Positions 1 through 64,000 of a stretch of DNA of 64,000 nucleotides are shown in pieces. The DNA comes from Chryseobacterium nakagawai (GTDB lineage: Bacteria; Bacteroidota; Bacteroidia; Flavobacteriales; Weeksellaceae). Made by a program: the position numbers and the translations under genes. Below the pieces are notes generated by a model. It had not been told where the DNA came from. It worked only from the letters and a program-made list of their open reading frames with translations, and did no database searches. The stretch is from positions 3,464,501 to 3,528,500 of the forward strand of contig NZ_LR134386.1 in the NCBI RefSeq assembly GCF_900637665.1. The letters are read 5' to 3'. Each line of letters begins with the position of its first letter. Position 1 is the first letter of the stretch.

Positions 1-1395
1 TTTCATTCCCGTTCTATTTAATAGATGAAGACTTTCAGGAGTTATTCTTTCTGCAAAAACAACTCTGAAGTGATGGTCGTATTTATCTGTAAGGAAAAAT
101 GTGCTTCCAGGTGTAAATAAAATGTTCTTTGATTCACAATACTTATAAAATTTCTTCATGTCCATATTTTCCGGCATTTGTGCCCAAATACTGTATCCAC
201 CTTGAGGTCTATGGAAATAAGCCCCTTCCGGAAATGACTTTCTCAGGACTTCAAGTAACTGGGTAGCCTGTTGATTGAGCTTTTTACGGAATGACCGTAA
301 ATGTCTTTCATAGCTATTTTTCTGTAAAAACTTAAGGATCAATTCCTGATAAATAGGAGATACTGATCGGCCCAGTGCAAACTTTGCTCTTTCTGCCTTG
401 GCATAAAATGGTCCAGCATACAGCCAACCTAAACGAATTCCGGGAGCCAGAGTTTTTGAAAATGAAGAATAGGTTATTACCCATCCTTTTTCATCAAAGC
501 TTTTAATGCTGGATGGTCTTTTTTCTTCAAAATAAAGATCAGAATACATATCATTTTCAATAATGCATATGTGATGGCTTTCTGCTATTTCCAAGACATC
601 CTTTTTGGTTCTATCACTCATCAGGATTCCGGTTGGATTATGAAAATTAGGGGTAACAATAAGAGCCTTGATCTCATTTTCAGTGCACACATTTCGAAAA
701 TATTCAGTATCAAAGCCACTTCGGTAATGAACAGGGATTTCAATAACCTTCAAATCCAGATTGGCAATAACTTCCAAAATGGAAAATACACACGGACTAT
801 CTACTGCAACAACATCACCTGCCCTGGTTACAGAACTTAATGCAATCGTAAGCGCCTGCAAAGCACCGTCTGTAATAATCAGTTCATCAGGATTGAAGGA
901 ACAGCCATACATTGCCATTTGCTTTGCAATCTGCTTTCTCAATGCTTCAAGCCCATTGGAAGGATAATATCTCAGCAGAGAAGCTCCTTTTTCCCGGATC
1001 ACTTCCTGCATGGTTCTTAGAATCAGTTTTTGAGGAATCAAGAGATCACCAGGAACTGCTGTATTAAAGGAACTTGATTCTGAAATTCTTTTGGAAGTAA
1101 GCCGTATATTCTTCATAAATTCCTCATCCCGAACAACAGAAGGAAGCTTTGCTCTGGCTTCTGGAATATTCTCTTCTCTTTTATCAGCTACAAAATATCC
1201 TGAGCGTGGACGACTTTCAATCAAATCTTTAATCATTAAATATTCGAAACCGCTCTGTACTGAACTTGTACTCAGAGTATATCTTTCTTTTATTTCCCGA
1301 ATGGAGGGTAGCTTTTCACCAGCCTGTAAAATTCCGTTACGAATCTGTTCTTCAATAATCGTTGTAAAAGCTTCGTATTTATAAGTTTTCATCAT
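1..1395 (-). CDS. MocR/PdxR-type GntR regulator with aminotransferase domain (partial, C-terminus outside window)
   Basis: The minus-strand frame is open from an ATG pair at 1390-1395 to the left edge, 465 codons without a stop. The N-terminal part (residues about 2-75) reads as a GntR winged helix, with KLPSIREIKERYTLS followed by SGYFV. The remainder is a class I aminotransferase fold. The PLP-binding lysine lies in SSFSKTLAPG (K314), preceded by an NFHNPTG motif. MocR proteins use PLP as an effector rather than for catalysis and often control their own gene and a divergent neighbour. Here the divergent neighbour is an acetyltransferase-like gene 113 bp away. The family's usual length is about 470-490 residues, so only a short tail is missing. 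Regulation of vitamin B6 or amino-acid metabolism is family knowledge, not shown here. Confidence 0.9.
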   Translation of the reverse strand, partial: MMKTYKYEAFTTIIEEQIRNGILQAGEKLPSIREIKERYTLSTSSVQSGFEYLMIKDLIESRPRSGYFVADKREENIPEARAKLPSVVRDEEFMKNIRLTSKRISESSSFNTAVPGDLLIPQKLILRTMQEVIREKGASLLRYYPSNGLEALRKQIAKQMAMYGCSFNPDELIITDGALQALTIALSSVTRAGDVVAVDSPCVFSILEVIANLDLKVIEIPVHYRSGFDTEYFRNVCTENEIKALIVTPNFHNPTGILMSDRTKKDVLEIAESHHICIIENDMYSDLYFEEKRPSSIKSFDEKGWVITYSSFSKTLAPGIRLGWLYAGPFYAKAERAKFALGRSVSPIYQELILKFLQKNSYERHLRSFRKKLNQQATQLLEVLRKSFPEGAYFHRPQGGYSIWAQMPENMDMKKFYKYCESKNILFTPGSTFFLTDKYDHHFRVVFAERITPESLHLLNRTGMK

Positions 1396-1404
1396 CTCAT
1401 CTCA

Positions 1405-1466
1405 ATCTGTACTGAACAAATTTACAAAATTAGAACCTGTACCGGTTACATTTTAACCATCTGTAT
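1405..1466 (-). promoter_or_regulatory. MocR promoter with three candidate operator repeats
   Basis: A -7 box TAAATTTG lies on the minus strand at 1417-1424, matching TAnnTTTG. Three direct repeats of A[TC]CTGTA[CT] (read on the plus strand) sit at 1405-1412, 1435-1442 and 1459-1466. One is just downstream of the box and two are upstream. Repeats of this kind are expected at MocR/GabR autoregulated promoters. Binding is inferred. Confidence 0.5.
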
Positions 1467-1489
1467 CCTTTCTGAATAAATTAATCTTA

Positions 1490-1497
1490 TAATTTTG
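1490..1497 (+). promoter_or_regulatory. -7 promoter element of acetyltransferase-like gene
   Basis: TAATTTTG matches the Bacteroidota -7 consensus. It ends only 11 bases before the ATG at 1509, so the transcript would carry a very short leader of roughly five bases. Confidence 0.45.
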
Positions 1498-1508
1498 AAG
1501 AAAAAAGA

Positions 1509-2021
1509 ATGAAAATCATTTCAAAATTTACCATAGGTTCTGACGAAGGCGTTGATGATCTTTTTACAATGATCAAATCTTATGTAAACACCACTTACAA
1601 AGAACATGTTTCAGAGGAAGAGATCGGGCACTATATAGAAGACTGGGACCCAAGGAAAATGATTAATGAGCTCAACAACCTGTCTAATCAGCTTATTATC
1701 ACATATGCAGATGAGCGACCTGTAGGCTATGGTATTCTAAAAAGTGGTTCTGGATATCCGGGTTCAGACGGAGATAAAAGGCTTACAGAACTTAATTTTA
1801 TTATTCTTCGGGAATATGATACCCAAGAAATTCGTGAATCTCTATGGAAGAAATGCAAAACGGCAGCTTCTTTTACCGATATTATCTGGGCCAACATCTT
1901 TGCAGAAGATCCTTTATTGGAGTTTTTAAAAGAGTGTGGCTTTATTATTAAAGAAAATGCAAAAACTCCTCCATTTCAGCTTCCGTCTTATATTGTAGAA
2001 ATGAATATCAGTAAGAATTAA
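1509..2021 (+). CDS. GNAT-like N-acetyltransferase
   Basis: This 170-residue protein has the layout of a GNAT acyltransferase. A first strand and helices are followed by a strand pair with ERPVGYGILK (about residues 70-80), then a C-terminal segment with WANIFAEDPLLEFLKECGF, which resembles the usual end of the fold. The substrate cannot be told. It is divergent from the MocR regulator and shares its 113-bp promoter region, so it is the most likely target of that regulator. The start is the ATG 11 bases after a good -7 box. No truncation is visible. Confidence 0.7.
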   Translation: MKIISKFTIGSDEGVDDLFTMIKSYVNTTYKEHVSEEEIGHYIEDWDPRKMINELNNLSNQLIITYADERPVGYGILKSGSGYPGSDGDKRLTELNFIILREYDTQEIRESLWKKCKTAASFTDIIWANIFAEDPLLEFLKECGFIIKENAKTPPFQLPSYIVEMNISKN

Positions 2022-2087
2022 TAGATCTTCGATCAATACCACTCATAAAAACTATTGAAGGCAAATCTTAAAAACCAAAGATTTGTC

Positions 2088-2095
2088 TATCTTTG
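2088..2095 (+). promoter_or_regulatory. -7 promoter element of AraC gene
   Basis: TATCTTTG is a full match to TAnnTTTG. It lies inside the longer reading frame that begins at the TTG at 2083, which argues that translation begins at the downstream ATG at 2116. Confidence 0.55.
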
Positions 2096-2115
2096 ATTTT
2101 TATAATTCTGATACA

Positions 2116-3027
2116 ATGAGTGATCAACTGGAAACCATAAAAGACTACTACAAACGTACCCGTAGAAATATTCTCGAAATATCTGATGCAGATCTTGAGA
2201 CCGGAAAAACCCATTTCAACATCATTCCGAGAAAATATTGCAGTTTTAAAAGCCCTTATAACCGACGTGATTATTACAAAATATGCTTTATCATAGGAAA
2301 AGGAACGGCCTATTATGGAACCCACACCCTATATGTTGACCGCCCGGCTCTATTTTTTCCATCACCCAATATTCCTTATACATGGGAATGTGAAGATGAT
2401 TTTCAGGAAGGGTTTTCCTGTTTATTCAATCAGGAATTTTTTAATGTAAATTCAGAATTTAACTTGTTTAAAAAGACATCGTTATTTAAAGAATGGAGCA
2501 AACCGTTTATATTCCTGGATGAGGAACAGATCCAACTGGCTACCATGTATTTTGAGCAGATGTACAAACTGAACCATTCTACCTATCCTTTTCGCTGCAA
2601 TGGTATTAAAAGTAACCTTGCCTCTGTTTTGCACCTTGCCCTGGAAAACCGTGTGGAGGATGTAAGTCTTAATGACCTTCCTGCCAATGTCCGACTGTAC
2701 AGATTGTTTGATGAGCTCCTGAACAAACAGTTCCCTTTAGATTCTCCAGCCTACCCTTTAGCTTTAAAAACGGCTTCTGCTTTCGCAGATCATCTGAATG
2801 TACATGTCAACCATTTGAACTCATCTGTAAAATCGGTTACAAGCCTCACGACCACGCAAATTATAAAAGAAAAAATATTTGAGGAATCTAAAAATCTTCT
2901 GAAATACACGAACTGGGATATTGCCCAAGTTGGTTATACCCTTGGTTTTGAGCAGCCATCCCATTTTAATAATTTCTTTAAAAAGTATGCAGAGACTTCG
3001 CCATTAAAATTCAAGAACTCTTTTTAA
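2116..3027 (+). CDS. AraC-family transcriptional regulator
   Basis: The 303-residue protein has an N-terminal cupin-like sensing half and a C-terminal AraC DNA-binding half. In the latter, TNWDIAQVGYTLGFEQPSHF followed by NNFFKKYAETSPLKF is the typical second helix-turn-helix and end. The start at 2116 (MSDQLETIKDYYKR) is preferred over a TTG at 2083, because the likely promoter element lies between them. The next gene downstream, in the same direction, is a Bcr/CflA-type exporter beginning 82 bases later. AraC regulators in this position commonly control the adjacent efflux gene. That pairing is inferred from position only. Confidence 0.88.
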   Translation: MSDQLETIKDYYKRTRRNILEISDADLETGKTHFNIIPRKYCSFKSPYNRRDYYKICFIIGKGTAYYGTHTLYVDRPALFFPSPNIPYTWECEDDFQEGFSCLFNQEFFNVNSEFNLFKKTSLFKEWSKPFIFLDEEQIQLATMYFEQMYKLNHSTYPFRCNGIKSNLASVLHLALENRVEDVSLNDLPANVRLYRLFDELLNKQFPLDSPAYPLALKTASAFADHLNVHVNHLNSSVKSVTSLTTTQIIKEKIFEESKNLLKYTNWDIAQVGYTLGFEQPSHFNNFFKKYAETSPLKFKNSF

Positions 3028-3109
3028 ATATTTGAATTTTGTAATTTTTACTTTGTCTTTTAAAACTCAATTTTCTATTCTTGAAGTATTTTTGCATGGT
3101 AAAAAATGA

Positions 3110-4321
3110 ATGAATATGTTGAGAGAAGCATCTGAGAAACGCATCAGATTAATAACCATTATGGCCTTTGTGTCTATCCCGCTTTCGGGGTTTGTTACTG
3201 ATATTTACCTGCCATCCTTCCCTTCTATGGCCAAGGAAATGATGGTTTCAGAAAAAGATATACAGATCACTTTAACTTCTTACCTGCTGAGCTACGGAAT
3301 TTCTCAATTATTTGTGGGCGGAATTCTGGACAGTATCGGTCGTTACCGTCCTAAATTACTTGCTTTATTTATTTTGATCCTGAGCAGTATTTTCATTACT
3401 ATGACCAATAGTATTTTATTAATATGCTTACTCCGCATCCTTCAGGGAGTTGCCGTTTCTGTACTTGTTGTGGCTACCCGTGCTATTTTTGTAGATCTTT
3501 ATGATGCCGAACGGGTAAAGCATTACCTGAGTTATTTTACGATTGCCTGGTCTTGTGGTCCTATCTTGGCTCCTTTCCTCGGCGGTTACCTTGAAAAGCT
3601 TTTTAACTGGCATGCTAACTTTTATTTCCTTGCTTTTTATGCAGGATTTTTATTTCTGTTCGAGTGGTTCTTCAGCGGTGAAAGTCTTCCGCAAAAAAAG
3701 AAACTGGATCTTTCAGAGAATATTAACCTGTATTCCATGATGCTTAAAAACAAAATCTTCATGCTCGGAATCATTATTCTGGGATTAAGCTACTCTATTG
3801 TGATGCTATTCAATATTACCGGCCCTTTCATTATTGAAAACACCTTCCACTTTACTCCTGTAGTGATTGGATATTGTACCCTGATTTTAGGGTTTTCATG
3901 GATGATAGGAGGCTTTATAGGAAAACGCAGACTTGGTTTGGATTTTAAATCGAGAATTTTATTGCCTATTATCCTTCAACTGATATTAATTGCAGGATTA
4001 ATAACCACCAGCTACTTTGCAGAGAGTCTTTATATAATGATTCCTTTTGCCTTTTTTATTCATATCTGTTCGGGCGTTTTATTTACTTCGTTTTTTACAA
4101 CGAGTATGCTGTATTTTCCTAAAAATGCAGGAACAGCCGGCGGATTGATGGGCGGACTGGTTTATGTTATCACTTCAATCACCAGCTTTATTATTTCCGT
4201 AAGTGGAACAGTAACGGAACAAAAGGATCTTTCCTGGCGATACCTTATCATTGCTATTTTTCTATTGGGAATAATTCTTATTATGAATCGGGCCGTAAAA
4301 AAAGAAAAAGCAGAGAATTGA
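3110..4321 (+). CDS. Bcr/CflA-type MFS drug-efflux transporter
   Basis: This 403-residue inner-membrane protein has about twelve hydrophobic segments. The first begins at ITIMAFVSIPLSGFVTDIYLP, the signature start of the Bcr/CflA branch of the DHA1 major facilitator family. The loop motif GGILDSIGRYRPK between helices 2 and 3 corresponds to MFS motif A (GxLxDrxGrkp). Family members export drugs or dipeptides with proton antiport. The true substrate is unknown. It follows the AraC gene in the same direction and ends in a strong terminator. ATG codons at 3110 and 3116 are both possible starts; the first is used here. Confidence 0.9.
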   Translation: MNMLREASEKRIRLITIMAFVSIPLSGFVTDIYLPSFPSMAKEMMVSEKDIQITLTSYLLSYGISQLFVGGILDSIGRYRPKLLALFILILSSIFITMTNSILLICLLRILQGVAVSVLVVATRAIFVDLYDAERVKHYLSYFTIAWSCGPILAPFLGGYLEKLFNWHANFYFLAFYAGFLFLFEWFFSGESLPQKKKLDLSENINLYSMMLKNKIFMLGIIILGLSYSIVMLFNITGPFIIENTFHFTPVVIGYCTLILGFSWMIGGFIGKRRLGLDFKSRILLPIILQLILIAGLITTSYFAESLYIMIPFAFFIHICSGVLFTSFFTTSMLYFPKNAGTAGGLMGGLVYVITSITSFIISVSGTVTEQKDLSWRYLIIAIFLLGIILIMNRAVKKEKAEN

Positions 4322-4334
4322 TCTCTGCTTTTTT
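4305..4334 (+). terminator. Rho-independent terminator after MFS gene
   Basis: GCAGAGA (4310-4316) pairs with TCTCTGC (4322-4328), with A-runs before and a T-run after. The stem overlaps the stop codon region of the transporter gene. Confidence 0.8.
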
Positions 4335-4442
4335 ATTTATTGCTTGTTATTTTATTTTTCAAACAGGAATTTCGAAGTTATGCTCTTGAAAATGTTATAA
4401 AGGATGGCAGAGGCGTTTCACTCAGGATAAAGCAACGTTAAT

Positions 4443-4799
4443 TTACTTCAGGCTTTCTAAATAACTTTTTAAAATAAGGGGATGACAATGTTCTTCGTCT
4501 TTTGCAGCATATACCAATGTGATCTTTTCCTGGCCTTTATGTTGGTCCAGAAACTCCTTTCCAGGCTTATTTTCATGGAGCTCTTTCAGATATTTTTCTG
4601 AAAATTCTTTCCATCGTTCAGGATCATGATGAAACCATTTTCTCAATTCTGAAGAAGGCGCAAGATCTTTGTTCCATTCATCAATATCTGCTGCTTCTTT
4701 AGTCAGTCCACGAGGCCATAAACGGTCTACAAGAACCCGATAACCATCATGAGGAGAAGGCGTTTCATAGACTCTTTTTAATACAATTTCAGGCATCAT
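4443..4799 (-). CDS. DUF488 (YeaO-type) protein
   Basis: The 118-residue soluble protein carries the DUF488 hallmarks. DGYRVLVDRLWPRGL is near residue 20, followed by the acidic W-hydrophobic stretch IDEWNKDLAPS and then the helix RKWFHHDPERWKEFSEKY. Length is normal for the family. The function of DUF488 proteins is not established. It lies 97 bases downstream of the lactonase gene on the same strand, and the two may be cotranscribed. Two adjacent ATG codons at 4799 and 4796 are possible starts. Confidence 0.88.
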   Translation of the reverse strand: MMPEIVLKRVYETPSPHDGYRVLVDRLWPRGLTKEAADIDEWNKDLAPSSELRKWFHHDPERWKEFSEKYLKELHENKPGKEFLDQHKGQEKITLVYAAKDEEHCHPLILKSYLESLK

Positions 4800-4896
4800 A
4801 TAAAAGTTAATTAAACGTTATAAAATGAGTATTACAACAGCAAAATCTATTTCTCATTATTGAATTTCATCACTTTGAATTTCAACCTATTCGATA

Positions 4897-6018
4897 TTAG
4901 TATTTTCTGATCTGAACGGTAGAAACACCGTTTAATTTCACTTCTCTGCCTACTTTTTTCAGCAATCCTGTTTCTGAATTCCGCTTAAAGACAACGGCAG
5001 TTCCGCTTACAGGATGAGCTACAATTAAAAACTTTCCGGTGCTGTCAATCGTAAAGGTTCTTGGATGATTTCCTTTTGTAGATTGATATCCTACCGTTTT
5101 CAATGTCCCGTCATTCAAAATTGAAAATATAGCAATGTTATTTTCCTTTCCTCGGTTTGAAGCATACAGATAGCGTCCATCCGGAGAAATATGAATATCT
5201 GAACTTTCAAAGTCATTTTTAAACTGATCGGAATGGGTATTGATTCTCTGAATAGGTTCCAGTTTTCCATTATCATACTGGTAAACACTTACAGCACCGC
5301 CCATTTCTTCAATACAATAGCCAAATTTTCCATTGGGATGAAAAGTAAAATGCCTTGGTCCACTACCTAAAGGAGTTGGAGTGAAAGACTTTTCGGCTTC
5401 TGTCAATGGTTCTTTTTTATCCGCTTCAAATTTATAGGTTCTTATTTTATCGGCTCCAAGATCCGGTAAAAACACATATTTAAAATCAGGAGAAAAAACG
5501 GTTGAATGAATATGAGCCCGATCCTGCCTGTCCTGATTTATACTTCCTTCTGAAAATTGAAAATTCTGAACCCTCGGTTGTATCACTCCATTTTGTGAAA
5601 TGGGATAAACAGAAGTACTTCCTTCGGTATAATTTCCATTAATCAACCATTTTCCGCTCTTATGAGCTGCAAGATAAACAGGATTCTCCCCACCACTTTT
5701 CTGGCTATTGATATAAGTAAGAGACTTTTTTTCAGCATTAAACTCAAAACTACTTACACTTCCTGCATTTTTGGTTTTACTTTCTGTACAGACAAAAACA
5801 TATTTTCCATCTGGTGACAGTGTCAGAAATGATGGATTTAAAACTCCTTTAGCAGAAGTTACTTTCGATAGTCTTCCTTTGAGGGTATCTAATTCATAGA
5901 CGTAAATTCCTTCGGTTTCTTTATTATGATTAAATGAACCAAAAAACACATAGGTATTCTGTGCACATAATTTTAAGCCTGCTAAAATAATAAGCATTGT
6001 ACATAACGTTTTTTTCAA
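4897..6018 (-). CDS. Secreted lactonase-family seven-bladed beta-propeller protein
   Basis: The 373-residue protein begins with a Sec signal peptide (MKKTLCTMLIILAGLKLCAQ). A repeated beta-propeller pattern follows with blade motifs such as LSPDGKYVFV, FSPDFKYVFLPD and ISPDGRYLYASNRG. This is the lactonase family that includes 6-phosphogluconolactonase of the YbhE/Pgl type. HFTFHPNGKFGYCIEE matches the conserved core. Because it is exported, a periplasmic or surface sugar-lactone hydrolase is more likely than a pentose-phosphate enzyme; that is inference. The start is the ATG that gives a complete signal peptide. Confidence 0.88.
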   Translation of the reverse strand: MKKTLCTMLIILAGLKLCAQNTYVFFGSFNHNKETEGIYVYELDTLKGRLSKVTSAKGVLNPSFLTLSPDGKYVFVCTESKTKNAGSVSSFEFNAEKKSLTYINSQKSGGENPVYLAAHKSGKWLINGNYTEGSTSVYPISQNGVIQPRVQNFQFSEGSINQDRQDRAHIHSTVFSPDFKYVFLPDLGADKIRTYKFEADKKEPLTEAEKSFTPTPLGSGPRHFTFHPNGKFGYCIEEMGGAVSVYQYDNGKLEPIQRINTHSDQFKNDFESSDIHISPDGRYLYASNRGKENNIAIFSILNDGTLKTVGYQSTKGNHPRTFTIDSTGKFLIVAHPVSGTAVVFKRNSETGLLKKVGREVKLNGVSTVQIRKY

Positions 6019-6341
6019 TTTTTATTAGTTTTTTTCGAATGTTTTGAGAATATAGTGAGAAGTTTAAAGTTAGATATTTTGTATGAGTTGAAATATTTAA
6101 ATCCTAAAAATATTTTCAAATGACCTTACAGTAACCTATTTCATAACTTCATTACCTCCAACATGTCATCATAAATCCATTATATTTAATCTTCCCATAC
6201 TTTTTTATCAATAAAAAACTTTATCTTTACTCATTAATTCCTGTATCAGAAAATATGTTATCATGATTATGGGAATGATCTATTAACAAGGCTTTATTAT
6301 TGATATAATTAAGGCTAATCTTTACTAAAATTTAAATTATA
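6019..6341. other. Intergenic region between divergent genes
   Basis: This AT-rich divergent spacer lies between the lactonase gene and a small hypothetical gene. A weak -7-like box TAACTTTA lies on the minus strand near 6066-6073. Nothing else stands out. Confidence 0.4.
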
Positions 6342-6701
6342 ATGAATTATAAGCTCGAGCTCAATACTCAAGAGCCTAACTCTAAAATTGTTTTTCACAA
6401 CATCATATTTGATACATTCAAAATCAATATTGTTGAAAGATATATCGGGGCAATGAATTTCCGTCCGAAATTATCTAACGTTTTATTTAAAGTAAGAACA
6501 TTAGATAATCAACTCATTAACAGGAAAGATGGCAATATAAGGGTAAAAATTAAAGATGACAATTTTGAAACCTATCAGAAATTAACGCAGGCATTAAATT
6601 CTTACGAATATAAAAACAAGCTGATTAACAGACAGGAAACAGATCAGAATTATGTACATTTTATATTGAGCCTGGTCATTACAAACTATAATCTTAATTA
6701 A
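6342..6701 (+). CDS. Hypothetical protein, 119 residues
   Basis: I do not recognise a family. The protein is soluble, basic and lysine/asparagine-rich, with no signal peptide or membrane segment. The ATG follows a T/A-rich leader with a weak TAATCTTTA-like box. The frame is clearly longer than chance neighbours and is followed by an imperfect palindrome at 6865. It stands alone between long noncoding stretches. A real but lineage-restricted gene is most likely. Confidence 0.5.
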   Translation: MNYKLELNTQEPNSKIVFHNIIFDTFKINIVERYIGAMNFRPKLSNVLFKVRTLDNQLINRKDGNIRVKIKDDNFETYQKLTQALNSYEYKNKLINRQETDQNYVHFILSLVITNYNLN

Positions 6702-6864
6702 TATTTTTTGCAATTGATTCTTCATTGACTCTCTATTTCTTTGAGTCGGTCTTATCAATTTATATTCTTCATGGAGGTTTACGATCCTTCCCAATGCTGA
6801 AGAATTTTCATCGTAGAATTCACTGAATTTTACCACTGAATCATTTGAAACTATTATATAATAA

Positions 6865-6891
6865 GCCTGGAAGTTTATAAATCTTCCAGGC
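6865..6891. terminator. Palindrome, possible weak terminator
   Basis: GCCTGGAAG (6865-6873) pairs perfectly with CTTCCAGGC (6883-6891) over a 9-base AT-rich loop. Neither side has a long T-run, so it may be only a weak terminator of the preceding small gene. Confidence 0.45.
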
Positions 6892-7120
6892 CATATTGTT
6901 ACTTGGCGAGTCGTTTTAAAGTCAATATGCTGTTGGCTATCTATATAATTTCACAAGATTTTTTCAAAAGTGAAAACAAACCCGGTTTTATAACTATTTT
7001 TTGGGTTGATTCCTTCTTTTTATATCACTTTTTCTTCCTCAACCTAGTTTCTTCAAAAGCAAACGAAATTCACAATATAACTTATTGATAACTCCAATTG
7101 CCCAATAACTTATTTTGTCT

Positions 7121-7203
7121 TAAATTTGCACCCGATTCTCATGTTTAATTTGAGTTTTCATGGTTATTAGTTTTTATCCTCGAAGTCATTCGAGGATTTT
7201 TTA
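7121..7203 (+). ncRNA. Candidate short transcript: promoter, 9-residue ORF, terminator
   Basis: TAAATTTG (7121-7128), with TTG 20 bases upstream (7098-7100), forms a complete Bacteroidota-type promoter. A strong hairpin follows about 45 bases after the predicted start of transcription: ATCCTCGAA (7176-7184) pairs with TTCGAGGAT (7189-7197) and is followed by T residues. Between them lies an ATG frame of nine residues, MFNLSFHGY. No gene follows on this strand for 1.4 kb, so this is either an independent small RNA of about 70 bases or an orphan attenuator. It matches no RNA family I can name with certainty. Confidence 0.45.
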
Positions 7204-7681
7204 TTTCTCTACACTTCTTAATGTATAATTGATCATATTATTTTATTCAAATAAAAACACCGCGAAGATTCTTATTAAACAGAAATTTTCAACTGTTCGA
7301 CAAATATAATAGCGTAGACGTAAATCCTTTTTCTTTTTTAAATGCATTCACAAATGCCCGTGGGATACATATCCGCATTCTTAAGCAAGGGAAGCAATCT
7401 TATACTCAGCAACTTCACTCCTACAATAAATCAGATATTCTGCGCATCTTGATTATCAAAAAAATCATAGGATGAATAATCTTCAGTTAGCAGTGTACTT
7501 TGGATTAAGCAGAAATACAATGACCAAATGTCGCAGAATGTTTCAATAATTATTTCAGCAAAGATATCTGAAATACATGTTACATTGCTATCACTTAAGA
7601 GTGTACCAAAAGAGTGAAATTTAAAAATTTCATCCTTTTTTTTAAAATATTATCTGTTCTTTATCAAGAGAATTTTCTATC
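7204..7681. other. Noncoding stretch with possible decayed coding sequence
   Basis: No intact frame is present. Short peptide-like stretches on the plus strand, for example one reading LAVYFGLSRNTMTKCRRMF near 7486-7542, look like a broken helix-turn-helix gene. They contain stops and a frame break. No family can be assigned. Confidence 0.3.
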
Positions 7682-8128
7682 TCATTTTATCCAACTTCCT
7701 GCTAATTGAGACAGAACGCCTGCTTTTTGTGCAATTCCCAAAGTATTTGGAAAATCTTTGTAATAAACAATACCACTTACATCAAATTTAATAAGCGCAA
7801 TAGAAGATTGTATTTCAAAAGGTTCATTCGTTGCTAATGATTTTCCTTCCGTGAAATACTCAACAGTAGCTGTTTGGGTATCTATACAATGGTATATTTT
7901 TGTATAAACATCCTCTATTTCAATCAACTGGGCAAGTGGGTTTTGCTGTACATTCTCAAAGTGCTTTTTTATATTTTCTTTTCCATTAATCACAATCTTA
8001 CCATTCACTGTAAATGGTATTTCAAAAATTGCACTCTCTGTAAAATAGCTAACAAATTTATCATAACTCCTTGTCTGCAAAGAATCTGATAGGCCTTGAA
8101 TAATTGTATTTATTTTTAACTCGTCCAT
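7682..8128 (-). CDS. SnoaL-like / NTF2-superfamily protein
   Basis: The 148-residue protein has the SnoaL pattern. An N-terminal helix is followed by SYDKFVSYFTESAIFEIPF, then a second helix KENIKKHFENV, then the antiparallel strands ending YYKDF. Such small cone-shaped proteins act as hydrolases, isomerases or ligand-binding proteins. The substrate cannot be inferred from the sequence. It is monocistronic, with noncoding DNA on both sides. Confidence 0.78.
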   Translation of the reverse strand: MDELKINTIIQGLSDSLQTRSYDKFVSYFTESAIFEIPFTVNGKIVINGKENIKKHFENVQQNPLAQLIEIEDVYTKIYHCIDTQTATVEYFTEGKSLATNEPFEIQSSIALIKFDVSGIVYYKDFPNTLGIAQKAGVLSQLAGSWIK

Positions 8129-8530
8129 TGTATTTATTAAATATATGATTACTTATTTCAAAACATGGGCTTGATTTGAATCAAAATCCAACTTACCATA
8201 AAGTACAAACATCTATTTTCAACAAACCTAAGATAAACAAAAATGAGGAATGGCAAAACACTGAAAACTAAAGAAATAAAACTGCTAAAAATATGATGTA
8301 AATTTCATATTTCACCAATACTAAAGTTCTTACTCCTCCATTTCATAAGTACGGTCTTATTGTATCTAACTATTAATTATACATTTCACAATAAAATAGC
8401 ACATTATATACATTCCAATTTACAATCTACCCTAAAAAATATTGCTACACTTCTAATATCATTCATTCAAGTCGGAATTTCTTTTATAAAATGCAGTATT
8501 TATACTTAATCATAAAACGAAAAATTAAAA
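8129..8530. other. Intergenic region, no gene seen
   Basis: This very AT-rich stretch lies between divergent genes. I see no open frame, RNA gene or repeat before the promoter at 8531. Confidence 0.5.
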
Positions 8531-8538
8531 TAAGTTTG
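8531..8538 (+). promoter_or_regulatory. -7 promoter element of surface-protein gene
   Basis: TAAGTTTG matches TAnnTTTG. Transcription should start near 8545, immediately before a long hairpin. Confidence 0.55.
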
Positions 8539-8552
8539 CGCAACTGATTTAC

Positions 8553-8606
8553 AATATCTACTCAATATTTTTATCACGAAACAATGAAATACATTGAGTA
8601 GATATT
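8553..8606 (+). promoter_or_regulatory. 14-bp perfect stem-loop in mRNA leader
   Basis: AATATCTACTCAAT (8553-8566) is the exact reverse complement of ATTGAGTAGATATT (8593-8606), with a 26-base loop. It begins a few bases after the predicted transcription start and lies 42 bases before the start codon. It could protect the mRNA 5' end or control translation. It has no T-run and is not a terminator. Confidence 0.6.
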
Positions 8607-8648
8607 AAAATCACAACTATAAAAAAAGAAAAACTAATAACCGAAAAC

Positions 8649-10043
8649 ATGAAAGGTAAGCAATTCTATTCCCTGATCGCTTTATGCATAGCTGTTATAT
8701 TAAATGCACAGGTAGGGATAAATACAGAAAATCCACATGCAACATTAGATGTTGCAGGAACTACAGACCCTAATATGAAAGATGGTCTTTTGCCACCAAG
8801 GGTTTCTAAACAGCAATTAGCAGCAAAAGAATCTGGAACTTACGGAAGCGATCAGATAGGGGCTATTGTTTATATCACAGATATCATTTCACCATTTGGA
8901 TTAACACCAAGCATAGCACAGGTAGGCAGTATTCATAATACTGGATATCACTATTTCACAGGACTGCAATGGGTAGCCATCTCAGCAAATATTTACAATT
9001 CTGATGGATATATCATAGGAAACAGGGTGGTAACCCAAGAAGCCAATACATTAGCATTTACTTCTACCATCGTTAATGGTTTTTCTGTTGATGGAACTAC
9101 TTTTTCAATAGATGCAGCCAATCATAGAATCGGATTGGGGACAGCATCTCCTGAAACACGATTTCATGTAGTCTCTACCACTCCATCTTCAAACAGATTT
9201 AATTTGATTGATGCTACCGCCGGAACCAATCAATACGGAATTGTGGCTTTAAGAAATACTTCTGCTTTAGCTACGGGAAACTATTCATTACTTGGTTTCA
9301 CCAATAATGGGCCTTCTTCAGGAGGCGCTAATTGGGCATTAGGATCTCTTCGTACAGGATCAACATTAATTAATGGCTCAGAAGAAGATTTCTATATTGG
9401 AAACTCTGTTGGCGGAGGCTTAATTGAAAGAATGAGAATCAACCCGATTACAGGAAATATAGGTATAGGAACTTCCACTGCTACCAATAAGCTTCATATC
9501 AATGCTACAAACCCTTTAAGACTGGAAGGATTGCAGGGTGCATCAGGTCCAGTAGGAAGCTTAACTGTAAACAGTACAGGTGTTGTACAATTACGCAATT
9601 CATCCAATGTAAGTACCGCAAGAGGGACTGGCGTAGTGACAATAACATTAAACAATACATTTACGAATGCTATAATTTCTGCAAAGACTTTTGATAATCT
9701 GAATGAACTGACTGGAAATACTTTTACAGCAAATGCAGCTGGATTATATAAGGTTGATTTTATGGTTAACTATCCTCAAAGGGATACAAATGAAGACGAC
9801 GGAGATGGATATATGGGATATGCCCAAATCAGTTTAAATGGAATTCAGCAATCCTTTACAAGTAATAAAGTTACATTACCAGAAAAAAACGGAGCCCCAT
9901 CGTTCGTCACATGTACCAATTCAACTCTGTTAAAAATGAACGCAGGTCAGATTCTTACATTCCAGGCACTTACTTTTGGATCAACCCCGAGTTCAACGAA
10001 TATCGTAGCTCCTTTCATCATTAACGTAGTTCGATTAGAGTAA
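8649..10043 (+). CDS. Secreted adhesin-like protein with C-terminal C1q/TNF-like domain
   Basis: The 464-residue exported protein starts with a signal peptide ending near LNAQ. The motif VGINTENPHATLDVAG follows, typical of Bacteroidota surface and tail-fibre-like proteins, and the related motif IGLGTASPETRFHV occurs later. The repeats suggest a fibrous beta-rich stalk. The last 140 residues (from about VVTITLNNTFTNA, through TANAAGLYKVDFMVNY, to the end) resemble a C1q/TNF-like jelly roll. A role in adhesion is an inference. The gene has its own promoter, a stem-loop leader and a terminator, so it is probably monocistronic. Confidence 0.75.
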   Translation: MKGKQFYSLIALCIAVILNAQVGINTENPHATLDVAGTTDPNMKDGLLPPRVSKQQLAAKESGTYGSDQIGAIVYITDIISPFGLTPSIAQVGSIHNTGYHYFTGLQWVAISANIYNSDGYIIGNRVVTQEANTLAFTSTIVNGFSVDGTTFSIDAANHRIGLGTASPETRFHVVSTTPSSNRFNLIDATAGTNQYGIVALRNTSALATGNYSLLGFTNNGPSSGGANWALGSLRTGSTLINGSEEDFYIGNSVGGGLIERMRINPITGNIGIGTSTATNKLHINATNPLRLEGLQGASGPVGSLTVNSTGVVQLRNSSNVSTARGTGVVTITLNNTFTNAIISAKTFDNLNELTGNTFTANAAGLYKVDFMVNYPQRDTNEDDGDGYMGYAQISLNGIQQSFTSNKVTLPEKNGAPSFVTCTNSTLLKMNAGQILTFQALTFGSTPSSTNIVAPFIINVVRLE

Positions 10044-10110
10044 TCATTAAAATTAAATACAATAGGTAAAAATTCCCATTTACCTTATCAGGCAAATTCT
10101 ATCAACACAA

Positions 10111-10143
10111 AAAAACACCACTTATTCAAAGTGGTGTTTTTTT
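10111..10143 (+). terminator. Rho-independent terminator
   Basis: AACACCAC (10114-10121) pairs with GTGGTGTT (10131-10138), flanked by an A-run before and a T-run after. It ends the surface-protein transcript. Confidence 0.85.
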
Positions 10144-10626
10144 ATGTATCAACTCATCATTAGGATTACGCAAAATCACCAACAAGTATTTTCATAACTT
10201 CCTCAAAATAATATTAACTGTACCAATACAATAAAGTTAATTATTCAAATATATTTTCAACTCTAATGATAAAACCTTGTCACGCTTAAATCACCAAATT
10301 TTGATTTACTTATCAAAAAATCAATAAAATTGAAACAATACAATGAATTTTTCATTTATAATACATACATATTTCATTTAATTCAGCACACAATGACGTT
10401 AATAGGAAACCTAATAAAATTAAAATATCTCAATTTCACATCGACCACATCCCTTTATAGAAAGGAATTTTAGCCAAGTGTAGTATCTGTGTAGACCTAC
10501 TCAAATCTTATTTTACAAAATAAAAAGAGAAGGAATATTGTTTTTTATCATAGATTTAATTCCCAATGATATGATTTCTTTTTCATATCGTTAAAAAAAT
10601 TAACCAAAATTAAAAATAAAAATATT
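10144..10626. other. Intergenic region upstream of protease gene
   Basis: AT-rich spacer of about 480 bases. No reliable gene is seen on either strand, and I could not place the protease promoter with confidence. Confidence 0.45.
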
Positions 10627-11466
10627 ATGGAACTACACAAGAAACTTTTATTAGGATCTGTTATTTCAATGGCAATGGTATCTTGTAATACTACAAATGA
10701 TAATGTAGACGAAAAAGTAACACAAGAACAAGGAATTTCCATGCTCCAAGCAATACCTCCAGCAGATATTCCTGTTGGTTTCGAAAATACACAAATGTGT
10801 AAAGATGTTTATCTTCCCGGAGAGGGATATTCCCCAGGAACAGCCTCAAAAGGAGCTGTTGTTACTAGTAAAAAATGGCCGAATGGTAGTGTAATCACTG
10901 TAAGTCTTAATGGGGGAACCACTAAAGTACGTAATAAAGTGATGCAATATGCAAATGAATGGTCTCAATATGCCAATATCAAATTTAATTTTATCACCAG
11001 TGGAACAGCACAGATCCGCGTTACTTTTACCGCCAACGCAGGGTCTTATTCATATATAGGAAAAGATGCTCTTAGTATAGCTTCCAATAAGGAAACAATG
11101 AACTTCGGTTGGTTTAATGACTCAACAAGTGATTCAGAATTCAGTAGAACAACCATTCACGAATTCGGACATGCATTGGGAATGATCCATGAGCACCAAC
11201 ATCCTTTAGCTGCTATTCCATGGGATAAGCCAAAAGTATATGCCTATTATGCAGGGGCTCCAAACTATTGGACTCAAGCTCAAGTAGATAATAACCTTTT
11301 CGCAAAATATTCAACATCACAAACTCAATATAGTGCTTACGACAAGTTATCAATTATGCACTATAGCATCAGTTCAACGCTAACCACAAACGGTTTCAGT
11401 GTTGGGAATAACACTGTTTTATCTGCTACTGATAAGCAATTTATCGCAACGGTATATCCAAAATAA
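10627..11466 (+). CDS. Astacin-type (M12A) zinc metalloprotease lipoprotein
   Basis: The 279-residue protein begins with a lipoprotein signal ending MVSC, with the lipid cysteine at residue 20. The catalytic signature HEFGHALGMIHEH begins at H178. It fits the astacin zinc motif HExxHxxGxxHE, with ligands H178, H182 and H188 and the general base E179. The Met-turn SIMHY follows at about residue 241, as in astacins. It resembles flavastacin-type enzymes of related flavobacteria but is shorter. The tyrosine of SxMHY usually serves as a fifth ligand in this family. It is probably anchored at the outer membrane or surface and degrades proteins or glycopeptides. It stands alone, with a terminator downstream. 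Confidence 0.9.
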   Translation: MELHKKLLLGSVISMAMVSCNTTNDNVDEKVTQEQGISMLQAIPPADIPVGFENTQMCKDVYLPGEGYSPGTASKGAVVTSKKWPNGSVITVSLNGGTTKVRNKVMQYANEWSQYANIKFNFITSGTAQIRVTFTANAGSYSYIGKDALSIASNKETMNFGWFNDSTSDSEFSRTTIHEFGHALGMIHEHQHPLAAIPWDKPKVYAYYAGAPNYWTQAQVDNNLFAKYSTSQTQYSAYDKLSIMHYSISSTLTTNGFSVGNNTVLSATDKQFIATVYPK

Positions 11467-11490
11467 GAAATCTACTTATCTCATATATAT

Positions 11491-11527
11491 AAAAGTCTAC
11501 CTTGTATAAAACCAGGGTAGACTTTAT
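11491..11527 (+). terminator. Rho-independent terminator
   Basis: AAAGTCTACC (11492-11501) pairs with GGTAGACTTT (11516-11525), followed by ATTTG. It ends the protease transcript. Confidence 0.8.
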
Positions 11528-11620
11528 TTGTTTATAATGGAGGTAAATGAATAGTTTTTAAATTTTTCAAATCATTTCCGGTTTAGAATAATCTTTTGTA
11601 TTTTTAAGTAAAAAGCACAT

Positions 11621-12049
11621 ATGAAAAATTTCAAAAAAAATTATCTAATCAATAGAATAACAAATGTTAGATACTCTGCTGATAGTTTAAGTGGATTAAC
11701 AAAGAAAGATAATCTAAATATTTTAGAGGATTTCTTAAGTCTAACTGAATGTATTGTTGAACATTTTGGTATACCTGAACAATCAAAAGATTATATTCAA
11801 AAACACATAGTAAGTATGAAAACTTTAGATTGGGCCTCTACCAGCTTTTTTATAAAGGTTAAGTCTTATTATGATCATCTTGAAATAAATGATTTCTTTG
11901 AACTTGATTTACCATTAAGAAGCATTGAAGTAATTATTAATCAATCTAATGATAATTTGTATGATACTTTAGACTCCGAGTTATATTTTAGAATTGATCT
12001 ATTAATTTCTAAAATTCATACCAGTATAGCTACAAAACTAACCCCATAA
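11621..12049 (+). CDS. Hypothetical protein, 142 residues
   Basis: No family is recognised. The predicted protein is soluble and mostly helical, and rich in leucine, isoleucine, asparagine and aspartate, with no signal peptide. It is followed by a bidirectional terminator at 12143 shared with the bacteriocin-like gene on the other strand. Length, codon pattern and bounded transcription support a real gene. Confidence 0.55.
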   Translation: MKNFKKNYLINRITNVRYSADSLSGLTKKDNLNILEDFLSLTECIVEHFGIPEQSKDYIQKHIVSMKTLDWASTSFFIKVKSYYDHLEINDFFELDLPLRSIEVIINQSNDNLYDTLDSELYFRIDLLISKIHTSIATKLTP

Positions 12050-12142
12050 AAAACAATTTTTAAATAATAAAAAAGCTGTTGAGAAATATAATTTAAAGTC
12101 TTTCAATATCTGAGCCCTCTTAGTTTCTCATAATAAAACCAA

Positions 12143-12165
12143 AAGCCACCTATAGAAGGTGGCTT
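12143..12165. terminator. Bidirectional terminator
   Basis: AAGCCACC (12143-12150) pairs with GGTGGCTT (12158-12165). It lies between convergent genes and can serve the bacteriocin-like gene on the minus strand and the hypothetical gene on the plus strand. Confidence 0.7.
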
Positions 12166-12205
12166 AATGGTATCTTATAATCAGATCTCCTGAAAAAAAT
12201 TTCAA

Positions 12206-12379
12206 TTACACTGGTTTAGTGACAGGAACACATCCGCAAACACAATCCCAAATATCCATATCCGGATTACATTCATAAATAGAATCACATCTGTAGATAT
12301 ATCCCACTCTGCAATAAGTTGGACCTGCACCCTTGATTGATTTCATACTGTCTCTTGTGATTTTCTTAAGGTTTTTCAT
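12206..12379 (-). CDS. Bacteriocin-like cysteine-rich leader peptide protein, 57 residues
   Basis: The short frame encodes MKNLKKITRDSMKSIKGAG followed by a 38-residue core with six cysteines (C23, C31, C37, C46, C48, C50). The beginning closely follows the MKNLKKLSR...KxIxGG leader of the bacteriocin-like proteins that are abundant in Chryseobacterium. Here the double glycine is replaced by GAG. Such leaders are recognised by peptidase-containing ABC exporters, though none is encoded nearby. The core ends with a CVCGC cluster, suggesting disulfides or modification. Whether it is an antimicrobial or a signalling peptide is unknown. The start is the only ATG giving the leader, and a terminator lies 40 bases past the stop. 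Confidence 0.8.
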   Translation of the reverse strand: MKNLKKITRDSMKSIKGAGPTYCRVGYIYRCDSIYECNPDMDIWDCVCGCVPVTKPV

Positions 12380-12626
12380 AGTTATTTATTAGTTTGTTAG
12401 TTTTATAGAACATCTAGTTCTTATTTCCAAATATAACTAAATAAAACTAATTTCAAAATATTAATATATTTTATTACTAACAAAGATGGCTTTTGTATTA
12501 TTGAGCAACTGGTGTTTTTGTTGGTATTGGCATTTCTTTCTTTAAATGACTTAAAAAACTTTATTCCAGATACGAGCGAGATGTCTAGTTTTTCTTTCCA
12601 ATATTTTCGGCTAGTAAAGTACCTCT

Positions 12627-13232
12627 TTATTGCATCTGCATTTTATTATTAGGCTTACTAATGCTATAGGCATCAACTATTTCCGTTTTCCATGCTTCTA
12701 TAGTATCTGCGATGGCACGGTCGGCAAGGTCAAAGAAAAAATGCTGTTTGATGTCGAAACCGCAATACGCATAGATACCTGTGTCTGAGGTGAGCTTTAA
12801 AGCGTTATCCATTCCTATTTCCTGATATTCCGTTTTTGATTTACCATGCGAATTGATAATGTAAGCTGTCTTGCCAGCCAGCAGTCCTTTTTGCACACCG
12901 TTGTCATAACGATAGGCAAACCCATAGCTAAATACCCGGTCAATATATCCTTTCATAATACCCGGCATACCTGTCCACCATATCGGATAAATAAATGTTA
13001 CCACTTCCGCCCAGGCAATATATTCCTGCTCAGTTCTGATGGCTTCATTAACGATGCCTTTGCGTTGCCCGGCAATATCTTCAAGGGATAACACCGGATC
13101 AAAATTAAGCTGGTACAAATCCCTGACTACAACCTCATGCTTTTGTTGCAGTAACGTTTCTTCAACCGTTTGTTTGAATAATTGATTTAAACTTGCCTTA
13201 TTAGGATGGGCATAAATAATAAGATGTTTCAT
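12627..13232 (-). CDS. Flavodoxin-fold NAD(P)H quinone oxidoreductase
   Basis: The 201-residue protein has the flavodoxin-like fold of the MdaB/KefF/NQO1 family. The N-terminal phosphate loop is MKHLIIYAHPNKASLNQLF and the central motif is FIYPIWWTGMPGIMKGYIDRVFSYGFAY, the classic FMN/FAD-binding and active-site loop. It probably reduces quinones by two electrons in the cytoplasm. The start at 13232 is chosen over a frame-extending ATG at 13280 because a promoter element sits between them and family members begin at this MKHL. It lies just downstream of an AraC gene on the same strand, its probable regulator. Confidence 0.88.
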   Translation of the reverse strand: MKHLIIYAHPNKASLNQLFKQTVEETLLQQKHEVVVRDLYQLNFDPVLSLEDIAGQRKGIVNEAIRTEQEYIAWAEVVTFIYPIWWTGMPGIMKGYIDRVFSYGFAYRYDNGVQKGLLAGKTAYIINSHGKSKTEYQEIGMDNALKLTSDTGIYAYCGFDIKQHFFFDLADRAIADTIEAWKTEIVDAYSISKPNNKMQMQ

Positions 13233-13260
13233 TTTGTTTGTTTTAAGTAATTGAACAAAA

Positions 13261-13268
13261 CAAAAGTA
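13261..13268 (-). promoter_or_regulatory. -7 promoter element of quinone reductase gene
   Basis: TACTTTTG on the minus strand matches TAnnTTTG and ends 28 bases before the ATG at 13232. It excludes the longer start at 13280. Confidence 0.55.
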
Positions 13269-13308
13269 GGATGATCCCAAACGGGAAAATTGTAAGAAAA
13301 CGAAACGG

Positions 13309-14133
13309 CTATTCAGCTGAGGCTTGACAAATATCTTGTTGGAACCTTACAAAACGTTTAGGAGAAAGATTGATGAAATGTTTAAAATCGTGAATAAGCT
13401 GGCTTTGGTCATAATATCCACATGCATCTACAACCTCAAACCAATCTACATTTTTCGATGACAAAAGAACTTGTTCTATTTTTCTGATTGCATTTACAAA
13501 ACGCTTATATCGGTTGATTTCTTTGGCACTATATCCAAAATACTTTTTGTGCATCAATTGTACATTCCTTTCAGTCTGTCCGGTTTCTTCTGCAATAGCT
13601 TTGATTGGATTTAGGGTGTCGTCTTTAAAATTACTCAGTAATGTAGCAGTAGAGTCCTGCAATTTTAAATAGGGTCTGCAAAAATCGAGAATATGATCTA
13701 CCTTATCTGAAATGTTTGGTATACCATTTAATTGATGCCATAAATAGGTAAAACAATTCTCTTCCATTGCTTCATCAGGATGTATTGGCAAATGGTCAGA
13801 AAGAAATGCTTTGTCAAAAAAACGATAAAAAGCATCATCTTTGAAATTTGCAACTAAAATTTGCGATCCGGGGGTAAGGATATACTCAAAAGCAGACTTT
13901 ATGGGACCAAGTACGATAAATTTATCTACTTCAATTTCGCTTTGTGCACCGGAAACTAACCGGGCTTTAGCACCGAAATTGAATACCATAATCGTCTGAA
14001 AAGATGGCAGCAAAGTTTTGGTTATTGAACCTGTTGAATTGTTCTCTGCAAAATAGAAATGAGAAAATACTGTCTCAAATTCGTTGGGAACAGACAGTCT
14101 ATAATGGTGATATTTCTGGTCGTCCGATTTCAT
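13309..14133 (-). CDS. AraC-family transcriptional regulator
   Basis: The 274-residue protein has an N-terminal sensor half without obvious relatives. Its C-terminal AraC DNA-binding half reads IKAIAEETGQTERNVQLMHKKYFGYSAKE (first helix-turn-helix) and then DACGYYDQSQLIHDFKHFINLSPKRF (second). It lies upstream of the flavodoxin-fold reductase on the same strand with a 76-base gap. The reductase has its own promoter, so the regulator probably acts on that promoter and is not simply cotranscribed with it. Control of the reductase is inferred from proximity. Confidence 0.88.
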   Translation of the reverse strand: MKSDDQKYHHYRLSVPNEFETVFSHFYFAENNSTGSITKTLLPSFQTIMVFNFGAKARLVSGAQSEIEVDKFIVLGPIKSAFEYILTPGSQILVANFKDDAFYRFFDKAFLSDHLPIHPDEAMEENCFTYLWHQLNGIPNISDKVDHILDFCRPYLKLQDSTATLLSNFKDDTLNPIKAIAEETGQTERNVQLMHKKYFGYSAKEINRYKRFVNAIRKIEQVLLSSKNVDWFEVVDACGYYDQSQLIHDFKHFINLSPKRFVRFQQDICQASAE

Positions 14134-14165
14134 AATTTATAGGACATTAATTTAGGAAAAATAAA

Positions 14166-14173
14166 CAAAACTA
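14166..14173 (-). promoter_or_regulatory. -7 promoter element of AraC gene
   Basis: TAGTTTTG on the minus strand matches TAnnTTTG and lies 32 bases upstream of the ATG at 14133. Confidence 0.5.
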
Positions 14174-14399
14174 AATTAGGAGTTTTTATCTTCTTGTTCT
14201 ATTTTTTTGATGGATTAGATTTCCACATGTATAATCGAACGCTCCATATGAAAAAGTCAGATATATTTTGTATCGATTAAAGTTTATTCTGAAACCAACA
14301 CTTCATCAGAGATAAATAAATATGGAATAAATAAAACATGCATCACACGACAGAATCTGACGCATTAAAAATATGTACAACAAATTTTCAGGCTAATAA

Positions 14400-14430
14400 T
14401 AAAGCCTCCCCTATCAATAGGGAGGCAAAA
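14400..14430 (-). terminator. Terminator-like hairpin
   Basis: GCCTCCC (14404-14410) pairs with GGGAGGC (14420-14426). Read on the minus strand it is followed by TTTATTATT, so it would end a minus-strand transcript. The only candidate upstream is a 16-residue micro-ORF. Confidence 0.6.
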
Positions 14431-14450
14431 TTTCAAAAACGAAATATAAG

Positions 14451-14501
14451 TTATGCGAGTGGTGTTAAACAAGTTTTCTTCTTCAAAACTCTTTTATACA
14501 T
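14451..14501 (-). CDS. Possible micro-ORF before a terminator (16 residues)
   Basis: The frame encodes MYKRVLKKKTCLTPLA, a very basic peptide, and stops 25 bases before a minus-strand terminator. It may be a leader or small peptide gene, or chance. No matching promoter is clear. The rest of the 14134-14688 stretch has no larger gene that I trust. Confidence 0.2.
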   Translation of the reverse strand: MYKRVLKKKTCLTPLA

Positions 14502-14688
14502 TAACAATGGGCGTGCCAATTAGATCACTGTTTAAGGAAATCTTTCTTTTTGTGGTATAAAAAAAACTCCAAGAGCATTAGGAGGTTGAATATCAAAATG
14601 GTATTTTAAACTAGTTTAATTAAAGGTACATATTAATTGTAATAGGCTATAAAAAAATAAATACCACATTTAATTATGGGCGTGTATT

Positions 14689-14994
14689 ATGGCATACTGC
14701 TTGTTAGTTCATCAAAAAATAAAACTAGCAATGGAGCTGTCTCAGCAAGAATTAAGCAATAACGAAATTACCGTAACACTTGCGCTTTTAAATAATGATT
14801 TACAAGAAATGATGAATCATTGTCTATTATATAAGTGGAAATATGAATTGATCAATTCATATAATTTACAGCTTCATATTCCAAAAGACTCAGTTCACCT
14901 ACTATTCTATTTAGGACACAAGATCTTATCAGGTATAAATGTTCCTGGAGGTAATCAGAATTATATAAATTATATTAACCAAGATCTCACTTAA
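14689..14994 (+). CDS. Hypothetical protein, 101 residues
   Basis: No family is recognised. A start at 14731 (MELSQQEL) is also possible and would give an 87-residue protein. The product is soluble, leucine- and asparagine-rich, without signal peptide. It lies in a region with a truncated MarR gene and may be lineage-specific or spurious. Confidence 0.35.
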   Translation: MAYCLLVHQKIKLAMELSQQELSNNEITVTLALLNNDLQEMMNHCLLYKWKYELINSYNLQLHIPKDSVHLLFYLGHKILSGINVPGGNQNYINYINQDLT

Positions 14995-15090
14995 TTTCTA
15001 TAGTAATAATAATACAGGAACCTGTGAGGTATGAATTTGAATTTTTTGTATACTGGAAACCTTAATTTTTAACCATGAATACATTTTATT

Positions 15091-15426
15091 CTAAGAAATT
15101 TTAAATGTATACTCGTCATACACAGTATTGATAAGCTGTTCAGAATTGATGTTTCGTGAAAAAATCGGATAATGGAAACGATCCAGCTTATTAAGGATTC
15201 GTATGAGTTCCATCTTTTCTGTGTAGGTAAGATTTCCTGCAACAATATGGGTATCCTGGCGGATCTTTTCCATTTGGTTTTCCAGGATCAGCACCCCTCT
15301 TTCTGTAATACGGATCAGCTTACTTCTTTTATCCAGATCAGAGTATGCCAGTTCAATAAGTCCCTGATGCAGCAGTCTGGTAATGACCAGCATTTCTACA
15401 GGCATATTCTTTTTGATAAGGGTCAT
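15091..15426 (-). pseudogene. MarR-type regulator lacking its N-terminal third
   Basis: The frame carries the recognition helix and wing of a MarR protein (LLHQGLIELAYSDLDKRSKLIRITERGVLIL) and the C-terminal dimerisation helix with GNLTYTEKMELIRILNKLDRFHYPIF. It begins directly at the recognition helix, so the N-terminal dimerisation and first DNA-binding helices are missing. An in-frame TAG lies just before the first ATG, and only about 60 bases separate it from the divergent gene. The 5' part has therefore been deleted. A functional protein from this remnant is unlikely. Confidence 0.7.
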
Positions 15427-15490
15427 CTAGTGTTCAAATGTTATCTACGGCATAAAAATTGTTTAAAAATAAACAATTAAAATATTTGTC

Positions 15491-15778
15491 ATGGACCGAA
15501 TCAAAACCGAACCATTACATTTAAACAACGATAAAAAATTAATTGATGAATACTTCAATTTTTTTATTAAAAAGGAGCTGAATATTGATATCAATGTCAA
15601 AAATGAATATGTGGTTGTACAGAATGTTGTTTCAAAAAAATTAATACTTGTCAAAACATTTTCGGATACTATCTTGGTAAATCCATCACTATACCTTTTA
15701 TTATCTTCTTTAATTCAGGAAATCAATACACTTTCATTACCGAAAGAACAAATTATAACATTCCTCGAAGAAAAATAA
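15491..15778 (+). CDS. Hypothetical protein, 95 residues
   Basis: This small soluble protein has no family that I recognise. It contains alternating charged and hydrophobic stretches and no membrane segment. It is followed within a few bases by a strong terminator that also faces the signalling operon on the other strand. This suggests a real short monocistronic gene. Confidence 0.5.
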   Translation: MDRIKTEPLHLNNDKKLIDEYFNFFIKKELNIDINVKNEYVVVQNVVSKKLILVKTFSDTILVNPSLYLLLSSLIQEINTLSLPKEQIITFLEEK

Positions 15779-15780
15779 AA

Positions 15781-15807
15781 AAATCTCTCAATTGCTTGAG
15801 AGATTTT
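15781..15807. terminator. Bidirectional terminator
   Basis: AAATCTCTCAA (15781-15791) pairs perfectly with TTGAGAGATTT (15796-15806). It lies between convergent genes and ends the minus-strand signalling operon as well. Confidence 0.8.
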
Positions 15808-15830
15808 ATCGCAGAACTATTTGATATCTA

Positions 15831-16202
15831 TCAGACTTGTTCTTTTATGTGCTTTGCTACCATTGTTTCAAGATCATCCAAATTAAATGGTTTTGAAACA
15901 TAATCATCTGCCTGTGCTTCTGCTGCTAAGGCAACAATATCATTATTGGCTGTAACATAAATTACAGGAATGTGTCTAAATGCTTCTTTGCTTTTAAGAA
16001 GTTTTGTAGCTTCTACTCCCCCGATTTTTGGGATCCAGTTATCCATCAAAATAACATCCGGCTCATAGTCTGCTACTTTCTCAATAATATCGTGTGATGT
16101 TTCTGAGATTTTTACATCATATCCATTTTCTTCAAATATGATGGTGATCACTTCTAAAATAGCTGTATCATCATCAAAAATTAAAATTTTCTTTTTACTC
16201 AT
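15831..16202 (-). CDS. Single-domain response regulator (CheY-like receiver)
   Basis: The 123-residue receiver domain has the acidic pair FDDD near residue 10, the phosphoacceptor aspartate in DVILMDNWIPKIGG, the conserved threonine in IPVIYVTAN and the lysine in DDYVSKPF. There is no output domain. It is the last gene of the six-gene signalling operon, 29 bases after the CheB gene. It probably relays phosphate from the upstream hybrid kinases or acts by protein contact. Confidence 0.92.
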   Translation of the reverse strand: MSKKKILIFDDDTAILEVITIIFEENGYDVKISETSHDIIEKVADYEPDVILMDNWIPKIGGVEATKLLKSKEAFRHIPVIYVTANNDIVALAAEAQADDYVSKPFNLDDLETMVAKHIKEQV

Positions 16203-16231
16203 ATTATTTAGATTATTTATATTCTTAAATA

Positions 16232-16801
16232 TTATAATTGTTTTATATAACTTGCTAAAGTACCAGGTGTGATAATTAAATCATAATCAATTTCTTCTAT
16301 AGCATGTCTTGGCATATATTCCACTTCTGCTGTTTCAGGATCCTGAATCCAGACTTTTCCATTGTGCTTTTTAATATAATTTAGCCCTTCTACTCCATCA
16401 GCATTAGCCCCAGATAAAAGAACACCAATTACATATTCTCCATAAATCTCTGCTGCAGATCTGAATGTCACATCTATGGAAGGACGCGAATAATTCATTT
16501 TCTCAGAACTGTCTAATGACATATTTTTATTATTCTCAAACAATAAGTGATAATCGGCAGGAACAATATATATCATATTCTCTTCAAGCTGTGTTTTATC
16601 CTCAACCTCTACAACAGGTATTCTTGTAAACTGCTGAAGTAAAGTCCTAAGAATATCTCCTGATTGTGCTTTACGGTGAATTACCAGCAAAATGGGAATA
16701 TTAATTTTATCATCCAGATTTTTAATCATTTCAATAATAACCTGAAGACTTCCTGCTGATCCTCCGATAACAATTAATCTCGTATTGCTTTGTGACTTCA
16801 T
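16232..16801 (-). CDS. CheB-type methylesterase domain protein
   Basis: The 189-residue protein is the catalytic domain of CheB without a receiver. It shows GGSAGSLQ with nucleophile S15, the catalytic histidine H42 in VIHRKAQSGD, and the aspartate of LLSGANADGVEGL. CheB normally hydrolyses glutamyl methyl esters on chemoreceptors. No chemoreceptor is encoded here and these bacteria lack flagella, so the target is probably the neighbouring sensor kinase or another protein. It lies between CheR and a receiver gene with 11- and 29-base gaps. Confidence 0.92.
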   Translation of the reverse strand: MKSQSNTRLIVIGGSAGSLQVIIEMIKNLDDKINIPILLVIHRKAQSGDILRTLLQQFTRIPVVEVEDKTQLEENMIYIVPADYHLLFENNKNMSLDSSEKMNYSRPSIDVTFRSAAEIYGEYVIGVLLSGANADGVEGLNYIKKHNGKVWIQDPETAEVEYMPRHAIEEIDYDLIITPGTLASYIKQL

Positions 16802-16812
16802 AATATCAAATA

Positions 16813-17643
16813 TTAATGATGATCAATTTTTTTCCAGATCTTCTGATCTTCGATCTGATGATAATTCTTGTCAATAGTAGAAAATCGCAAGGTTTCTTTT
16901 GCTCCCAGTGCCAGAAAGCCTAAATTCTCCAAGCTGTTATCAAAAAGCCTGAAAACTCTTTCCTGAAGATCCCTGTCAAAATAAATCAGTACATTTCTGC
17001 ATATAATCAGTTGAAAACTATTAAAAGAGCTGTCTGATACAAGATTGTGAGTTGATAAAATCAGTTTTTCCTGCAAGCTTTTATCAAATCTTACGCTGTC
17101 ATAGTTAGCAGTATAATAATCAGAAAAATCTTTTACTCCACCGGAAAGCATATAATTTTCTGAATAAAGCTTCATCTGCTGTAGAGGAAAAATACCTGCT
17201 CTTGCCGTTTCAAGAACAGCAGGGTTTAAATCAGTACCATAAATCAGAGACTTATTATAAAGGCCAGCTTCTTTCAGCAGAATCGCAATAGAATAAGCCT
17301 CCTCTCCCGTTGAACAGCCTGCAATCCAGATCCTGATTAATGGATAGGTACCTAACTGAGGCAATATTTTCTCCCGTAATGTTTTAAAAAAAGAGGGATC
17401 TCTGAACATTTCCGTAACATTCACTGTAACTTCCTCTACAAAACGTTTTAGATATTCAATATCATTTATAATGGTATATCTAAGCTCTGCAAAGCTCGTA
17501 AACCTATCTAAAAGACATATACGATTTACTCTTCTTTTAAATGAAGCTCTGCTATAGCCAGAAAAGTCATAGCCATAAAGATCATAAACATCTCGGATGA
17601 GATATTCTATTTCTTCATCTTTTACGATACTTGGTTCCAGCAT
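16813..17643 (-). CDS. CheR-type protein-glutamate methyltransferase
   Basis: The 276-residue protein has a helical N-terminal CheR domain (about residues 10-75). The SAM-binding domain follows, with RIWIAGCSTGEEAYSIAILL, the acidic YGTDLN and the CRNVLIYFD motif. It would add methyl groups to glutamate side chains using S-adenosylmethionine. It directly abuts the receiver gene at 17644 and is followed by CheB after 11 bases. The pair therefore forms a methylation/demethylation switch embedded in a kinase operon rather than a chemotaxis operon. Confidence 0.92.
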   Translation of the reverse strand: MLEPSIVKDEEIEYLIRDVYDLYGYDFSGYSRASFKRRVNRICLLDRFTSFAELRYTIINDIEYLKRFVEEVTVNVTEMFRDPSFFKTLREKILPQLGTYPLIRIWIAGCSTGEEAYSIAILLKEAGLYNKSLIYGTDLNPAVLETARAGIFPLQQMKLYSENYMLSGGVKDFSDYYTANYDSVRFDKSLQEKLILSTHNLVSDSSFNSFQLIICRNVLIYFDRDLQERVFRLFDNSLENLGFLALGAKETLRFSTIDKNYHQIEDQKIWKKIDHH

Positions 17644-18009
17644 CTATGAAATTTTTTCTATTGCTACTATTAAAAGATCAACATCAATCGGTTTTGATAC
17701 ATAATCATCTGCTCCTGCTTCTATACATTTCTGACGGTCTTCAGGCATTGCTTGTGCCGTTACGGCAATTACAGGAACACGTTTGATTTCGGGAGTACTC
17801 CTTATCATCCTGACCGCCTCATAACCATCTATTCCCGGCATCATCATATCCATCAGAACAATATAAGACTGGGCGTTAGATTTTAGTATCTCTAAAGCTT
17901 CTTGAGCCATTGTACAGGATTCAACTGCATATCCACGCGCTTTAAGAGTTAATTTTAATGCAAATATATTGCGTGGGTCATCATCCACAATTAAGATTTT
18001 CTTATCCAT
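17644..18009 (-). CDS. Single-domain response regulator (CheY-like receiver)
   Basis: The 121-residue receiver has DDDPRN near residue 8, the phosphoacceptor in IVLMDMMMPGIDGYEAV, the threonine in VPVIAVTAQ and the lysine in DDYVSKPIDVD. It closely resembles the third receiver of the hybrid kinase upstream (same MDMMMP and SKP.D motifs), suggesting that it arose by duplication of that domain. It sits between the hybrid kinase and CheR. Confidence 0.92.
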   Translation of the reverse strand: MDKKILIVDDDPRNIFALKLTLKARGYAVESCTMAQEALEILKSNAQSYIVLMDMMMPGIDGYEAVRMIRSTPEIKRVPVIAVTAQAMPEDRQKCIEAGADDYVSKPIDVDLLIVAIEKIS

Positions 18010-18023
18010 CAGAATTTATCTGT

Positions 18024-21000
18024 TTAACTTTCATACATCCAAACACGAAGGAGCGATAATAACTGATCAATATCTACTGGTTTCGAGATATAGTCAGAAG
18101 CTCCTGCCGTAATACATTTTTCACGCTCTCCAATCATAGATTTGGCAGTAATAGCTATAATAGGCAGCTTTTTAAATGCCGGCATTTTCCTTATTACCTT
18201 AATGGTTTCATAACCATCCATTTCCGGCATCATCATATCCATTAAAACAACATCTACATCGGGATTTTGGCTAATCTGCTCAAGAGCATGTTTTCCATCC
18301 ATGGCCACAATTACTTCAACTTTATATTTTTCTAGTGCTTTAGTTAAAGAAAAAATATTGCGTACATCATCATCAGTAATAAGTATTTTTTTTCCACTAA
18401 GAACTTCCGTTAAGGAACCTAGCATCCTACCTCTGTTATTTTCAGTTGAACCATTTTTTTCTTCTACCAGATGTAAGAATAAACCAACCTCATCCAAAAC
18501 TCTTTGATAAGAATGTGCCGTTTTTACAACAATAGAATCTGCATATTGTTTTATTTTAAGCTCTTCTTCTTTAGATAAATGATGTTCAGTAAAAATAATG
18601 ATCGGAAGATTCTCCAGCCCCTCATAACTTTTTATTGATTCAATAATATGGTAATCATTTCCTTTTGCAGCCCCAACATCCAGGATTACACAATCAACAA
18701 CATTTGAAGTAAGTGCTTTGACACTATCTTCAACATTATGTTCTACCGATAAGGAAATATTAAAATTACTCAGAAAATAGGACAATGCATTGGCATGTTT
18801 TGCATTTTCCTCAACAATTAAAACTTTTTGAGGCCCCTTTTGTAATGCTTCTTCAATTTTCCTGAATACGTCAGTCATTTTATCGAGGGCTACCGGCTTA
18901 TTAATAAAATCAACTGCACCTTTCATAAGACTTTCTTTTTTCACATGCAGAGCAGACATCATATGGACAGGAATATGCTTTACATTAGGGTCCGACTTCA
19001 ACTCATCCATCACTTCCCATCCATCTTTTACAGGAAGCTGGACATCCAGTAAAATTGCATGAGGATGATATTGCTGAGCTGCTGAAAGAGCATAATCTCC
19101 TCTTACCACCACAATACCTTTATAGTCTTGCAAATGGGCATATTTTAATAAAGCTTTTGCAAAATTAGTATCATCTTCAATAATGAGAATGATCTTGTCC
19201 CCTTCCTGGATACTCTCTCTGTCATCCTCCACATCTTCAGGTATCTCTAAGGTATTTACCTGAACAGCATCTCCTTTATCAAGGATGTGCTGGATTTCTT
19301 CAACATCTTCGCGAATGATCTCCACCAGGTCACGATCGCTCTCGGAATGAACGATTTCAGTTACCGGATGTATAGGAATAATGAAAATGAATTCACTTCC
19401 TTTGTTCACCTCACTTTCCAGAGCTAATTCACCACCTAAAAGTCTTGCAATCTCACGGCTTATTGAAAGTCCCAGACCGGTACCTCCGAATTTTCTTTTT
19501 GTAGATCCATCAGCCTGCTGGAATGCTTCAAAGATAATTTTCTGTTTATCTTCCGCAATGCCAATACCTGTATCTTTTACTGAAAATATAATAAATTCAG
19601 GCTTTTCAGAATGTTTTTTGATATGTAAATCAATGCTTCCTTTTGTAGTAAATTTTAAAGCATTAGACAACAGGTTTCTTAAGACCTGATCAATTTTGAG
19701 ACGGTCACTTTCAATAACTTTCTGAACGTCTGAATCAATCTGAATATTAAATGGAAGTGTTTTCTCCTGAAATACAGGATTGAAAAGGCTTTTCAGATCT
19801 TTTACGATATCTTCAACTGCCACCTTCTGGTATTCCAGAGTCATTTTGCCGGATTCTATTTTTGCAAGGTCAAGAATTTCATCTATTAGGGTTAATAAAC
19901 TGGTTCCTGAACTTTGAATAACTCTGGCAGATTCTACCTGATCTTCATTAAGGTTTTCATCTGGATTTTCTGCCATTAATCTTGATAAAAGAAGGATTGA
20001 ATTAAGAGGTGTCCGCAATTCGTGAGACATATTGGCTAAAAATTCAGACTTATATTTTGTGCTGAGCGCCAGTTCCTCTACCTTTTTCTGAATCTCATTA
20101 TTGCGTTCGGCAATTAAATGATTTTTCTCTTCCAGTAATCTTGAGCGTTCTTCCAGCTCTGCATTGGCCTGCATCAATTCTTCCTGCTGTACTTTTAGCT
20201 CTTCTTCTGAGGCCTGAAGCTTTTGTGTCTGAGCTTCCAATTCAGTATTAAGATTTTCAAGCTCAGAGTGCTGTACTTGTAATTCTTCAGACTGAGCCTG
20301 TGTCTCCTCCAGGAGTTGTTGCTCTTTTTCTCTTCCTTTGGCAGCATTCAGGGCTATTCCTATATTCACACAACACTCCTCAAAATAACTGATTCGGTCT
20401 TCCTCAAAATTGGAGGTAGAGCCCAATTCAAGAACTCCTATTGCATGTCCATCTGCGAAAATCGGTATCAGAATTATTCCATAGATCTTAATGGTACTAC
20501 TGGCAAAGGTTACTACAAAATCATCTTCATGAAGATTATTATATACCTGTGTTTTAGAATTCAGGAAGGCCTGTCCTACCATTCCTTCTCCAGGATCAAA
20601 AGTTCTTTTCATATTGGTTTCCAATCCAAATGCTTTATTAAGCTTTAGAATACCCTCATCAAAAAGATATAATGAACCGTTGATACAATTTCCATATTCA
20701 ATCAACTGATGTAAAGCCTTATTGGAGACTTCCTGTACTGATTTATTCCCAACCAGAGATTCATTCAGTAAAGCAAGGCCTTTCTGACGCCAGTCGCTTT
20801 TATTAATCTTATCAAAAGAGATTTTGAGAGATTCCGTCATGTGATTCAGGGATTCTACAAGGTCTCCAAGATCATCCTCCGAGTTATCCACTGCTTTCTC
20901 ACTGTAATCACCATTGGCTACTCTGTTCGCAATTTTCTGAATGGCACTTACACGGCGTGTCATTTCCTGATCTTTATCTCTCAGCATTTTCTCAAGCTCA

Positions 21001-21626
21001 TCTCTTCTGATAAGATCTGCGCGCATTTTAAAATAGAAAAATGCAGTTACCACTACTGCAGCCAGCGCGGAAAAAACAATAAATATAACTGTTGTTTCTG
21101 ATGAACGTGTTAAATCTTTATTTTTAATTTCAACCTGATTCTCTTCATACTGTACAAAATCTCTTACAATCTTCCGGCATTCGTCCATATAAGCTTTGCT
21201 GGTTACAATCTGCTGCTGGGTCATTACGATTCCTCTTCGTCTGCTTTCCACCAGATTTTTCAGATTATCCATCACCTGGCTGACTGCTATTTTCAATCCT
21301 GCCAGTCTTTCCTGCTGGTTATTATCCTTTACTCCTAATGACTCCGCAAGCACTAAAGCTTTGGAATACTCTCTTATACCACGTTTATAAGGTTCCAGAA
21401 AATCTTCTCTACCGGTAAGCTGAAAGCCTCTGTTTCCCGTTTCAGCATCCAAAAGTGCAACCAGAATATCTTTCACTGCTGTCACAGAACGTCTGCTTTG
21501 GGAAAGACTTTCGCGGTGGTTCATCTGATTCTGGATACTCCAATATGATGCGACTGAACTGGCTATTAAAATCAGAAGAGACAATCCTATTCCAAACTGA
21601 AGATTTCGTATAATTTTTTTCGGCAT
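18024..21626 (-). CDS. Hybrid sensor kinase: CHASE3-HAMP-GAF-coiled coil-HisKA-HATPase-three receivers
   Basis: This is a 1200-residue inner-membrane kinase. A first membrane helix at about residues 10-30 and a second at about 178-200 flank a periplasmic CHASE3 domain (ALLDAETGNRGFQLTGREDFLEPY). HAMP (about 205-270), GAF (about 290-440) and a long glutamate-rich coiled coil (about 440-525) follow. HisKA has H535 in NMSHELRTPLNS. The ATPase domain has DTGIGI and GGTGLGLSI. Three receivers carry phosphoacceptor aspartates D861 (LLDVQLP), D983 (ILDVGAA) and D1130 (LMDMMMP). The operon adds two loose receivers and CheR/CheB, making a branched phosphorelay. The ligand is unknown. Confidence 0.93.
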   Translation of the reverse strand: MPKKIIRNLQFGIGLSLLILIASSVASYWSIQNQMNHRESLSQSRRSVTAVKDILVALLDAETGNRGFQLTGREDFLEPYKRGIREYSKALVLAESLGVKDNNQQERLAGLKIAVSQVMDNLKNLVESRRRGIVMTQQQIVTSKAYMDECRKIVRDFVQYEENQVEIKNKDLTRSSETTVIFIVFSALAAVVVTAFFYFKMRADLIRRDELEKMLRDKDQEMTRRVSAIQKIANRVANGDYSEKAVDNSEDDLGDLVESLNHMTESLKISFDKINKSDWRQKGLALLNESLVGNKSVQEVSNKALHQLIEYGNCINGSLYLFDEGILKLNKAFGLETNMKRTFDPGEGMVGQAFLNSKTQVYNNLHEDDFVVTFASSTIKIYGIILIPIFADGHAIGVLELGSTSNFEEDRISYFEECCVNIGIALNAAKGREKEQQLLEETQAQSEELQVQHSELENLNTELEAQTQKLQASEEELKVQQEELMQANAELEERSRLLEEKNHLIAERNNEIQKKVEELALSTKYKSEFLANMSHELRTPLNSILLLSRLMAENPDENLNEDQVESARVIQSSGTSLLTLIDEILDLAKIESGKMTLEYQKVAVEDIVKDLKSLFNPVFQEKTLPFNIQIDSDVQKVIESDRLKIDQVLRNLLSNALKFTTKGSIDLHIKKHSEKPEFIIFSVKDTGIGIAEDKQKIIFEAFQQADGSTKRKFGGTGLGLSISREIARLLGGELALESEVNKGSEFIFIIPIHPVTEIVHSESDRDLVEIIREDVEEIQHILDKGDAVQVNTLEIPEDVEDDRESIQEGDKIILIIEDDTNFAKALLKYAHLQDYKGIVVVRGDYALSAAQQYHPHAILLDVQLPVKDGWEVMDELKSDPNVKHIPVHMMSALHVKKESLMKGAVDFINKPVALDKMTDVFRKIEEALQKGPQKVLIVEENAKHANALSYFLSNFNISLSVEHNVEDSVKALTSNVVDCVILDVGAAKGNDYHIIESIKSYEGLENLPIIIFTEHHLSKEEELKIKQYADSIVVKTAHSYQRVLDEVGLFLHLVEEKNGSTENNRGRMLGSLTEVLSGKKILITDDDVRNIFSLTKALEKYKVEVIVAMDGKHALEQISQNPDVDVVLMDMMMPEMDGYETIKVIRKMPAFKKLPIIAITAKSMIGEREKCITAGASDYISKPVDIDQLLSLLRVWMYES

Positions 21627-21631
21627 GAAGT

Positions 21632-23107
21632 TTAATTTAATGGCAGAGTAAAATAAAATGTAGAGCCTTCATCTACAATACTGGAAACGCCAACGTTTCC
21701 ATGATGCTGTTTGATGATTTCAGAGCATATAAACAATCCGATTCCCATTCCCTGGAATTGAAGTGAAGATTCTTCTACACGATAGAATTTTTTAAATACC
21801 GCATCCTGTTTAAAATCAGGAATTCCGATCCCGAAATCGGTAACATTAACTCTTACCTCCTGCGCTTCTTCATCTACAAAAGTGGTAACGATTACCTGAT
21901 TGTTATTGGGTGAATATTTGATAGCATTCGTCAGAAAGTTAATGAGCACTTGCTCGATACGGATTTCATCCAAAGGAATTAAAATATCCGGTTTTATTCC
22001 GTGGCGCAAAATCTCTACTTTACGGTCATCATGAGTTTGTTGTATGGTTTCAACAGCATTACTGATTACACTTTCCAGGTTTATCGGTTTTCTGTTAATT
22101 TTCAGCTTTCCATTTTCAATTTTTGAAACATCCAGAAGATCTGTAATGAGTGTATTCAGCTTATCAATCTGCCCCTGAACTTTTGTAACAAATCCTGCTT
22201 CGGGACTCTCCTTATCTAATTTTAGCTTTCTCTCCAATAACTGAACATATGCTTTAATACTGGTTAAAGGAGTTTTTAATTCATGGCTTGCAATGCTTAA
22301 GAATTCATCTTTTTCCTTTTCTACTTTTTTCTGATCGTCAATATCAGTAAATGTCCCAACCCAGTTTTTAATACGATCTTCATCATATACCGGGGTTATC
22401 CTTAGTAAATGATAACGGTAATTACCTGAAATGATATTTTTAATTCTGACTTCTAATTCCAGTGCTTTTCCCTTTTTTCTGCATCGTTCCAATTCTTCCT
22501 TGATATCATGATCATCGGGATGTGTTTCAGGGAAACTTTGTTCTGTGTCGGAATATTGATACCATTTACCATTCACAAAATCGACAGTTCCGTCTTCATT
22601 AAGCGTAAATGCTATCTGAGGAAGAGATTCTAACATCAGATGAAAATGATCTAGCTGAGATTTCATCGTAACCTGAGATTCCCGTCTTCCTTTTACTTCA
22701 AGTTCAAGATTCTGCTGTGTTTTTTTCATGGCAATATTCTGCTCATGAAGACTATAGAATGTTTTCACCTTAAGCAAAAGAATTTCAGGATCTACCGGCT
22801 TCGTTACATAGTCTTTACCACCGGAAGCATACCCTTGAGTGATGAATCTTTTATCTGTATTAACAGCTGATAAAAATATAATAGGTACATCTTTCGTTTT
22901 ACTGTAATCGGCAAGTGTTTCTGCAACTTCAAAGCCGTCAATATCAGGCATCTGAACATCTAGAATAATTAAGGCATAGTCATTTTTCAGAGCTTTCCCC
23001 AAGGCCTCTTCACCAGAGCCGGCCGTTTCAACCTGGAAGTCCTTAGATTCAAGTAATTTTTGAAGTGAATAAAGGTTACTTTGGTTGTCATCAACAATTA
23101 AAATCAT
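21632..23107 (-). CDS. Receiver-PAS-histidine kinase
   Basis: The 491-residue soluble kinase starts with a receiver (IVDDNQSN; phosphoacceptor in ALIILDVQMPDIDGF), then a PAS domain, then HisKA with IASHELKTPLTSIKAYVQLLERK and an ATPase domain with FGIGIPDF and GMGIGLFI. The start at 23107 (MILIVDD) is preferred to a TTG five codons upstream because receivers begin at this point. It is the first gene of the minus-strand signalling operon, five bases before the large hybrid kinase, and divergent from a Crp/Fnr gene. The N-terminal receiver suggests that it is activated by another kinase. Confidence 0.92.
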   Translation of the reverse strand: MILIVDDNQSNLYSLQKLLESKDFQVETAGSGEEALGKALKNDYALIILDVQMPDIDGFEVAETLADYSKTKDVPIIFLSAVNTDKRFITQGYASGGKDYVTKPVDPEILLLKVKTFYSLHEQNIAMKKTQQNLELEVKGRRESQVTMKSQLDHFHLMLESLPQIAFTLNEDGTVDFVNGKWYQYSDTEQSFPETHPDDHDIKEELERCRKKGKALELEVRIKNIISGNYRYHLLRITPVYDEDRIKNWVGTFTDIDDQKKVEKEKDEFLSIASHELKTPLTSIKAYVQLLERKLKLDKESPEAGFVTKVQGQIDKLNTLITDLLDVSKIENGKLKINRKPINLESVISNAVETIQQTHDDRKVEILRHGIKPDILIPLDEIRIEQVLINFLTNAIKYSPNNNQVIVTTFVDEEAQEVRVNVTDFGIGIPDFKQDAVFKKFYRVEESSLQFQGMGIGLFICSEIIKQHHGNVGVSSIVDEGSTFYFTLPLN

Positions 23108-23303
23108 AGAAGTTAAAATCAATAATTAGTTACGGATACTTTAGCTTCAAAAATACTCACAATATTTCGAAAAACAGTAATTTTTAAAGGATAATCCTTA
23201 AGAATTCCGTACCACATTTTACGTAAAAAAAATCAATGGCATAAGGATTGAAACTGTTTATAATATTTTAAGAAAAGCGCTCTAATTTATAAAAAAGCAA
23301 ACT

Positions 23304-23921
23304 ATGAAAAAAACAATAAGCTGCATGAATATTGATGTGCAAATTCTTTATTCATTCGGAGGTGAGACTGTTATGTACAAGCCTAAAGAGTTTATTTTCA
23401 AAGAAGGTGAACATTCTCAATATTATTTTCAGATTATAAGTGGGAAAGTAAAGCTAAACACCTTTACTGAAAACGGGAAAGAATTTATTCATAACATCCT
23501 GGGCAACAATCAAAGTTTTGGAGACCCGTTACTATTTATCGAAAAACTTTATCCCACCAATGCTGTAAGTTTACAAGCCACAGAAGTAGTGAGGGTGCCT
23601 AAAAAAAATTTCATAGAAATGCTTAAAACCCACCCTGATCTTTCTTTAGAAGTGAATATGTGTTTATCACAAAGATTATATTATAACAGTCTAATGGTGC
23701 GCAATATAGCTTCAGCAGATCCTATCCAGCGCCTTAAAGGATTATTGGATTATCTTAAAAGTTATCATGATGGAGACTGCCAGCAGTGTTTTCCTGTGGA
23801 ACTTACCCGCCAACAAATTGCCGACCTTACCGGATTGAGGGTAGAAACTGTAATCAGAACCATAAAAAAAATGGTTAATCAGGAAATAATAAAAATGGAA
23901 GGCCGCAGAATTTTGTACTAA
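23304..23921 (+). CDS. Crp/Fnr-family transcriptional regulator
   Basis: The 205-residue protein has an N-terminal cyclic-nucleotide-binding-type jelly roll (about 20-120; YYFQIISGKVKLNTFTENGKEFI, then QSFGDPLL). A C-terminal winged helix follows with ELTRQQIADLTGLRVETVIRTIKKM. The phosphate-binding cassette is not well conserved and there is no N-terminal cysteine cluster, so neither cAMP nor an Fe-S cluster can be claimed. It is divergent from the signalling operon across a 196-base spacer and may control it. Confidence 0.88.
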   Translation: MKKTISCMNIDVQILYSFGGETVMYKPKEFIFKEGEHSQYYFQIISGKVKLNTFTENGKEFIHNILGNNQSFGDPLLFIEKLYPTNAVSLQATEVVRVPKKNFIEMLKTHPDLSLEVNMCLSQRLYYNSLMVRNIASADPIQRLKGLLDYLKSYHDGDCQQCFPVELTRQQIADLTGLRVETVIRTIKKMVNQEIIKMEGRRILY

Positions 23922-24005
23922 ATCTTGATTTTTCCATTTTCCTATCATTTGATTGACAACTGAGTTATCCATTAAAAAAGTAGAATACAAATATACCATT
24001 AAAAT

Positions 24006-24049
24006 AAAAATCAATGACCGGAGCCTCCCGGCACCGGTCATTGATTTTT
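24006..24049. terminator. Strong 16-bp bidirectional terminator hairpin
   Basis: The arm at 24006-24021 is the exact reverse complement of 24034-24049, with A/T tails on both sides. It lies between the Crp gene and the convergent stress-protein gene and can end both. Confidence 0.85.
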
Positions 24050-24065
24050 AAACTAACTTAATTCA

Positions 24066-24365
24066 TTAATTGGTTTTCTTTCTCCATTCTGCCTTTACAT
24101 CTTCAGCGGCATCTTTAGTCTTTTCCCATGCTTCATCAGCTTTATCCTTAATATCATCCCACGCATCAGAAACATTTGCCTTTACTCTATCCAGCCAGTC
24201 TTCCTGAGTAGCTTCCTGATCATTATCTCTTTTTTCGCTGATATAATCTTTAGCTTTATCCGCTAATTCACTGATTTTCCATTTTGCATTATCAGCTGTA
24301 TTTTTTAAAGAGTTTTCTGTTTCATTAACTGCATTTTCCGCTTTGTTGTAATCTGAATTGTTCAT
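24066..24365 (-). CDS. Small amphipathic-helix stress-type protein
   Basis: The 99-residue highly charged protein contains repeated short helices with alanine, lysine, aspartate and tryptophan (KAKDYISEKR, VSDAWDDIKDKADEAWEKTKDAAEDV). This low-complexity amphipathic pattern is seen in LEA-like, CsbD-like and YtxH-like stress proteins. No enzymatic motif is present. It is monocistronic and has a strong terminator. Function as a desiccation or osmotic-stress protectant is inference only. Confidence 0.7.
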   Translation of the reverse strand: MNNSDYNKAENAVNETENSLKNTADNAKWKISELADKAKDYISEKRDNDQEATQEDWLDRVKANVSDAWDDIKDKADEAWEKTKDAAEDVKAEWRKKTN

Positions 24366-24524
24366 AATATAATATTTTAGTAATTGGTATATAAATAAAC
24401 AATGTTTATGCCTAAAAGAATATTTACAATGTTAAAAATTCTTAAAATATAAATTACCATTTACAAATTTTATTTTACATCAAACTATTCATCTCATATT
24501 CAAAGCTATAACATTATTTTTTAA

Positions 24525-24980
24525 TTATTAATACTGCTTTTACTATTAATAACAGTCTATTTACCACTGTTAAGCTTTTTAATCATTCCTTTAAAAAATA
24601 TATCAAGAAGTGGCTCAAAGGGAAATGCCACAGCTAAGCTAAATACTTTTGAAAATGGAATTACAAAATCAGAAGTTGAAAAGATTTTAGAAGTCGTACC
24701 AAACTTTTCAACACTCTATTTACAAGAAGATAGAGAAACTAAACGATTCATTTTGTGTTCGGTTGCAGCAGAAAAATTTGAGTTTGAAGGTAAAAATTGT
24801 GTGGATATAAAATACAACGGTGCATACAGCCGCCTATACTCCAATAAAAAAGCCCCTAAAAAAGGAGCTTTTGTGACCCCAGAGGTACAATTTTCGAACA
24901 CTTTTGTAGAAGATTTGAATGAAATTGCAAAATTATCATCAATCAATTATTTGGAAAAAGAATCTGATTACACAAATTAA
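24525..24980 (+). pseudogene. Membrane-anchored protein frame without a standard start codon
   Basis: After a TAA at 24522 the frame runs 152 codons to a TAA at 24980. It begins with a strong hydrophobic segment (LLLLLITVYLPLLSFLII, about codons 3-25), followed by a soluble part containing ITKSEVEKILEVVPNFSTLYLQ. There is no ATG or GTG near the beginning; an ATA at 24531 could be a mutated ATG. Sequence and length look like a real small membrane protein that has lost its start or uses a rare one. No family is recognised. It lies next to an insertion-element remnant. Confidence 0.4.
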
Positions 24981-25036
24981 CAAAATGGATAAAAAATAAA
25001 TTTCAACATGTAGTAAATTGATATATATGGCATTAA

Positions 25037-25142
25037 AATGAATTCATTCCAGGTGGTCAATTTAAACCGAAATTACCTGGTCACTTTGAATTGAAATTGG
25101 GTGGTCAATATCACTGGAATTTACAGTCGGTGCAATGAATTC
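25037..25142. mobile_element. Solo IS21-like terminal repeat region flanked by 9-bp direct repeats
   Basis: TGGTCA occurs three times, at 25054, 25077 and 25103 (roughly), each followed by an A/T stretch and a GAAATT- or GGAATT-like sequence. Multiple TGGTCA repeats of this kind are typical of IS21-family ends in Bacteroidota. The block is bounded by the direct repeat AATGAATTC at 25037-25045 and 25134-25142. No transposase gene is present. It separates the AraC fragment from its missing upstream part. The family assignment rests on recall of the repeat motif. Confidence 0.5.
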
Positions 25143-25662
25143 TTTTAAAGATAGCTTAATTGAAATCGATACACATTTGTTAGGTGCGTGCCTAAAACCG
25201 GCAACTTTTGCTAATTTCTATACCCACGCTTCACAAAATGAGTTGACAAATAATACTATCGCATTAGAAAAAGCGAATTCATTTAGTGTCGATAAAACAC
25301 TTGAAAATCCATTCTCTTATTTTAACCATTTTTATTCGGATCGGATCAAAAGCAAAAATTGCCTGCTACAATCCGAACTCAATGATATACATTCAACAAA
25401 CGGAACCATCAGCATTTATGATCTGGCAAAAAAGAATTTTACAACCGTAAGACAGCTGGAGCGGAATTTTAAAAAGCTAATTGGGTTATCGCCAAAAGAA
25501 TATTCGAACATTATCCGTTTTCAGAATGCTCTGAATTTAATCAAAAATCCGAAGCTAAACCGCAGTTTATTAGATATTGCATTTGAATGTGGATACTACG
25601 ATCATTCACATCTTAGCAATGAGTTCAAACGCAATACGGGGCTTTCACCATCATCATTTTAA
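25135..25662 (+). CDS. AraC-family regulator fragment (C-terminal part)
   Basis: The 175-residue frame has an AraC DNA-binding domain at its end (ISIYDLAKKNFTTVRQLERNFKKLIGLSPKEY, then LLDIAFECGYYDHSHLSNEFKRNTGLSPSSF). Family members of this type are about 260-280 residues long. The first 90-100 residues of the sensor domain are absent. The frame begins at the right junction of the IS21-like end, so the gene was probably truncated by insertion or deletion. The DNA-binding half is intact. The DHFR-like gene 73 bases downstream is its probable former target. Confidence 0.65.
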   Translation: MNSFKDSLIEIDTHLLGACLKPATFANFYTHASQNELTNNTIALEKANSFSVDKTLENPFSYFNHFYSDRIKSKNCLLQSELNDIHSTNGTISIYDLAKKNFTTVRQLERNFKKLIGLSPKEYSNIIRFQNALNLIKNPKLNRSLLDIAFECGYYDHSHLSNEFKRNTGLSPSSF

Positions 25663-25703
25663 TTTTGTCGCATTTTTACAAAGTGTAGTTCGCAACGTAA
25701 AAG

Positions 25704-25711
25704 TAATTTTG
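25704..25711 (+). promoter_or_regulatory. -7 promoter element of DHFR-like gene
   Basis: TAATTTTG matches TAnnTTTG and lies 24 bases upstream of the ATG at 25736. Confidence 0.5.
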
Positions 25712-25735
25712 CTGAAACATTAAAATTCAAAACAA

Positions 25736-26275
25736 ATGCGAAAAATATCACTTTTTATTGCAATGAGTTTGGACGGATACATTGCAAAATCAAACGATGA
25801 TCTGAGTTTCTTGAAACTTGTAGAAAAAGCAGGAGAAGATTATGGGTATGAGGAATTTACCTCCCAAATTGACACCATAATTATCGGAAGGAAGACATAT
25901 GATTATGTCCTTAGCGAAATTGGGGCGTCTCATTATGACAACGGACAACGAGATGTATATGTCATAACAAGAACTGAGAGACCGCAAGTAGGTAGAACGA
26001 TTTTCTATACAGGCAGCTTAACAGAATTAATTGACCGTTTGAAATCAGAAAATGGTAAAAATATCTATTGTGATGGTGGCGCAGAAGTAATCAATGACCT
26101 ATTGAAGCAGGGCTTAATAGATGAATTTACAATCTCGGTAATTCCAGTTTTGTTGGGTGACGGAAAAAGGCTTTTTAAAGATGGAAGACCCGAACAGGCA
26201 CTTAAATTCATTACAGCAAAAACATTTGAAACTGGTTTGACGCAACTACATTATAAGCGCAATAGCAAACAATAA
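25736..26275 (+). CDS. Dihydrofolate-reductase-family protein (RibD C-terminal type)
   Basis: The 179-residue cytoplasmic protein matches the small RibD-C/DHFR-like reductases. It has FIAMSLDGYIAKSNDD at the start, then IIIGRKTYDYVL, VITRTERP, the NADPH loop YCDGGAEVINDLLKQGLIDEF and IPVLLGDGKRLF. It probably reduces a pteridine-like or other small substrate with NADPH. A role in riboflavin synthesis is not implied. It has its own promoter and follows a truncated AraC regulator, so its former control may be lost. Confidence 0.88.
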   Translation: MRKISLFIAMSLDGYIAKSNDDLSFLKLVEKAGEDYGYEEFTSQIDTIIIGRKTYDYVLSEIGASHYDNGQRDVYVITRTERPQVGRTIFYTGSLTELIDRLKSENGKNIYCDGGAEVINDLLKQGLIDEFTISVIPVLLGDGKRLFKDGRPEQALKFITAKTFETGLTQLHYKRNSKQ

Positions 26276-26566
26276 GCAACAGGTTATATTTACGCTGCTT
26301 TATTATAAAAAATTCACTTTAACAGAATTAAAAAATTCATCTATTCTAAATTTGACGATCTAGTAATGCAATCTATACGACGCTAATATTACGAATCGAA
26401 GACACAGCTATAATTTATAAAACCACGCTTTAATTAAAATTATTTATTCTCATACGGTTGGAAAAATACAGATAATTTCCTACTATCGCTCATATTTTGA
26501 ATGCATAATTATTTTCAAAGTCATAACAAATAACAAATTAATATCATTAAGTCCAGATATTTTTTC
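26276..26566. other. Intergenic region between convergent genes
   Basis: This stretch of about 290 AT-rich bases has no gene or strong hairpin that I can see. Confidence 0.4.
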
Positions 26567-28789
26567 CTAATTTCCTTGAGAAGCCGCATTCAAATAATCA
26601 TCACTGATATCTTTTTCCTTTTTAAAATCTTTTCCAAACTTATAACTGAAACTGATCCCGAAAGAACGGAGTGGTAAATAACGGACAGAAGATGAGCTGT
26701 AATCACCTGTCTCAACAGTTGTCGCCTGTTTGATATACTTGTTGAAAGGATTGGTTGTTGTAATTCCAATACTTGCTTTTTTATTCCAGAACTGTTTTCT
26801 CGCCGCAATACTATAAGTGATCGACTGTGGATTTTTACCCTGAATATTTTTCGCCGCAGAATTAAAATTCCCAAATGCTTCTACGATAAAATCTGTTGGA
26901 AATAAGTAATTCAGATTTAAATTCAGGCGGTAACGCATTCCCATATCAACGTTCCCAAAATAATTACTGACAATATATCGGTGAAAAACCATCATATTAC
27001 CACGAAGATTTAATTTATTATTTAAAAAAGCAACAGAACCTGACAATATTCCACCAGAATTATATTCCTTGCCGATGTTATCTCTTCTGGTTACTGAAAC
27101 ATTTGTATAATCTGTCCCGCTTACCGTATAAATTGGGTAAAAAGTAGTGATTTGTTTCAGATCCTGACTGTTGATCCTTTCTGTAAGGGTGAATGAAAGG
27201 TTAGCGCCGTTTTCAAAATTCTTATTGTAACCTAATTCCATATTATCCCCTATTTCCGGCTTTAGTGCAGGATTTCCTGTTGTGATATTATGAGGATCGC
27301 TGAAATTTAAGAATGGGTTCAATTCAGCATATTCCGGTCTTTCAACTCTTCTTGTATAGGCTAATTTTATCGTTTCGCCACTGTCAAATTTATGAGACAA
27401 AATGAATGACGGCACCAGCAAACTGTATGATGGAATATTGGTATTCTGATAATCTATTTTTACCGTCGTATATTCGTAACGTGCCCCTGCTCTTACATCC
27501 AGCCAGTTATTAAATAATTTTAATGAAGAGGAAACATATGCGGCATAAACTCCCATATCATATTTCAAACGGTAAGACTGGAAAGGATCAAATTCATATT
27601 GTCTTGAAAAAGCATCCAAAACATTCACATCCGTATTTGTTGTAATGTGCTGGAAAATTGCTTTTGTACCCATTTCCAATGTAATTTGGTCATTGATCGG
27701 CTGCACATAATCGACCGACAAATTATGACTGGTATCCGTTCCCGGATTTCTCCCCGAAATACCATCATAAGGAGATAAAGCTGCTGCAAGACTTTGAGTT
27801 TGTAAATAATTACTTTTAGGTGATCCGTAGCTTACAACGAAATCTGCTGTCAATTCCTGTCCTTCTCTTTGGAATATTTTTCGATAGCTCAAATTTCCAT
27901 CAATAGAATTTACCGAAGAACGGTTGTCTGAAGCTCTGTAACCAATGATCGACTGGTCAGTTGAATTAGAAAAATCAGCAATATATTGTTGCTGATTAAT
28001 GAAACCGATGCTTTTGTTGGCAAAATCGTTGTAAGAAATGGAACCGCTTAATGTGTTCGTTTTGTTGATTGTCCAGTCAAAGCCCAATCCTGTACGATAA
28101 CCGTGTCTCTGAAAATCGGTGTAGCCGTCCTGCAATAATCGGGTTTGAGTGGTAGCTGTATGAGAAATCCTGTCTTGTGAAAAAGGTGTTCTGGATTTCA
28201 ACTGTGCATTTCCGCTGAAAAAGGTATTTAAGCTGAAATTATTATTTCTGAAGTTCAGATTTAATGAGCCCGTTTCAAAACGTGTTCCCGCAGACGCAGT
28301 GATCAATCCGTTGATGCCTTTTACTTTGCTTTCGTTCAGAACAATATTGATGATTCCGCCAGTTCCCTGCGCATCGTATTTTGATCCGGGACTAGTTATT
28401 GCTTCAATACTTTTGATCTGACTTGCAGGAATAGAAGCCAGCGCATCGGCAAGACTATTCCCAAATATGCTTGAAGGTTTTCCGTTGATCAGGAATCTGA
28501 CATTCGGATTTCCCTGTAACTCCACAATTCCGTCTGCATCCACCGTTACCTGTGGAACCTTTCTCAAAACATCAATTGCAGCTCCACTTTGTGAGGTTAC
28601 GTCATTGGCAACATTGTAGACTATTTTATCAACTTTATTTTCGACAATAGGTTTTTTTCCATTGATAATAACTTCCTGAATGGTTTTAACCTGATGGTCT
28701 TTTAAAGTGTCAGATGATTTTTTGTCTATAGTTTGAGCACAGACTAACGTTGTCGATATTAAAGCGAAAAGAATTGATAGTTTTTTCAA
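26567..28789 (-). CDS. TonB-receptor-like outer-membrane beta-barrel protein
   Basis: The 740-residue protein has a signal peptide (MKKLSILFALISTTLVCAQ). A plug-like domain follows (IQEVIINGKKPIVENKVDKI, then PNVRFLINGKPSSIF and GTGGIINIVLNES), then a long beta-barrel ending in aromatic-rich strands such as FGISFSYKFGKDF. It matches the Bacteroidota barrel family (OMP_b-brl_3) that lacks the usual carboxypeptidase-like N-terminal domain. The start appears to be a TTG at 28789; there is no in-frame ATG upstream. It carries an upstream copy of the regulon motif shared with the lipid genes. Its ligand is unknown. Confidence 0.88.
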   Translation of the reverse strand: MKKLSILFALISTTLVCAQTIDKKSSDTLKDHQVKTIQEVIINGKKPIVENKVDKIVYNVANDVTSQSGAAIDVLRKVPQVTVDADGIVELQGNPNVRFLINGKPSSIFGNSLADALASIPASQIKSIEAITSPGSKYDAQGTGGIINIVLNESKVKGINGLITASAGTRFETGSLNLNFRNNNFSLNTFFSGNAQLKSRTPFSQDRISHTATTQTRLLQDGYTDFQRHGYRTGLGFDWTINKTNTLSGSISYNDFANKSIGFINQQQYIADFSNSTDQSIIGYRASDNRSSVNSIDGNLSYRKIFQREGQELTADFVVSYGSPKSNYLQTQSLAAALSPYDGISGRNPGTDTSHNLSVDYVQPINDQITLEMGTKAIFQHITTNTDVNVLDAFSRQYEFDPFQSYRLKYDMGVYAAYVSSSLKLFNNWLDVRAGARYEYTTVKIDYQNTNIPSYSLLVPSFILSHKFDSGETIKLAYTRRVERPEYAELNPFLNFSDPHNITTGNPALKPEIGDNMELGYNKNFENGANLSFTLTERINSQDLKQITTFYPIYTVSGTDYTNVSVTRRDNIGKEYNSGGILSGSVAFLNNKLNLRGNMMVFHRYIVSNYFGNVDMGMRYRLNLNLNYLFPTDFIVEAFGNFNSAAKNIQGKNPQSITYSIAARKQFWNKKASIGITTTNPFNKYIKQATTVETGDYSSSSVRYLPLRSFGISFSYKFGKDFKKEKDISDDYLNAASQGN

Positions 28790-28808
28790 AGCGATGTTTA
28801 TGATGAGG

Positions 28809-28843
28809 CAAAAATGAAATTCAATTCTGAAAACATTTTGAAT
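28809..28843 (-). promoter_or_regulatory. Predicted regulator site plus -7-like box, barrel-protein promoter
   Basis: Two half-sites TTCAAAAT and TTCAGAAT spaced 11 bp (28823-28843, minus strand) lie 6 bases upstream of a -7-like box CATTTTTG (28809-28816). The same arrangement precedes five other transcription units in this cluster. Confidence 0.6.
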
Positions 28844-28886
28844 TCGACTAAAAAATCAAAATATTTTATAGATGACCGGATCTTTA

Positions 28887-29324
28887 TTATTTAAACGCAA
28901 GTAAAATAGTTCCGCCGATAATCAACAAAGCCCCGATCGCAGTTTTCAATGTTAATGTTTCTTTAAAAAAGAAGATTGATAAAATAATAGCAATAGCTAC
29001 ACTTAATTTATCTACCGCCGCGACTTGCGAAACTTTGCCTATCTGTAAAGCCTTAAAATAAAACAGCCAGGATAACCCAGTTGCGACACCGGAAAGGACA
29101 AGAAAAATAAGATTGAATTTTGATAATGATCCAATATCGTTAGACTCGCCTTTTATAAAAACAATGCTCCAGACCAATACCAAAATAATTACTGTTCTAA
29201 TTCCAGTTGCTAAATTAGAATTGATATTGGATACTCCCATTTTTGCAAAAATTGCTGTGAATGCAGCAAAAACAGCTGAAAGCAAGGCATAATAGAACCA
29301 CATATTTTTATTTTTTGACATCAA
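28887..29324 (-). CDS. EamA-type half-size membrane transporter
   Basis: The 145-residue inner-membrane protein has about five hydrophobic helices and the EamA-domain features SAVFAAFTAIFAKMGV at the start and GVATGLSWLFYFKALQIGKVSQVAAVDKLSVAIAIILS in the middle, ending GALLIIGGTILLAFK. Single-domain EamA proteins of this length act as dimers. Its start is adjacent to the stop of the PAP2 gene, so it is the last gene of the HD-PAP2-EamA unit. It may export a small metabolite or flip a lipid precursor; that is inference. Confidence 0.85.
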   Translation of the reverse strand: MMSKNKNMWFYYALLSAVFAAFTAIFAKMGVSNINSNLATGIRTVIILVLVWSIVFIKGESNDIGSLSKFNLIFLVLSGVATGLSWLFYFKALQIGKVSQVAAVDKLSVAIAIILSIFFFKETLTLKTAIGALLIIGGTILLAFK

Positions 29325-30119
29325 TTAAAAGGTTTTAACAAAACCAATCCCTACACTTTTATTCTGATAAAAAGGCATTACCATAGTGGCTGAATTTTGA
29401 TTTTTCCCTCCTATCAAATGATTGATTTTAGGATATAACCAATAAGCCAGTTCCGTGGAAAGAATACCGAATCCGGCTCCGCCAACGACATCTCCAACCC
29501 AATGCTTATCATTCAACATTCTGTAAACTCCCGTAAAAACAGCGATTGAATATCCAGAAATTCCGAGCCAGAAATTGGTGTCCTTGTACTCTCGGAACAT
29601 AAACTGTGCAGAGGCAAACGCAATCGCTGTATGACCTGAAGGGAAAGAAAGATTATTGGATTGATCCGGTCTTTCTTCCTTTACCATATGCTTTAATGGA
29701 ACTACAAACGCTGATGTAATCAACATCGAAGTTCCGTAAATGATACTTCTGTCACGGAAATTATGTTTTCCTTCTACCCCAAAAGCATTTAATCCATAGA
29801 CCAAAGCGGCAGGTGCGAATTGGGTGTAATTATCCAGTCTGATGTGATCCGGTTTGTGTTCATTGATCTCATCTCTAGTAGAGAAATTCAATTGTTTAAT
29901 CCCTTTTACTGACAAACTTGCAACGCCGTAGCCTATTAAGGCCGCAGGAACAATCAATCTTTTATAATTAAGATGATCTGTTTCTGTATTCAGTTCAACG
30001 ATGCTATCTTGCTTTGTTTCCTGAACCTGAATGGTATCATTACTTTGGGCAGAAATTTTTCCAAATGTTGAAAATAATATGAAAATGCTAAAAACTGTTT
30101 TTTGAGTGAATTTTGACAT
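29325..30119 (-). CDS. PAP2-family phosphatase, exported
   Basis: The 264-residue protein has a signal peptide (ending near KISAQ) and the three PAP2 motifs: KHMVKEERPDQ, LSFPSGHTAIAFAS and RMLNDKHWVGDVVGG, with the catalytic histidines in the last two. It would dephosphorylate a lipid phosphate such as phosphatidic acid, undecaprenyl diphosphate or a lipid A phosphate on the periplasmic side. It follows the HD-domain gene by 27 bases and abuts the EamA gene. A second PAP2 gene lies 2 kb upstream in the same cluster. Confidence 0.9.
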   Translation of the reverse strand: MSKFTQKTVFSIFILFSTFGKISAQSNDTIQVQETKQDSIVELNTETDHLNYKRLIVPAALIGYGVASLSVKGIKQLNFSTRDEINEHKPDHIRLDNYTQFAPAALVYGLNAFGVEGKHNFRDRSIIYGTSMLITSAFVVPLKHMVKEERPDQSNNLSFPSGHTAIAFASAQFMFREYKDTNFWLGISGYSIAVFTGVYRMLNDKHWVGDVVGGAGFGILSTELAYWLYPKINHLIGGKNQNSATMVMPFYQNKSVGIGFVKTF

Positions 30120-30146
30120 CTTATGTTTATTAATTTGATTTAAAAT

Positions 30147-30728
30147 TTATTTAGGACAATGCATCTGAATGTTGGTCTCTTTAAACTTCGAAAGAACTTC
30201 TTGACCAAAATCTGTGTAATAGGTATGTTCTGAGAGAAACCAACAGTTCTTTTTGAGCCATTCCTCGTCAGTGTAGATCAGTTTTAGAAATATTTCAAAT
30301 TCCCTTCTCAATGCCTTTTCATACTTTGGATAATTCGCTCTTGTCAAATGATACAGATCAGCATCACATAACACTTTTTCGATTAGTGAAGAAGGTTTGG
30401 GCGGATATTTTGTGGATTCAATGCAGTTTAAAACTGAACTGATAAAACCGTTCTCGCATCCATAGTTTTCTAAAAAATCCTTGGCTATTTTCTTACTTTC
30501 GTTTTCGTGACCGAGATATGTGTTTGCATACCCACAATCGTGGAACCAGGCAGCAACTTCTAAAGCAAGAGTTTCATTGTCAGAAAGATCGCATTGAGAG
30601 CCAATTTCTCTCGCCGCAGCAACAACTTCATAGGTATGGTTGATGTTATGAAAAACAAGCTCATTCGAAAGATTTTCTGAAAGAAACAATATCACATAAT
30701 CACGTACAGCTTCTACTAAACTATTCAT
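30147..30728 (-). CDS. HD-domain phosphohydrolase-like protein
   Basis: The 193-residue cytoplasmic protein has the HD metal-binding set: H in LVFHNINHTYEVV, HD in AAWFHDCGYA, and a later D in VLCDADLYHL. Such proteins hydrolyse phosphate esters, often of nucleotides or nucleotide second messengers. The substrate cannot be inferred. It is the first gene of an HD-PAP2-EamA unit and is preceded by a copy of the regulon motif that overlaps the end of the upstream TauE/SafE gene. Confidence 0.88.
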   Translation of the reverse strand: MNSLVEAVRDYVILFLSENLSNELVFHNINHTYEVVAAAREIGSQCDLSDNETLALEVAAWFHDCGYANTYLGHENESKKIAKDFLENYGCENGFISSVLNCIESTKYPPKPSSLIEKVLCDADLYHLTRANYPKYEKALRREFEIFLKLIYTDEEWLKKNCWFLSEHTYYTDFGQEVLSKFKETNIQMHCPK

Positions 30729-30773
30729 TAGCGGTTTTCATTATATATTTACAAAAGATGTTTTGTTGATTGG

Positions 30774-30809
30774 CAAAAGATGAGTTCTGATTTTGTAGAA
30801 ATTTTGAAT
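30774..30809 (-). promoter_or_regulatory. Predicted regulator site plus -7-like box, HD-gene promoter
   Basis: Half-sites TTCAAAAT and TACAAAAT spaced 11 bp lie at 30789-30809 on the minus strand, 7 bases upstream of a box ATCTTTTG (30774-30781). The site overlaps the last codon of the preceding gene. Confidence 0.6.
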
Positions 30810-31846
30810 CATTTCATCTCTAGCTTTGTCACTAGATTATTTCTGAAACAATAGAATTCGTAACTCGGCTCTTTTCTAAAAACAAAAACCTTCTCAATAT
30901 GAATCGTGTCAAACTTGTTTTTAAGCTGGTTGTATTTTTCCATAAGTCGATCCGGTAACTCTTCGGGAAGAATAGGCCTTTCTATTTCTAAACCTTCGTC
31001 ATAAGTATATTCCAAAACCAAGTCAGTATTCCTCCAGGAAATGATAGATTCTTTTTGGTTATTTTTTTGAACAGCCGCAAAAGTAATTTTGTCTTGTTTG
31101 ATAATTCTATTGGAGGTCCCAGCAAATAATGTCACTCCCGCAATAACCATTGCACTGTAACCAATTTTTCTGAAAATGTTTTCGCTTAAATACGGAAGGA
31201 TATATTTTACGGTATATGAAGAAATTATTGTAGCTACAGCAATCGTCAAACCCAACCACAACGCCGTATTTGAATATAATCCCAGTTCTATATAAATTAT
31301 CAACTTGATTAGATGCATAAAGATTTCATTGGCCGCTCTCGTTGCAACTATTTCTTCTTTTTTGAGTCCAAATTTTAAATAAAACCGATTAAACAAAAGT
31401 CCGATTGCACCAGTCATTCCGGATACAAAACCTGCCAGAAAGCCAACAATTGCCAAAACATATTCCGGATATGGCTTTTCCTCTTTCTCAGCAGTATTTT
31501 TAGATTTGAACAATTGAGGTAAATTGGCGATAAGAAACATAGCAACAATGAGCTGTAAATAATTGGGATTTATATATTTAATGAGATAAGCTCCGATTAA
31601 AACCGCAGGGATTGAAAATGGAACAAACCAGAAAAATATCTTCCAGTTGATGTGCTTTTTGAACACCGCAATTCTTGATGCAGAACTTGTAAAAGTCCCA
31701 ATTGTTAATGAAAAAGGTACGACAGAGGTGGGAAGCAACAGGTTTAGAATCGGAACTAATATGAGACTTGCTCCGCCACCACATATAGCGCTCAGCCAAA
31801 AAGCGAGAATAGTTCCCGAAAATAAAAGGACAATTTTTAAAATCAT
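30809..31846 (-). CDS. TauE/SafE-family permease with C-terminal extension
   Basis: The 345-residue inner-membrane protein has the two glycine-rich repeats of the TauE/SafE family (LSAICGGGASLILVPIL near residue 20 and GFLAGFVSGMTGAIGLLFNRF near 140) in about eight helices. The family moves sulfite, sulfoacetate and other organic anions. The last 75 residues form a charged soluble tail not usual for the family (RPILPEELPDRLMEKYN). It has its own regulon-type promoter. Its role in a lipid-modifying cluster is unclear. Confidence 0.85.
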   Translation of the reverse strand: MILKIVLLFSGTILAFWLSAICGGGASLILVPILNLLLPTSVVPFSLTIGTFTSSASRIAVFKKHINWKIFFWFVPFSIPAVLIGAYLIKYINPNYLQLIVAMFLIANLPQLFKSKNTAEKEEKPYPEYVLAIVGFLAGFVSGMTGAIGLLFNRFYLKFGLKKEEIVATRAANEIFMHLIKLIIYIELGLYSNTALWLGLTIAVATIISSYTVKYILPYLSENIFRKIGYSAMVIAGVTLFAGTSNRIIKQDKITFAAVQKNNQKESIISWRNTDLVLEYTYDEGLEIERPILPEELPDRLMEKYNQLKNKFDTIHIEKVFVFRKEPSYEFYCFRNNLVTKLEMK

Positions 31847-31886
31847 ATTTCTAAATAAAAGATTACACTACGTCGTATTTTAAGTA

Positions 31887-31921
31887 CAAAAATGCAATCT
31901 GATTTAGAATAAATTTTGAAT
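31887..31921 (-). promoter_or_regulatory. Predicted regulator site plus -7-like box, TauE/SafE promoter
   Basis: Half-sites TTCAAAAT and TTCTAAAT spaced 11 bp lie at 31901-31921 on the minus strand, 6 bases upstream of a box CATTTTTG (31887-31894). Confidence 0.6.
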
Positions 31922-31926
31922 TTTAG

Positions 31927-32592
31927 TTACGCTTTTGGAATGTTTTTGTCATTTTTGACGTAGAAATATCCAATAATCAAGACGCAAAAAACGCCTAGTA
32001 TAAATCCACCCAAAACATCTGTAAACCAATGCGCGCCGAGATAAACCCGAGAAACCGCTCCCAAGAAAATCATCGAAAGACAAATGATAATCAGAAATAA
32101 TTTGACCTTATACTTAATCTTTTTTAAATGAAGAATGATCAATATCAATGCACCGAAAAAAACTGTGTAAAACAAAACGTGACCGCTAGGGAAGCTCTGA
32201 TATTTTGTTTCTTCCAAAAGGACAACCAGATCTTTGGAAGGACGTGGTCTGTTGATCAGCATTTTTAGTCCTAACCCTAAAATTCCGGAAAAAAGTGTAG
32301 AAACCATCAAAACAGCTTCTTTTTTTAATCTTAAAATAAAAAAGATAAGTGAAGTTATACCGACCATTACAACCGAAACTGATGTTCTGCCAAACCAGCT
32401 CAGCCAAATCATCAGTGTATTAAGGTTAGGAGTTTGTTTTTCCTGTATTTCTTCTGAAATATGGATGTCCAAATATTCCAATGGCAGAAAGAAAACAATA
32501 CAGCTTAATATTACAAATGCAATCAAAAGCGAACCAGCCGTGGCTCGAAATAAAAGCCTTTTGTTGTTTTGCAGAAAAGTTATCAATCTCAT
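31927..32592 (-). CDS. PAP2-family membrane phosphatase
   Basis: The 221-residue inner-membrane protein has about six helices and the PAP2 motifs KMLINRPRPSKD, QSFPSGHVLFYT and VSRVYLGAHWFTDVLGG. It resembles undecaprenyl-diphosphate or phosphatidate phosphatases. The start is set at the ATG at 32592 (MRLITFLQNNKRLLF). A GTG at 32613 would extend the frame by seven codons, but it coincides with the predicted -7 box and so should be upstream of the transcript start. It sits directly downstream of the LtaS-like gene and has its own regulon-type promoter. Confidence 0.88.
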   Translation of the reverse strand: MRLITFLQNNKRLLFRATAGSLLIAFVILSCIVFFLPLEYLDIHISEEIQEKQTPNLNTLMIWLSWFGRTSVSVVMVGITSLIFFILRLKKEAVLMVSTLFSGILGLGLKMLINRPRPSKDLVVLLEETKYQSFPSGHVLFYTVFFGALILIILHLKKIKYKVKLFLIIICLSMIFLGAVSRVYLGAHWFTDVLGGFILGVFCVLIIGYFYVKNDKNIPKA

Positions 32593-32612
32593 AATTCTGG
32601 AATTATCTGACA

Positions 32613-32647
32613 CAAATTAATATCCTAATTCTGAATTAATTTTGAAT
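32613..32647 (-). promoter_or_regulatory. Predicted regulator site plus -7-like box, PAP2 promoter
   Basis: Half-sites TTCAAAAT and TTCAGAAT spaced 11 bp lie at 32627-32647 on the minus strand, 6 bases upstream of a box TTAATTTG (32613-32620). Confidence 0.6.
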
Positions 32648-32752
32648 CTCAGGTTTTAAAAATTGATTAAAATCCAAATATTGTACCCTATTAAAAATCA
32701 AAAGATCGATGATATCACCAATCTTTTGGAAGGTTTTACATCTCAGAATATT

Positions 32753-34714
32753 CTATTTTACTTTCATCTTTCCATTTTTGAATCTTACACTTGCTGTCTG
32801 ATAATAAGAAATGGTTTGAGAGGCCAATTCCTGATTTTCTGCTTTTATTTCTGATAAAGTCTGTTTTTCATTTCCTGAAACCCCAAACTGTTTTAACCTT
32901 TTTCTATCGTCAATCTGTGTGAAAATATTTCCTTTCAGCATTCCCAATGTTCTGTAATTGCCTATAAAAGCTCTTTCATCTCCAACTTTTGTTTGATTGA
33001 TGTCTTTTCCATACAAACTTGTGTTGTAATTCCAATCGAGATATCCGAATAAAGTCGGCATCAAATCGATCTGTGAAGTTAAACGATCAATTCTTGTTGG
33101 TTGTTGCTGTGGAAGATTATAAATAATTGCAGGAATGTGATGTCTGTCGATATTGATCTCCCACTTCCCGGCACTGCTTGCACAATGGTCTGCAACTATA
33201 ACGAATACGGTATTTTTAAACCAGGGTTTTGTCTTCGCATCCGCAATGAACTTTCCTAAAGCATAATCTGTATATTTCACGGCAGCATTTCTATCACCTT
33301 GCGGAAGGTCGATCTTTCCTGCTGGGAAAGTGTAAGGTTTGTGGTTGGAAGTGGTCATTACAAACTGAAAAAACGGTTTGTTTGCTTTAGCGCTTTTATC
33401 AGCGTATTTGATAGATTGATTATAAAGATCTTCATCACAGATTCCCCAGGCATTTTCAAATTTCACTTCGTTATCAGGAATTGCAAATCTTTGTGTTTTA
33501 ATCTCGTCCGCTAAAGGATTACCTCTGTTTCTGTCAACAATATCAAATCCCTGTCCACCAAAAAAGGTATTCATATTATCAAAATAACCATCGCCCCCAT
33601 AAATAAAATAGGGCTGATAATCTTTTGATTTTACAATTGTAGAAATGGAAAATAAATTCTGATTATTAGGTCTTCTTACGATGCTATTTCCCGGTGTTGG
33701 CGGAACAGATAATGTTAAAGCTTCCATCCCGCGAACGGTTCTTGTTCCTGTTGCATACAGGTTTGTAAAGAAAATACTTTCATTCGACAACTTTTCATAG
33801 TTGGGCGTAAGATGATCTTTATTGCCAAATTCTGTCAGAAAATCTGCGCTGAAACTTTCTATGGCAATAAGGATGATATTAGGTTTTTGTTCATTATTTC
33901 CTGTGGTAAGCCTTGATATATCATCATATTTTGCGGTTGTATATTTTTGATTTTCCTGTAAAAGATTCTTCTTAACTATTGAATAAGCTTCTTTTTCCGG
34001 AAGTTTCGGGTAGAAGGTTTCATAATCAAGCTCGTTTGATTTGAAGGCAGTTACAAAAGAAAAAGCACCGTTTTTCCCCAATTCATTTACCACCAAATTA
34101 TTACTGAAATCCGCCTGCTTGTTTTTCATCACCAAGCCTAAAATAATGGCAATTGCCAAAACCGGAAGTGAATAAAATAAACGATTACTGATAGAATTCT
34201 TATCAGAAAAAGTCTTTTTGAAGATATTCAGTTTTTTAAATAAAACAAATGTAAGGACGATCAATCCTACCAAAACAACTCCAATCACAGGTAAAGGATA
34301 AGACTGATTGATATTTTCGACAACTTCATAAGTGTAAATAAGATAATCTACAGCAATGAAATTGAACCTCACGCCAAACTCATCCCAAAAAGGTATTTCT
34401 GCCAAAAGGCTAAAATAAATAATATTGAAAATCAAGCTAAGATAAAAATAGGTGAAGATTTTATCGAACAAAGATCCAATCCATCTTTTCGTAAAGATCA
34501 AAAGATAAAAGGCGTAAAATGCCAAAAATAAGGAACCCATCGTCAGGTCAAAAACGAACCCTGTGAAAAAAGCCCGCAAAATATGTAGGAAATTAAGCTC
34601 AAGATCTTTTAAAGACCAGATCAGTAGTATTATCCTAATTACAAATGCTAAAAAAACATATAAACTCAGAACGCCAAACAGTGTTGAAAATCTGCCATTG
34701 AATAACTTTTTCAT
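32753..34714 (-). CDS. LtaS-like sulfatase-family phosphoglycerol/phosphoethanolamine transferase
   Basis: The 653-residue protein has about five N-terminal membrane helices (to about residue 210) and a periplasmic alkaline-phosphatase-type domain. The metal-binding start is NIILIAIESFSADFL; the nucleophile threonine lies in NLYATGTRTVRGMEALTLS. FIYGGDGYFDNMNTFFGGQGF and FVIVADHCAS complete the family set. In Firmicutes this family builds lipoteichoic acid; Gram-negative members transfer phosphoglycerol or phosphoethanolamine to surface glycans or lipid A. Its start overlaps the stop of dgkA by four bases, so the two are cotranscribed. This fits recycling of the diacylglycerol product. Confidence 0.9.
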   Translation of the reverse strand: MKKLFNGRFSTLFGVLSLYVFLAFVIRIILLIWSLKDLELNFLHILRAFFTGFVFDLTMGSLFLAFYAFYLLIFTKRWIGSLFDKIFTYFYLSLIFNIIYFSLLAEIPFWDEFGVRFNFIAVDYLIYTYEVVENINQSYPLPVIGVVLVGLIVLTFVLFKKLNIFKKTFSDKNSISNRLFYSLPVLAIAIILGLVMKNKQADFSNNLVVNELGKNGAFSFVTAFKSNELDYETFYPKLPEKEAYSIVKKNLLQENQKYTTAKYDDISRLTTGNNEQKPNIILIAIESFSADFLTEFGNKDHLTPNYEKLSNESIFFTNLYATGTRTVRGMEALTLSVPPTPGNSIVRRPNNQNLFSISTIVKSKDYQPYFIYGGDGYFDNMNTFFGGQGFDIVDRNRGNPLADEIKTQRFAIPDNEVKFENAWGICDEDLYNQSIKYADKSAKANKPFFQFVMTTSNHKPYTFPAGKIDLPQGDRNAAVKYTDYALGKFIADAKTKPWFKNTVFVIVADHCASSAGKWEINIDRHHIPAIIYNLPQQQPTRIDRLTSQIDLMPTLFGYLDWNYNTSLYGKDINQTKVGDERAFIGNYRTLGMLKGNIFTQIDDRKRLKQFGVSGNEKQTLSEIKAENQELASQTISYYQTASVRFKNGKMKVK

Positions 34715-35079
34715 AAGTAAGGATAATAGATAAGAGTGAGTAATATTAAAACTGAGATCACAGCAAATGTCATCGCTCCGGAAGCAATGTCTTTTATAAA
34801 ACCAATTTTTTTATGGTATTCAGGATGAACGAAATCGCAGAGTTTTTCCACTGCAGTATTAAGGCTTTCTGCCGTGAGAATAAGTCCAAAGCCAAATATC
34901 TGAAACATCCACTCAACTTTTGTGATTTTAAAATAGAAGCCTAAAGCGACGAAAATAACCCCGATGAAAGACTGTGTCATTATCGAATGTTCTGTTTTCA
35001 GCAACAGAAATGCGCCGTTAAATGTGTATTTAAGGCTTTTTGCTCTTCCTTTCAAAAAACTGTCATTAATATTTTTCAT
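34711..35079 (-). CDS. dgkA: Diacylglycerol kinase, DgkA type
   Basis: The 122-residue integral membrane protein has the small-DAG-kinase features: an N-terminal basic helix, three transmembrane segments, and the active-site signature AESLNTAVEKLCDFVHPEYHK with the following KDIASGAM. It phosphorylates diacylglycerol, or in some species undecaprenol, at the inner face of the membrane. Placed before the LtaS-like gene with overlapping stop and start codons, it most likely recovers diacylglycerol released when phosphatidylglycerol or phosphatidylethanolamine donates its head group. It has a regulon-type promoter 93 bases upstream. Confidence 0.92.
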   Translation of the reverse strand: MKNINDSFLKGRAKSLKYTFNGAFLLLKTEHSIMTQSFIGVIFVALGFYFKITKVEWMFQIFGFGLILTAESLNTAVEKLCDFVHPEYHKKIGFIKDIASGAMTFAVISVLILLTLIYYPYL

Positions 35080-35171
35080 ATCAATGATTTGAATTTAAAA
35101 GGCTTATTCTATGGAATTTAGCTTTTAGGCTATAGAAATAAAAGGACGATTGCATAAATTGAATTATGCAG

Positions 35172-35206
35172 CAAAACTAAAATTGAATTTTGAAGAAATT
35201 TTGAAT
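35172..35206 (-). promoter_or_regulatory. Predicted regulator site plus -7 box, dgkA promoter
   Basis: This is the best copy of the motif: two perfect TTCAAAAT half-sites spaced 11 bp (35186-35206, minus strand), 6 bases upstream of TAGTTTTG (35172-35179), a full match to TAnnTTTG. It lies between the kinase stop codon and dgkA. Confidence 0.7.
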
Positions 35207-35207
35207 T

Positions 35208-36494
35208 TTATAGTTTTACAGAAAAAATGTGCAAATTATTTTCAAATTTATAATTGATTGTCCAGTGGTGGAATTTGCAAATCTCACTGATGATGGCTAG
35301 TCCTAAACCACTTCCGCTATTGTCAGCAGAAAGCTTCGAAAATCTTTTGAATAATAGATCTGTATTTAATTTTTCAGTTCCGGAATTGGCAACTTCAAAT
35401 ACTGAATTTGTCAACTTCACCGATATTGCTCCGTCACGTGAAGTATGACGGATAGCATTCAAAATTAGGTTATTGATAAGAACTTCAGTCAGCCCGCTGT
35501 TTCCATTTACTTTAATGCCTGAAGAAATATTTTCTGTAACAGAAATATTCTTTTGTTCAAAATGTTCATTAAAGACATCAAGACTTTGGTGCAATAGATC
35601 GTCCAGCTTAATGATTTCAGAATTATCGAATTGGCTGTTATCTATTTTTGCTAATAACAAAAGGTTCTTATTAATTCTTGAACTTCTTGTTAGAGCCCGG
35701 TTCATTTCTTCTGCAATATCATATTGCCTTTCGGTAAGGTTTACATCTTGTAACAAAAGATCAAGCTTATTTTTCAAGATGGCCAACGGAGTCTGCAACT
35801 CGTGAGACGCGTTTTCTGTAAACTCTTTCTGCGATTTATAAACGGATACGTTATGAGTAATTAATTTTCGTAATGACTGATTTAATTCTTCAAATTCTGT
35901 AGTGTCTGTCTTGTCAAATTCAATCTGCGTCTGTGTGTTTAAATTAAAATTCTTCAGTTTGTCAAGTGTGTTTCTAAAAGGTTTCCAGATTGTTTTGGAC
36001 AATCTCCTGTTAAGTATAAACAACCCTGTCACGATCAAAAGAAAAAAGAAAAATGTAATGAGACCAATGATCATTACAGTGCCTTCCGTTTCCTCAATAT
36101 TGGTCTCTATGGTAAAAAGATAAGGTTGTTTTTTTATATAAATGACCTTTTTAAGACATCTGTAGCGTTCGATCGTCGGATCCGCAGAAAAAGGTTTGTA
36201 TTTTTCAGCTGTAAAAAGTGAGTCTTTCCTTAAATGATTGGAAGTTATTTTTTCAATATTGGTTCCTGGTTGGATATGATTCCACAAGGTAATACTGCTT
36301 TGTATTTCTTCTATGGAAGCATTCATTTTGTTAAATTCATAGCCTGTTTTTTCTGCAACGATCTCGTTGTGCTCGTCAAGTTCATCCTGCCATATTGCAT
36401 CGACTACGAAATAATATACTGGGATACTGAAAACCAGAACAATCATAACAAAAATTAAAAACGGTCTGGTAGTTTTACTTAATAGTGGCTTCAT
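35208..36494 (-). CDS. Sensor histidine kinase of OmpR-type two-component system
   Basis: The 428-residue kinase has a first membrane helix (about 11-31), a periplasmic sensor segment of about 110 residues, and a second helix (about 143-165). HisKA follows with NASHELQTPLAILKNKLDLLL and an ATPase domain with SGSGLGLAIISEI. The periplasmic segment is short and of no named family. It lies six bases after the response-regulator gene on the same strand and forms a two-gene unit with it. It probably senses an envelope or lipid signal. Confidence 0.92.
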   Translation of the reverse strand: MKPLLSKTTRPFLIFVMIVLVFSIPVYYFVVDAIWQDELDEHNEIVAEKTGYEFNKMNASIEEIQSSITLWNHIQPGTNIEKITSNHLRKDSLFTAEKYKPFSADPTIERYRCLKKVIYIKKQPYLFTIETNIEETEGTVMIIGLITFFFFLLIVTGLFILNRRLSKTIWKPFRNTLDKLKNFNLNTQTQIEFDKTDTTEFEELNQSLRKLITHNVSVYKSQKEFTENASHELQTPLAILKNKLDLLLQDVNLTERQYDIAEEMNRALTRSSRINKNLLLLAKIDNSQFDNSEIIKLDDLLHQSLDVFNEHFEQKNISVTENISSGIKVNGNSGLTEVLINNLILNAIRHTSRDGAISVKLTNSVFEVANSGTEKLNTDLLFKRFSKLSADNSGSGLGLAIISEICKFHHWTINYKFENNLHIFSVKL

Positions 36495-36500
36495 AATTAA

Positions 36501-37178
36501 TTACATATTTTCCCATCTATATCCCGTTCCATAAACTGTTTTCAGATAATGATCACAGCCAGCTTCATATAATTTCTTTTTAAGATTTTTGACGTGCGCA
36601 TAGACAAAGTCGTGGTTATCCAGCATATCCGCAAAATCACCGGAAAGATGTTCTGCTAAGGTGCTTTTAGAAATAACTTTATTCTTGTTTCCAATAAAGT
36701 AAATAAGAAGGTCAAATTCTTTTTTTGTAAGGATAATCGTTTGATTATTAATAGTAACAGTTTTGGCTAAAAGATCGATCTCTAATTCATTCTGCTTTAC
36801 AACATTCGAATTATTAAATTGTTTTCTTCTTATAATTGAATAGATCCTTGCCATTAATTCTGAAAGATGAAAAGGTTTTGTAAGATAATCGTCTGCCCCT
36901 AGCTTCAATCCTTTTATTTTATCATCCAGAGCATTCTTCGCCGAAATAATAATGACCCCATCCTGTTTATTCTGTCTTTTTAATTCTTCTAAAATTGACA
37001 GACCACTACCGTCTGGAAGCATAATATCTAATAAGATACAGTCATACTGGAAAGTTTCAACCTTATCCATTGCTTCACTGAAAGTAGGTGCAAATTCACA
37101 GACATAATTTTCTCCCGAAAGATATTCGGAAATACTTTTTGCAAGCTCTGTTTCGTCTTCTATGATCAGGATTTTCAT
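36501..37178 (-). CDS. OmpR-family response regulator
   Basis: The 225-residue regulator has a receiver (IIEDETE at the start; phosphoacceptor in DCILLDIMLPDGSGLSI; lysine in DDYLTKPFHLSEL) and a winged-helix output (LTKKEFDLLIYFIGNKNKVISKSTLAEHL, then VYAHVKNLKKKL and TVYGTGYRW). OmpR-type proteins bind direct repeats with about one helical turn spacing. Exactly such repeats precede six units in this cluster, including this gene. The stop lies six bases before the sensor kinase. Confidence 0.93.
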   Translation of the reverse strand: MKILIIEDETELAKSISEYLSGENYVCEFAPTFSEAMDKVETFQYDCILLDIMLPDGSGLSILEELKRQNKQDGVIIISAKNALDDKIKGLKLGADDYLTKPFHLSELMARIYSIIRRKQFNNSNVVKQNELEIDLLAKTVTINNQTIILTKKEFDLLIYFIGNKNKVISKSTLAEHLSGDFADMLDNHDFVYAHVKNLKKKLYEAGCDHYLKTVYGTGYRWENM

Positions 37179-37182
37179 TTTG

Positions 37183-37218
37183 CTAATTTATAATTGCAAT
37201 TTTGAATAAATTTCGAAT
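37183..37218 (-). promoter_or_regulatory. Predicted regulator site plus -7-like box, response-regulator promoter
   Basis: Half-sites TTCGAAAT and TTCAAAAT spaced 11 bp lie at 37198-37218 on the minus strand, 7 bases upstream of a box TAAATTAG (37183-37190). The box ends only about five bases from the start codon, so the mRNA would be nearly leaderless if this promoter is used. Confidence 0.5.
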
Positions 37219-37491
37219 TTATACAATTTTCTATATGTAGATATTGAGGAATTTTTGAAATCATAAAAATAATATTCGTAATCAATGTTAAGATTTTAAA
37301 ACTCTATATGAAGATAGTAATCTCAAAAGCGAAAATTTTAAAACAGATAGCAATCAACGATATTGGAAATAAAAAAATCAAGGATAATAAATTTTGTAGA
37401 TCAAGGTAATATAAAAATGTAAAAATATTTAATATTTCATTCTTGATAATTCTGTGATTCTTTCTAAATCTTCCACCAAATATTTCGATAT
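37219..37491. other. Spacer between regulator operon and recombinase
   Basis: AT-rich DNA without a gene. It probably contains the left boundary of the accessory region, but no attachment-site repeat could be identified. Confidence 0.35.
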
Positions 37492-39033
37492 TTATTCGGT
37501 TATGGGTACAAGACCGGAAAGAGGTGATAATTCACTATTTTTCCGGTTTTTTTTAGCTCGTAAATCATTGTTAATCTGATAGATATAGGACAACAAAACG
37601 TTAGGTCGCATAGTTCGATAATGATTTTCAAAAAATTCCAATTTTTCAGGGAATATCGAACTAATTATTTGACGTTTCAATGTGATATCCCCACTACTAA
37701 AGACTTTAGCAAGATCTACAACGTTCGATAATGCATGGTCAAGTAGTTTCGGAAAATCTATTTTGTTTTTATCTTTTACTTTGGTCAGGTTGCTTTCTAA
37801 CTTTTCAATTTTGTCCTTGCAATCAGTTTTAATTTCCAAATAATCCTCATTATCAATGATCTCTTCCAGTAATTTGTTTCGTGCCGACTTTAACCTGTTA
37901 TTCAATCCATCTATTTCCATTAATATCTTTTTTCTTTGATGTTGAGGATTATCGATAAACTTCTCAAAATTTTGTTTCAAGACCTTTCTCAAATATTTTT
38001 TAATGGACTCCCTCATTTCTAAAGCTTGTAGTAATTCCAGGAATTTATTGTTAATAATTTCTGCTTTATAACGATATCCGCATGGTGACTGACAATGGTA
38101 GTAATAATATTTCTTAGAGTATCCTGTAGATGCACTACCGGTTATTAAATGACCACATTCCGGACAGACTAGAAATCCTCTCAGGGGAAGATTATCGTCA
38201 GACAAGATTTTTACATTGGGTCTTGCAAGGTTTGCATTGCCATCCATTATATTTTGGACTTTTTCGAATAACTCCTCACTGATCAAAGGTTCATGAATAC
38301 TTGGAACAAAATGAGCCTCCTCGTCATTATATTGTTCTACATAAATTTTTCCGCAATATGCAGTATTCCTTAAGCCGGCAAGAAAAGCACTGACTTTTAC
38401 AGTTTTCCCTTCCCGCATATTCATCATATCCATGATCTGGCTGGCTGAATAAACACCTTTTGCCATCTCATTAAATGCCCATTTCATATTTGAAGCTTCC
38501 GGTTCTTTTTGAGTGACCTACTTCTTCCCATTCTCAGTGATCTTATTGACATATCCATAAGGCGCCCTTCCCATCAATCTTCCTTCTTTTCTTGCACGAC
38601 GCATTCCATAGTAGGTATTCAGGGCACGTCTGTCGTTTTCAACTTCCGGTGCAGCAAGATAGATTGCCAACATCATCTTATTCTCGGGAATTGAAAGATC
38701 CAAAGGTTGTTCAATGGCTTGCGGATCAACGTGGAGCTTTTTGAGCATATTGATCATTTGATAGGCATCACCTGCGTTTCTGCTAAAACGATCCCATTTT
38801 GTAAACAACAATAAGTTGGTTCTGGAGCTCTTTTTCTTAAGTGTATCTAGCAGTTTGATCCATTCAGGCCTGTTAAAGGTTTTGGCTGAATAATCTTCAT
38901 AAATGACCTGTCCAACTACGATACTGTTATTTTCACAGTATCGTCTCAGTCTTTCTTCCTGATCTCTTTGGGAATATCCTTTATCTGCCTGCTCATCGGT
39001 TGAAACACGAATGTATAAATCGGCTTTTTTCAT
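37492..39033 (-). pseudogene. Large serine recombinase split by an in-frame amber codon
   Basis: Residues 1-171 form the resolvase catalytic domain (YIRVSTDEQADKG with nucleophile S11; LLLFTKWDRFSRNAGDAY). The second part (about 180-513) is the recombinase domain, the zinc ribbon FLVCPECGHLITGSAS...YYHCQSPCGYRY, and a coiled coil. The two parts are in the same frame and are separated only by one TAG at 38518-38520 followed by VTQKEPEASNMKWAF, which fits the family. So a single nonsense mutation has broken a 513-residue recombinase, unless the codon is read through. Such enzymes integrate and excise mobile elements. Confidence 0.82.
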
Positions 39034-39051
39034 CTCTACAATCTTAAAATA

Positions 39052-39213
39052 TTATTCATCTAAAAACTCCCTTATTGTGACTGTCAATAGCATTTTTAGA
39101 AATTCTACAATTTGTTCAGCTTCCTCAATAGTTAACTCAATTTCCTCCTCTTCTTTGAGAATTTTGATAATCTCTTCAGTGCTTATATTTTTAATTTCAA
39201 TGTTCTTTTCCAT
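39052..39213 (-). CDS. Small acidic protein upstream of recombinase, 53 residues
   Basis: The frame encodes a glutamate- and isoleucine-rich peptide (MEKNIEIKNISTEEIIKILK at the start, VTIREFLDE at the end). It ends 19 bases before the recombinase start on the same strand. Its amino-acid pattern is that of one or two amphipathic helices. No family is recognised. Tight coupling to the recombinase suggests an accessory or regulatory role. Confidence 0.5.
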   Translation of the reverse strand: MEKNIEIKNISTEEIIKILKEEEEIELTIEEAEQIVEFLKMLLTVTIREFLDE

Positions 39214-39303
39214 ATAACCGAAATCTTTTAAATAAAAATATTCGGCTAATCCAACAACTATTAATTAATGTATTTAATTGATACACTTGGCTTAGATGTG
39301 CTT

Positions 39304-40194
39304 TTACTCTTGAATTTCAAAATATTTCAGAATGGCATTGTAGTTATCTTGGGCAGTTAGGCAGGTATCAAGAAGATAACCTCTAATATTTTCCCATTCC
39401 TGTAATCCTCTGTAATAAAATAGCTTTAGCTCTTCATCAATAATAAATGGAATAACGTTGTTAGCTAAGCATTCTTTAAACATAATCAATCTGCCAACAC
39501 GACCATTTCCGTCTTGAAAAGGGTGAATAATTTCGAACTGATAGTGAAAGGCAATAATGTCCTCAATGGTTTTATTTTCAATATCGTTGTATTCAGATAA
39601 AATCTCTTTCATTCTAGTTGCTACTTTGCCCGGTGCTGTAGTTTCATTACCTCCAACTTCATTCGGCAATTTCTTGTATTCCCCAACATTAAACCAGTCT
39701 TTAGCACTATCAGATGTTCCGGACTTTAGTAAGAAATGAAGCTCTTTTATTAATGATTCAGTTAATTTTGATTTAGCCTTATCAATTATGAGATCAATAG
39801 CTCTAAAGTGATTTGTAGTTTCTATTATGTCATCTACATTGATACTTTCCTTCGAAACCCCGACCGTATTTGTTTCAAAAATATATCTTGTCTGATCTAA
39901 TGTTAGCCTACTTCCTTCTATTCTATTTGAGTTGTACGTCAGATCGATCTGGGTTCTGTGATAAATGCCGCCCTTGAGCTTCATTTCTTTCTCTTCCTTC
40001 AGTTTGTTCAGCAAAGGATTTTTACTAAACTTCTTTTTACTTTCTTTTGAAGGAGGAAGCGCATCCTCTGGAATATTATAGGTTTTACCAGTTAAGAACG
40101 AACCGTTAATCCTGCCATGCGCACAGTAATTCCTGACAGTTCTTTCAGGTATGTTCCATTTTTTGGAAAATTCTGCTACTGATATATATTTCAT
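39304..40194 (-). CDS. Fic-domain protein with N-terminal helix-turn-helix and inhibitory helix
   Basis: The 296-residue protein has an N-terminal MerR/excisionase-like helix-turn-helix (KWNIPERTVRNYCAHGRI, about residues 12-29). The inhibitory motif SxxxEG (S89 to G94, SNRIEG) lies before the Fic core, which has the complete active site HPFQDGNGRVGR at 224-235. Fic proteins transfer AMP or other nucleotide parts to proteins; the inhibitory glutamate E93 marks an autoinhibited class II-type enzyme. The DNA-binding end suggests autoregulation. It is divergent from the SIR2-Argonaute gene across a 310-base spacer. Confidence 0.92.
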   Translation of the reverse strand: MKYISVAEFSKKWNIPERTVRNYCAHGRINGSFLTGKTYNIPEDALPPSKESKKKFSKNPLLNKLKEEKEMKLKGGIYHRTQIDLTYNSNRIEGSRLTLDQTRYIFETNTVGVSKESINVDDIIETTNHFRAIDLIIDKAKSKLTESLIKELHFLLKSGTSDSAKDWFNVGEYKKLPNEVGGNETTAPGKVATRMKEILSEYNDIENKTIEDIIAFHYQFEIIHPFQDGNGRVGRLIMFKECLANNVIPFIIDEELKLFYYRGLQEWENIRGYLLDTCLTAQDNYNAILKYFEIQE

Positions 40195-40243
40195 AAGATT
40201 CTAGATAGCCTTCATCGGCAAAAATTACACAATTTTCACGATG

Positions 40244-40251
40244 CAAATATA
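40244..40251 (-). promoter_or_regulatory. -7 promoter element of Fic gene
   Basis: TATATTTG on the minus strand matches TAnnTTTG, 50 bases upstream of the ATG at 40194. An inverted repeat TGCCGTTATTGGCA at 40260-40273 lies just upstream, near the -33 position, and could be the operator of the Fic protein's own helix-turn-helix. The rest of the 40195-40504 spacer shows no gene. Confidence 0.5.
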
Positions 40252-40504
40252 AGTTTTTTTGCCGTTATTGGCATAATAAATAATAAATAGCACAACCCCT
40301 AATTAAAAAATCCAGATATATTTACGGGAAACCTTACACACAATTTAATTTTTGTTCTTAGTCTAGAACACTAAAAGAATTATTTCTACTATATGATATT
40401 TAAATTTTCTGTCATTAAAAATATTAAAACCTGTAAAAATTTTATACTATATTTATCAACATAAAAATGCAGAGGCCACGCTAAAAAATAGGATTATACA
40501 ACCC

Positions 40505-43500
40505 ATGATAATTGAAGAAAATTTACATTTAGATTATGACGCATTCTTGCGATCAATTAAAAGAAATATTGATGTCCCCCACTCCTTTCTTCTTGGCGCT
40601 GGAGCTTCAATAAGCTCAGGCATACAATCTGCGTACGACTGCATTTGGGAGTGGAAGCGTGATATTTATATTTCAAAAAATATAAATGCAGCTGAATACT
40701 ACAAAAATCACAAGAATGAAAATGTACGGATAAGTATACAAAAATGGATCGATAACCATGGAGGCTTTCCGAAGATTGATGCTTCGGAAGAGTATTCTTA
40801 CTATGCAGAAAAGGCCTATCCTATTGCTGAAGATCGAAGAAAGTATTTTTTTAGCCTCATTGAAAACAAACAACCATATATTGGTTATAAACTATTATGT
40901 TTCTTAGCAGGACAAGGCATCGTGAAGTCAGTGTGGACGACGAATTTTGACGGTCTTATGGTAAAAGCCGCACACCAAAATAATCTAACACCGATCGAAA
41001 TCACGCTTGATAATGCTGAACGCATATTTAGAAACCAAAGTACAAAGGAATTAATGTGTATCGCATTACATGGTGACTATAAATACTCAACATTAAAAAA
41101 CACTGATAATGAACTTGACTCACAGCACGAAATTTTCCAAGAACAACTTGCAAACTACCATTCGGATAAAAATCTTATTGTCGCTGGATATAGTGGCCGT
41201 GATGTCTCACTAATGAATGCTTTGAAGTCTGCATTCTCCAAAAGAGGCACTGGCAGATTATACTGGTGCGGGCATGGTGACAATATGAATATTGAAGTAC
41301 AAGAACTTATCGAACATGTGAGAAAATCTGGCAGAGAAGCATTTTACATTTCTACAGATGGATTCGACAAAACCTTAATTCACCTTACTAAGACAATTTT
41401 TGAAGACAATAAGGAAATCTCTGACAAAATTCAAAAAGTCCTTGAAATATCTGACGATCAGGAAACGGTAAATACAGATTTCAAACTAAATTTCACCAAA
41501 ACCGATAAATACATAAAAAGCAATCTTCACCCTGTTGTGTTTCCCCGGGAAGTATTTCAATTTGAAATAGATTATAAAAACGAAAGACCGTGGGCTTTCT
41601 TAAGAAAAATTACAGAAAACACAAGTATTTCAGCAGTTCCATTTAAAGGTAAAGTTTTTGCACTGGGTACATTAAGTGAGATTAATTCTGTATTTAGAGC
41701 TTACCTTAAAACTGATATTAAAAGGGAACAGATTTCACGTCAAGATGTAGAGAACGTCACTGTTTTTAAAAACCTGATGCTAAATGCCATCTTAAAATTC
41801 TTCTGCTCTACTACGCAGGTAAACTCAAATTACAGAGATAAAATTTGGATGAAGACTCACATCAGCCAACAAGGTGACATAACTGTTCATAAAGCGATTT
41901 ACATCTCGCTCTATTTTGACAAGAACTCTGGCTTCGGTTATTTAGCTATTGCACCGACAGTTTATTTAAACTCCACCAAAGAAATTTCAAAATCTCTAAA
42001 ACAGCAGATCAGTAAGAACATTCTAGAAAAGCTTTACAATCATAAATATGACGAGGAACTGCAACTGTGGAACGGACTATTATTTAACAATAGAAAACTG
42101 ATTTTTGAATATCCACCAAATTCAGGAACAGGTTTTGAATTTCAGATCAGCTCAAATACAGCGTATGGAGAAATCGACGTCATCGACAACAAATATCGTT
42201 CATATGCTCCACAGAATTATAATGGAAAGCAGACTCAATTTCGAGGAGTACAATTCTTGGAACCGCAGTTGATCTTTAAAAATACCTCTAGCGACAATGA
42301 TTTCAAGGACTATCATCCAATGCGGGGACTTATTAATAATCGTCCGTATGATGTGAACCTTAATGGAATTATTCATTCAAATGAAATTAACCTTTCAGTT
42401 GTATGCGGAGGTAAATACTCAGAAAGATTTTTCAGCTTCCTTTCAGCCATTAATTCACGACATTCCACACAAAACATTAATACGGACTACCTGATAGATT
42501 ATCCAGGGTTTGTATCGGCGTTTAATATTCCCATTAATATTCCGGCAACCAATGATAACACCATGTGGATGAACATTGAGTTTGTAGCGGAGAACTCAAA
42601 GCAGACTCATGAAAACGCAATCGCTTTGGCCAGACTTATAACAGACAGAATCCAAAAGATTTCTGCTATTCAAAGTTCGAGTACAGTTGTAATATTCATA
42701 CCTTTAGAATGGCAGCCATTTGAAACATATATAAATGAAACAGAGAGTTTTGATCTTCATGATTATATCAAGGCTTTTGCAGCATCAAAAGGAATATCAA
42801 CCCAACTTATTAGAGAAGATACGCTTGATGACAAACTGAAATGTCAAATATATTGGTGGCTTTCACTTTCATTTTATGTAAAATCACTAAGAACGCCTTG
42901 GATCTTAAATAATCAAGAAAGAAAAACTGCTTATGCGGGCATAGGTTACAGTGTTTCAAAAATCAAAAACAAACACGAAATTGTAATCGGCTGCAGTCAC
43001 ATATATGATTCTAATGGTCAGGGATTGAAATATAGACTTTCAAAAATCGATAATTATTTTTTGGATAAACAAAATAACCCTTATCTTTCTTATAAAGACG
43101 CATTTCAGTTTGGAGTATCAATTAGGGAACTTTTTTACGAGTCTTTAGATTCACTTCCTGAAAGGGTAGTTATTCATAAGCGCACACGATTTACCGAAGA
43201 TGAAATTAATGGTATAAAGGCAAGTCTTAATCAGGCTGGTATCAAAAAGATTGATCTGATAGAAATTAATTATGATACTGACGCAAAATTTCTTGCGATG
43301 AGTGTTTATCAGAATAATCTTCAAATTGATAAGTTTCCAATATCAAGAGGTACTTGCATTGTCACTAATAAAAAGACGGCATTGTTATGGACACATGGAA
43401 TAGTTCCTTCTGTAAAACAGCCAAATTACAAATTTTATCTTGGTGGCCGAAGCATTCCTGCGCCTGTTAAAATTACTAAACACTACGGAGAATCGAATAT

Positions 43501-43669
43501 AGATGTAATCGCTACAGAGATTCTTGGTCTAACAAAAATGAATTGGAACTCACTAGATCTCTATTCTAAGTTGCCCTCTACAATCGACTCGTCTAACCAA
43601 ATTGCTAAGATTGGTAAGCTACTGTCTAGATTTGAGGGTCGAAGTTATGATTATAGATTATTTATTTAA
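40505..43669 (+). CDS. Single-chain SIR2-APAZ-short prokaryotic Argonaute (SPARSA-type defence protein)
   Basis: The 1054-residue protein joins three parts. Residues 1-300 are a SIR2 NADase domain: LLGAGASISSG at 29-39, TTNFDG at 145-150, LHGD with catalytic H189, and VAGYSGRD near 226. A middle region (about 330-700) corresponds to APAZ. A C-terminal MID-PIWI follows: VVIFIPLEW near 728, AYAGIGYSV near 808 and VVIHKRTRF near 888, ending in RLFI. Catalytic PIWI aspartates are replaced (GIG, HKRTR), as in catalytically inactive short Argonautes. Such systems use a guide RNA to detect invading DNA and then deplete NAD+. The parts are usually separate genes; here they are fused. Confidence 0.88.
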   Translation: MIIEENLHLDYDAFLRSIKRNIDVPHSFLLGAGASISSGIQSAYDCIWEWKRDIYISKNINAAEYYKNHKNENVRISIQKWIDNHGGFPKIDASEEYSYYAEKAYPIAEDRRKYFFSLIENKQPYIGYKLLCFLAGQGIVKSVWTTNFDGLMVKAAHQNNLTPIEITLDNAERIFRNQSTKELMCIALHGDYKYSTLKNTDNELDSQHEIFQEQLANYHSDKNLIVAGYSGRDVSLMNALKSAFSKRGTGRLYWCGHGDNMNIEVQELIEHVRKSGREAFYISTDGFDKTLIHLTKTIFEDNKEISDKIQKVLEISDDQETVNTDFKLNFTKTDKYIKSNLHPVVFPREVFQFEIDYKNERPWAFLRKITENTSISAVPFKGKVFALGTLSEINSVFRAYLKTDIKREQISRQDVENVTVFKNLMLNAILKFFCSTTQVNSNYRDKIWMKTHISQQGDITVHKAIYISLYFDKNSGFGYLAIAPTVYLNSTKEISKSLKQQISKNILEKLYNHKYDEELQLWNGLLFNNRKLIFEYPPNSGTGFEFQISSNTAYGEIDVIDNKYRSYAPQNYNGKQTQFRGVQFLEPQLIFKNTSSDNDFKDYHPMRGLINNRPYDVNLNGIIHSNEINLSVVCGGKYSERFFSFLSAINSRHSTQNINTDYLIDYPGFVSAFNIPINIPATNDNTMWMNIEFVAENSKQTHENAIALARLITDRIQKISAIQSSSTVVIFIPLEWQPFETYINETESFDLHDYIKAFAASKGISTQLIREDTLDDKLKCQIYWWLSLSFYVKSLRTPWILNNQERKTAYAGIGYSVSKIKNKHEIVIGCSHIYDSNGQGLKYRLSKIDNYFLDKQNNPYLSYKDAFQFGVSIRELFYESLDSLPERVVIHKRTRFTEDEINGIKASLNQAGIKKIDLIEINYDTDAKFLAMSVYQNNLQIDKFPISRGTCIVTNKKTALLWTHGIVPSVKQPNYKFYLGGRSIPAPVKITKHYGESNIDVIATEILGLTKMNWNSLDLYSKLPSTIDSSNQIAKIGKLLSRFEGRSYDYRLFI

Positions 43670-43927
43670 AGATATACAGAGGCTAAGCATTTTGCCAACT
43701 TAAAAATCAGTGGAAGTGCGGACTTGCATTCATAAAATAAATAGAAGTTTCGATCGATACAATTATTCTGCTAGATCAAAAAATGCGTTGTTTTATGGTT
43801 ATTGTTTTGTTTAAAAAGCATTGCTGCAGATTTATTATAGCCGTATATTCTGTTAATTCTTCTTTAAATATTGCCAGGCAGGAAGTATAAATAATTCAAA
43901 GGAATGATATACCTATCCGAGGTTGTA

Positions 43928-45457
43928 TTAGCGAGGTAAGGCGAACCAAAATGTACTGCCTTTACCCAGAGTACTGTCTGCCCATATTCTTCCATTATGT
44001 CTGCTTACGATCTCATGGCAGATATAAAGACCGATACCCAAACCTGAAACTTTACCGTTGCTGCCTTCAACACGGTAATATCTGGAAAAAATATTTTGCA
44101 ATTTTTCTTGCGCAATGCCAATCCCATAATCTTCGACACCTAATTTTATTTCATTAGATGCTTCAATCAAATATATTTTTAAACTATTGCTATTGGGTGA
44201 ATAACGTATGGCATTGGTCATAAGATTTATTACGACCTGCTCAATTCGGTGCGAATCGCCGTTGACGATACATTTGGGACTTGCATTCTCAAAAGTTATA
44301 CTATAGCCAGGATTTGCGTGGATAATCATATCGATAGCTTCTTCAATAACCTCCTTAAGATCAAAATCCTCTTTTTCGAAACGCATCTTACCTGCTTCAA
44401 TCTTAGAAACATCCAGAAGATCATCCACAAGTGAAGAAAGTTTCTTTAACTGATGTTGCAACTTATCTACAAATGTTTTATTTTTTACATCCTGTTCCAG
44501 TCTTGCGAGAATTTGCAAATAAGCGCTCATGCTGGTGAGAGGCGTTTTGAGCTCATGGCTCGCAAGCGCTATAAAATCATCTTTTTTTGCATTCAGCACT
44601 TTCAGATGCTCATACAATCTAGCAGTTTCCTGCTGTGACGCCTGCTCCGCACTAATGTCTCTAGCTATCTTAGAAGCCCCAATGATATTGCCACTTTCAT
44701 TGATAACCGGGGACACCGTTAAAGAGAGCGGCACCAATTTCCCATCTTTCGTTTTACGGATCGTTTGAAAGTGGTCGACTTTTATACCTTTGCTAACTTC
44801 TCCAATAATGTAGGTCTCTTCATCTAACCTGTCATCAGGAATAATGAGCGAAATATGTTTACCGATGGCTTCATCTTCTGTATAACCAAACATCTTTATA
44901 GCAGCAGGATTCCAACTGGTAATAATTCCTTGTAACGTTTTACTAATGATTGCATCATCTGAGGCGGAAACAATGGATGCAAGCATTGCCTGTTTCTCAC
45001 GGGCTTTTTTGCGCTCCGAGATATCACGTGCAATTTTTGATGCACCTATAACCTTCCCGTCTCCATCTAGAATTGGAGATATAGTCAGTGACAAGGAAAT
45101 AAATTTGCCATCCTTCGCCATTCTGACAGTTTCAAAATGTTCGACTTTTTCTCCCGCTTTTATCTGGCTGATAATAAAAGCTTCTTCATCTAATCGATCA
45201 TCAGGAATAATTAGGGAAATATGTTTACCAATTGCTTCATCTTCTGTATAACCAAACATCTTTATGGCAGCAGGATTCCAACTGCTAATAATTCCATCAA
45301 GTGTTTTACTAATAATTGCATCATCCGTAGATGCGACAATTGCAGCCAGAATCGCCTGCTTTTGTTCCATAGGACTAAAATCAGACAATCGTAATTTCGG
45401 TAATTGAGCGTCTCCCTCCATAGCCGCAAATTTAGATATTTGTATATTATCATACAA
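43928..45457 (-). CDS. PAS-PAS-histidine kinase with recently duplicated PAS domains
   Basis: The 509-residue soluble kinase has two PAS/PAC units of 122-residue period (about 34-151 and 156-273). They share long identical stretches such as MFGYTEDEAIGKHISLIIPD. HisKA follows with LASHELKTPLTSMSAYLQILARL and an ATPase with VEDYGIGIAQEKL and GLGIGLYI. There is no receiver and no membrane helix. The duplication is visible in the DNA as well. It is an orphan kinase inside the accessory region and resembles the kinases of the 15.8-23.1 kb operon. The start could also be the ATG at codon 13. Confidence 0.9.
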   Translation of the reverse strand: MYDNIQISKFAAMEGDAQLPKLRLSDFSPMEQKQAILAAIVASTDDAIISKTLDGIISSWNPAAIKMFGYTEDEAIGKHISLIIPDDRLDEEAFIISQIKAGEKVEHFETVRMAKDGKFISLSLTISPILDGDGKVIGASKIARDISERKKAREKQAMLASIVSASDDAIISKTLQGIITSWNPAAIKMFGYTEDEAIGKHISLIIPDDRLDEETYIIGEVSKGIKVDHFQTIRKTKDGKLVPLSLTVSPVINESGNIIGASKIARDISAEQASQQETARLYEHLKVLNAKKDDFIALASHELKTPLTSMSAYLQILARLEQDVKNKTFVDKLQHQLKKLSSLVDDLLDVSKIEAGKMRFEKEDFDLKEVIEEAIDMIIHANPGYSITFENASPKCIVNGDSHRIEQVVINLMTNAIRYSPNSNSLKIYLIEASNEIKLGVEDYGIGIAQEKLQNIFSRYYRVEGSNGKVSGLGIGLYICHEIVSRHNGRIWADSTLGKGSTFWFALPR

Positions 45458-45762
45458 CTTGGCACTGTTTGAAATGCGTTATCGCGAGTATTTGCCACGT
45501 TAAATTGCCGGCAAGTTCTCAATCCTCAAACTGTTTTGAGCTGCCTCTATTTCATAGAAATTCTCTCATACTCATCTTAATTTTTCATCACACGAATACA
45601 GTAGGAATACAACATCGCCAATACAGAATTACGAGACAGTGTCTAGTATTTTCCGAAAGTTCCAGTTATTTCTTAAGAAATTCTCTTTTTGGAGATCAAA
45701 TAAACTTCCTAATATATTATAATAATCGACAAAAAAACCTTCCTAGCCTTTCTACGATTTGC

Positions 45763-45939
45763 TTATTTAGATTTTAAAGCCTCTCTTTCGAATAACACAT
45801 ATCTTGTTTCGGAATCAATGATTTTTTCATTAATATCCATCATTTCATATCCTTGCCTTTTTAGCTTAGAATGAGAACTTTGGGGCAAACATTGAAATCC
45901 CAAACGAGCATGAAGAACTTTTGGAAACCCGGAGGCGAA
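45763..45939 (-). pseudogene. Short coding remnant
   Basis: A 58-codon open stretch without a start codon encodes FPKVLHARLGFQCLPQSS followed by a tail ending YVLFEREALKSK. It has the texture of the C-terminal end of a real protein, possibly acetyltransferase-like, and is cut at its upstream side by a TAA at 45940. No family is claimed. The remaining parts of 45458-46349 contain no gene that I trust. Confidence 0.35.
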
Positions 45940-46265
45940 TTACTTTCGCTAAAAAATTCCTAGAAAATGAGAAATCATGATAATAGATGCATAATTACAA
46001 TTAACATTATTTCGTTTATAACAGCCTATAAGTCATTTGGGAAAGAAAATAACTTTTAAGTACTTGAATTTTTTACAAGCAACCGGTAAAAAGGCAGCTA
46101 AGGTATATCGGTCATCCAATTCTTAATCCAGCAAAAAGACTACGGCATAAACGGTTTCCTCCCTAAAGGTACCCTCCAATTATTCCGTTTCCTTTTGGCT
46201 TCCCTCTTTGTCCGCTAAGATTATCTGCTTTCTTTTTTCCGGTTTTTCTTTTGAAAAATATTCAG

Positions 46266-46308
46266 CGAAGCCTGAAAGGCTTTTTGGGGACGGGTCGGAG
46301 AAAAGATT
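46266..46308 (+). promoter_or_regulatory. Hairpin and repeated 13-mer before ssb
   Basis: AGCC (46269-46272) pairs with GGCT (46278-46281) in a short hairpin followed by T residues. Next comes CGGAGAAAAGATT at 46296-46308. The identical 13-mer occurs again at 48577-48589 beyond radC. This leader may act as an attenuator or as part of a transfer-related site. Confidence 0.35.
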
Positions 46309-46349
46309 GAAAACAGATCAAAATGTACAATCTTAAAAAACCTAGGGTT

Positions 46350-46760
46350 ATGAACATTATCGGAAGACTGACAAGGGATGCGGAAGTGCGCAACTTGTCC
46401 AATGAAAAACAGGTAGTTAATTTTTCAATTGCTACGAATGACAATTATCGCAACAAACAGGGCGAACGGATCGAACAGACCACCTATTTTGAGTGCGCCT
46501 ATTGGATCTCTCCAAAAGTGGCCGATCTTTTAACAAAAGGCACTTTGGTAGAGTTAAGCGGAAGAGCCTACACCTCTGCATGGTTGGGAAAAGACGGAGA
46601 ACCTCACGCAGGTCTGAATTTCCACACCTCACAGATCAAAGTTCACAGTAGTGGTAAAAGAACCGAAAACATCTCTACTAAGGCGAACAAAACAGATAGG
46701 AAGGAAATTTCCAATTCTAAATCCAACGACACTGACAAGGATGATGACCTACCATTTTAA
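46350..46760 (+). CDS. ssb: Single-stranded DNA-binding protein
   Basis: The 136-residue protein has an N-terminal OB fold (MNIIGRLTRDAEVR, then QVVNFSIATNDNYRNKQGERIEQTTYFECAYW). A variable linker follows, and the acidic tail ends DDDLPF, the universal SSB partner-binding tip. It coats single-stranded DNA, probably during transfer or replication of the mobile element. An ATG nine codons upstream (46323) is also possible; the start at MNIIGRL matches related element-borne SSBs. DUF932 and RadC genes follow in the same direction, a common set on Bacteroidota conjugative elements. Confidence 0.9.
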   Translation: MNIIGRLTRDAEVRNLSNEKQVVNFSIATNDNYRNKQGERIEQTTYFECAYWISPKVADLLTKGTLVELSGRAYTSAWLGKDGEPHAGLNFHTSQIKVHSSGKRTENISTKANKTDRKEISNSKSNDTDKDDDLPF

Positions 46761-46802
46761 AACAATCAACCAAAATTCTCTAACAATCAAAATATCAAAA
46801 TC

Positions 46803-47876
46803 ATGGCACATAATTTAAATTTCAACAACAGAACAGGAAAATATTCATTTTTCAGTGTAAGGGAAAAAGCATGGCACAACTTGGGGCAGGTCGTAGAAGA
46901 ATACCCAACAAGTGAAGAAGCCATCAAATTTGCAGGACTTGACTACGAGGTAGAAAAGTCTCCCCTATTTACAAAAGGTGCAGGCATTATAGAAAATAGC
47001 AACGGAATAGAAATGATCGATTCAGAATTGGAAGTTTCTAACTATTTTGCTAATATCCGCACCGATAACAACACCGTTTTAGGCGTGGTCGGTAGAGACT
47101 ACCATATCGTACAAAACCGTGAAGCCTTTTCATTTTTTGATGCTATTGTAGGCGGTGGAAAAGGAATCTTGTACGAGACCGCAGGAGCTTTAGGAAATGG
47201 TGAACGCATTTTTATCACCGCCAAATTACCCGATTACATAAGAGTTGGTAACGGTGACGATATTACAGAGAAATATATATTCCTTACCACCTCGCACGAT
47301 GGGAGCGGAAGCATCACCGCCGCATTTACCCCTGTCCGCATTGTCTGTCAAAATACCTTGAATGCTTCTCTAAAAAATATAAGCAATGTGGTACGAATCA
47401 GACATACAGCAGGAGCAAAACAACGCTTGGAAGATGCCCACAAAGTCATGGGATTAGCGAATAAATTGAGTAATGAATTAGAAAGTACCTTTAACCATTG
47501 GGCAAAAATTACGGTCGGTGATGATGAAATGAAAAAGTTGATCCAATTGGCACTGTGTCCTAATAAAGTAATGCTGAACCATTTACAAAAAGGAAATTTT
47601 GATGATCTGTCAACCATATTTAAAAATACCGTTGAAGATGCATTTGCCTATGCGATGATCAGCGAAAGCCAACAAATGGAGACAACGAAAGGAACTTTGT
47701 TTGGTGCTTACAATGCTGTTACAGGTTACTTTCAGAATGTCAGAAATTACAAGGATAACGAAGCCAAACTTCAATCCATAGTCTTAGGAGGAACCGCACA
47801 GTTGAAGTCTCAAAAGGCTTTTGATCTTTGCGACAAGTTTGCCCGATCTGGCGCAGAAACTTTAATTATGAATTAA
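46803..47876 (+). CDS. DUF932 / phage-plasmid-like protein
   Basis: The 357-residue protein matches the DUF932 family: REKAWHNLGQVVEEYPTSEEAI near the start, then VVGRDYHIVQNREAFSFFDAIVGGGKGILYETAGALGNGERIFI, and later TAGAKQRLEDAHKVMGLAN. Members are encoded by plasmids, phages and conjugative elements, and their role is unknown. It lies 42 bases after ssb and 61 bases before radC, apparently one transcription unit. No truncation is seen. Confidence 0.9.
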   Translation: MAHNLNFNNRTGKYSFFSVREKAWHNLGQVVEEYPTSEEAIKFAGLDYEVEKSPLFTKGAGIIENSNGIEMIDSELEVSNYFANIRTDNNTVLGVVGRDYHIVQNREAFSFFDAIVGGGKGILYETAGALGNGERIFITAKLPDYIRVGNGDDITEKYIFLTTSHDGSGSITAAFTPVRIVCQNTLNASLKNISNVVRIRHTAGAKQRLEDAHKVMGLANKLSNELESTFNHWAKITVGDDEMKKLIQLALCPNKVMLNHLQKGNFDDLSTIFKNTVEDAFAYAMISESQQMETTKGTLFGAYNAVTGYFQNVRNYKDNEAKLQSIVLGGTAQLKSQKAFDLCDKFARSGAETLIMN

Positions 47877-47937
47877 CTATCAGTTTTAAAATTTAAGTAC
47901 GGGAAATTCAAGTCTCTGCCGTACAAGAGCAACACCT

Positions 47938-48381
47938 ATGAAATTCAATATTGTCAACGAGATAAAATTAAGTTATTCCAGAAAAGGAAATTCTGAGAAA
48001 TTGGTCGGTAGTTCAAGAGATGCCGTTGAGGTATTCCGCGAGTACTTTGACCGTGATGAAATGGATTACAGAGAATCTTTTTTTGCGCTGTATCTCAATC
48101 AGGCTCACAAGGTTTTGGGAATTAGAAAAATTTCTGAATCAGGAATTTCTTCCACTGTTGTCGATGTCCGTATTATTATGCAGGCGGCACTGCTTTGCAA
48201 CGCTTCAGCTGTGATACTGGCACATAATCACCCCTCCGGAAATTTAAAACCTTCTGCCGAGGATCTGAAAATTACGCAGAGCATTAAGAGCGCATCAGAA
48301 TTTTTAAACCTTAAATTACTCGATCATTTCATTCTGACATCAACCGATCATTTATCATTTGCCGACGAAGGTCATTTATAA
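47938..48381 (+). CDS. RadC-family JAB-domain protein
   Basis: The 147-residue protein is the JAB1/MPN-like domain of the RadC family. It has the metal-binding JAMM motif HNHPSGNLKPSAEDL (near residue 95), preceded by VDVRIIMQAALLCNASAVILAHN. The N-terminal helix-hairpin-helix of chromosomal RadC is absent, as is usual for mobile-element copies. A DNA-repair role was retracted for the family and the true function is unknown. It ends the ssb-DUF932-radC unit. Confidence 0.9.
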   Translation: MKFNIVNEIKLSYSRKGNSEKLVGSSRDAVEVFREYFDRDEMDYRESFFALYLNQAHKVLGIRKISESGISSTVVDVRIIMQAALLCNASAVILAHNHPSGNLKPSAEDLKITQSIKSASEFLNLKLLDHFILTSTDHLSFADEGHL

Positions 48382-48435
48382 ATGGATTCTGTAATTAATA
48401 AAATACACGGCAATATTTGAATTGTCGTGTATTTT

Positions 48436-48640
48436 CAAACACGGCGAAAAGACAATTCCTTCCGCTGGTCGGAAACGTCTTTTCGCATTAATAATGATAC
48501 AACCCTTTTGATACGCCTTCTTTGTCCTTCTTTATCAAAACAGTTGCGGAAAGTTTTTTATGTCTTTCTTGAAAGACGGAGAAAAGATTATTTCTTTCTG
48601 CGGGCGAAAACATCTTTTTCAACCAATCGAAGCAACACAT
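48436..48640. repeat. Two diverged tandem copies of a structured repeat
   Basis: The first copy has GCGAAAAGAC (48444-48453) pairing with GTCTTTTCGC (48477-48486), enclosing an inner TTCCG/CGGAA hairpin (48460-48464 with 48470-48474). A second, diverged copy at about 48577-48620 keeps the same order, with GAAAAGAT against an imperfect ATCTTTTT arm. I see no convincing coding sequence. The structure fits a protein-binding or processing site, or a structured RNA. Confidence 0.55.
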
Positions 48641-48699
48641 TTGAATTTCCAAAACAAAGATCTTCACTATTCAAAAAAGTTGCTGATTAGAATATCCAT

Positions 48700-49689
48700 T
48701 TAATATTTCATTAAATGATGTAAAGATTCCTCAGTATAGGACTTTCTATCATCTGTATGACTTTTAAACCTTGGGTATTTTATAGATGAGCATTGATAGT
48801 ACCCCAAACCCGTCATCATCTCTTTTATTCGGGATGATGAAATGAAACCCTCATTATTGTAGCTAAGAAATATATGCTTAAAATCAGCAGTATTGAGTAT
48901 TTCCAGAAGCGCTTTATCCGCTTCTTTTTTCAGGCAGAATCTAGATGTTTCATAAGATCTTATTCCGGTCTTGCCTTTGGGTTTAAATTTGGTATCATAA
49001 ATTGAAATGGTATTGAGCAAATGATAGTATGATCCGTATTCTCTAGCATTGTAAGGCGGATCCAAATATAATATGTCTCCTTTGATATTTTTAATCAGCA
49101 TATTGCTATCATCTTTGTGGACTTTATATTCTATTAATCTCACAGCCCTTTTAATGGGATTTAGTTCAATAGTAAACGTCGCTGTTTTTTTCAACTTTTT
49201 TAAGTAAGCGCAATAAACAGATGCAGTGTTAGCAATCTTATCTGCGGCGACAAGAAGTGTCGCTATCAACAAAATATACAAGTCCTCATTTATTTCAGAA
49301 CATTGAAACAGTTGTTCAATGTTCAGCCTCATCGCATCAATTTTCTTTCCATTGTTTGCGGAGAAATATAATCTCCCTGCCGTTCCTGATTCCGAGTATT
49401 CCTGAAATATAAATCCTTCCACCCCTTCTAATTGATTGAGTTCGTCAAGTACCAACTGGTATTGCCGCCCGCCTACTTCACTGTAAAATGCGGAATTGAG
49501 AACATAGCTGTAATATTCACGGTCATTGTACCCAATACTCTTAACTTTATTATAAAAACAATTCCCCACTGCTCCTGTTCCTGCGAACAGATCGAAGAAA
49601 CTGCAATCAGACAGTTTCTGATCTACAGAGTTTGATATGACATTGTAGATAAAACTTGACAGTCTTATTTTAGATCCCAGATAATTCAT
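48700..49689 (-). CDS. D12-class DNA adenine N6-methyltransferase
   Basis: The 329-residue protein has the Dam/D12 class layout: the N-terminal MNYLGSKIRLSSFI, the SAM-binding FFDLFAGTGAVGNCFYN (about 30-46), and the catalytic DPPYNAREYGSYYHLL (about residue 211). Enzymes of this type methylate adenine in short sites. No restriction partner is nearby, so it is an orphan methylase or an anti-restriction modification carried by the conjugative element. It is on the same strand as the tra operon but separated from it by a terminator. Confidence 0.88.
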   Translation of the reverse strand: MNYLGSKIRLSSFIYNVISNSVDQKLSDCSFFDLFAGTGAVGNCFYNKVKSIGYNDREYYSYVLNSAFYSEVGGRQYQLVLDELNQLEGVEGFIFQEYSESGTAGRLYFSANNGKKIDAMRLNIEQLFQCSEINEDLYILLIATLLVAADKIANTASVYCAYLKKLKKTATFTIELNPIKRAVRLIEYKVHKDDSNMLIKNIKGDILYLDPPYNAREYGSYYHLLNTISIYDTKFKPKGKTGIRSYETSRFCLKKEADKALLEILNTADFKHIFLSYNNEGFISSSRIKEMMTGLGYYQCSSIKYPRFKSHTDDRKSYTEESLHHLMKY

Positions 49690-49785
49690 TTTTTATTTGC
49701 AATCTCCTAAATGAAGAGGCTGAAACTTTATTCAGTCTGTTATTGACCTGATTTTGCTCTGAATGTCATTATGATTTTAGTTATG

Positions 49786-49813
49786 AAAAAACGGCTTGGT
49801 TTTACACCAAGCC
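49786..49813 (-). terminator. Terminator of the tra operon
   Basis: GGCTTGGT (49793-49800) pairs with ACCAAGCC (49805-49812). Read on the minus strand it is followed by GTTTTTTC. It lies 24 bases past the traQ stop. Confidence 0.85.
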
Positions 49814-49835
49814 ATCTACAAGTTAACGTTATTTT

Positions 49836-50276
49836 TTACGACGCATTGTCAAATTCAAAATCAACCTTCCGTTCGTTTCCAAAACTATCTTTGATCCAAA
49901 TACTGAACTGATGGGATTCCGAAGCTTGAGAGGTGTAGTAAAGCCTGAACTGCTTTTGCTTTAATGGATATTCGTCATTAGGCAGGTAGGGCTCATCGTT
50001 GTAATAGCGAAGTTGACCGGAGCCTTCAAACTGAAAATAACGGATTCGGTACGAGGTTCCATCAAAATTGGAAGAAGTGAGGAGCGAAATACGAATTTCT
50101 ACGGTTTCCTTCTCTACTATTTTCGATGGAACAGGCAATATTTCAACCTCGAATGGGAAGTCCTGCTGGATTTCCAGATCGTTGTCTTGACAAGAATTCA
50201 TTAGCAAACTGACGATAAACATGAGCAACGAATACCTGAACAATATTGATAATTTACGTTTGATGACATTTTTCAT
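49836..50276 (-). CDS. traQ: Conjugal transfer protein TraQ (DUF3872)
   Basis: The 146-residue lipoprotein has a signal ending LLMNSC. The DUF3872 pattern follows: FPFEVEILPVPSKIVEKETVEIRI, then YRIRYFQFEGSGQLRY and a final SFGNERKVDFEF. It is the last gene of the Bacteroidota-type conjugation operon. TraQ is needed for transfer in CTnDOT-like elements but its role is not defined. It follows traO after 11 bases; the traP primase gene that often lies between them is absent. Confidence 0.88.
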   Translation of the reverse strand: MKNVIKRKLSILFRYSLLMFIVSLLMNSCQDNDLEIQQDFPFEVEILPVPSKIVEKETVEIRISLLTSSNFDGTSYRIRYFQFEGSGQLRYYNDEPYLPNDEYPLKQKQFRLYYTSQASESHQFSIWIKDSFGNERKVDFEFDNAS

Positions 50277-50287
50277 TTTGTAACATT

Positions 50288-50848
50288 TTAAAAATTAAAT
50301 CGCAGTCCAAAACCAAACAAAGCGTGAAGCTGTCCAAGCTGACTATTCTGCAAATAGCGCAATTGACCATTGACCAGAAAAACCAGTTGTTCCGTCAGGT
50401 AGCTTTCCAAGGACAGCTTACCATTGGCACCGTAAATAAAATTCCCGGTAGAATTAATAATAGAGCCATCATAGATCATTTCATTTCCCTTATTGATTTG
50501 TTCATAACCTGCGAGCCCGCCTATGCCTAGATTTAAATTGACATTTCGCATCAGGTCTCCCCACAGATAAAGGCTATATCCTCCATTGAACAAAAACGTA
50601 TCAATCGGAATATCGTAATGGGTATATTCGCTATATTGTCTGTTGTATTCCGCATATCCGAAAAGATAATTACCGTTTTTAGCATAGGAAATTAGACCTG
50701 CACTTAATGCATAATTGTATTTCTCAGGAGACTGCGGAAATACGGAATACGACACTTCTAAACCCTTTTGCTTCAGGATCATTTGCTGAGCATAAGTCAT
50801 AATATTCATCAGCAGTGCTATTATTATTAAAAATATCTTTTTCATCAT
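50288..50848 (-). CDS. traO: Conjugal transfer protein TraO
   Basis: The 186-residue exported protein has a signal peptide ending at about TYAQ. A small beta-barrel-like domain follows, with ALSAGLISYAKNGNYLFGYAEYNRQ and a final aromatic residue in FGFGLRFNF, typical of outer-membrane barrels. TraO proteins of CTnDOT-type systems probably sit in the outer membrane as part of the mating channel. Position between traN and traQ supports the name. Confidence 0.88.
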   Translation of the reverse strand: MMKKIFLIIIALLMNIMTYAQQMILKQKGLEVSYSVFPQSPEKYNYALSAGLISYAKNGNYLFGYAEYNRQYSEYTHYDIPIDTFLFNGGYSLYLWGDLMRNVNLNLGIGGLAGYEQINKGNEMIYDGSIINSTGNFIYGANGKLSLESYLTEQLVFLVNGQLRYLQNSQLGQLHALFGFGLRFNF

Positions 50849-50852
50849 ACCT

Positions 50853-51749
50853 CTATTTTATAGTTAAACCGCTAATCAATCTTGCATTGATGAGATCTTT
50901 ATTTTCAAGTTCTACTTTCTGATGCCGTCCACCATTTTTTTCCAGAATTTCGATTTCTAAAACCTGATCTTTCAAAAGCGTAAACTGATCCAATAAATAA
51001 ATTCCCATCAGGTCGGAATGGTGAGAAGCTGAAGTAAGCGGCATATTGACCCGAATCGGCACTAATAATTTGTCCTGAACAACGGTTCTTTTTAAAATCT
51101 TCTTGTCGACAATTTTGAAAGTGACCCATTCGATTTCATAGGCTACATTACTGCTGTTGTTAAGCTGTAAAGTAAAATAGTATTTGTTGTCATTGACATG
51201 GAGTGCTCTCACTGAGAACTGAATTCCAAAGCTCTTAGAAGCAATGTGTTTGATCGTTCTATGGCTTTTTTCATACAGATTTTCCATGATCAGTTCTGTT
51301 AGGGAAGACGAACTTCCCTTGAGGTCTTCAAACAAAACATCCGTAGAATATTGTTGTTCCATGCTTCTTTGCTGCTTTAACAAATCATAACTGAGCACGT
51401 CCGGAAAAGAACTGTAATAGACATCAAAGTTGTAAAACTTCCCATCCTCTGTGATTACCGAAAAATTCGTTTCTTCTTCAAAATCCCTGACGGCAGATTT
51501 GACACGAAGAACATTTCCGATAGGATCAGCCTTACTGGCGATCAACAGATCACTTCCGAGGTCAACGTAGCGGATTCGTGAAGGAAACAGCAGATGGGAA
51601 GTCTTGTTGTACGTGACCTGCATTTTGAAGGATTTTAATTTTGCCTCTTCCAATGGCAGATGACTTGATATAGAATCCTGAGCGGACGATCTGCTCGCAA
51701 AGAGCAGAAACAGAATTATCAAGAGATAATGACTTTTATTTTTGTTCAT
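50853..51749 (-). CDS. traN: Conjugal transfer protein TraN (DUF4138)
   Basis: The 298-residue protein has a signal peptide ending near SSAQ. The DUF4138 core includes FPSRIRYVDLGSDLLIASKADPIGNVLRVKSA and a second domain with FGIQFSVRALHVNDNKYYF. It is considered the VirB9-like outer-membrane partner of the Bacteroidota type IV secretion system. It lies between traM and traO with gaps of 19 and 4 bases, in one operon. Confidence 0.9.
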   Translation of the reverse strand: MNKNKSHYLLIILFLLFASRSSAQDSISSHLPLEEAKLKSFKMQVTYNKTSHLLFPSRIRYVDLGSDLLIASKADPIGNVLRVKSAVRDFEEETNFSVITEDGKFYNFDVYYSSFPDVLSYDLLKQQRSMEQQYSTDVLFEDLKGSSSSLTELIMENLYEKSHRTIKHIASKSFGIQFSVRALHVNDNKYYFTLQLNNSSNVAYEIEWVTFKIVDKKILKRTVVQDKLLVPIRVNMPLTSASHHSDLMGIYLLDQFTLLKDQVLEIEILEKNGGRHQKVELENKDLINARLISGLTIK

Positions 51750-51768
51750 TTTTCTTTAATTTTTGTTG

Positions 51769-53061
51769 TTATTTTTTAGATATCAGAAATACCTGGTGAC
51801 CAGACTTTACAGTGACTTTGGGCTGTCTGACTCGTTTTTGGAAATAGCCCGACAAGCCTTGCAACACGCCCCTGCTCATGTCTGCAGCGATCTGTTGACC
51901 TGCTGATTGGGTCATCATAATGTTGGTGCCCGAAGTTTGCCCCATACTGCCCACAATGTCGGTTACGGCATTTTGTTCCGGTGAATATGGAACATACAAA
52001 CCTGGCTGACCATCATTGTCATAAACATTGATTTCTACTGGGTAGATACTGCCCTGATATTCGATGGATGAAATGATAAGCTGCAGTCTCCCACCTTGAA
52101 ACTTTCCTGTAGCTTTAAGTGAGATTCCGGCGAGAATCTCCTTGCGGCCGAGGCGCATATTTTCCACAAGTCTTATGGATAAAGTACTTTCAGAAGTCAC
52201 TGTCTTTGTTTCCTGTATAGTGCCTTTAATCGCATTACCGACTTGCCTGTCATCCTTAATATCATGGCCAGATCCAAAAAAACGATCATTCAAACTTGTT
52301 ATAAATGCACTGTCTGACGGTTCCCTGTACAAGGATGAGACAACATTTTGACGGACTGGTTTTGCTGCTGTGAAAAGCGGATCCTTTTGAGTAGATGGTT
52401 TCACATCATCTGTTCCAGATACTGATCCCTCCTCCTTATTATTGACAGGGAGATACTTGGCAGCCATCTGGTAGGATTTCTCCATCAGTTCCAGCTGGTC
52501 ATTGACGCCCATACCTGCAGGGACAGCATTGTTCTGAAGAGCCTCATTCTTTAATCTGGAGATTTCATTTCTGAGGTTATTTACTTCACGATCGTCACGA
52601 CTGTAGAAGGAACTCAATGTTTGCTGCGCATTGCGATAACTTTTGACAGCATTCTGATCAGACGGTGGAAGGCCGTCCGAACTGCCTGTCAGTGGATTTC
52701 CGTCGGGATTACTGCCTTTATTGTTTTCGTCAGACCAGTAATCCGATAAAGTGGTGATCGCATTTCTTTTCGCTTCATCTTTTTGCTCGAGGAGCTGCTG
52801 TTCATACGCTTTTTGTTTATCAGATTGCAGCTGATCATCTTTGGCCTGCGGGATACCCGCATTAAAACCGGAATCATCAACAATTGTATTCTCCTTAGGC
52901 TTAAAAATGAGGTAAAAACAACCTGCACAAACCGCTGCCATCAAAAAATAAATGACCGGCTTCTTTAGTCGCTCCCACTGTGAATTCTGAAAGTTTTTTG
53001 GTTCTTGCTCAGATTGCGGTGAATCACCTTCAGTGATCTTAATTGTATTTGAATCTTTCAT
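51769..53061 (-). CDS. traM: Conjugal transfer protein TraM
   Basis: The 430-residue protein has one membrane helix (about 38-55; VIYFLMAAVCAGCFYLIF). A long charged linker with coiled coil follows (about 90-180), then the C-terminal conserved domain (LVENMRLGRKEILAGISLKATGKF, SIEYQGSIYPVEINVYDNDG and the final VFLISKK). This is the VirB10-like layout. The start at 53061 is chosen because it lies four bases after the traL stop; an in-frame codon at 53121 would overlap traL by 56 bases. Confidence 0.88.
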   Translation of the reverse strand: MKDSNTIKITEGDSPQSEQEPKNFQNSQWERLKKPVIYFLMAAVCAGCFYLIFKPKENTIVDDSGFNAGIPQAKDDQLQSDKQKAYEQQLLEQKDEAKRNAITTLSDYWSDENNKGSNPDGNPLTGSSDGLPPSDQNAVKSYRNAQQTLSSFYSRDDREVNNLRNEISRLKNEALQNNAVPAGMGVNDQLELMEKSYQMAAKYLPVNNKEEGSVSGTDDVKPSTQKDPLFTAAKPVRQNVVSSLYREPSDSAFITSLNDRFFGSGHDIKDDRQVGNAIKGTIQETKTVTSESTLSIRLVENMRLGRKEILAGISLKATGKFQGGRLQLIISSIEYQGSIYPVEINVYDNDGQPGLYVPYSPEQNAVTDIVGSMGQTSGTNIMMTQSAGQQIAADMSRGVLQGLSGYFQKRVRQPKVTVKSGHQVFLISKK

Positions 53062-53065
53062 AAGT

Positions 53066-53335
53066 TTATCTTTTAATCGGGGCATTCGTGCGGTTATCAT
53101 TTGCAGTATTTCCCACATCAACGCGGTCTGAAAAGGTGGTGATGTGACTGATCGAGATGGTGTTATTCTTATTTCCAGTCGAAATGGCTATGCTTACCAG
53201 CACAGCAACTGTAAGAACGACATAACATCCAAAAAAAAGCTTAGTCATTAACCGCTGCTGCACCGTGGGTAGCGCTTTCCATTTTTGATCTGCCTTTAAG
53301 ACATGGCGTTCTATTATATCTCTTATTTTTTTCAT
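53066..53335 (-). CDS. traL: Conjugal transfer protein TraL (DUF3989)
   Basis: The 89-residue protein has one membrane helix (about 33-52; FFGCYVVLTVAVLVSIAIS) and the N-terminal signature of DUF3989 (LKADQKWKALPTVQQRLMTKL). It is a small inner-membrane part of the Bacteroidota conjugation machinery, between traK and traM with gaps of 11 and 4 bases. Confidence 0.88.
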   Translation of the reverse strand: MKKIRDIIERHVLKADQKWKALPTVQQRLMTKLFFGCYVVLTVAVLVSIAISTGNKNNTISISHITTFSDRVDVGNTANDNRTNAPIKR

Positions 53336-53346
53336 TGTTCTTATTG

Positions 53347-53970
53347 TTAACGTTCAACAGTTTCAACATCTTTGTTTTCAACGACATTGAATTTTTCAAT
53401 GGTAAATCCCTGGGGATTGCTGTCTGACCGCACGGAGTTCACTAATGAACAGTTGGTGATTAGACTTCGTATCGTCAGATTACTGGACCTGATAATGAAC
53501 TGTCTTGCATACGTCTTGACCGAATATGGATAATTGTTAAAATCAGCCACCACACTGTCAACCTCGACCCTCTGCTGGATGTTCCCTGAGATGATCCTAT
53601 TATAATAGCCCTTCTCCTGAAGGTCTTTATAATAATCGAATGCAGACTGGTCTGCCAGATTGAAAGCTCTTTTGACATTGCTTTCAATGGCATTTTTATC
53701 CGGTGCAACAGTGAAGAACAATTCATGGAATCGTCTTACATGCTCTCTCGCTTCAACGGGTCTGTTGATCGACATATCCTGCGAGAGTGCTACCATCAGC
53801 GACTTGCCGTTATCCAATACATAGATCTTCTGACGTTGCTCTTCAGCAAATTGGTAGGACTTGATAACAACAACGCCCACTACTGCAAAGCAGAGTACCG
53901 CAAAAACAAAGGTGAATAAGCGGATCTGCTTGAAGCTGCTCTCTATATTTCTTAAAGTTTTAAATTCCAT
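53347..53970 (-). CDS. traK: Conjugal transfer protein TraK
   Basis: The 207-residue protein begins with MEFKTLRNIESSFKQIRLF and a single membrane helix (FVFAVLCFAVVGVVVIKSY). A periplasmic domain follows, containing EAREHVRRFHELFFTVAPD. It is the VirB8-like component of the CTnDOT-type system. Its position between traJ and traL is the standard order. Confidence 0.9.
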   Translation of the reverse strand: MEFKTLRNIESSFKQIRLFTFVFAVLCFAVVGVVVIKSYQFAEEQRQKIYVLDNGKSLMVALSQDMSINRPVEAREHVRRFHELFFTVAPDKNAIESNVKRAFNLADQSAFDYYKDLQEKGYYNRIISGNIQQRVEVDSVVADFNNYPYSVKTYARQFIIRSSNLTIRSLITNCSLVNSVRSDSNPQGFTIEKFNVVENKDVETVER

Positions 53971-53982
53971 TGGATCGTATTT

Positions 53983-54975
53983 TTATTTTAATAGTCTGCC
54001 TGAAATATTCCCTGTTGCCGAACCCGCTGCCGCTCCTGCAATGTTGCCTGATTTTGTAGCGGTCTGGTTGACATTGCGCATAAAGTTTCCGGCACCACCT
54101 GCCTGAATGATCCATCCTGTGACAGTTGGCACCGTAAAATATCCGACAACACCGATGACCATATAGATGATGTAGACGGTATTAGAAGTATCAGGAATGA
54201 AGTTCGGGTCTGCCAGCATTTCAATATCTTTCTCAATGATGAGTGTTTGAATTTTGGCCAGTATGGCACTGAAAATATCAGCAACCGGCAACCATAGATA
54301 AACACTGATATATCGCGTCAGCCATTGCGTCAGTGTGGTCTGAAAACCATCCCATACAGAGATGGCAAATGCAATGGGTCCCAAAATAGAAAGTACAATG
54401 AGGAAAAAGGTCCGGATTGTATCAATCACCAACGCTGCGGACTGGAAGAGGATTTCTAAGAACTCTCGAAAACCGTCCCTGATCTGCTTCTTAATATCAA
54501 ACATTTCTCTCTCAATGTACATTCCTGACATCGTGACCAGATCAGATGGCGACCAGCCTAGCTCGTCAAGCTTTTTGTCAAATTCCTCATCCGAGATCAG
54601 ATACGCCATTTCGGGATTCCTGAGCATGGCCTCTCGTTCGAGAAGATCTTTTTTTTGCTGCAATTCGTTCAGATCCAACACCTGATTCTCCAACATTGAA
54701 TGGCTACCCTGAACGATCGGGCTTAAAACACCGTTAATACTTCCCAGTACCAATGTTGAAAAGAACATAATGCAGATGCCGATGGCAAATGGTCTTAGCA
54801 TTGGAAACAGGTCGATCGGTTCGGCACGGCTGAGTGACTGCCATACCTTGATGGCCACATAGAACAAGGCGCCCAGGCCAGCCACGCCCTTTGCGACCGC
54901 GGCCATATCGGCACACAATGGCATCATCTCATCATAGACCGAACGAAGGACTTCGTGTAAATTGCTAGGTTCCAT
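53983..54975 (-). CDS. traJ: Conjugal transfer protein TraJ
   Basis: The 330-residue polytopic membrane protein has about seven hydrophobic segments and motifs such as AAVAKGVAGLGALFYVAIKVWQSL and FLIVLSILGPIAFAISVWDGF. It corresponds to the VirB6-like inner-membrane channel protein. The start is one base past the traI stop, indicating translational coupling. Confidence 0.9.
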   Translation of the reverse strand: MEPSNLHEVLRSVYDEMMPLCADMAAVAKGVAGLGALFYVAIKVWQSLSRAEPIDLFPMLRPFAIGICIMFFSTLVLGSINGVLSPIVQGSHSMLENQVLDLNELQQKKDLLEREAMLRNPEMAYLISDEEFDKKLDELGWSPSDLVTMSGMYIEREMFDIKKQIRDGFREFLEILFQSAALVIDTIRTFFLIVLSILGPIAFAISVWDGFQTTLTQWLTRYISVYLWLPVADIFSAILAKIQTLIIEKDIEMLADPNFIPDTSNTVYIIYMVIGVVGYFTVPTVTGWIIQAGGAGNFMRNVNQTATKSGNIAGAAAGSATGNISGRLLK

Positions 54976-54976
54976 C

Positions 54977-55609
54977 TTACCAGTATTTTTGATTTGATGT
55001 ACCGTAAAGATCCAATACCCTTTGGGTATTGTTCTGTTTTTTTGCTCTCAGATAGCTGACAGAAATATTCTTATTTGTGTAGTATCTTACAAGATTATGG
55101 TACTCTTTGACCTCTTTGTACACTCGGTCGATCACATCCATTCTTTCTTTATCATTGAGCGAAAGGCCATTTGCCGTAATGATCTCTTTTAGCTCTTTCA
55201 GCAGTTCTGTACTTTCGGTCAGTAATGCTGAGTAGCCGTTTGCGATCGCCGTCAGCTCCTGGGCATTGAAGTTGGGATCATTGAGCATCTTGCTGAAATT
55301 GGTGACGTATATTTCTGATACGTCTCCTACCATCAGAACGGTCTGCTGAACTTTTCGGGCATCTTTGACCAGATTATTGATGGCTTTCAACTTATCATAA
55401 TATTCCTTACCCTGCTCATATACTTTCTTAACTTCGTTGAAGTTCTTGACGACATTGGAAACGGTTGATGAGGTCTGCACAATTTCATTGGCGGAGTTCA
55501 GAATTCCTGATGCGAGGTTAGCCGGATCGGTCACTACGAATTGTGCTTTTGCGTAAGTTGCGGTTGCGAAAATGGCTACCATTGCTGTTTTAATAATCAA
55601 ATTTTTCAT
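54977..55609 (-). CDS. traI: Conjugal transfer protein TraI (DUF4141)
   Basis: The 210-residue exported protein has a signal peptide (to about KAQF), followed by the DUF4141 segment with VVTDPANLASGILNSANEIV and a helical body (VKNFNEVKKVYEQGKEYYDKL). It is the VirB5-like component of CTnDOT-type transfer systems. It follows traG exon 2 by 25 bases. Confidence 0.9.
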   Translation of the reverse strand: MKNLIIKTAMVAIFATATYAKAQFVVTDPANLASGILNSANEIVQTSSTVSNVVKNFNEVKKVYEQGKEYYDKLKAINNLVKDARKVQQTVLMVGDVSEIYVTNFSKMLNDPNFNAQELTAIANGYSALLTESTELLKELKEIITANGLSLNDKERMDVIDRVYKEVKEYHNLVRYYTNKNISVSYLRAKKQNNTQRVLDLYGTSNQKYW

Positions 55610-55634
55610 TGTTCTTAAATTTTAAATGATTGAA

Positions 55635-55760
55635 TTAATTGTCTTTGTTAGGTTTGATCTTCCTAAGGGAGATCCTCTTGATGGCATGTTCTACATTACC
55701 ATCAAGTTCAGAGGCGAGATTCATCACCTCCATCTTTTCTGTTTCCTCAGTAGTGTAAGC
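55635..55760 (-). CDS. traG: TraG exon 2 (C-terminal 41 residues)
   Basis: The exon encodes AYTTEETEKMEVMNLASE to a final KPNKDN and a TAA at 55635-55637. Joined to exon 1 it restores a reading frame through EEYLAYTTEE, the sequence expected at the end of Bacteroidota TraG ATPases. The junction is set by the 3' end of the group II intron at 55761. Confidence 0.85.
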   Translation of the reverse strand, partial: AYTTEETEKMEVMNLASELDGNVEHAIKRISLRKIKPNKDN

Positions 55761-58246
55761 GTAGGATAAGAACCCGGCGCCTTGCCATATTGACTATGGT
55801 AGGTTTCCAAGAACTCTCCCCCGAACCGTACGTACCTGTCTCCAGGTATACGGCTCTCCATCAATTTATTCAGTCTAACTTGCCTGCGTGTATCTTATCG
55901 TGGCATTTTGAGCATAATGCCAAGGTTTTTCTTCTCCTTGCACTCATTCGTTTTTCCCAGTCTTGCTTACCTTTCAGGTCTTTCAATTTGCGTATATGGT
56001 GCATTTCCAATTTCTCGTTGGCACCGCATAATTCGCATTTCTGGTTTTGCAACCTTGTTATAAGGCTGTTTCTTCCTCCTGTAATGGTAACTGTGACAGG
56101 TAAACTATCCACGTAAGCACCACGGGCAGCTTTTTGGCGTTTGAAACCCTCTTTGTAAAAGCGTCTGTACATTATATCTCCTTTCCTGTTTTTGTAGGGA
56201 ATGGAAAATACTCCGTTGATACATCTTTTAGTCTTTTCCTGACTGATTGAAGTTTGGTATTTCAGTGCATACGTTTTGTACATACTGTACTCCAAGATGT
56301 AAGAAAATGACTGGACAAACGAGCTGTTGTTGGCAATTGAGTAATAATTGTAAAAGCCCCGTATTTCAGCGTTGTACTGACTGATGATTTCTAAGTCATC
56401 CAAGTCTTTCATGTAATAGCGTGAGCGTGGTTTCCAAACTTCTGTGCCTTTTTTATTTACCAGTTTCATGGCATTATAGCTCAGTAGCTTTTTCTTCATC
56501 ACGTCTACTGTGACACGGAGTACAATCTTATCTCCGAAACATCTTACGGTTCTACCGTGCTTATCTCTCTTGGATTCATCGGAGTTTCGCACGGAGACAT
56601 CAAAGCCTAAGAATTTGGCTGGTTTCTTAGCATTAGTCACCAAGGTTTTTTCATCAGACAGTTCAAGTTTCAGTTTTTCATCAAGGTAAACCTTGATGTC
56701 TTCCTTTATCTTTTTGCAGTCTTCTTTGCTACCTATGACCCCGATAAGAAAATCGTCCGCATACCTAACGTATTTTAACTTTCTGAAACTGCCATCCATC
56801 TTGTCATAAGCTGGATATTTGTTTCTTTCCTGTCTCAACTCTTTGATGTCCTTAATCATCTGCTCTCTGACAGTTTCGTCTGTCTCACATTTGAGTTTCT
56901 TGGCCAAGCGGTATCGTCTCTGTTCGTGTAGCCTGTACTGGCGTGTTGCCGTAGTTCTTTTACCCTTATCGAAGTCCTTGATATAATCCTTGACATATTT
57001 ATCGAGTTTATCAAGGTAAATGTTGGCAAGGATGGGGCTTACAATCCCACCTTGCGGTGTGCCACTGTATGTTTTGTGGTACACCCAATCTTCAATATAC
57101 CCTGCATTGAGGAACTTTCGTATCAACCGAATGAACCTGTCGTCAGCGATACGCTCCTTTAGGATACCAATCAATATTTCGTGATTGATATTGTCGAAGA
57201 AGCCTTTTATATCGCCCTCGATGAACCACCGTACAGCAGTGAATGACTGTTGGACGCTTAATAGGGCTGTGTGACAGCTTCTATTGGGTCGGAACCCATG
57301 TGAAGTATGCTCAAAGCTACCCTCATAAATTGCTTCCAATATCATTCTGATAACCTCCTGCACTAATTTGTCATCAAAAGATGGTATACCAAGCGGACGT
57401 TTCTTCCCGTTCTTTTTCGGAATGTATGTCCTCTTGGATGGGTTTGGCTGATAGGTCTCGTTTCGCAACGATGCAATCAGCCTTTCAATGCGGGATATAC
57501 TCATTCCGTCGATGGTCTTTCCATCAACTCCTGCCGTCATATTGCCTACTTTACTGTAGATTTTCTGATAGGCGATAAAGTACATCTCTTCATTGAACAG
57601 AACCTTGTATAGCCTTTCGAACTTATAGTCCGTGTTTCCGCTGTGCCTTATTAGACTGTTCAATACTTTTTCTGGATTTCTCATAATGTCTCTCACATTT
57701 TCCGTTAATCGTATTAAACTAAATTGACTGTCTCCCTTCGCCATGTACAGGGCTTTCCCCTGCTCGGACTACTACGGAGACTCCGTTGCCGTATCGGATA
57801 TTCAGGAGCTTTTTCCATAGCCACGCCTGTGGCATTCCGACTTAGGCAATCCCCATTTAGACATATAGCAACTATTGGCACGTTAGATTGTCGGATGCGA
57901 TGTTCGCCCTTTTCTGCTTATTGCAGTTACGTTGTGGTCTGTTTATGCTATCACTACTACCTGTCATTAGGATATTACCACAAAGTGACGTTGGTAACTG
58001 TCTTCCGTCACTGCCTAAGAACTGACCGTTCGGACTGTCGTTCAATCAATCAAGACTTCATCCTTATATCTAACTTTTCAACTCGCCATTCAGTCGCAAC
58101 ACGACAATTAGTTGACTTATGGCTTTTCCGACATGCTACACTCCCCGTCGGGTTTCCCGTTCGGATAAGTCGGCTGTTGATGGGCGTTATAAACACTTGC
58201 CCAGTGGTTGCCAAACCACATTCACTATATGCCCTTATGGGCGCAC
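55761..58246 (-). mobile_element. Group II intron inserted in traG (2486 bases)
   Basis: On the minus strand the intron starts with GTGCG at 58246, matching GUGYG. It ends with CCTAC at 55761, matching the AY 3' end. Domain V is visible at about 55822-55857 (GAGCCGTATACC paired with GGTACGTACGGTTC around a short loop). A sequence TAGATAT at 58066-58072 can pair with the last seven exon bases ATATCTG at 58247-58253 (EBS1-IBS1). Removal restores an intact traG frame. Domain IV carries the reverse transcriptase. Confidence 0.88.
55870..57744 (-). CDS. ltrA: Group II intron reverse transcriptase/maturase with HNH endonuclease
   Basis: The 624-residue protein has an N-terminal RT0-RT7 region with GIPSFDDKLVQEVIRMILEAIYE, FDNINHEI, GTPQGGIVSPILANIYLD and the catalytic YVRYADDF (near residue 327). 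A maturase domain X follows (about 450-540), then a C-terminal HNH zinc motif (CELCGANEKLEMHH, then CSKCHDKIH). It promotes splicing of its host intron RNA and inserts the intron into DNA. All catalytic motifs are intact, so the intron may still be active. Confidence 0.95.
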   Translation of the reverse strand: MAKGDSQFSLIRLTENVRDIMRNPEKVLNSLIRHSGNTDYKFERLYKVLFNEEMYFIAYQKIYSKVGNMTAGVDGKTIDGMSISRIERLIASLRNETYQPNPSKRTYIPKKNGKKRPLGIPSFDDKLVQEVIRMILEAIYEGSFEHTSHGFRPNRSCHTALLSVQQSFTAVRWFIEGDIKGFFDNINHEILIGILKERIADDRFIRLIRKFLNAGYIEDWVYHKTYSGTPQGGIVSPILANIYLDKLDKYVKDYIKDFDKGKRTTATRQYRLHEQRRYRLAKKLKCETDETVREQMIKDIKELRQERNKYPAYDKMDGSFRKLKYVRYADDFLIGVIGSKEDCKKIKEDIKVYLDEKLKLELSDEKTLVTNAKKPAKFLGFDVSVRNSDESKRDKHGRTVRCFGDKIVLRVTVDVMKKKLLSYNAMKLVNKKGTEVWKPRSRYYMKDLDDLEIISQYNAEIRGFYNYYSIANNSSFVQSFSYILEYSMYKTYALKYQTSISQEKTKRCINGVFSIPYKNRKGDIMYRRFYKEGFKRQKAARGAYVDSLPVTVTITGGRNSLITRLQNQKCELCGANEKLEMHHIRKLKDLKGKQDWEKRMSARRRKTLALCSKCHDKIHAGKLD

Positions 58247-60628
58247 CAGATATTCTTCGGTGGAAACCTCCGTAGCATACACCGCAGAATGAGTTCCGCC
58301 CAGTCCGATCCAGACTTCCTTGTAGAGTCTTTTCGGATCGTTGTTCATATTGATAGAGAGTACCTGAGATTTTTCTTTGTCAGTCAATCCCAACATTGCC
58401 TGGATATCATCGAACTTGTTCATATACTTGCGCTGATCCAATAGGATCTTGCAGTCTGAATTATTGATAATACTCTCCTTGACGATCGGTGACTGGATGA
58501 TGTCATCCACTTCCTGGGTCACCACAATGGCTTCTCCGAAAAATTTCCTGACCGTTTTGAAAAGGTATTTGATGTACTCCGCCATCCCTTCTTTGGCAAT
58601 CGCTTTCCAGGCTTCTTCAATGAGGATGAGTTTTCTGATCCCCTTGAGCCTTCGCATCTTGTTGATGAAGACCTCCATAATGATGATGGTCACGATCGGG
58701 AACAGGATCTTGTGGTCTTTGATCGCATCGATCTCAAAAACGATGAATCGCTTGGACAAGAGATCAAGTTGTTTTTCTGAATTCAACAGGTAATCGTATT
58801 CACCGCCTTTGTAATAAGGCTCCAACACGTTGAGAAAGTTGGCGATATCAAAGTCCTTTTCCCTGACCTTCTTTTGTTCCAGAACTTTCTGGTAGTCATC
58901 TTTCACATACTCGTAGAATCCATTGAATGAGGGATGGGAATTTTTGCTCCTGATCTGTTCAATGTATCCGCTAACAGCATTGGACAAAGCAACCTCTTCT
59001 GAACGGGTGGGTGGTTCATCATCCCTTTTCCATAGTGTGAGGATCAAGGTTTTGATGCTTTCTCTTTTTTCAATATCAAAAACGCCGTCATCGGTATAGA
59101 ATGGATTGAAAGCAATCGGATTGTCTTCTGTATAGGTAAAATATACGCCGTCCTCCCCTTTTGTCTTGCCCTTGATCAGCTCGCACAAGCCTTGGTAAGA
59201 ATTTCCGGTATCGACCAGTAATACGTGAGCTCCTTGTTCATAATACTGTCTGACCATATGGTTGGTGAAAAAGGATTTACCGCTTCCTGAAGGTCCCAAA
59301 ATAAACTTGTTCCGGTTGGTAATAATGCCCTGCTTCATGGGTAGGTCTGATATATCCAGATGAATAGGCTTTCCTGTCAGACGGTCAGCCATCTTGATCC
59401 CGAACGGTGAGGGTGAATCCTGATAATTGGTTTCTTCGGTGAAAAAGCACAAGGCTGGTTCAATGAACGTGTAAAAGCTTTCTTCGCTTGGGAAATCACC
59501 AGCGTTTCCGGGAATACCTGCCCAGTACAAGGTTGCCGTGTCTGTCGTATTGTGACGGGGCTTGCATTCCATCAGTGCCAATGCACTTCCGGTGTCATTT
59601 TTCAGTTGTTTCAATTCTGAAGGATTATCAGACCAAGACATCACGTTGAAATGTGCCCGGATGGATTGGAGACCATATGAATGAGCTTCATTGAGGTATT
59701 TCTCTATCCATTCCTTGTTGATCTGATTCGCCCTGCTGTATCTTGCCAATGAATGCATGTTTCTGGCAGACTTTTCGAATTTGTTCAGGTTTTCATCGCT
59801 GTTGTCAATGAACAGATATTGGTTATAAATGTGATTGCAGCTTAATAAAAGTCCTACCGGAGATGCGAAAGACAATAGGCAGCCACTCCTGTCGGTACTT
59901 AACTTTTCATATCGACTATGTGATGAGACCGTCCCGGGCAGGTCATCGGTATCGGATAAAGTATGCATACTGATCCGGTTGTTGCCGATGCGCATTTCTT
60001 CTGATCCGAGTTTGATATCCTGCAAAGAAGGATTGGTTTCTCTCGACAGGGTCAGGTACTGCTCCAATATTCCTGACTGGCTTTCGGTTCCTGAGATCTC
60101 ATCTTCGGTCATTCTTTCCAGATGAATATAACCGCTGTCATTCATGATCCTTTCAAACTGGTCGACAGCTTCCATAAAGCGACTGATTACCTCTTTGTCT
60201 TTGATCTCCTTTGGGATCAGTTTGCCTTTGCACAGCGAGGAAAAGTTGCTCTGCATCCGCATTCTCTCCTTACTGGTTTTCGTAATGAACAGATAGCAAT
60301 AGTGGTTTAAGAATGGTCTCTCATTGAAATGTCTTTCAAAAGATTTTGAAAGAAAGCTCTGGTTTTCTCTGGACAGATCCGGGCTATAGTTTTCTTTGAT
60401 AAACCAGTCCTGTTTGTGGACGACCGTAAAATCAGGCATGATCTTGATGGCCTTGAACCAGGCTGAATGGATCGCTTCATATTCCACAGATGCCACCGTA
60501 AAGAGTTCAGGTAGCCTGACCTTGAAACAAACCGTGACATCCGCATCTTTTGAAATAATGCAGTCGTTCTCTATCGCAAGCAGTGGAAATTTACTCTCCA
60601 GCGTTGCGGCTTTGGAGGTATTTCTCAT
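58247..60628 (-). CDS. traG: TraG conjugation ATPase, exon 1 (residues 1-794)
   Basis: The exon encodes the VirB4-like ATPase. MRNTSKAATLESKFPLLAIE begins at 60628, where ATGA overlaps the traF stop. The Walker A motif GPSGSGKS lies at about 445-452, then FVVFEIDAIKDHKI-like Walker B regions, and VVTQEVDDIIQSPIV near the end. An earlier ATG at 60673 would overlap traF by 49 bases and is less likely. The exon stops at EEYL; exon 2 follows after the group II intron, giving an 835-residue protein. It energises assembly of the mating channel at the inner membrane. Confidence 0.9.
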
Positions 60629-60957
60629 GCTGAAGTTTTTTGACGGTTGCTTTTCAGGTAGCGGTAGATGCATTTTCGACTGATGATATACTTGGGATGC
60701 TTTTTTTGTGCTCCCAATTTCATCAGTCCGTGCTCGCCGTATTTTCCGTTGAGTGAGAAGGTCTGCCAGATGAGAATAGCACTACTTGCTCCGCCAATCG
60801 TAAGGCAGAGATAGGTATTGACGCCAGCCATGTACATGACCATCACGCATACGAGTATCCCCAATAATCCTCCTGCAAAAATGAACAGGTATTGGGCTTT
60901 TAGCCCTTTGAACTCTACCGTCCTTCCGATGCCTTTGTTGATATGATAGGTATTCAT
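60625..60957 (-). CDS. traF: Conjugal transfer protein TraF (DUF4133)
   Basis: The 110-residue protein begins MNTYHINKGIGRTVEFKGLKA. It has two membrane helices (YLFIFAGGLLGILVCVMVMY and TYLCLTIGGASSAILIWQTF) and a basic tail. It matches DUF4133, the VirB3-like part of CTnDOT-type systems. The start at 60957 is used; a longer frame from 61020 overlaps traE. It overlaps traG by four bases. Confidence 0.9.
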   Translation of the reverse strand: MNTYHINKGIGRTVEFKGLKAQYLFIFAGGLLGILVCVMVMYMAGVNTYLCLTIGGASSAILIWQTFSLNGKYGEHGLMKLGAQKKHPKYIISRKCIYRYLKSNRQKTSA

Positions 60958-60968
60958 AGTAACAAAAT

Positions 60969-61274
60969 TTAAAGGAAGAATGAACGGAGGATCGTTGCAG
61001 CTACAATCAGAAATATACACGCGCCGAACCAGCTGGCAGCGGTCTTGCTGGTGTCGGGGTCACCACTGCTGAACTTGTTGTAAACTTTCACTCCGCCTAT
61101 CAGTCCGACGACCGCCCCAATGGCATAAATGAGTTGGGTTGCCGGTTCAAAATAAGAAGTGACCATCTGGGTCGCCTCATTGATTCCTGCGGTACCATTG
61201 CCTTGGGCAAAGGCACCTGTTACTGCTAAAAAGCTTAGACCTAATAGCAGTAATTTTTTTCTTTGTTTTCTCAT
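60969..61274 (-). CDS. traE: Conjugal transfer protein TraE (DUF4134)
   Basis: The 101-residue exported membrane protein has a signal peptide (to about GAFAQ). The DUF4134 core follows, with two helices (LIYAIGAVVGLIGGVKVYNKF and WFGACIFLIVAATILRSF) linked by SSGDPDTSKTAAS. It is the VirB2-like pilin candidate of the system and the first gene of the operon in this window. Confidence 0.9.
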   Translation of the reverse strand: MRKQRKKLLLLGLSFLAVTGAFAQGNGTAGINEATQMVTSYFEPATQLIYAIGAVVGLIGGVKVYNKFSSGDPDTSKTAASWFGACIFLIVAATILRSFFL

Positions 61275-61673
61275 AATTGAAACACATCAATTTGTTATGG
61301 TGTGCCGCACTTTGCGGAACTATGGGACAAAGATGACTGAGCTTAGGAATTATTTTAACTGTGTGGCGCTTTAGGGAATCTTTTGGCAGTTGAACAGCGC
61401 TAAACTTTCCGGCAATCGTTTATAATTACTTGCAAATTTGTGGGGAATTTTAAAGAATGAAATCATCGATTAGAGTGTTAACTTTTAATAAGTTTCAACA
61501 CTTTTAGGAAAATTACTTTAAAAGTTTTTTAACTTTATCCAGTAAAAACGATCAAGTCAGGGGTCAGTCGACGAAACGGAAAATATAACTCGCTTAGGCT
61601 ATAATCTATTAAATAATTCGTTTTTTATAGATCAAATAAATTACTTCCAATTGTAAGCTGTACTTTCTACATT
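61275..61673. other. Leader of the tra operon and noncoding spacer
   Basis: A small hairpin (CCGCA at 61305-61309, TGCGG at 61313-61317) lies in the probable leader of the minus-strand tra operon. A CATCTTTG box near 61328-61335 could be its -7 element. The rest shows no gene. The expected traA-D genes are not here. Confidence 0.4.
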
Positions 61674-61885
61674 TCATTCTCTAGAATACTTATACAATGT
61701 CATTTTCGAAATCTTCAAGTCAGTGGCAATTTCGTTGAAGCTTTTTATCCCCCTCATATAATAACTTTCTGCAATAATAGCTTTTTGCTGCTTCCTTACT
61801 TAATGCTTTCCTGCCACCTATTTTCTTACCTCTTTTCCGTGCTTCGTCCAAGCCTGCTTTTGTTCTTTCACTGATTTAATACAAG
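61674..61885 (-). pseudogene. Resolvase/invertase C-terminal fragment, frameshifted
   Basis: Read with one single-base shift near 61790, the minus strand encodes SERTKAGLDEARKRGKKIGG, then RKALSKE, then IIAESYYMRGIKSFNEIATD and LKISKMTLYKYSRE. This is the C-terminal linker and helix-turn-helix of a serine resolvase of the Tn3/Hin type. The catalytic domain is missing. It lies head-to-head with the transposase remnant, as in Tn3-family transposons. Confidence 0.7.
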
Positions 61886-62395
61886 GGCTATCAACGTAGC
61901 AGTAAGAGATGCAACCTATGTTTTTAGATGGGCTTCTCTATCATAACTCTCATTTACAGTAGAAGAATATTATACTGATACTTCGGAGTTTACCGATCAG
62001 GTACTTGCTTTGGATGTAGTTAGTGGGGTTCAAATTTGCCCAAAAAATCAGAGATTTGAATGATAAGAAGCTATTTATTATTTTAGTATCTACGGGGTAT
62101 TTTGCGTTATCAGAACATATAGGAGGAACAATCAAAAGCAAAAAGATTATTGAAAACTAGGCCTAAATATGAAGGTTTGCAGCTTCTATAAAAAATGAAA
62201 CTGTTACAGCTTCACTGATTGCCAAAAAGATTGGAAGTTATCCAAGGCAAAAACGGACTTGTTGTAGCATTATGGGAATTGGATAAAATTGAAAGAATCT
62301 TATGCTCGACTGGAGAATGAGTACGGAACTTAGATGGAGAGTTACTTCGGAACTTAATAAGGGGGAAGCTAATAATGCCTCGGCAAGAGCTTTAT
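61881..62395 (+). pseudogene. Tn3-family transposase C-terminal remnant
   Basis: In several frames the plus strand shows Tn3 TnpA pieces: DATYV then LDGLLYHNSHL, VEEYYTDTSEFTDQ, IRDLNDKKLFII, LSEHIGGTIKSKKIIEN, ETVTASLIAKKIGSYPRQ and ELNKGEANNASARAL. Multiple frameshifts and stops make it nonfunctional. Together with the resolvase piece it marks a dead Tn3-family transposon at the edge of the conjugation region. Confidence 0.75.
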
Positions 62396-62666
62396 AAGAA
62401 TTACTTAAGCATCTTTCTCCATTAAGATGGTAAGCATATTCAATTTACCTTAGACTATGTCTGAGAAGATCGTAATAAGCTTAAAAAAAGAGAAGTTTAG
62501 ATTGTTAAGAAAAGTTTTAATCATTTAGTCAATCTATTTAAATTGCAAATATTAATAGATCTTATCATTAACGTACGAAATTTTACTTTTTCGTAGACTG
62601 CCTCTTACTATAGATATCCGTTTTTTGAATGTCAAAAATCAATAAGAATTTAGTCTAAGTATTATT
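62396..62666. other. Noncoding spacer after transposon remnant
   Basis: AT-rich DNA without a recognisable gene or repeat. Confidence 0.4.
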
Positions 62667-62732
62667 TTTGTCATTCTGAAAGAATTTAAACACACTGAAA
62701 TAAAACCGTTTAGACTCCTACGGAATGACAAA
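62667..62732. repeat. REP-like intergenic palindrome
   Basis: TTTTGTCATTC at the left and GAATGACAAAA at the right are exact reverse complements. Their inner flanks (TGAAAGAATTTAAAC and GTTTAGACTCCTACG) pair partly. This form, GTCATTCTGAA...GAATGAC, is a dispersed intergenic element I recall from flavobacterial genomes. It lies just upstream of the bestrophin gene's 3' end. Confidence 0.55.
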
Positions 62733-62813
62733 AGAGTGCTGATTTTGAGTATTCTGACTGAAAACGGACATTTAATTCCGTTTTTAATCTAAAATAAACT
62801 TAATTGAAAAAAT

Positions 62814-63716
62814 TTATAAAAGTTTATTTTTTACTTCGTTACAATTTTGTTCAATCGTAATACAGATTTCATTAATTGTTACAGATGTTTTATTTTCAGA
62901 AAATGGTTCTCCGAATAAATTTGCCAATTTATTGATGGTTAAAAAAGAAGAACTAATGATAACCATAATTGGAATTGCTAATAACTCAAAACGGCTTTCT
63001 TCTCCGCCCAAATCGATATCGCCAATAAATAATGGAATAAGAATGACGTAGAAACTCACAATAATTTTTGTAAAAGCACTGTAAATCATTAAAAAAGGAG
63101 TATTCTTTATTCTTTCTGCTTTACCTTGAATGTCGTAGAAACGATTAATATGCTGCATTAAGTCATTTTTTTCAAAATTAGCTTTTGATGCAAAATCTGT
63201 TTCAAAGCTTTCTGCGAGTGCTAATAAAATTTCATTTGAAATTTTATTGCTGCTATTTACTTTAAAGCGTTTTAATAGTTGTGTTTCTTCTTCATTAAAT
63301 TTTGGCTTAAAGTTGTTATGCATTTCATTTTTAAGCTGGCGAATGTATAAAATACTCAACTCTATTAATTTTTGAGCTTCTATTTTTACATCTGATTCCC
63401 CAGATCCCTTGAAATTCTCTTTATTTCCATAGTAAGCATATATTTTTGTTACAAAACTTCTTGTATTGTTTGTAAGTTCACCAAATATTTTTCTTGCTTC
63501 CCACCATCTGTCGTAGGCAGAATTCATTCTAAAACCCAAGAAAAATGCAACCGCAAGTCCAAATACAGAACCGATTTGTCCTGATATTTTATAAATATGA
63601 TCACCAAAATATTCTTCAAGTCCAAGTACCAATATTGTATAAATTGTAGTGATTACAATAAACGGAGATGAAATTTTCAGCAATTGCAATAAACCTTGCT
63701 TTTCAGTTTTTATCAT
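62814..63716 (-). CDS. Bestrophin-family channel protein
   Basis: The 300-residue membrane protein matches the bestrophin/YneE family. It has two N-terminal helices, the pore-region signature GLAVAFFLGFRMNSAYDRWWEARKIFGELTNNTR (about 52-85), and two later helices (TKIIVSFYVILIPLFIGD; FELLAIPIMVIISSSFLTIN) followed by LANLFGEPF. Bacterial members form pentameric ion channels. Length is normal. It is followed upstream by a VIT/CCC1-type gene on the same strand, 40 bases away. Confidence 0.9.
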   Translation of the reverse strand: MIKTEKQGLLQLLKISSPFIVITTIYTILVLGLEEYFGDHIYKISGQIGSVFGLAVAFFLGFRMNSAYDRWWEARKIFGELTNNTRSFVTKIYAYYGNKENFKGSGESDVKIEAQKLIELSILYIRQLKNEMHNNFKPKFNEEETQLLKRFKVNSSNKISNEILLALAESFETDFASKANFEKNDLMQHINRFYDIQGKAERIKNTPFLMIYSAFTKIIVSFYVILIPLFIGDIDLGGEESRFELLAIPIMVIISSSFLTINKLANLFGEPFSENKTSVTINEICITIEQNCNEVKNKLL

Positions 63717-63756
63717 TCTTTAATCTTGTTAATTAAACTTGACTATTAATTTTTAA

Positions 63757-64000
63757 TTATACTTTAACACCAAAGATATAACCCACTAAAGCTGATAAAA
63801 CCATTGCAATAGTTCCCCAAATGGTAATTCTTAAAATAGCTTTTGGAATATTAGAACCACCTGTTTTTGCTGCCATTGTCCCTAAAATAACAAGGAAAAT
63901 TATGGTAGAACCATAAAGCCAATATTCCATTCCCTTTACAGGAGCAAAAAGTATGATCAAAAGCGGCAAAACACCGCCCACTGTAAAAGCTGCACCCGAT
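63757..64000 (-). CDS. VIT1/CCC1-family metal transporter, partial (C-terminal end)
   Basis: The frame is open to the right edge of the window (80 codons), so only the C-terminus is seen. It contains SGAAFTVGGVLPLLIILFAPV, a loop, then two further helices with GTMAAKTGGSNIPKAILRITIWGTIAMVLSALVGYIFGV. This is the end pattern of VIT/CCC1 iron or manganese transporters. The GTG at 63981 lies in the middle of a family helix and is not the real start. Confidence 0.75.
   Translation of the reverse strand, partial: SGAAFTVGGVLPLLIILFAPVKGMEYWLYGSTIIFLVILGTMAAKTGGSNIPKAILRITIWGTIAMVLSALVGYIFGVKV

Follow-up and report, generated by a model that had tools for sequence, protein, structure and literature searches.

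Six promoters in a 64,000-nucleotide stretch of DNA, the whole of which is referred to here as the window, carry one and the same tandem box, and the cell-envelope genes behind these promoters very probably form a single regulon that is located here in mobile DNA. Judging from sequence, we consider it highly likely that all six boxes serve as operators for the response regulator (RR) of the OmpR family encoded at 36501-37178, which would act together with a PorY-family kinase to activate its own operon and five envelope units; the boxes are probably operators of an 88% identical paralogue as well. The motif, its spacing, its position at the promoters and its association with the RR in many genomes are matters of direct observation, and the existence of an autoregulated OmpR-type regulon appears well supported by them. 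The box allows regulon members to be predicted in related genomes and provides an operator code, open to experimental test, for a two-component system whose RR is present in 102 of the 148 genomes sampled from the same genus and which ties together a group of envelope genes.

The tandem box in the window

The box consensus, TTCAAAAT-N3-TTCAAAAT, is a 19-mer core with 16 fixed letters. The six tandem boxes, all on the minus strand (Table 1), are the top six matches on both strands of the window and the only ones to reach at least 15/16, the next-ranked match scoring 14/16. Matching to the consensus at 15-16/16 thus recovers the minus-strand sites located in a preliminary description of this DNA, which had also placed the half-sites exactly 11 bp apart. 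That spacing holds: among minus-strand half-sites with at most one mismatch, six pairs lie at spacing 11 and no more than one at each of the other spacings from 5 to 40, and the plus strand of the window has no pair at spacing 11. In 200 dinucleotide shuffles the mean number of matches at 15/16 or better was 0.055 (maximum 2), which together with the spacing counts rules out chance or AT-richness as the source of the boxes. In loci that hold the RR, the half-site TTCNAAAT forms 146 pairs spaced 11 bp apart, and none of the other spacings scanned (8-40) has more than 9; all except one of the 146 are on the strand of the RR, and TTTG follows at offset 11 in 66, at offset 12 in 6 and at any other offset in at most 5.

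Table 1. Boxes, promoter elements and genes of the cluster (window coordinates)
Feature	Position	Strand	Score or match
Tandem box, RR-HK promoter (predicted autoregulation site)	37199..37217	-	15/16
-7-like box TAAATTAG, TTAG 12 bases past core	37183..37190	-	5/6
OmpR-family response regulator (RR), 225 aa	36501..37178	-	PF00072 99.3 bits, PF00486 57.7 bits
Sensor histidine kinase, 428 aa	35208..36494	-	HisKA + HATPase_c; NF052314 PorY family 429 bits (cutoff 350)
Tandem box, dgkA-LtaS promoter	35187..35205	-	16/16
-7 box TAGTTTTG	35172..35179	-	6/6 to TAnnTTTG
DgkA-type diacylglycerol kinase	34711..35079	-	PF01219 99.9 bits
LtaS-like sulfatase-fold membrane protein, 653 aa	32753..34714	-	PF00884 145 bits; 3lxq E 5e-68
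Tandem box, PAP2a promoter	32628..32646	-	15/16
-7-like box TTAATTTG	32613..32620	-	5/6
PAP2 phosphatase a (start 32592 or 32613)	31927..32592	-	PF01569 86.8 bits
Tandem box, TauE/SafE promoter	31902..31920	-	15/16
-7-like box CATTTTTG, TauE/SafE promoter	31887..31894	-	5/6
TauE/SafE-family membrane protein	30809..31846	-	PF01925 115 bits
Tandem box, HD-PAP2b-EamA promoter	30790..30808	-	15/16
Weak -7-like box, HD promoter, TTTG 12 past core	30774..30781	-	sequence reading; best 4/6
HD-domain protein	30147..30728	-	PF01966 29.2 bits
PAP2 phosphatase b (N terminus signal-peptide-like by eye)	29325..30119	-	PF01569 59.7 bits
EamA-type membrane protein, one EamA repeat	28887..29321	-	PF00892 82 bits
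Tandem box, outer-membrane barrel promoter	28824..28842	-	15/16
-7-like box CATTTTTG, barrel promoter	28809..28816	-	5/6
OMP_b-brl_3 outer-membrane barrel protein, 740 aa	26567..28789	-	PF14905 266 bits

The regulator, its kinase and a paralogue

Both domains of the RR, the receiver and the winged-helix Trans_reg_C domain, score above their profile cutoffs (30.2 and 26.2 bits), and the latter is accompanied by a full-length alignment to 1kgs. Among the 25 of 95 models listed, no named RR equivalog (PmrA, PhoB, CpxR, RprY, RppA and others) exceeds its curated cutoff, the scores relative to cutoff being 176/250 for RppA, 166/330 for PmrA, 155/270 for the Bacteroidetes PhoB and 113/370 for RprY. 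The recognition helix, DFVYAH[VI]KN[LM]KKK[LM], is the sole form found in 109 RR rows (94 distinct sequences) at identities of at least 75%. A low-confidence structure model of the kinase (mean pLDDT 76, pTM 0.42) suggests two long helices, with a small mixed domain between them, ahead of the catalytic part. In passing the PorY family model the kinase resembles that of the PorXY system of Porphyromonas gingivalis, but its operon partner is an OmpR-type DNA-binding RR with PF00486, whereas PorX is a CheY-PglZ type RR not known to have a Trans_reg_C domain.

The earlier statement that the cluster encodes no other regulator of this type is correct, but it does not extend to the genome, where a paralogue with 88% identity, the same helix and the same box lies at 3.04 Mb (C1:3041650-3042318). 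A reading in which the boxes are real operators read mainly by this native RR, or by both RRs in one cross-wired regulon, strikes us as somewhat doubtful, while being compatible with the main model. The identical recognition helices and the presence of the same box in both RR promoters, exact (16/16) in the native one, speak for it. Against it, most of the 102 RR-bearing genomes have one RR match at the threshold used and many of them carry boxes, so that a single RR suffices there.

In the 5.6 Mb of the genome itself, 12 places match the consensus with no more than one mismatch: the six in the window, two at the second RR locus and four others. None of the four one-mismatch matches outside both clusters is convincing: one is within an ORF, one lies across a start codon, one is ahead of ribosomal protein L20 with no TTTG at 11-12, and for the last the same-strand ORFs are short and overlap a longer opposite ORF. 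With up to two mismatches the bare consensus becomes unspecific, since it gives 123 matches as compared to 45 for the reversed pattern; 13 of the 18 two-mismatch matches inspected (L021-L038) are within ORFs.

Position of the box and its occurrence in relatives

TTTG stands 11 bases past the core at the dgkA, PAP2a, TauE and OMP promoters. The RR promoter has TTAG at 12. At the HD promoter, TTTG likewise stands at 12 but the -7 box around it is poor, the best score there (4/6) being at offset 11; scores to TAnnTTTG range from 4 to 6 of 6 across the six promoters. These distances agree with the 6 or 7 bases given in the preliminary description, which were counted from a 21-base site. TAnnTTTG is the -7 consensus documented for Flavobacterium psychrophilum (PMC9723704). 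In relatives, the boxes of RR promoters are often 38-39 bp ahead of the RR start, and among 78 distinct RR promoter sequences, themselves chosen via their box, 45 have the -7 element at 12 and 29 have it at 11. The core covers what we take, from the presumed -33/-7 spacing, to be the place of the -33 box.

What follows is inferred as regards binding by the RR, its action as an activator and not a repressor, the signal, and what the enzymes do. Phosphorylated by the PorY-family kinase (35208-36494), two RR monomers would sit head-to-tail on the two TTCNAAAT half-sites, which at one helical turn (11 bp) would present the same face of the DNA at the place of the -33 element, and the bound RR would then position RNA polymerase on the downstream TAnnTTTG-like -7 box, 11-12 bases away. 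In this way the RR would switch on its own operon together with the dgkA-LtaS, PAP2, TauE, HD-PAP2-EamA and outer-membrane-barrel units, and an envelope signal may thereby lead to remodelling of the envelope, from the head groups of its lipids and the recycling of diacylglycerol to outer-membrane proteins and export. In tandem-box activation by PhoB and OmpR, head-to-tail half-sites about 11 bp apart replace an upstream promoter element; the arrangement of half-sites here is alike, but the half-site and promoter consensus differ. Binding with repression, for which a box over the -33 region would leave room by blocking, is improbable, as the core by direct reading is without a -33 TTG, the distance to TTTG is nearly fixed, and tandem boxes beside a -10 or -7 element are typical of OmpR/PhoB-type activation.

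The preliminary description would have been contradicted by boxes scattered over promoters at large, and they are not: in 80 RR-holding loci, with a box called when at least 13 of the 14 fixed positions agree, 78 RR promoters have the box as compared to 4 of 846 unassigned ORFs, the exceptions being L104 (9/14, no box) and L118 (12/14). That RNA polymerase or a sigma factor recognises the box, as part of the core promoter or as an AT-rich stretch, independently of the RR, is accordingly very improbable despite its A+T richness and fixed distance to the -7 element, since such an element would be expected on many promoters (as a general promoter element it is ruled out by the 4/846) and the presence of the box goes with that of the RR.

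An initial pattern, which fixed the distance to TTTR and kept the centre narrow, matched in 3 of 120 family genomes; being too strict, it was replaced. In the 148 same-genus genomes, box plus TTTG and RR occur together in 73, the box alone in 2, the RR alone in 29 and neither in 44 (Fisher p 1e-15, uncorrected for relatedness); given relatedness among the genomes and overlap between the sets, p values and counts here overstate independence. When the pattern was reversed as a control, 6 matches resulted, as compared to 92 box places. One of the two box-only sites is within an ORF and the other adjoins an RR with an apparently interrupted frame. When 25 of the 29 RR-only genomes were fetched and the box was called at 15/16 with the fourth letter of each half free, 22 had it beside the RR; G020, G043 and G211 had no such box, G020 and G043 showing a looser 11-bp variant by eye. 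At the order level (246 genomes) the corresponding numbers are 18 with both, 4 box only, 9 RR only and 215 neither, and all four box-only sites are within predicted ORFs. Nine of 12 order-level RR loci have a box of at least 12/14 ahead of the RR (7 at 13/14), eight of them at -38/-39, on a background among unassigned ORFs of 13/846 at 12/14 and 4/846 at 13/14. The RR promoters of L223 and L224 (57-58% identity), of L226 and of paralogues at 59-60% identity have no box. Box and recognition helix are conserved to about 60% RR identity.

Targets, known systems and mobile DNA

The expectation that sites would be kept ahead of orthologous genes is borne out at rates that vary by gene: LtaS 20/23, dgkA 3/3, TauE 17/27, window-type OMP 3/5, HD 4/11 and PAP2a 1/4, counts that include one locus (L039) with the same DNA as the window. 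The rates are low for PAP2b (4/56) and OMPb2 (11/43), which fits operon-internal genes. Sites distant from the RR (625 kb in G137, 1.42 Mb in G145, on another contig in G160) precede the same target families. A native TauE paralogue is boxed as well. DUF347, PepSY-like, Omp85, TolC-MFP-RND and TauE genes are also boxed, and for this reason the earlier designation of an envelope-lipid regulon holds as to the envelope but is too narrow as to lipids. The LtaS-like protein is matched more weakly by LtaS chains than by 3lxq, and PAP2b scores 31 bits against the LpxE model, below its cutoff of 177. A unit of 130-aa protein, thioredoxin, ApbE, DUF3570 and VIT1 genes was rejected as a widely conserved target, as the box is in 3 of 30 loci fetched, all previously found; relatives of the 130-aa protein occur in 58 of 148 genomes, and the unit is at most a lineage-specific regulon member.

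The ColRS regulon of Pseudomonas is similar in its OmpR-subfamily RR, two direct repeats, membrane homeostasis theme and targets, among them dgkA, a putative PAP2 enzyme and genes of the outer membrane (PMC2689224). It belongs to another phylum, however, and the 16-bp ColR consensus as given in that source, (T/C)(T/C)NA(C/G)NN(T/C)TTTTT(C/G)AC, differs by inspection from TTCNAAAT-N3-TTCNAAAT. PhoPR of the flavobacterium Riemerella anatipestifer likewise has a DNA-binding RR, binds its own promoter (site at -156 to -121 upstream of its operon) and has mainly membrane genes as direct targets, with 583 peaks, but the most conserved letters reported in PMC9603813, TTTAACA, are by inspection absent from the box. 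The box letters have no match in open-licence PMC papers; for the gene set, genus and regulator names in the same literature, no title or abstract start among the matches listed has the box, and the portion of PMC10197871 considered here holds nothing on it.

The window cluster is in DNA 96-100% identical to that of Epilithonimonas lactis, the left edge of the shared DNA being at ~24870. A whole predicted envelope regulon is thus carried in DNA that has passed from one genus to another. It is conceivable, though we lean slightly against it, that box, RR and kinase form a portable plug-in regulon with interchangeable boxed effectors (LtaS, DUF347, TauE, PAP2, RND pump, Omp85, barrels), which would move as a working package by conjugation and further routes of lateral transfer, here from genus to genus and, in the L103 group, across classes; effectors would join by gaining the 19-bp box, and the two copies here, native and element-borne, would share one box code. 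The cluster adjoins CTnDOT-type transfer genes, and profile matches in the window include the TraG ATPase (PF19044, 693 bits; outside the stretch compared with E. lactis), TraJ (PF07863, 60 bits) and TraM (PF12508, 133 bits), along with DUF4138 genes. TraG, TraJ, TraM and DUF4138 are shared with CTnDOT-type conjugative transposons, but here the neighbour of the transfer genes, in shared DNA, is a probable envelope regulon that brings its own two-component system.

The tandem box and its regulator in related loci

The preliminary description placed tandem boxes (19-mer cores, two half-sites 11 bp apart) before six minus-strand transcription units of the window, and all six are present where it claimed them, between 28824 and 37217. 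They match TTCAAAAT-N3-TTCAAAAT at 15-16 of 16 fixed positions and are the top six matches on both strands of the window; dinucleotide shuffles of the window (n = 200) gave a mean of 0.055 matches as good as these, with a maximum of 2. The TTTG or TTAG of the -7 box begins 11 or 12 bases past the core, the weakest -7 box being that of the HD promoter; for Flavobacterium psychrophilum, PMC9723704 documents TAnnTTTG as the -7 consensus.

A one-genome-per-species collection was scanned with the response regulator (RR), and the best 80 of 352 loci were kept. A box matching at least 13 of 14 positions lies within 95 bp upstream of the RR start in 78 of these 80, the others being L118 (12) and L104 (9). 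Pairs of TTCNAAAT separated by 11 number 146, and no other spacing from 8 to 40 yields more than 9; six altered half-sites gave at most 5 pairs at any spacing. All but one of the spacing-11 pairs (145/146) are on the RR strand, with TTTG following at offset 11 in 66/146 and offset 12 in 6/146 (other offsets, at most 5). Some promoters (those of L184 and L186, and the barrel promoter of L154) have one more half-site in 11-bp register with the other two, as would be expected if binding runs along one face.

Background was taken from 846 ORFs of at least 100 aa in the same loci that match no reference protein (mechanical ORFs, not curated genes), four of which carry a box between -160 and +90; at 12/14 the count rises to 13. 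No box was found in that interval for the kinase (HK, 0/76), RND (0/7), EamA (0/6) or MFP (0/4), which is what operon-internal genes would give, nor for other two-component ORFs (0/4), Rce1 (0/1) or WD40 (0/1). L039 and the window are one and the same DNA, so that the six sites of L039 are non-independent, and the remaining loci are mutually related.

Features of the window genome, and ORFs with a box in -160..+90 by gene family in the best 80 loci (one RR, too close to its locus end, omitted)
Feature	Coordinates	ORFs with box
RR	36501-37178 (-)	78/79
LtaS		20/23
DUF347		17/30
TauE		17/27
OMPb2		11/43
PepSY-like		8/9
Omp85		7/7
HD		4/11
PAP2b		4/56
DgkA		3/3
OMPb (barrel)		3/5
TolC		2/4
PAP2a		1/4
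Apparently split serine recombinase, recombinase + zinc ribbon	37492-38487	
Apparently split serine recombinase, resolvase domain	38518-39033	
Match to SIR2-type Argonaute models, 1054 aa	40505-43669	
TraG	58238-60673	
Second RR	C1:3041650-3042318	
Second system (L153)	C1:3038000-3056000	

Co-occurrence, distant sites and divergence

Among 148 same-genus genomes, the strict box followed by TTTG was found in 75 (92 places; 6 matches for a reversed control pattern) and RR, at E <=1e-80, in 102: both in 73, box only in 2, RR only in 29 and neither in 44. One box-only genome (G166) has its site within an ORF; the other (G205) has one box before an RR with an apparently interrupted frame and another before LtaS. 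Of the RR-only genomes, 25 of 29 were fetched, and 22 of these, including G204 and G221, have an RR-adjacent box missed by the strict pattern (15/16, fourth letter of each half free); by this measure G020, G043 and G211 have none. The corresponding counts in 246 order-level genomes are 18, 4, 9 and 215, all four box-only sites falling in predicted ORFs. Co-occurrence has P = 1e-15 (same-genus) and 3e-17 (order-level), values that ignore relatedness and come from overlapping genome sets.

Most box places (81/92) are within 12 kb of an RR, every one on the RR strand, and 11 are elsewhere, nine of which were looked at. Sites 625 kb (G137) and 1.42 Mb (G145) from RR, and on a contig other than RR's (G160), mark satellite clusters of the same gene families: OMP, PAP2a, PepSY-like and HD-PAP2b-EamA in the first, HD-PAP2b-EamA adjoining RND pump genes in the others. 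In G135, G200 and G141 the site is upstream of a 130-aa/thioredoxin/ApbE/DUF3570/VIT1 unit, boxed in only 3 of 30 loci checked. In L156, L157 and L158 the box is followed by a 130-138-aa protein without Pfam match and then by thioredoxin-like, ApbE, DUF3570 and VIT1 genes, a set confirmed by Pfam in L158 only; this gene content may point to some connection with metals or redox. The distant places in G166 and at G000:415157 are inside ORFs, and that in G205 belongs to the genome with the interrupted RR.

The segment DFVYAH[VI]KN[LM]KKK[LM] admits no other letters in 109 RR rows of at least 75% identity (94 distinct sequences, some species twice). At 12 order-level RR loci (57-71%, one 87%), a box of at least 12/14 precedes RR in nine (at least 13/14 in seven), at -38/-39 in eight and -73 in L234; in L223 and L224 a 14/14 box remains only downstream of the kinase, and the RR promoter of L226 has none. 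Paralogues at 63-68% (L166-L168) have altered 11-bp-spaced repeats in the same place (TCCA..., TTCAG...; by eye), and no repeats were seen in the own promoters of paralogues at 59-60%. On these comparisons, RR and its predicted site change slowly, and together.

Gene content and a predicted envelope response

Pfam and NCBIfam place RR in the OmpR family, above the cutoff of no NCBIfam model among the best 25 of 95 matched, and the kinase in the PorY family (NCBIfam, 429 bits against a cutoff of 350). The cluster also encodes DgkA, an LtaS-like membrane protein of sulfatase fold (nearest solved chain, 3lxq), two PAP2 phosphatases, TauE/SafE, HD, OMP_b-brl_3 and a single-repeat EamA protein. On the best reading, RR would be an autoregulated OmpR-type activator on the tandem 11-bp repeats, which would stand in for a -33 element. 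DgkA can convert the diacylglycerol that LtaS-like transferases set free back to phosphatidic acid, and PAP2 enzymes take phosphate groups off lipids; together with barrels, TauE, efflux and PepSY-like proteins this would make up an envelope response, a function that we infer from gene content. The Pseudomonas ColRS regulon (PMC2689224) has a similar theme, with dgkA and a PAP2 gene among its members, but its motif differs from the box here. The type of mechanism is already textbook; in the open-licence PMC papers searched, no description of the regulator, the box or the mobile regulon was found.

The proposal of an OmpR-type regulon is well supported, with two corrections. In scope, it widens from envelope lipids to envelope genes in general; in copy number, the window genome carries a second RR (88%) with kinase, TauE, DUF347, OMP and PAP2b. 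Boxes precede RR2 and TauE2, and cross-regulation between the paralogous systems is possible.

Probable mobility of the regulon

Window 24870-55760 is ~96-100% identical to Epilithonimonas lactis DNA (~100% over 24870-31000, 99.2% over 26504-40229, 100% over 40135-55760); to its left, the longest match (15867-23174) reaches 71% only. E. lactis has the shared DNA on two contigs, which meet at ~40.1-40.2 kb, and carries a second copy of the recombinase-Fic stretch (38001-40287; 96% on one contig and 99-100% on another), so that regulon and transfer genes are seen joined in the window and not in E. lactis. The shared DNA also contains TraJ, TraM and DUF4138 genes. The window copy of the regulon probably moved between genera, most likely carried by a conjugative element, in a transfer that was likely recent. 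TraG lies beyond the stretch compared.

At seven loci a common 3.6-3.7 kb block, box-RR-kinase-box-Omp85, is 87-93% identical in DNA, the match stopping at the block edges (L103, L107, L110, L113, L114, L117, ~9911-13608; L118, 94-3672). Their records bear names from different classes (Pedobacter, Cyclobacteriaceae, Ignavibacteria, Rhabdobacter, Shiella, Bacteroidia and Cecembia), three of the seven being MAGs in which binning errors are possible. The block is a minimal self-contained predicted regulon with sharp edges.

The 1054-aa protein, a full-length match to PADLOC SIR2-type prokaryotic Argonaute models (1543 bits; SIR2_2 in Pfam), is likely a defence gene within the shared mobile DNA. 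A group II intron reverse transcriptase is found, like TraG, just past the shared DNA, and the large serine recombinase (37492-39033) directly beside the regulator is apparently split into two frames.
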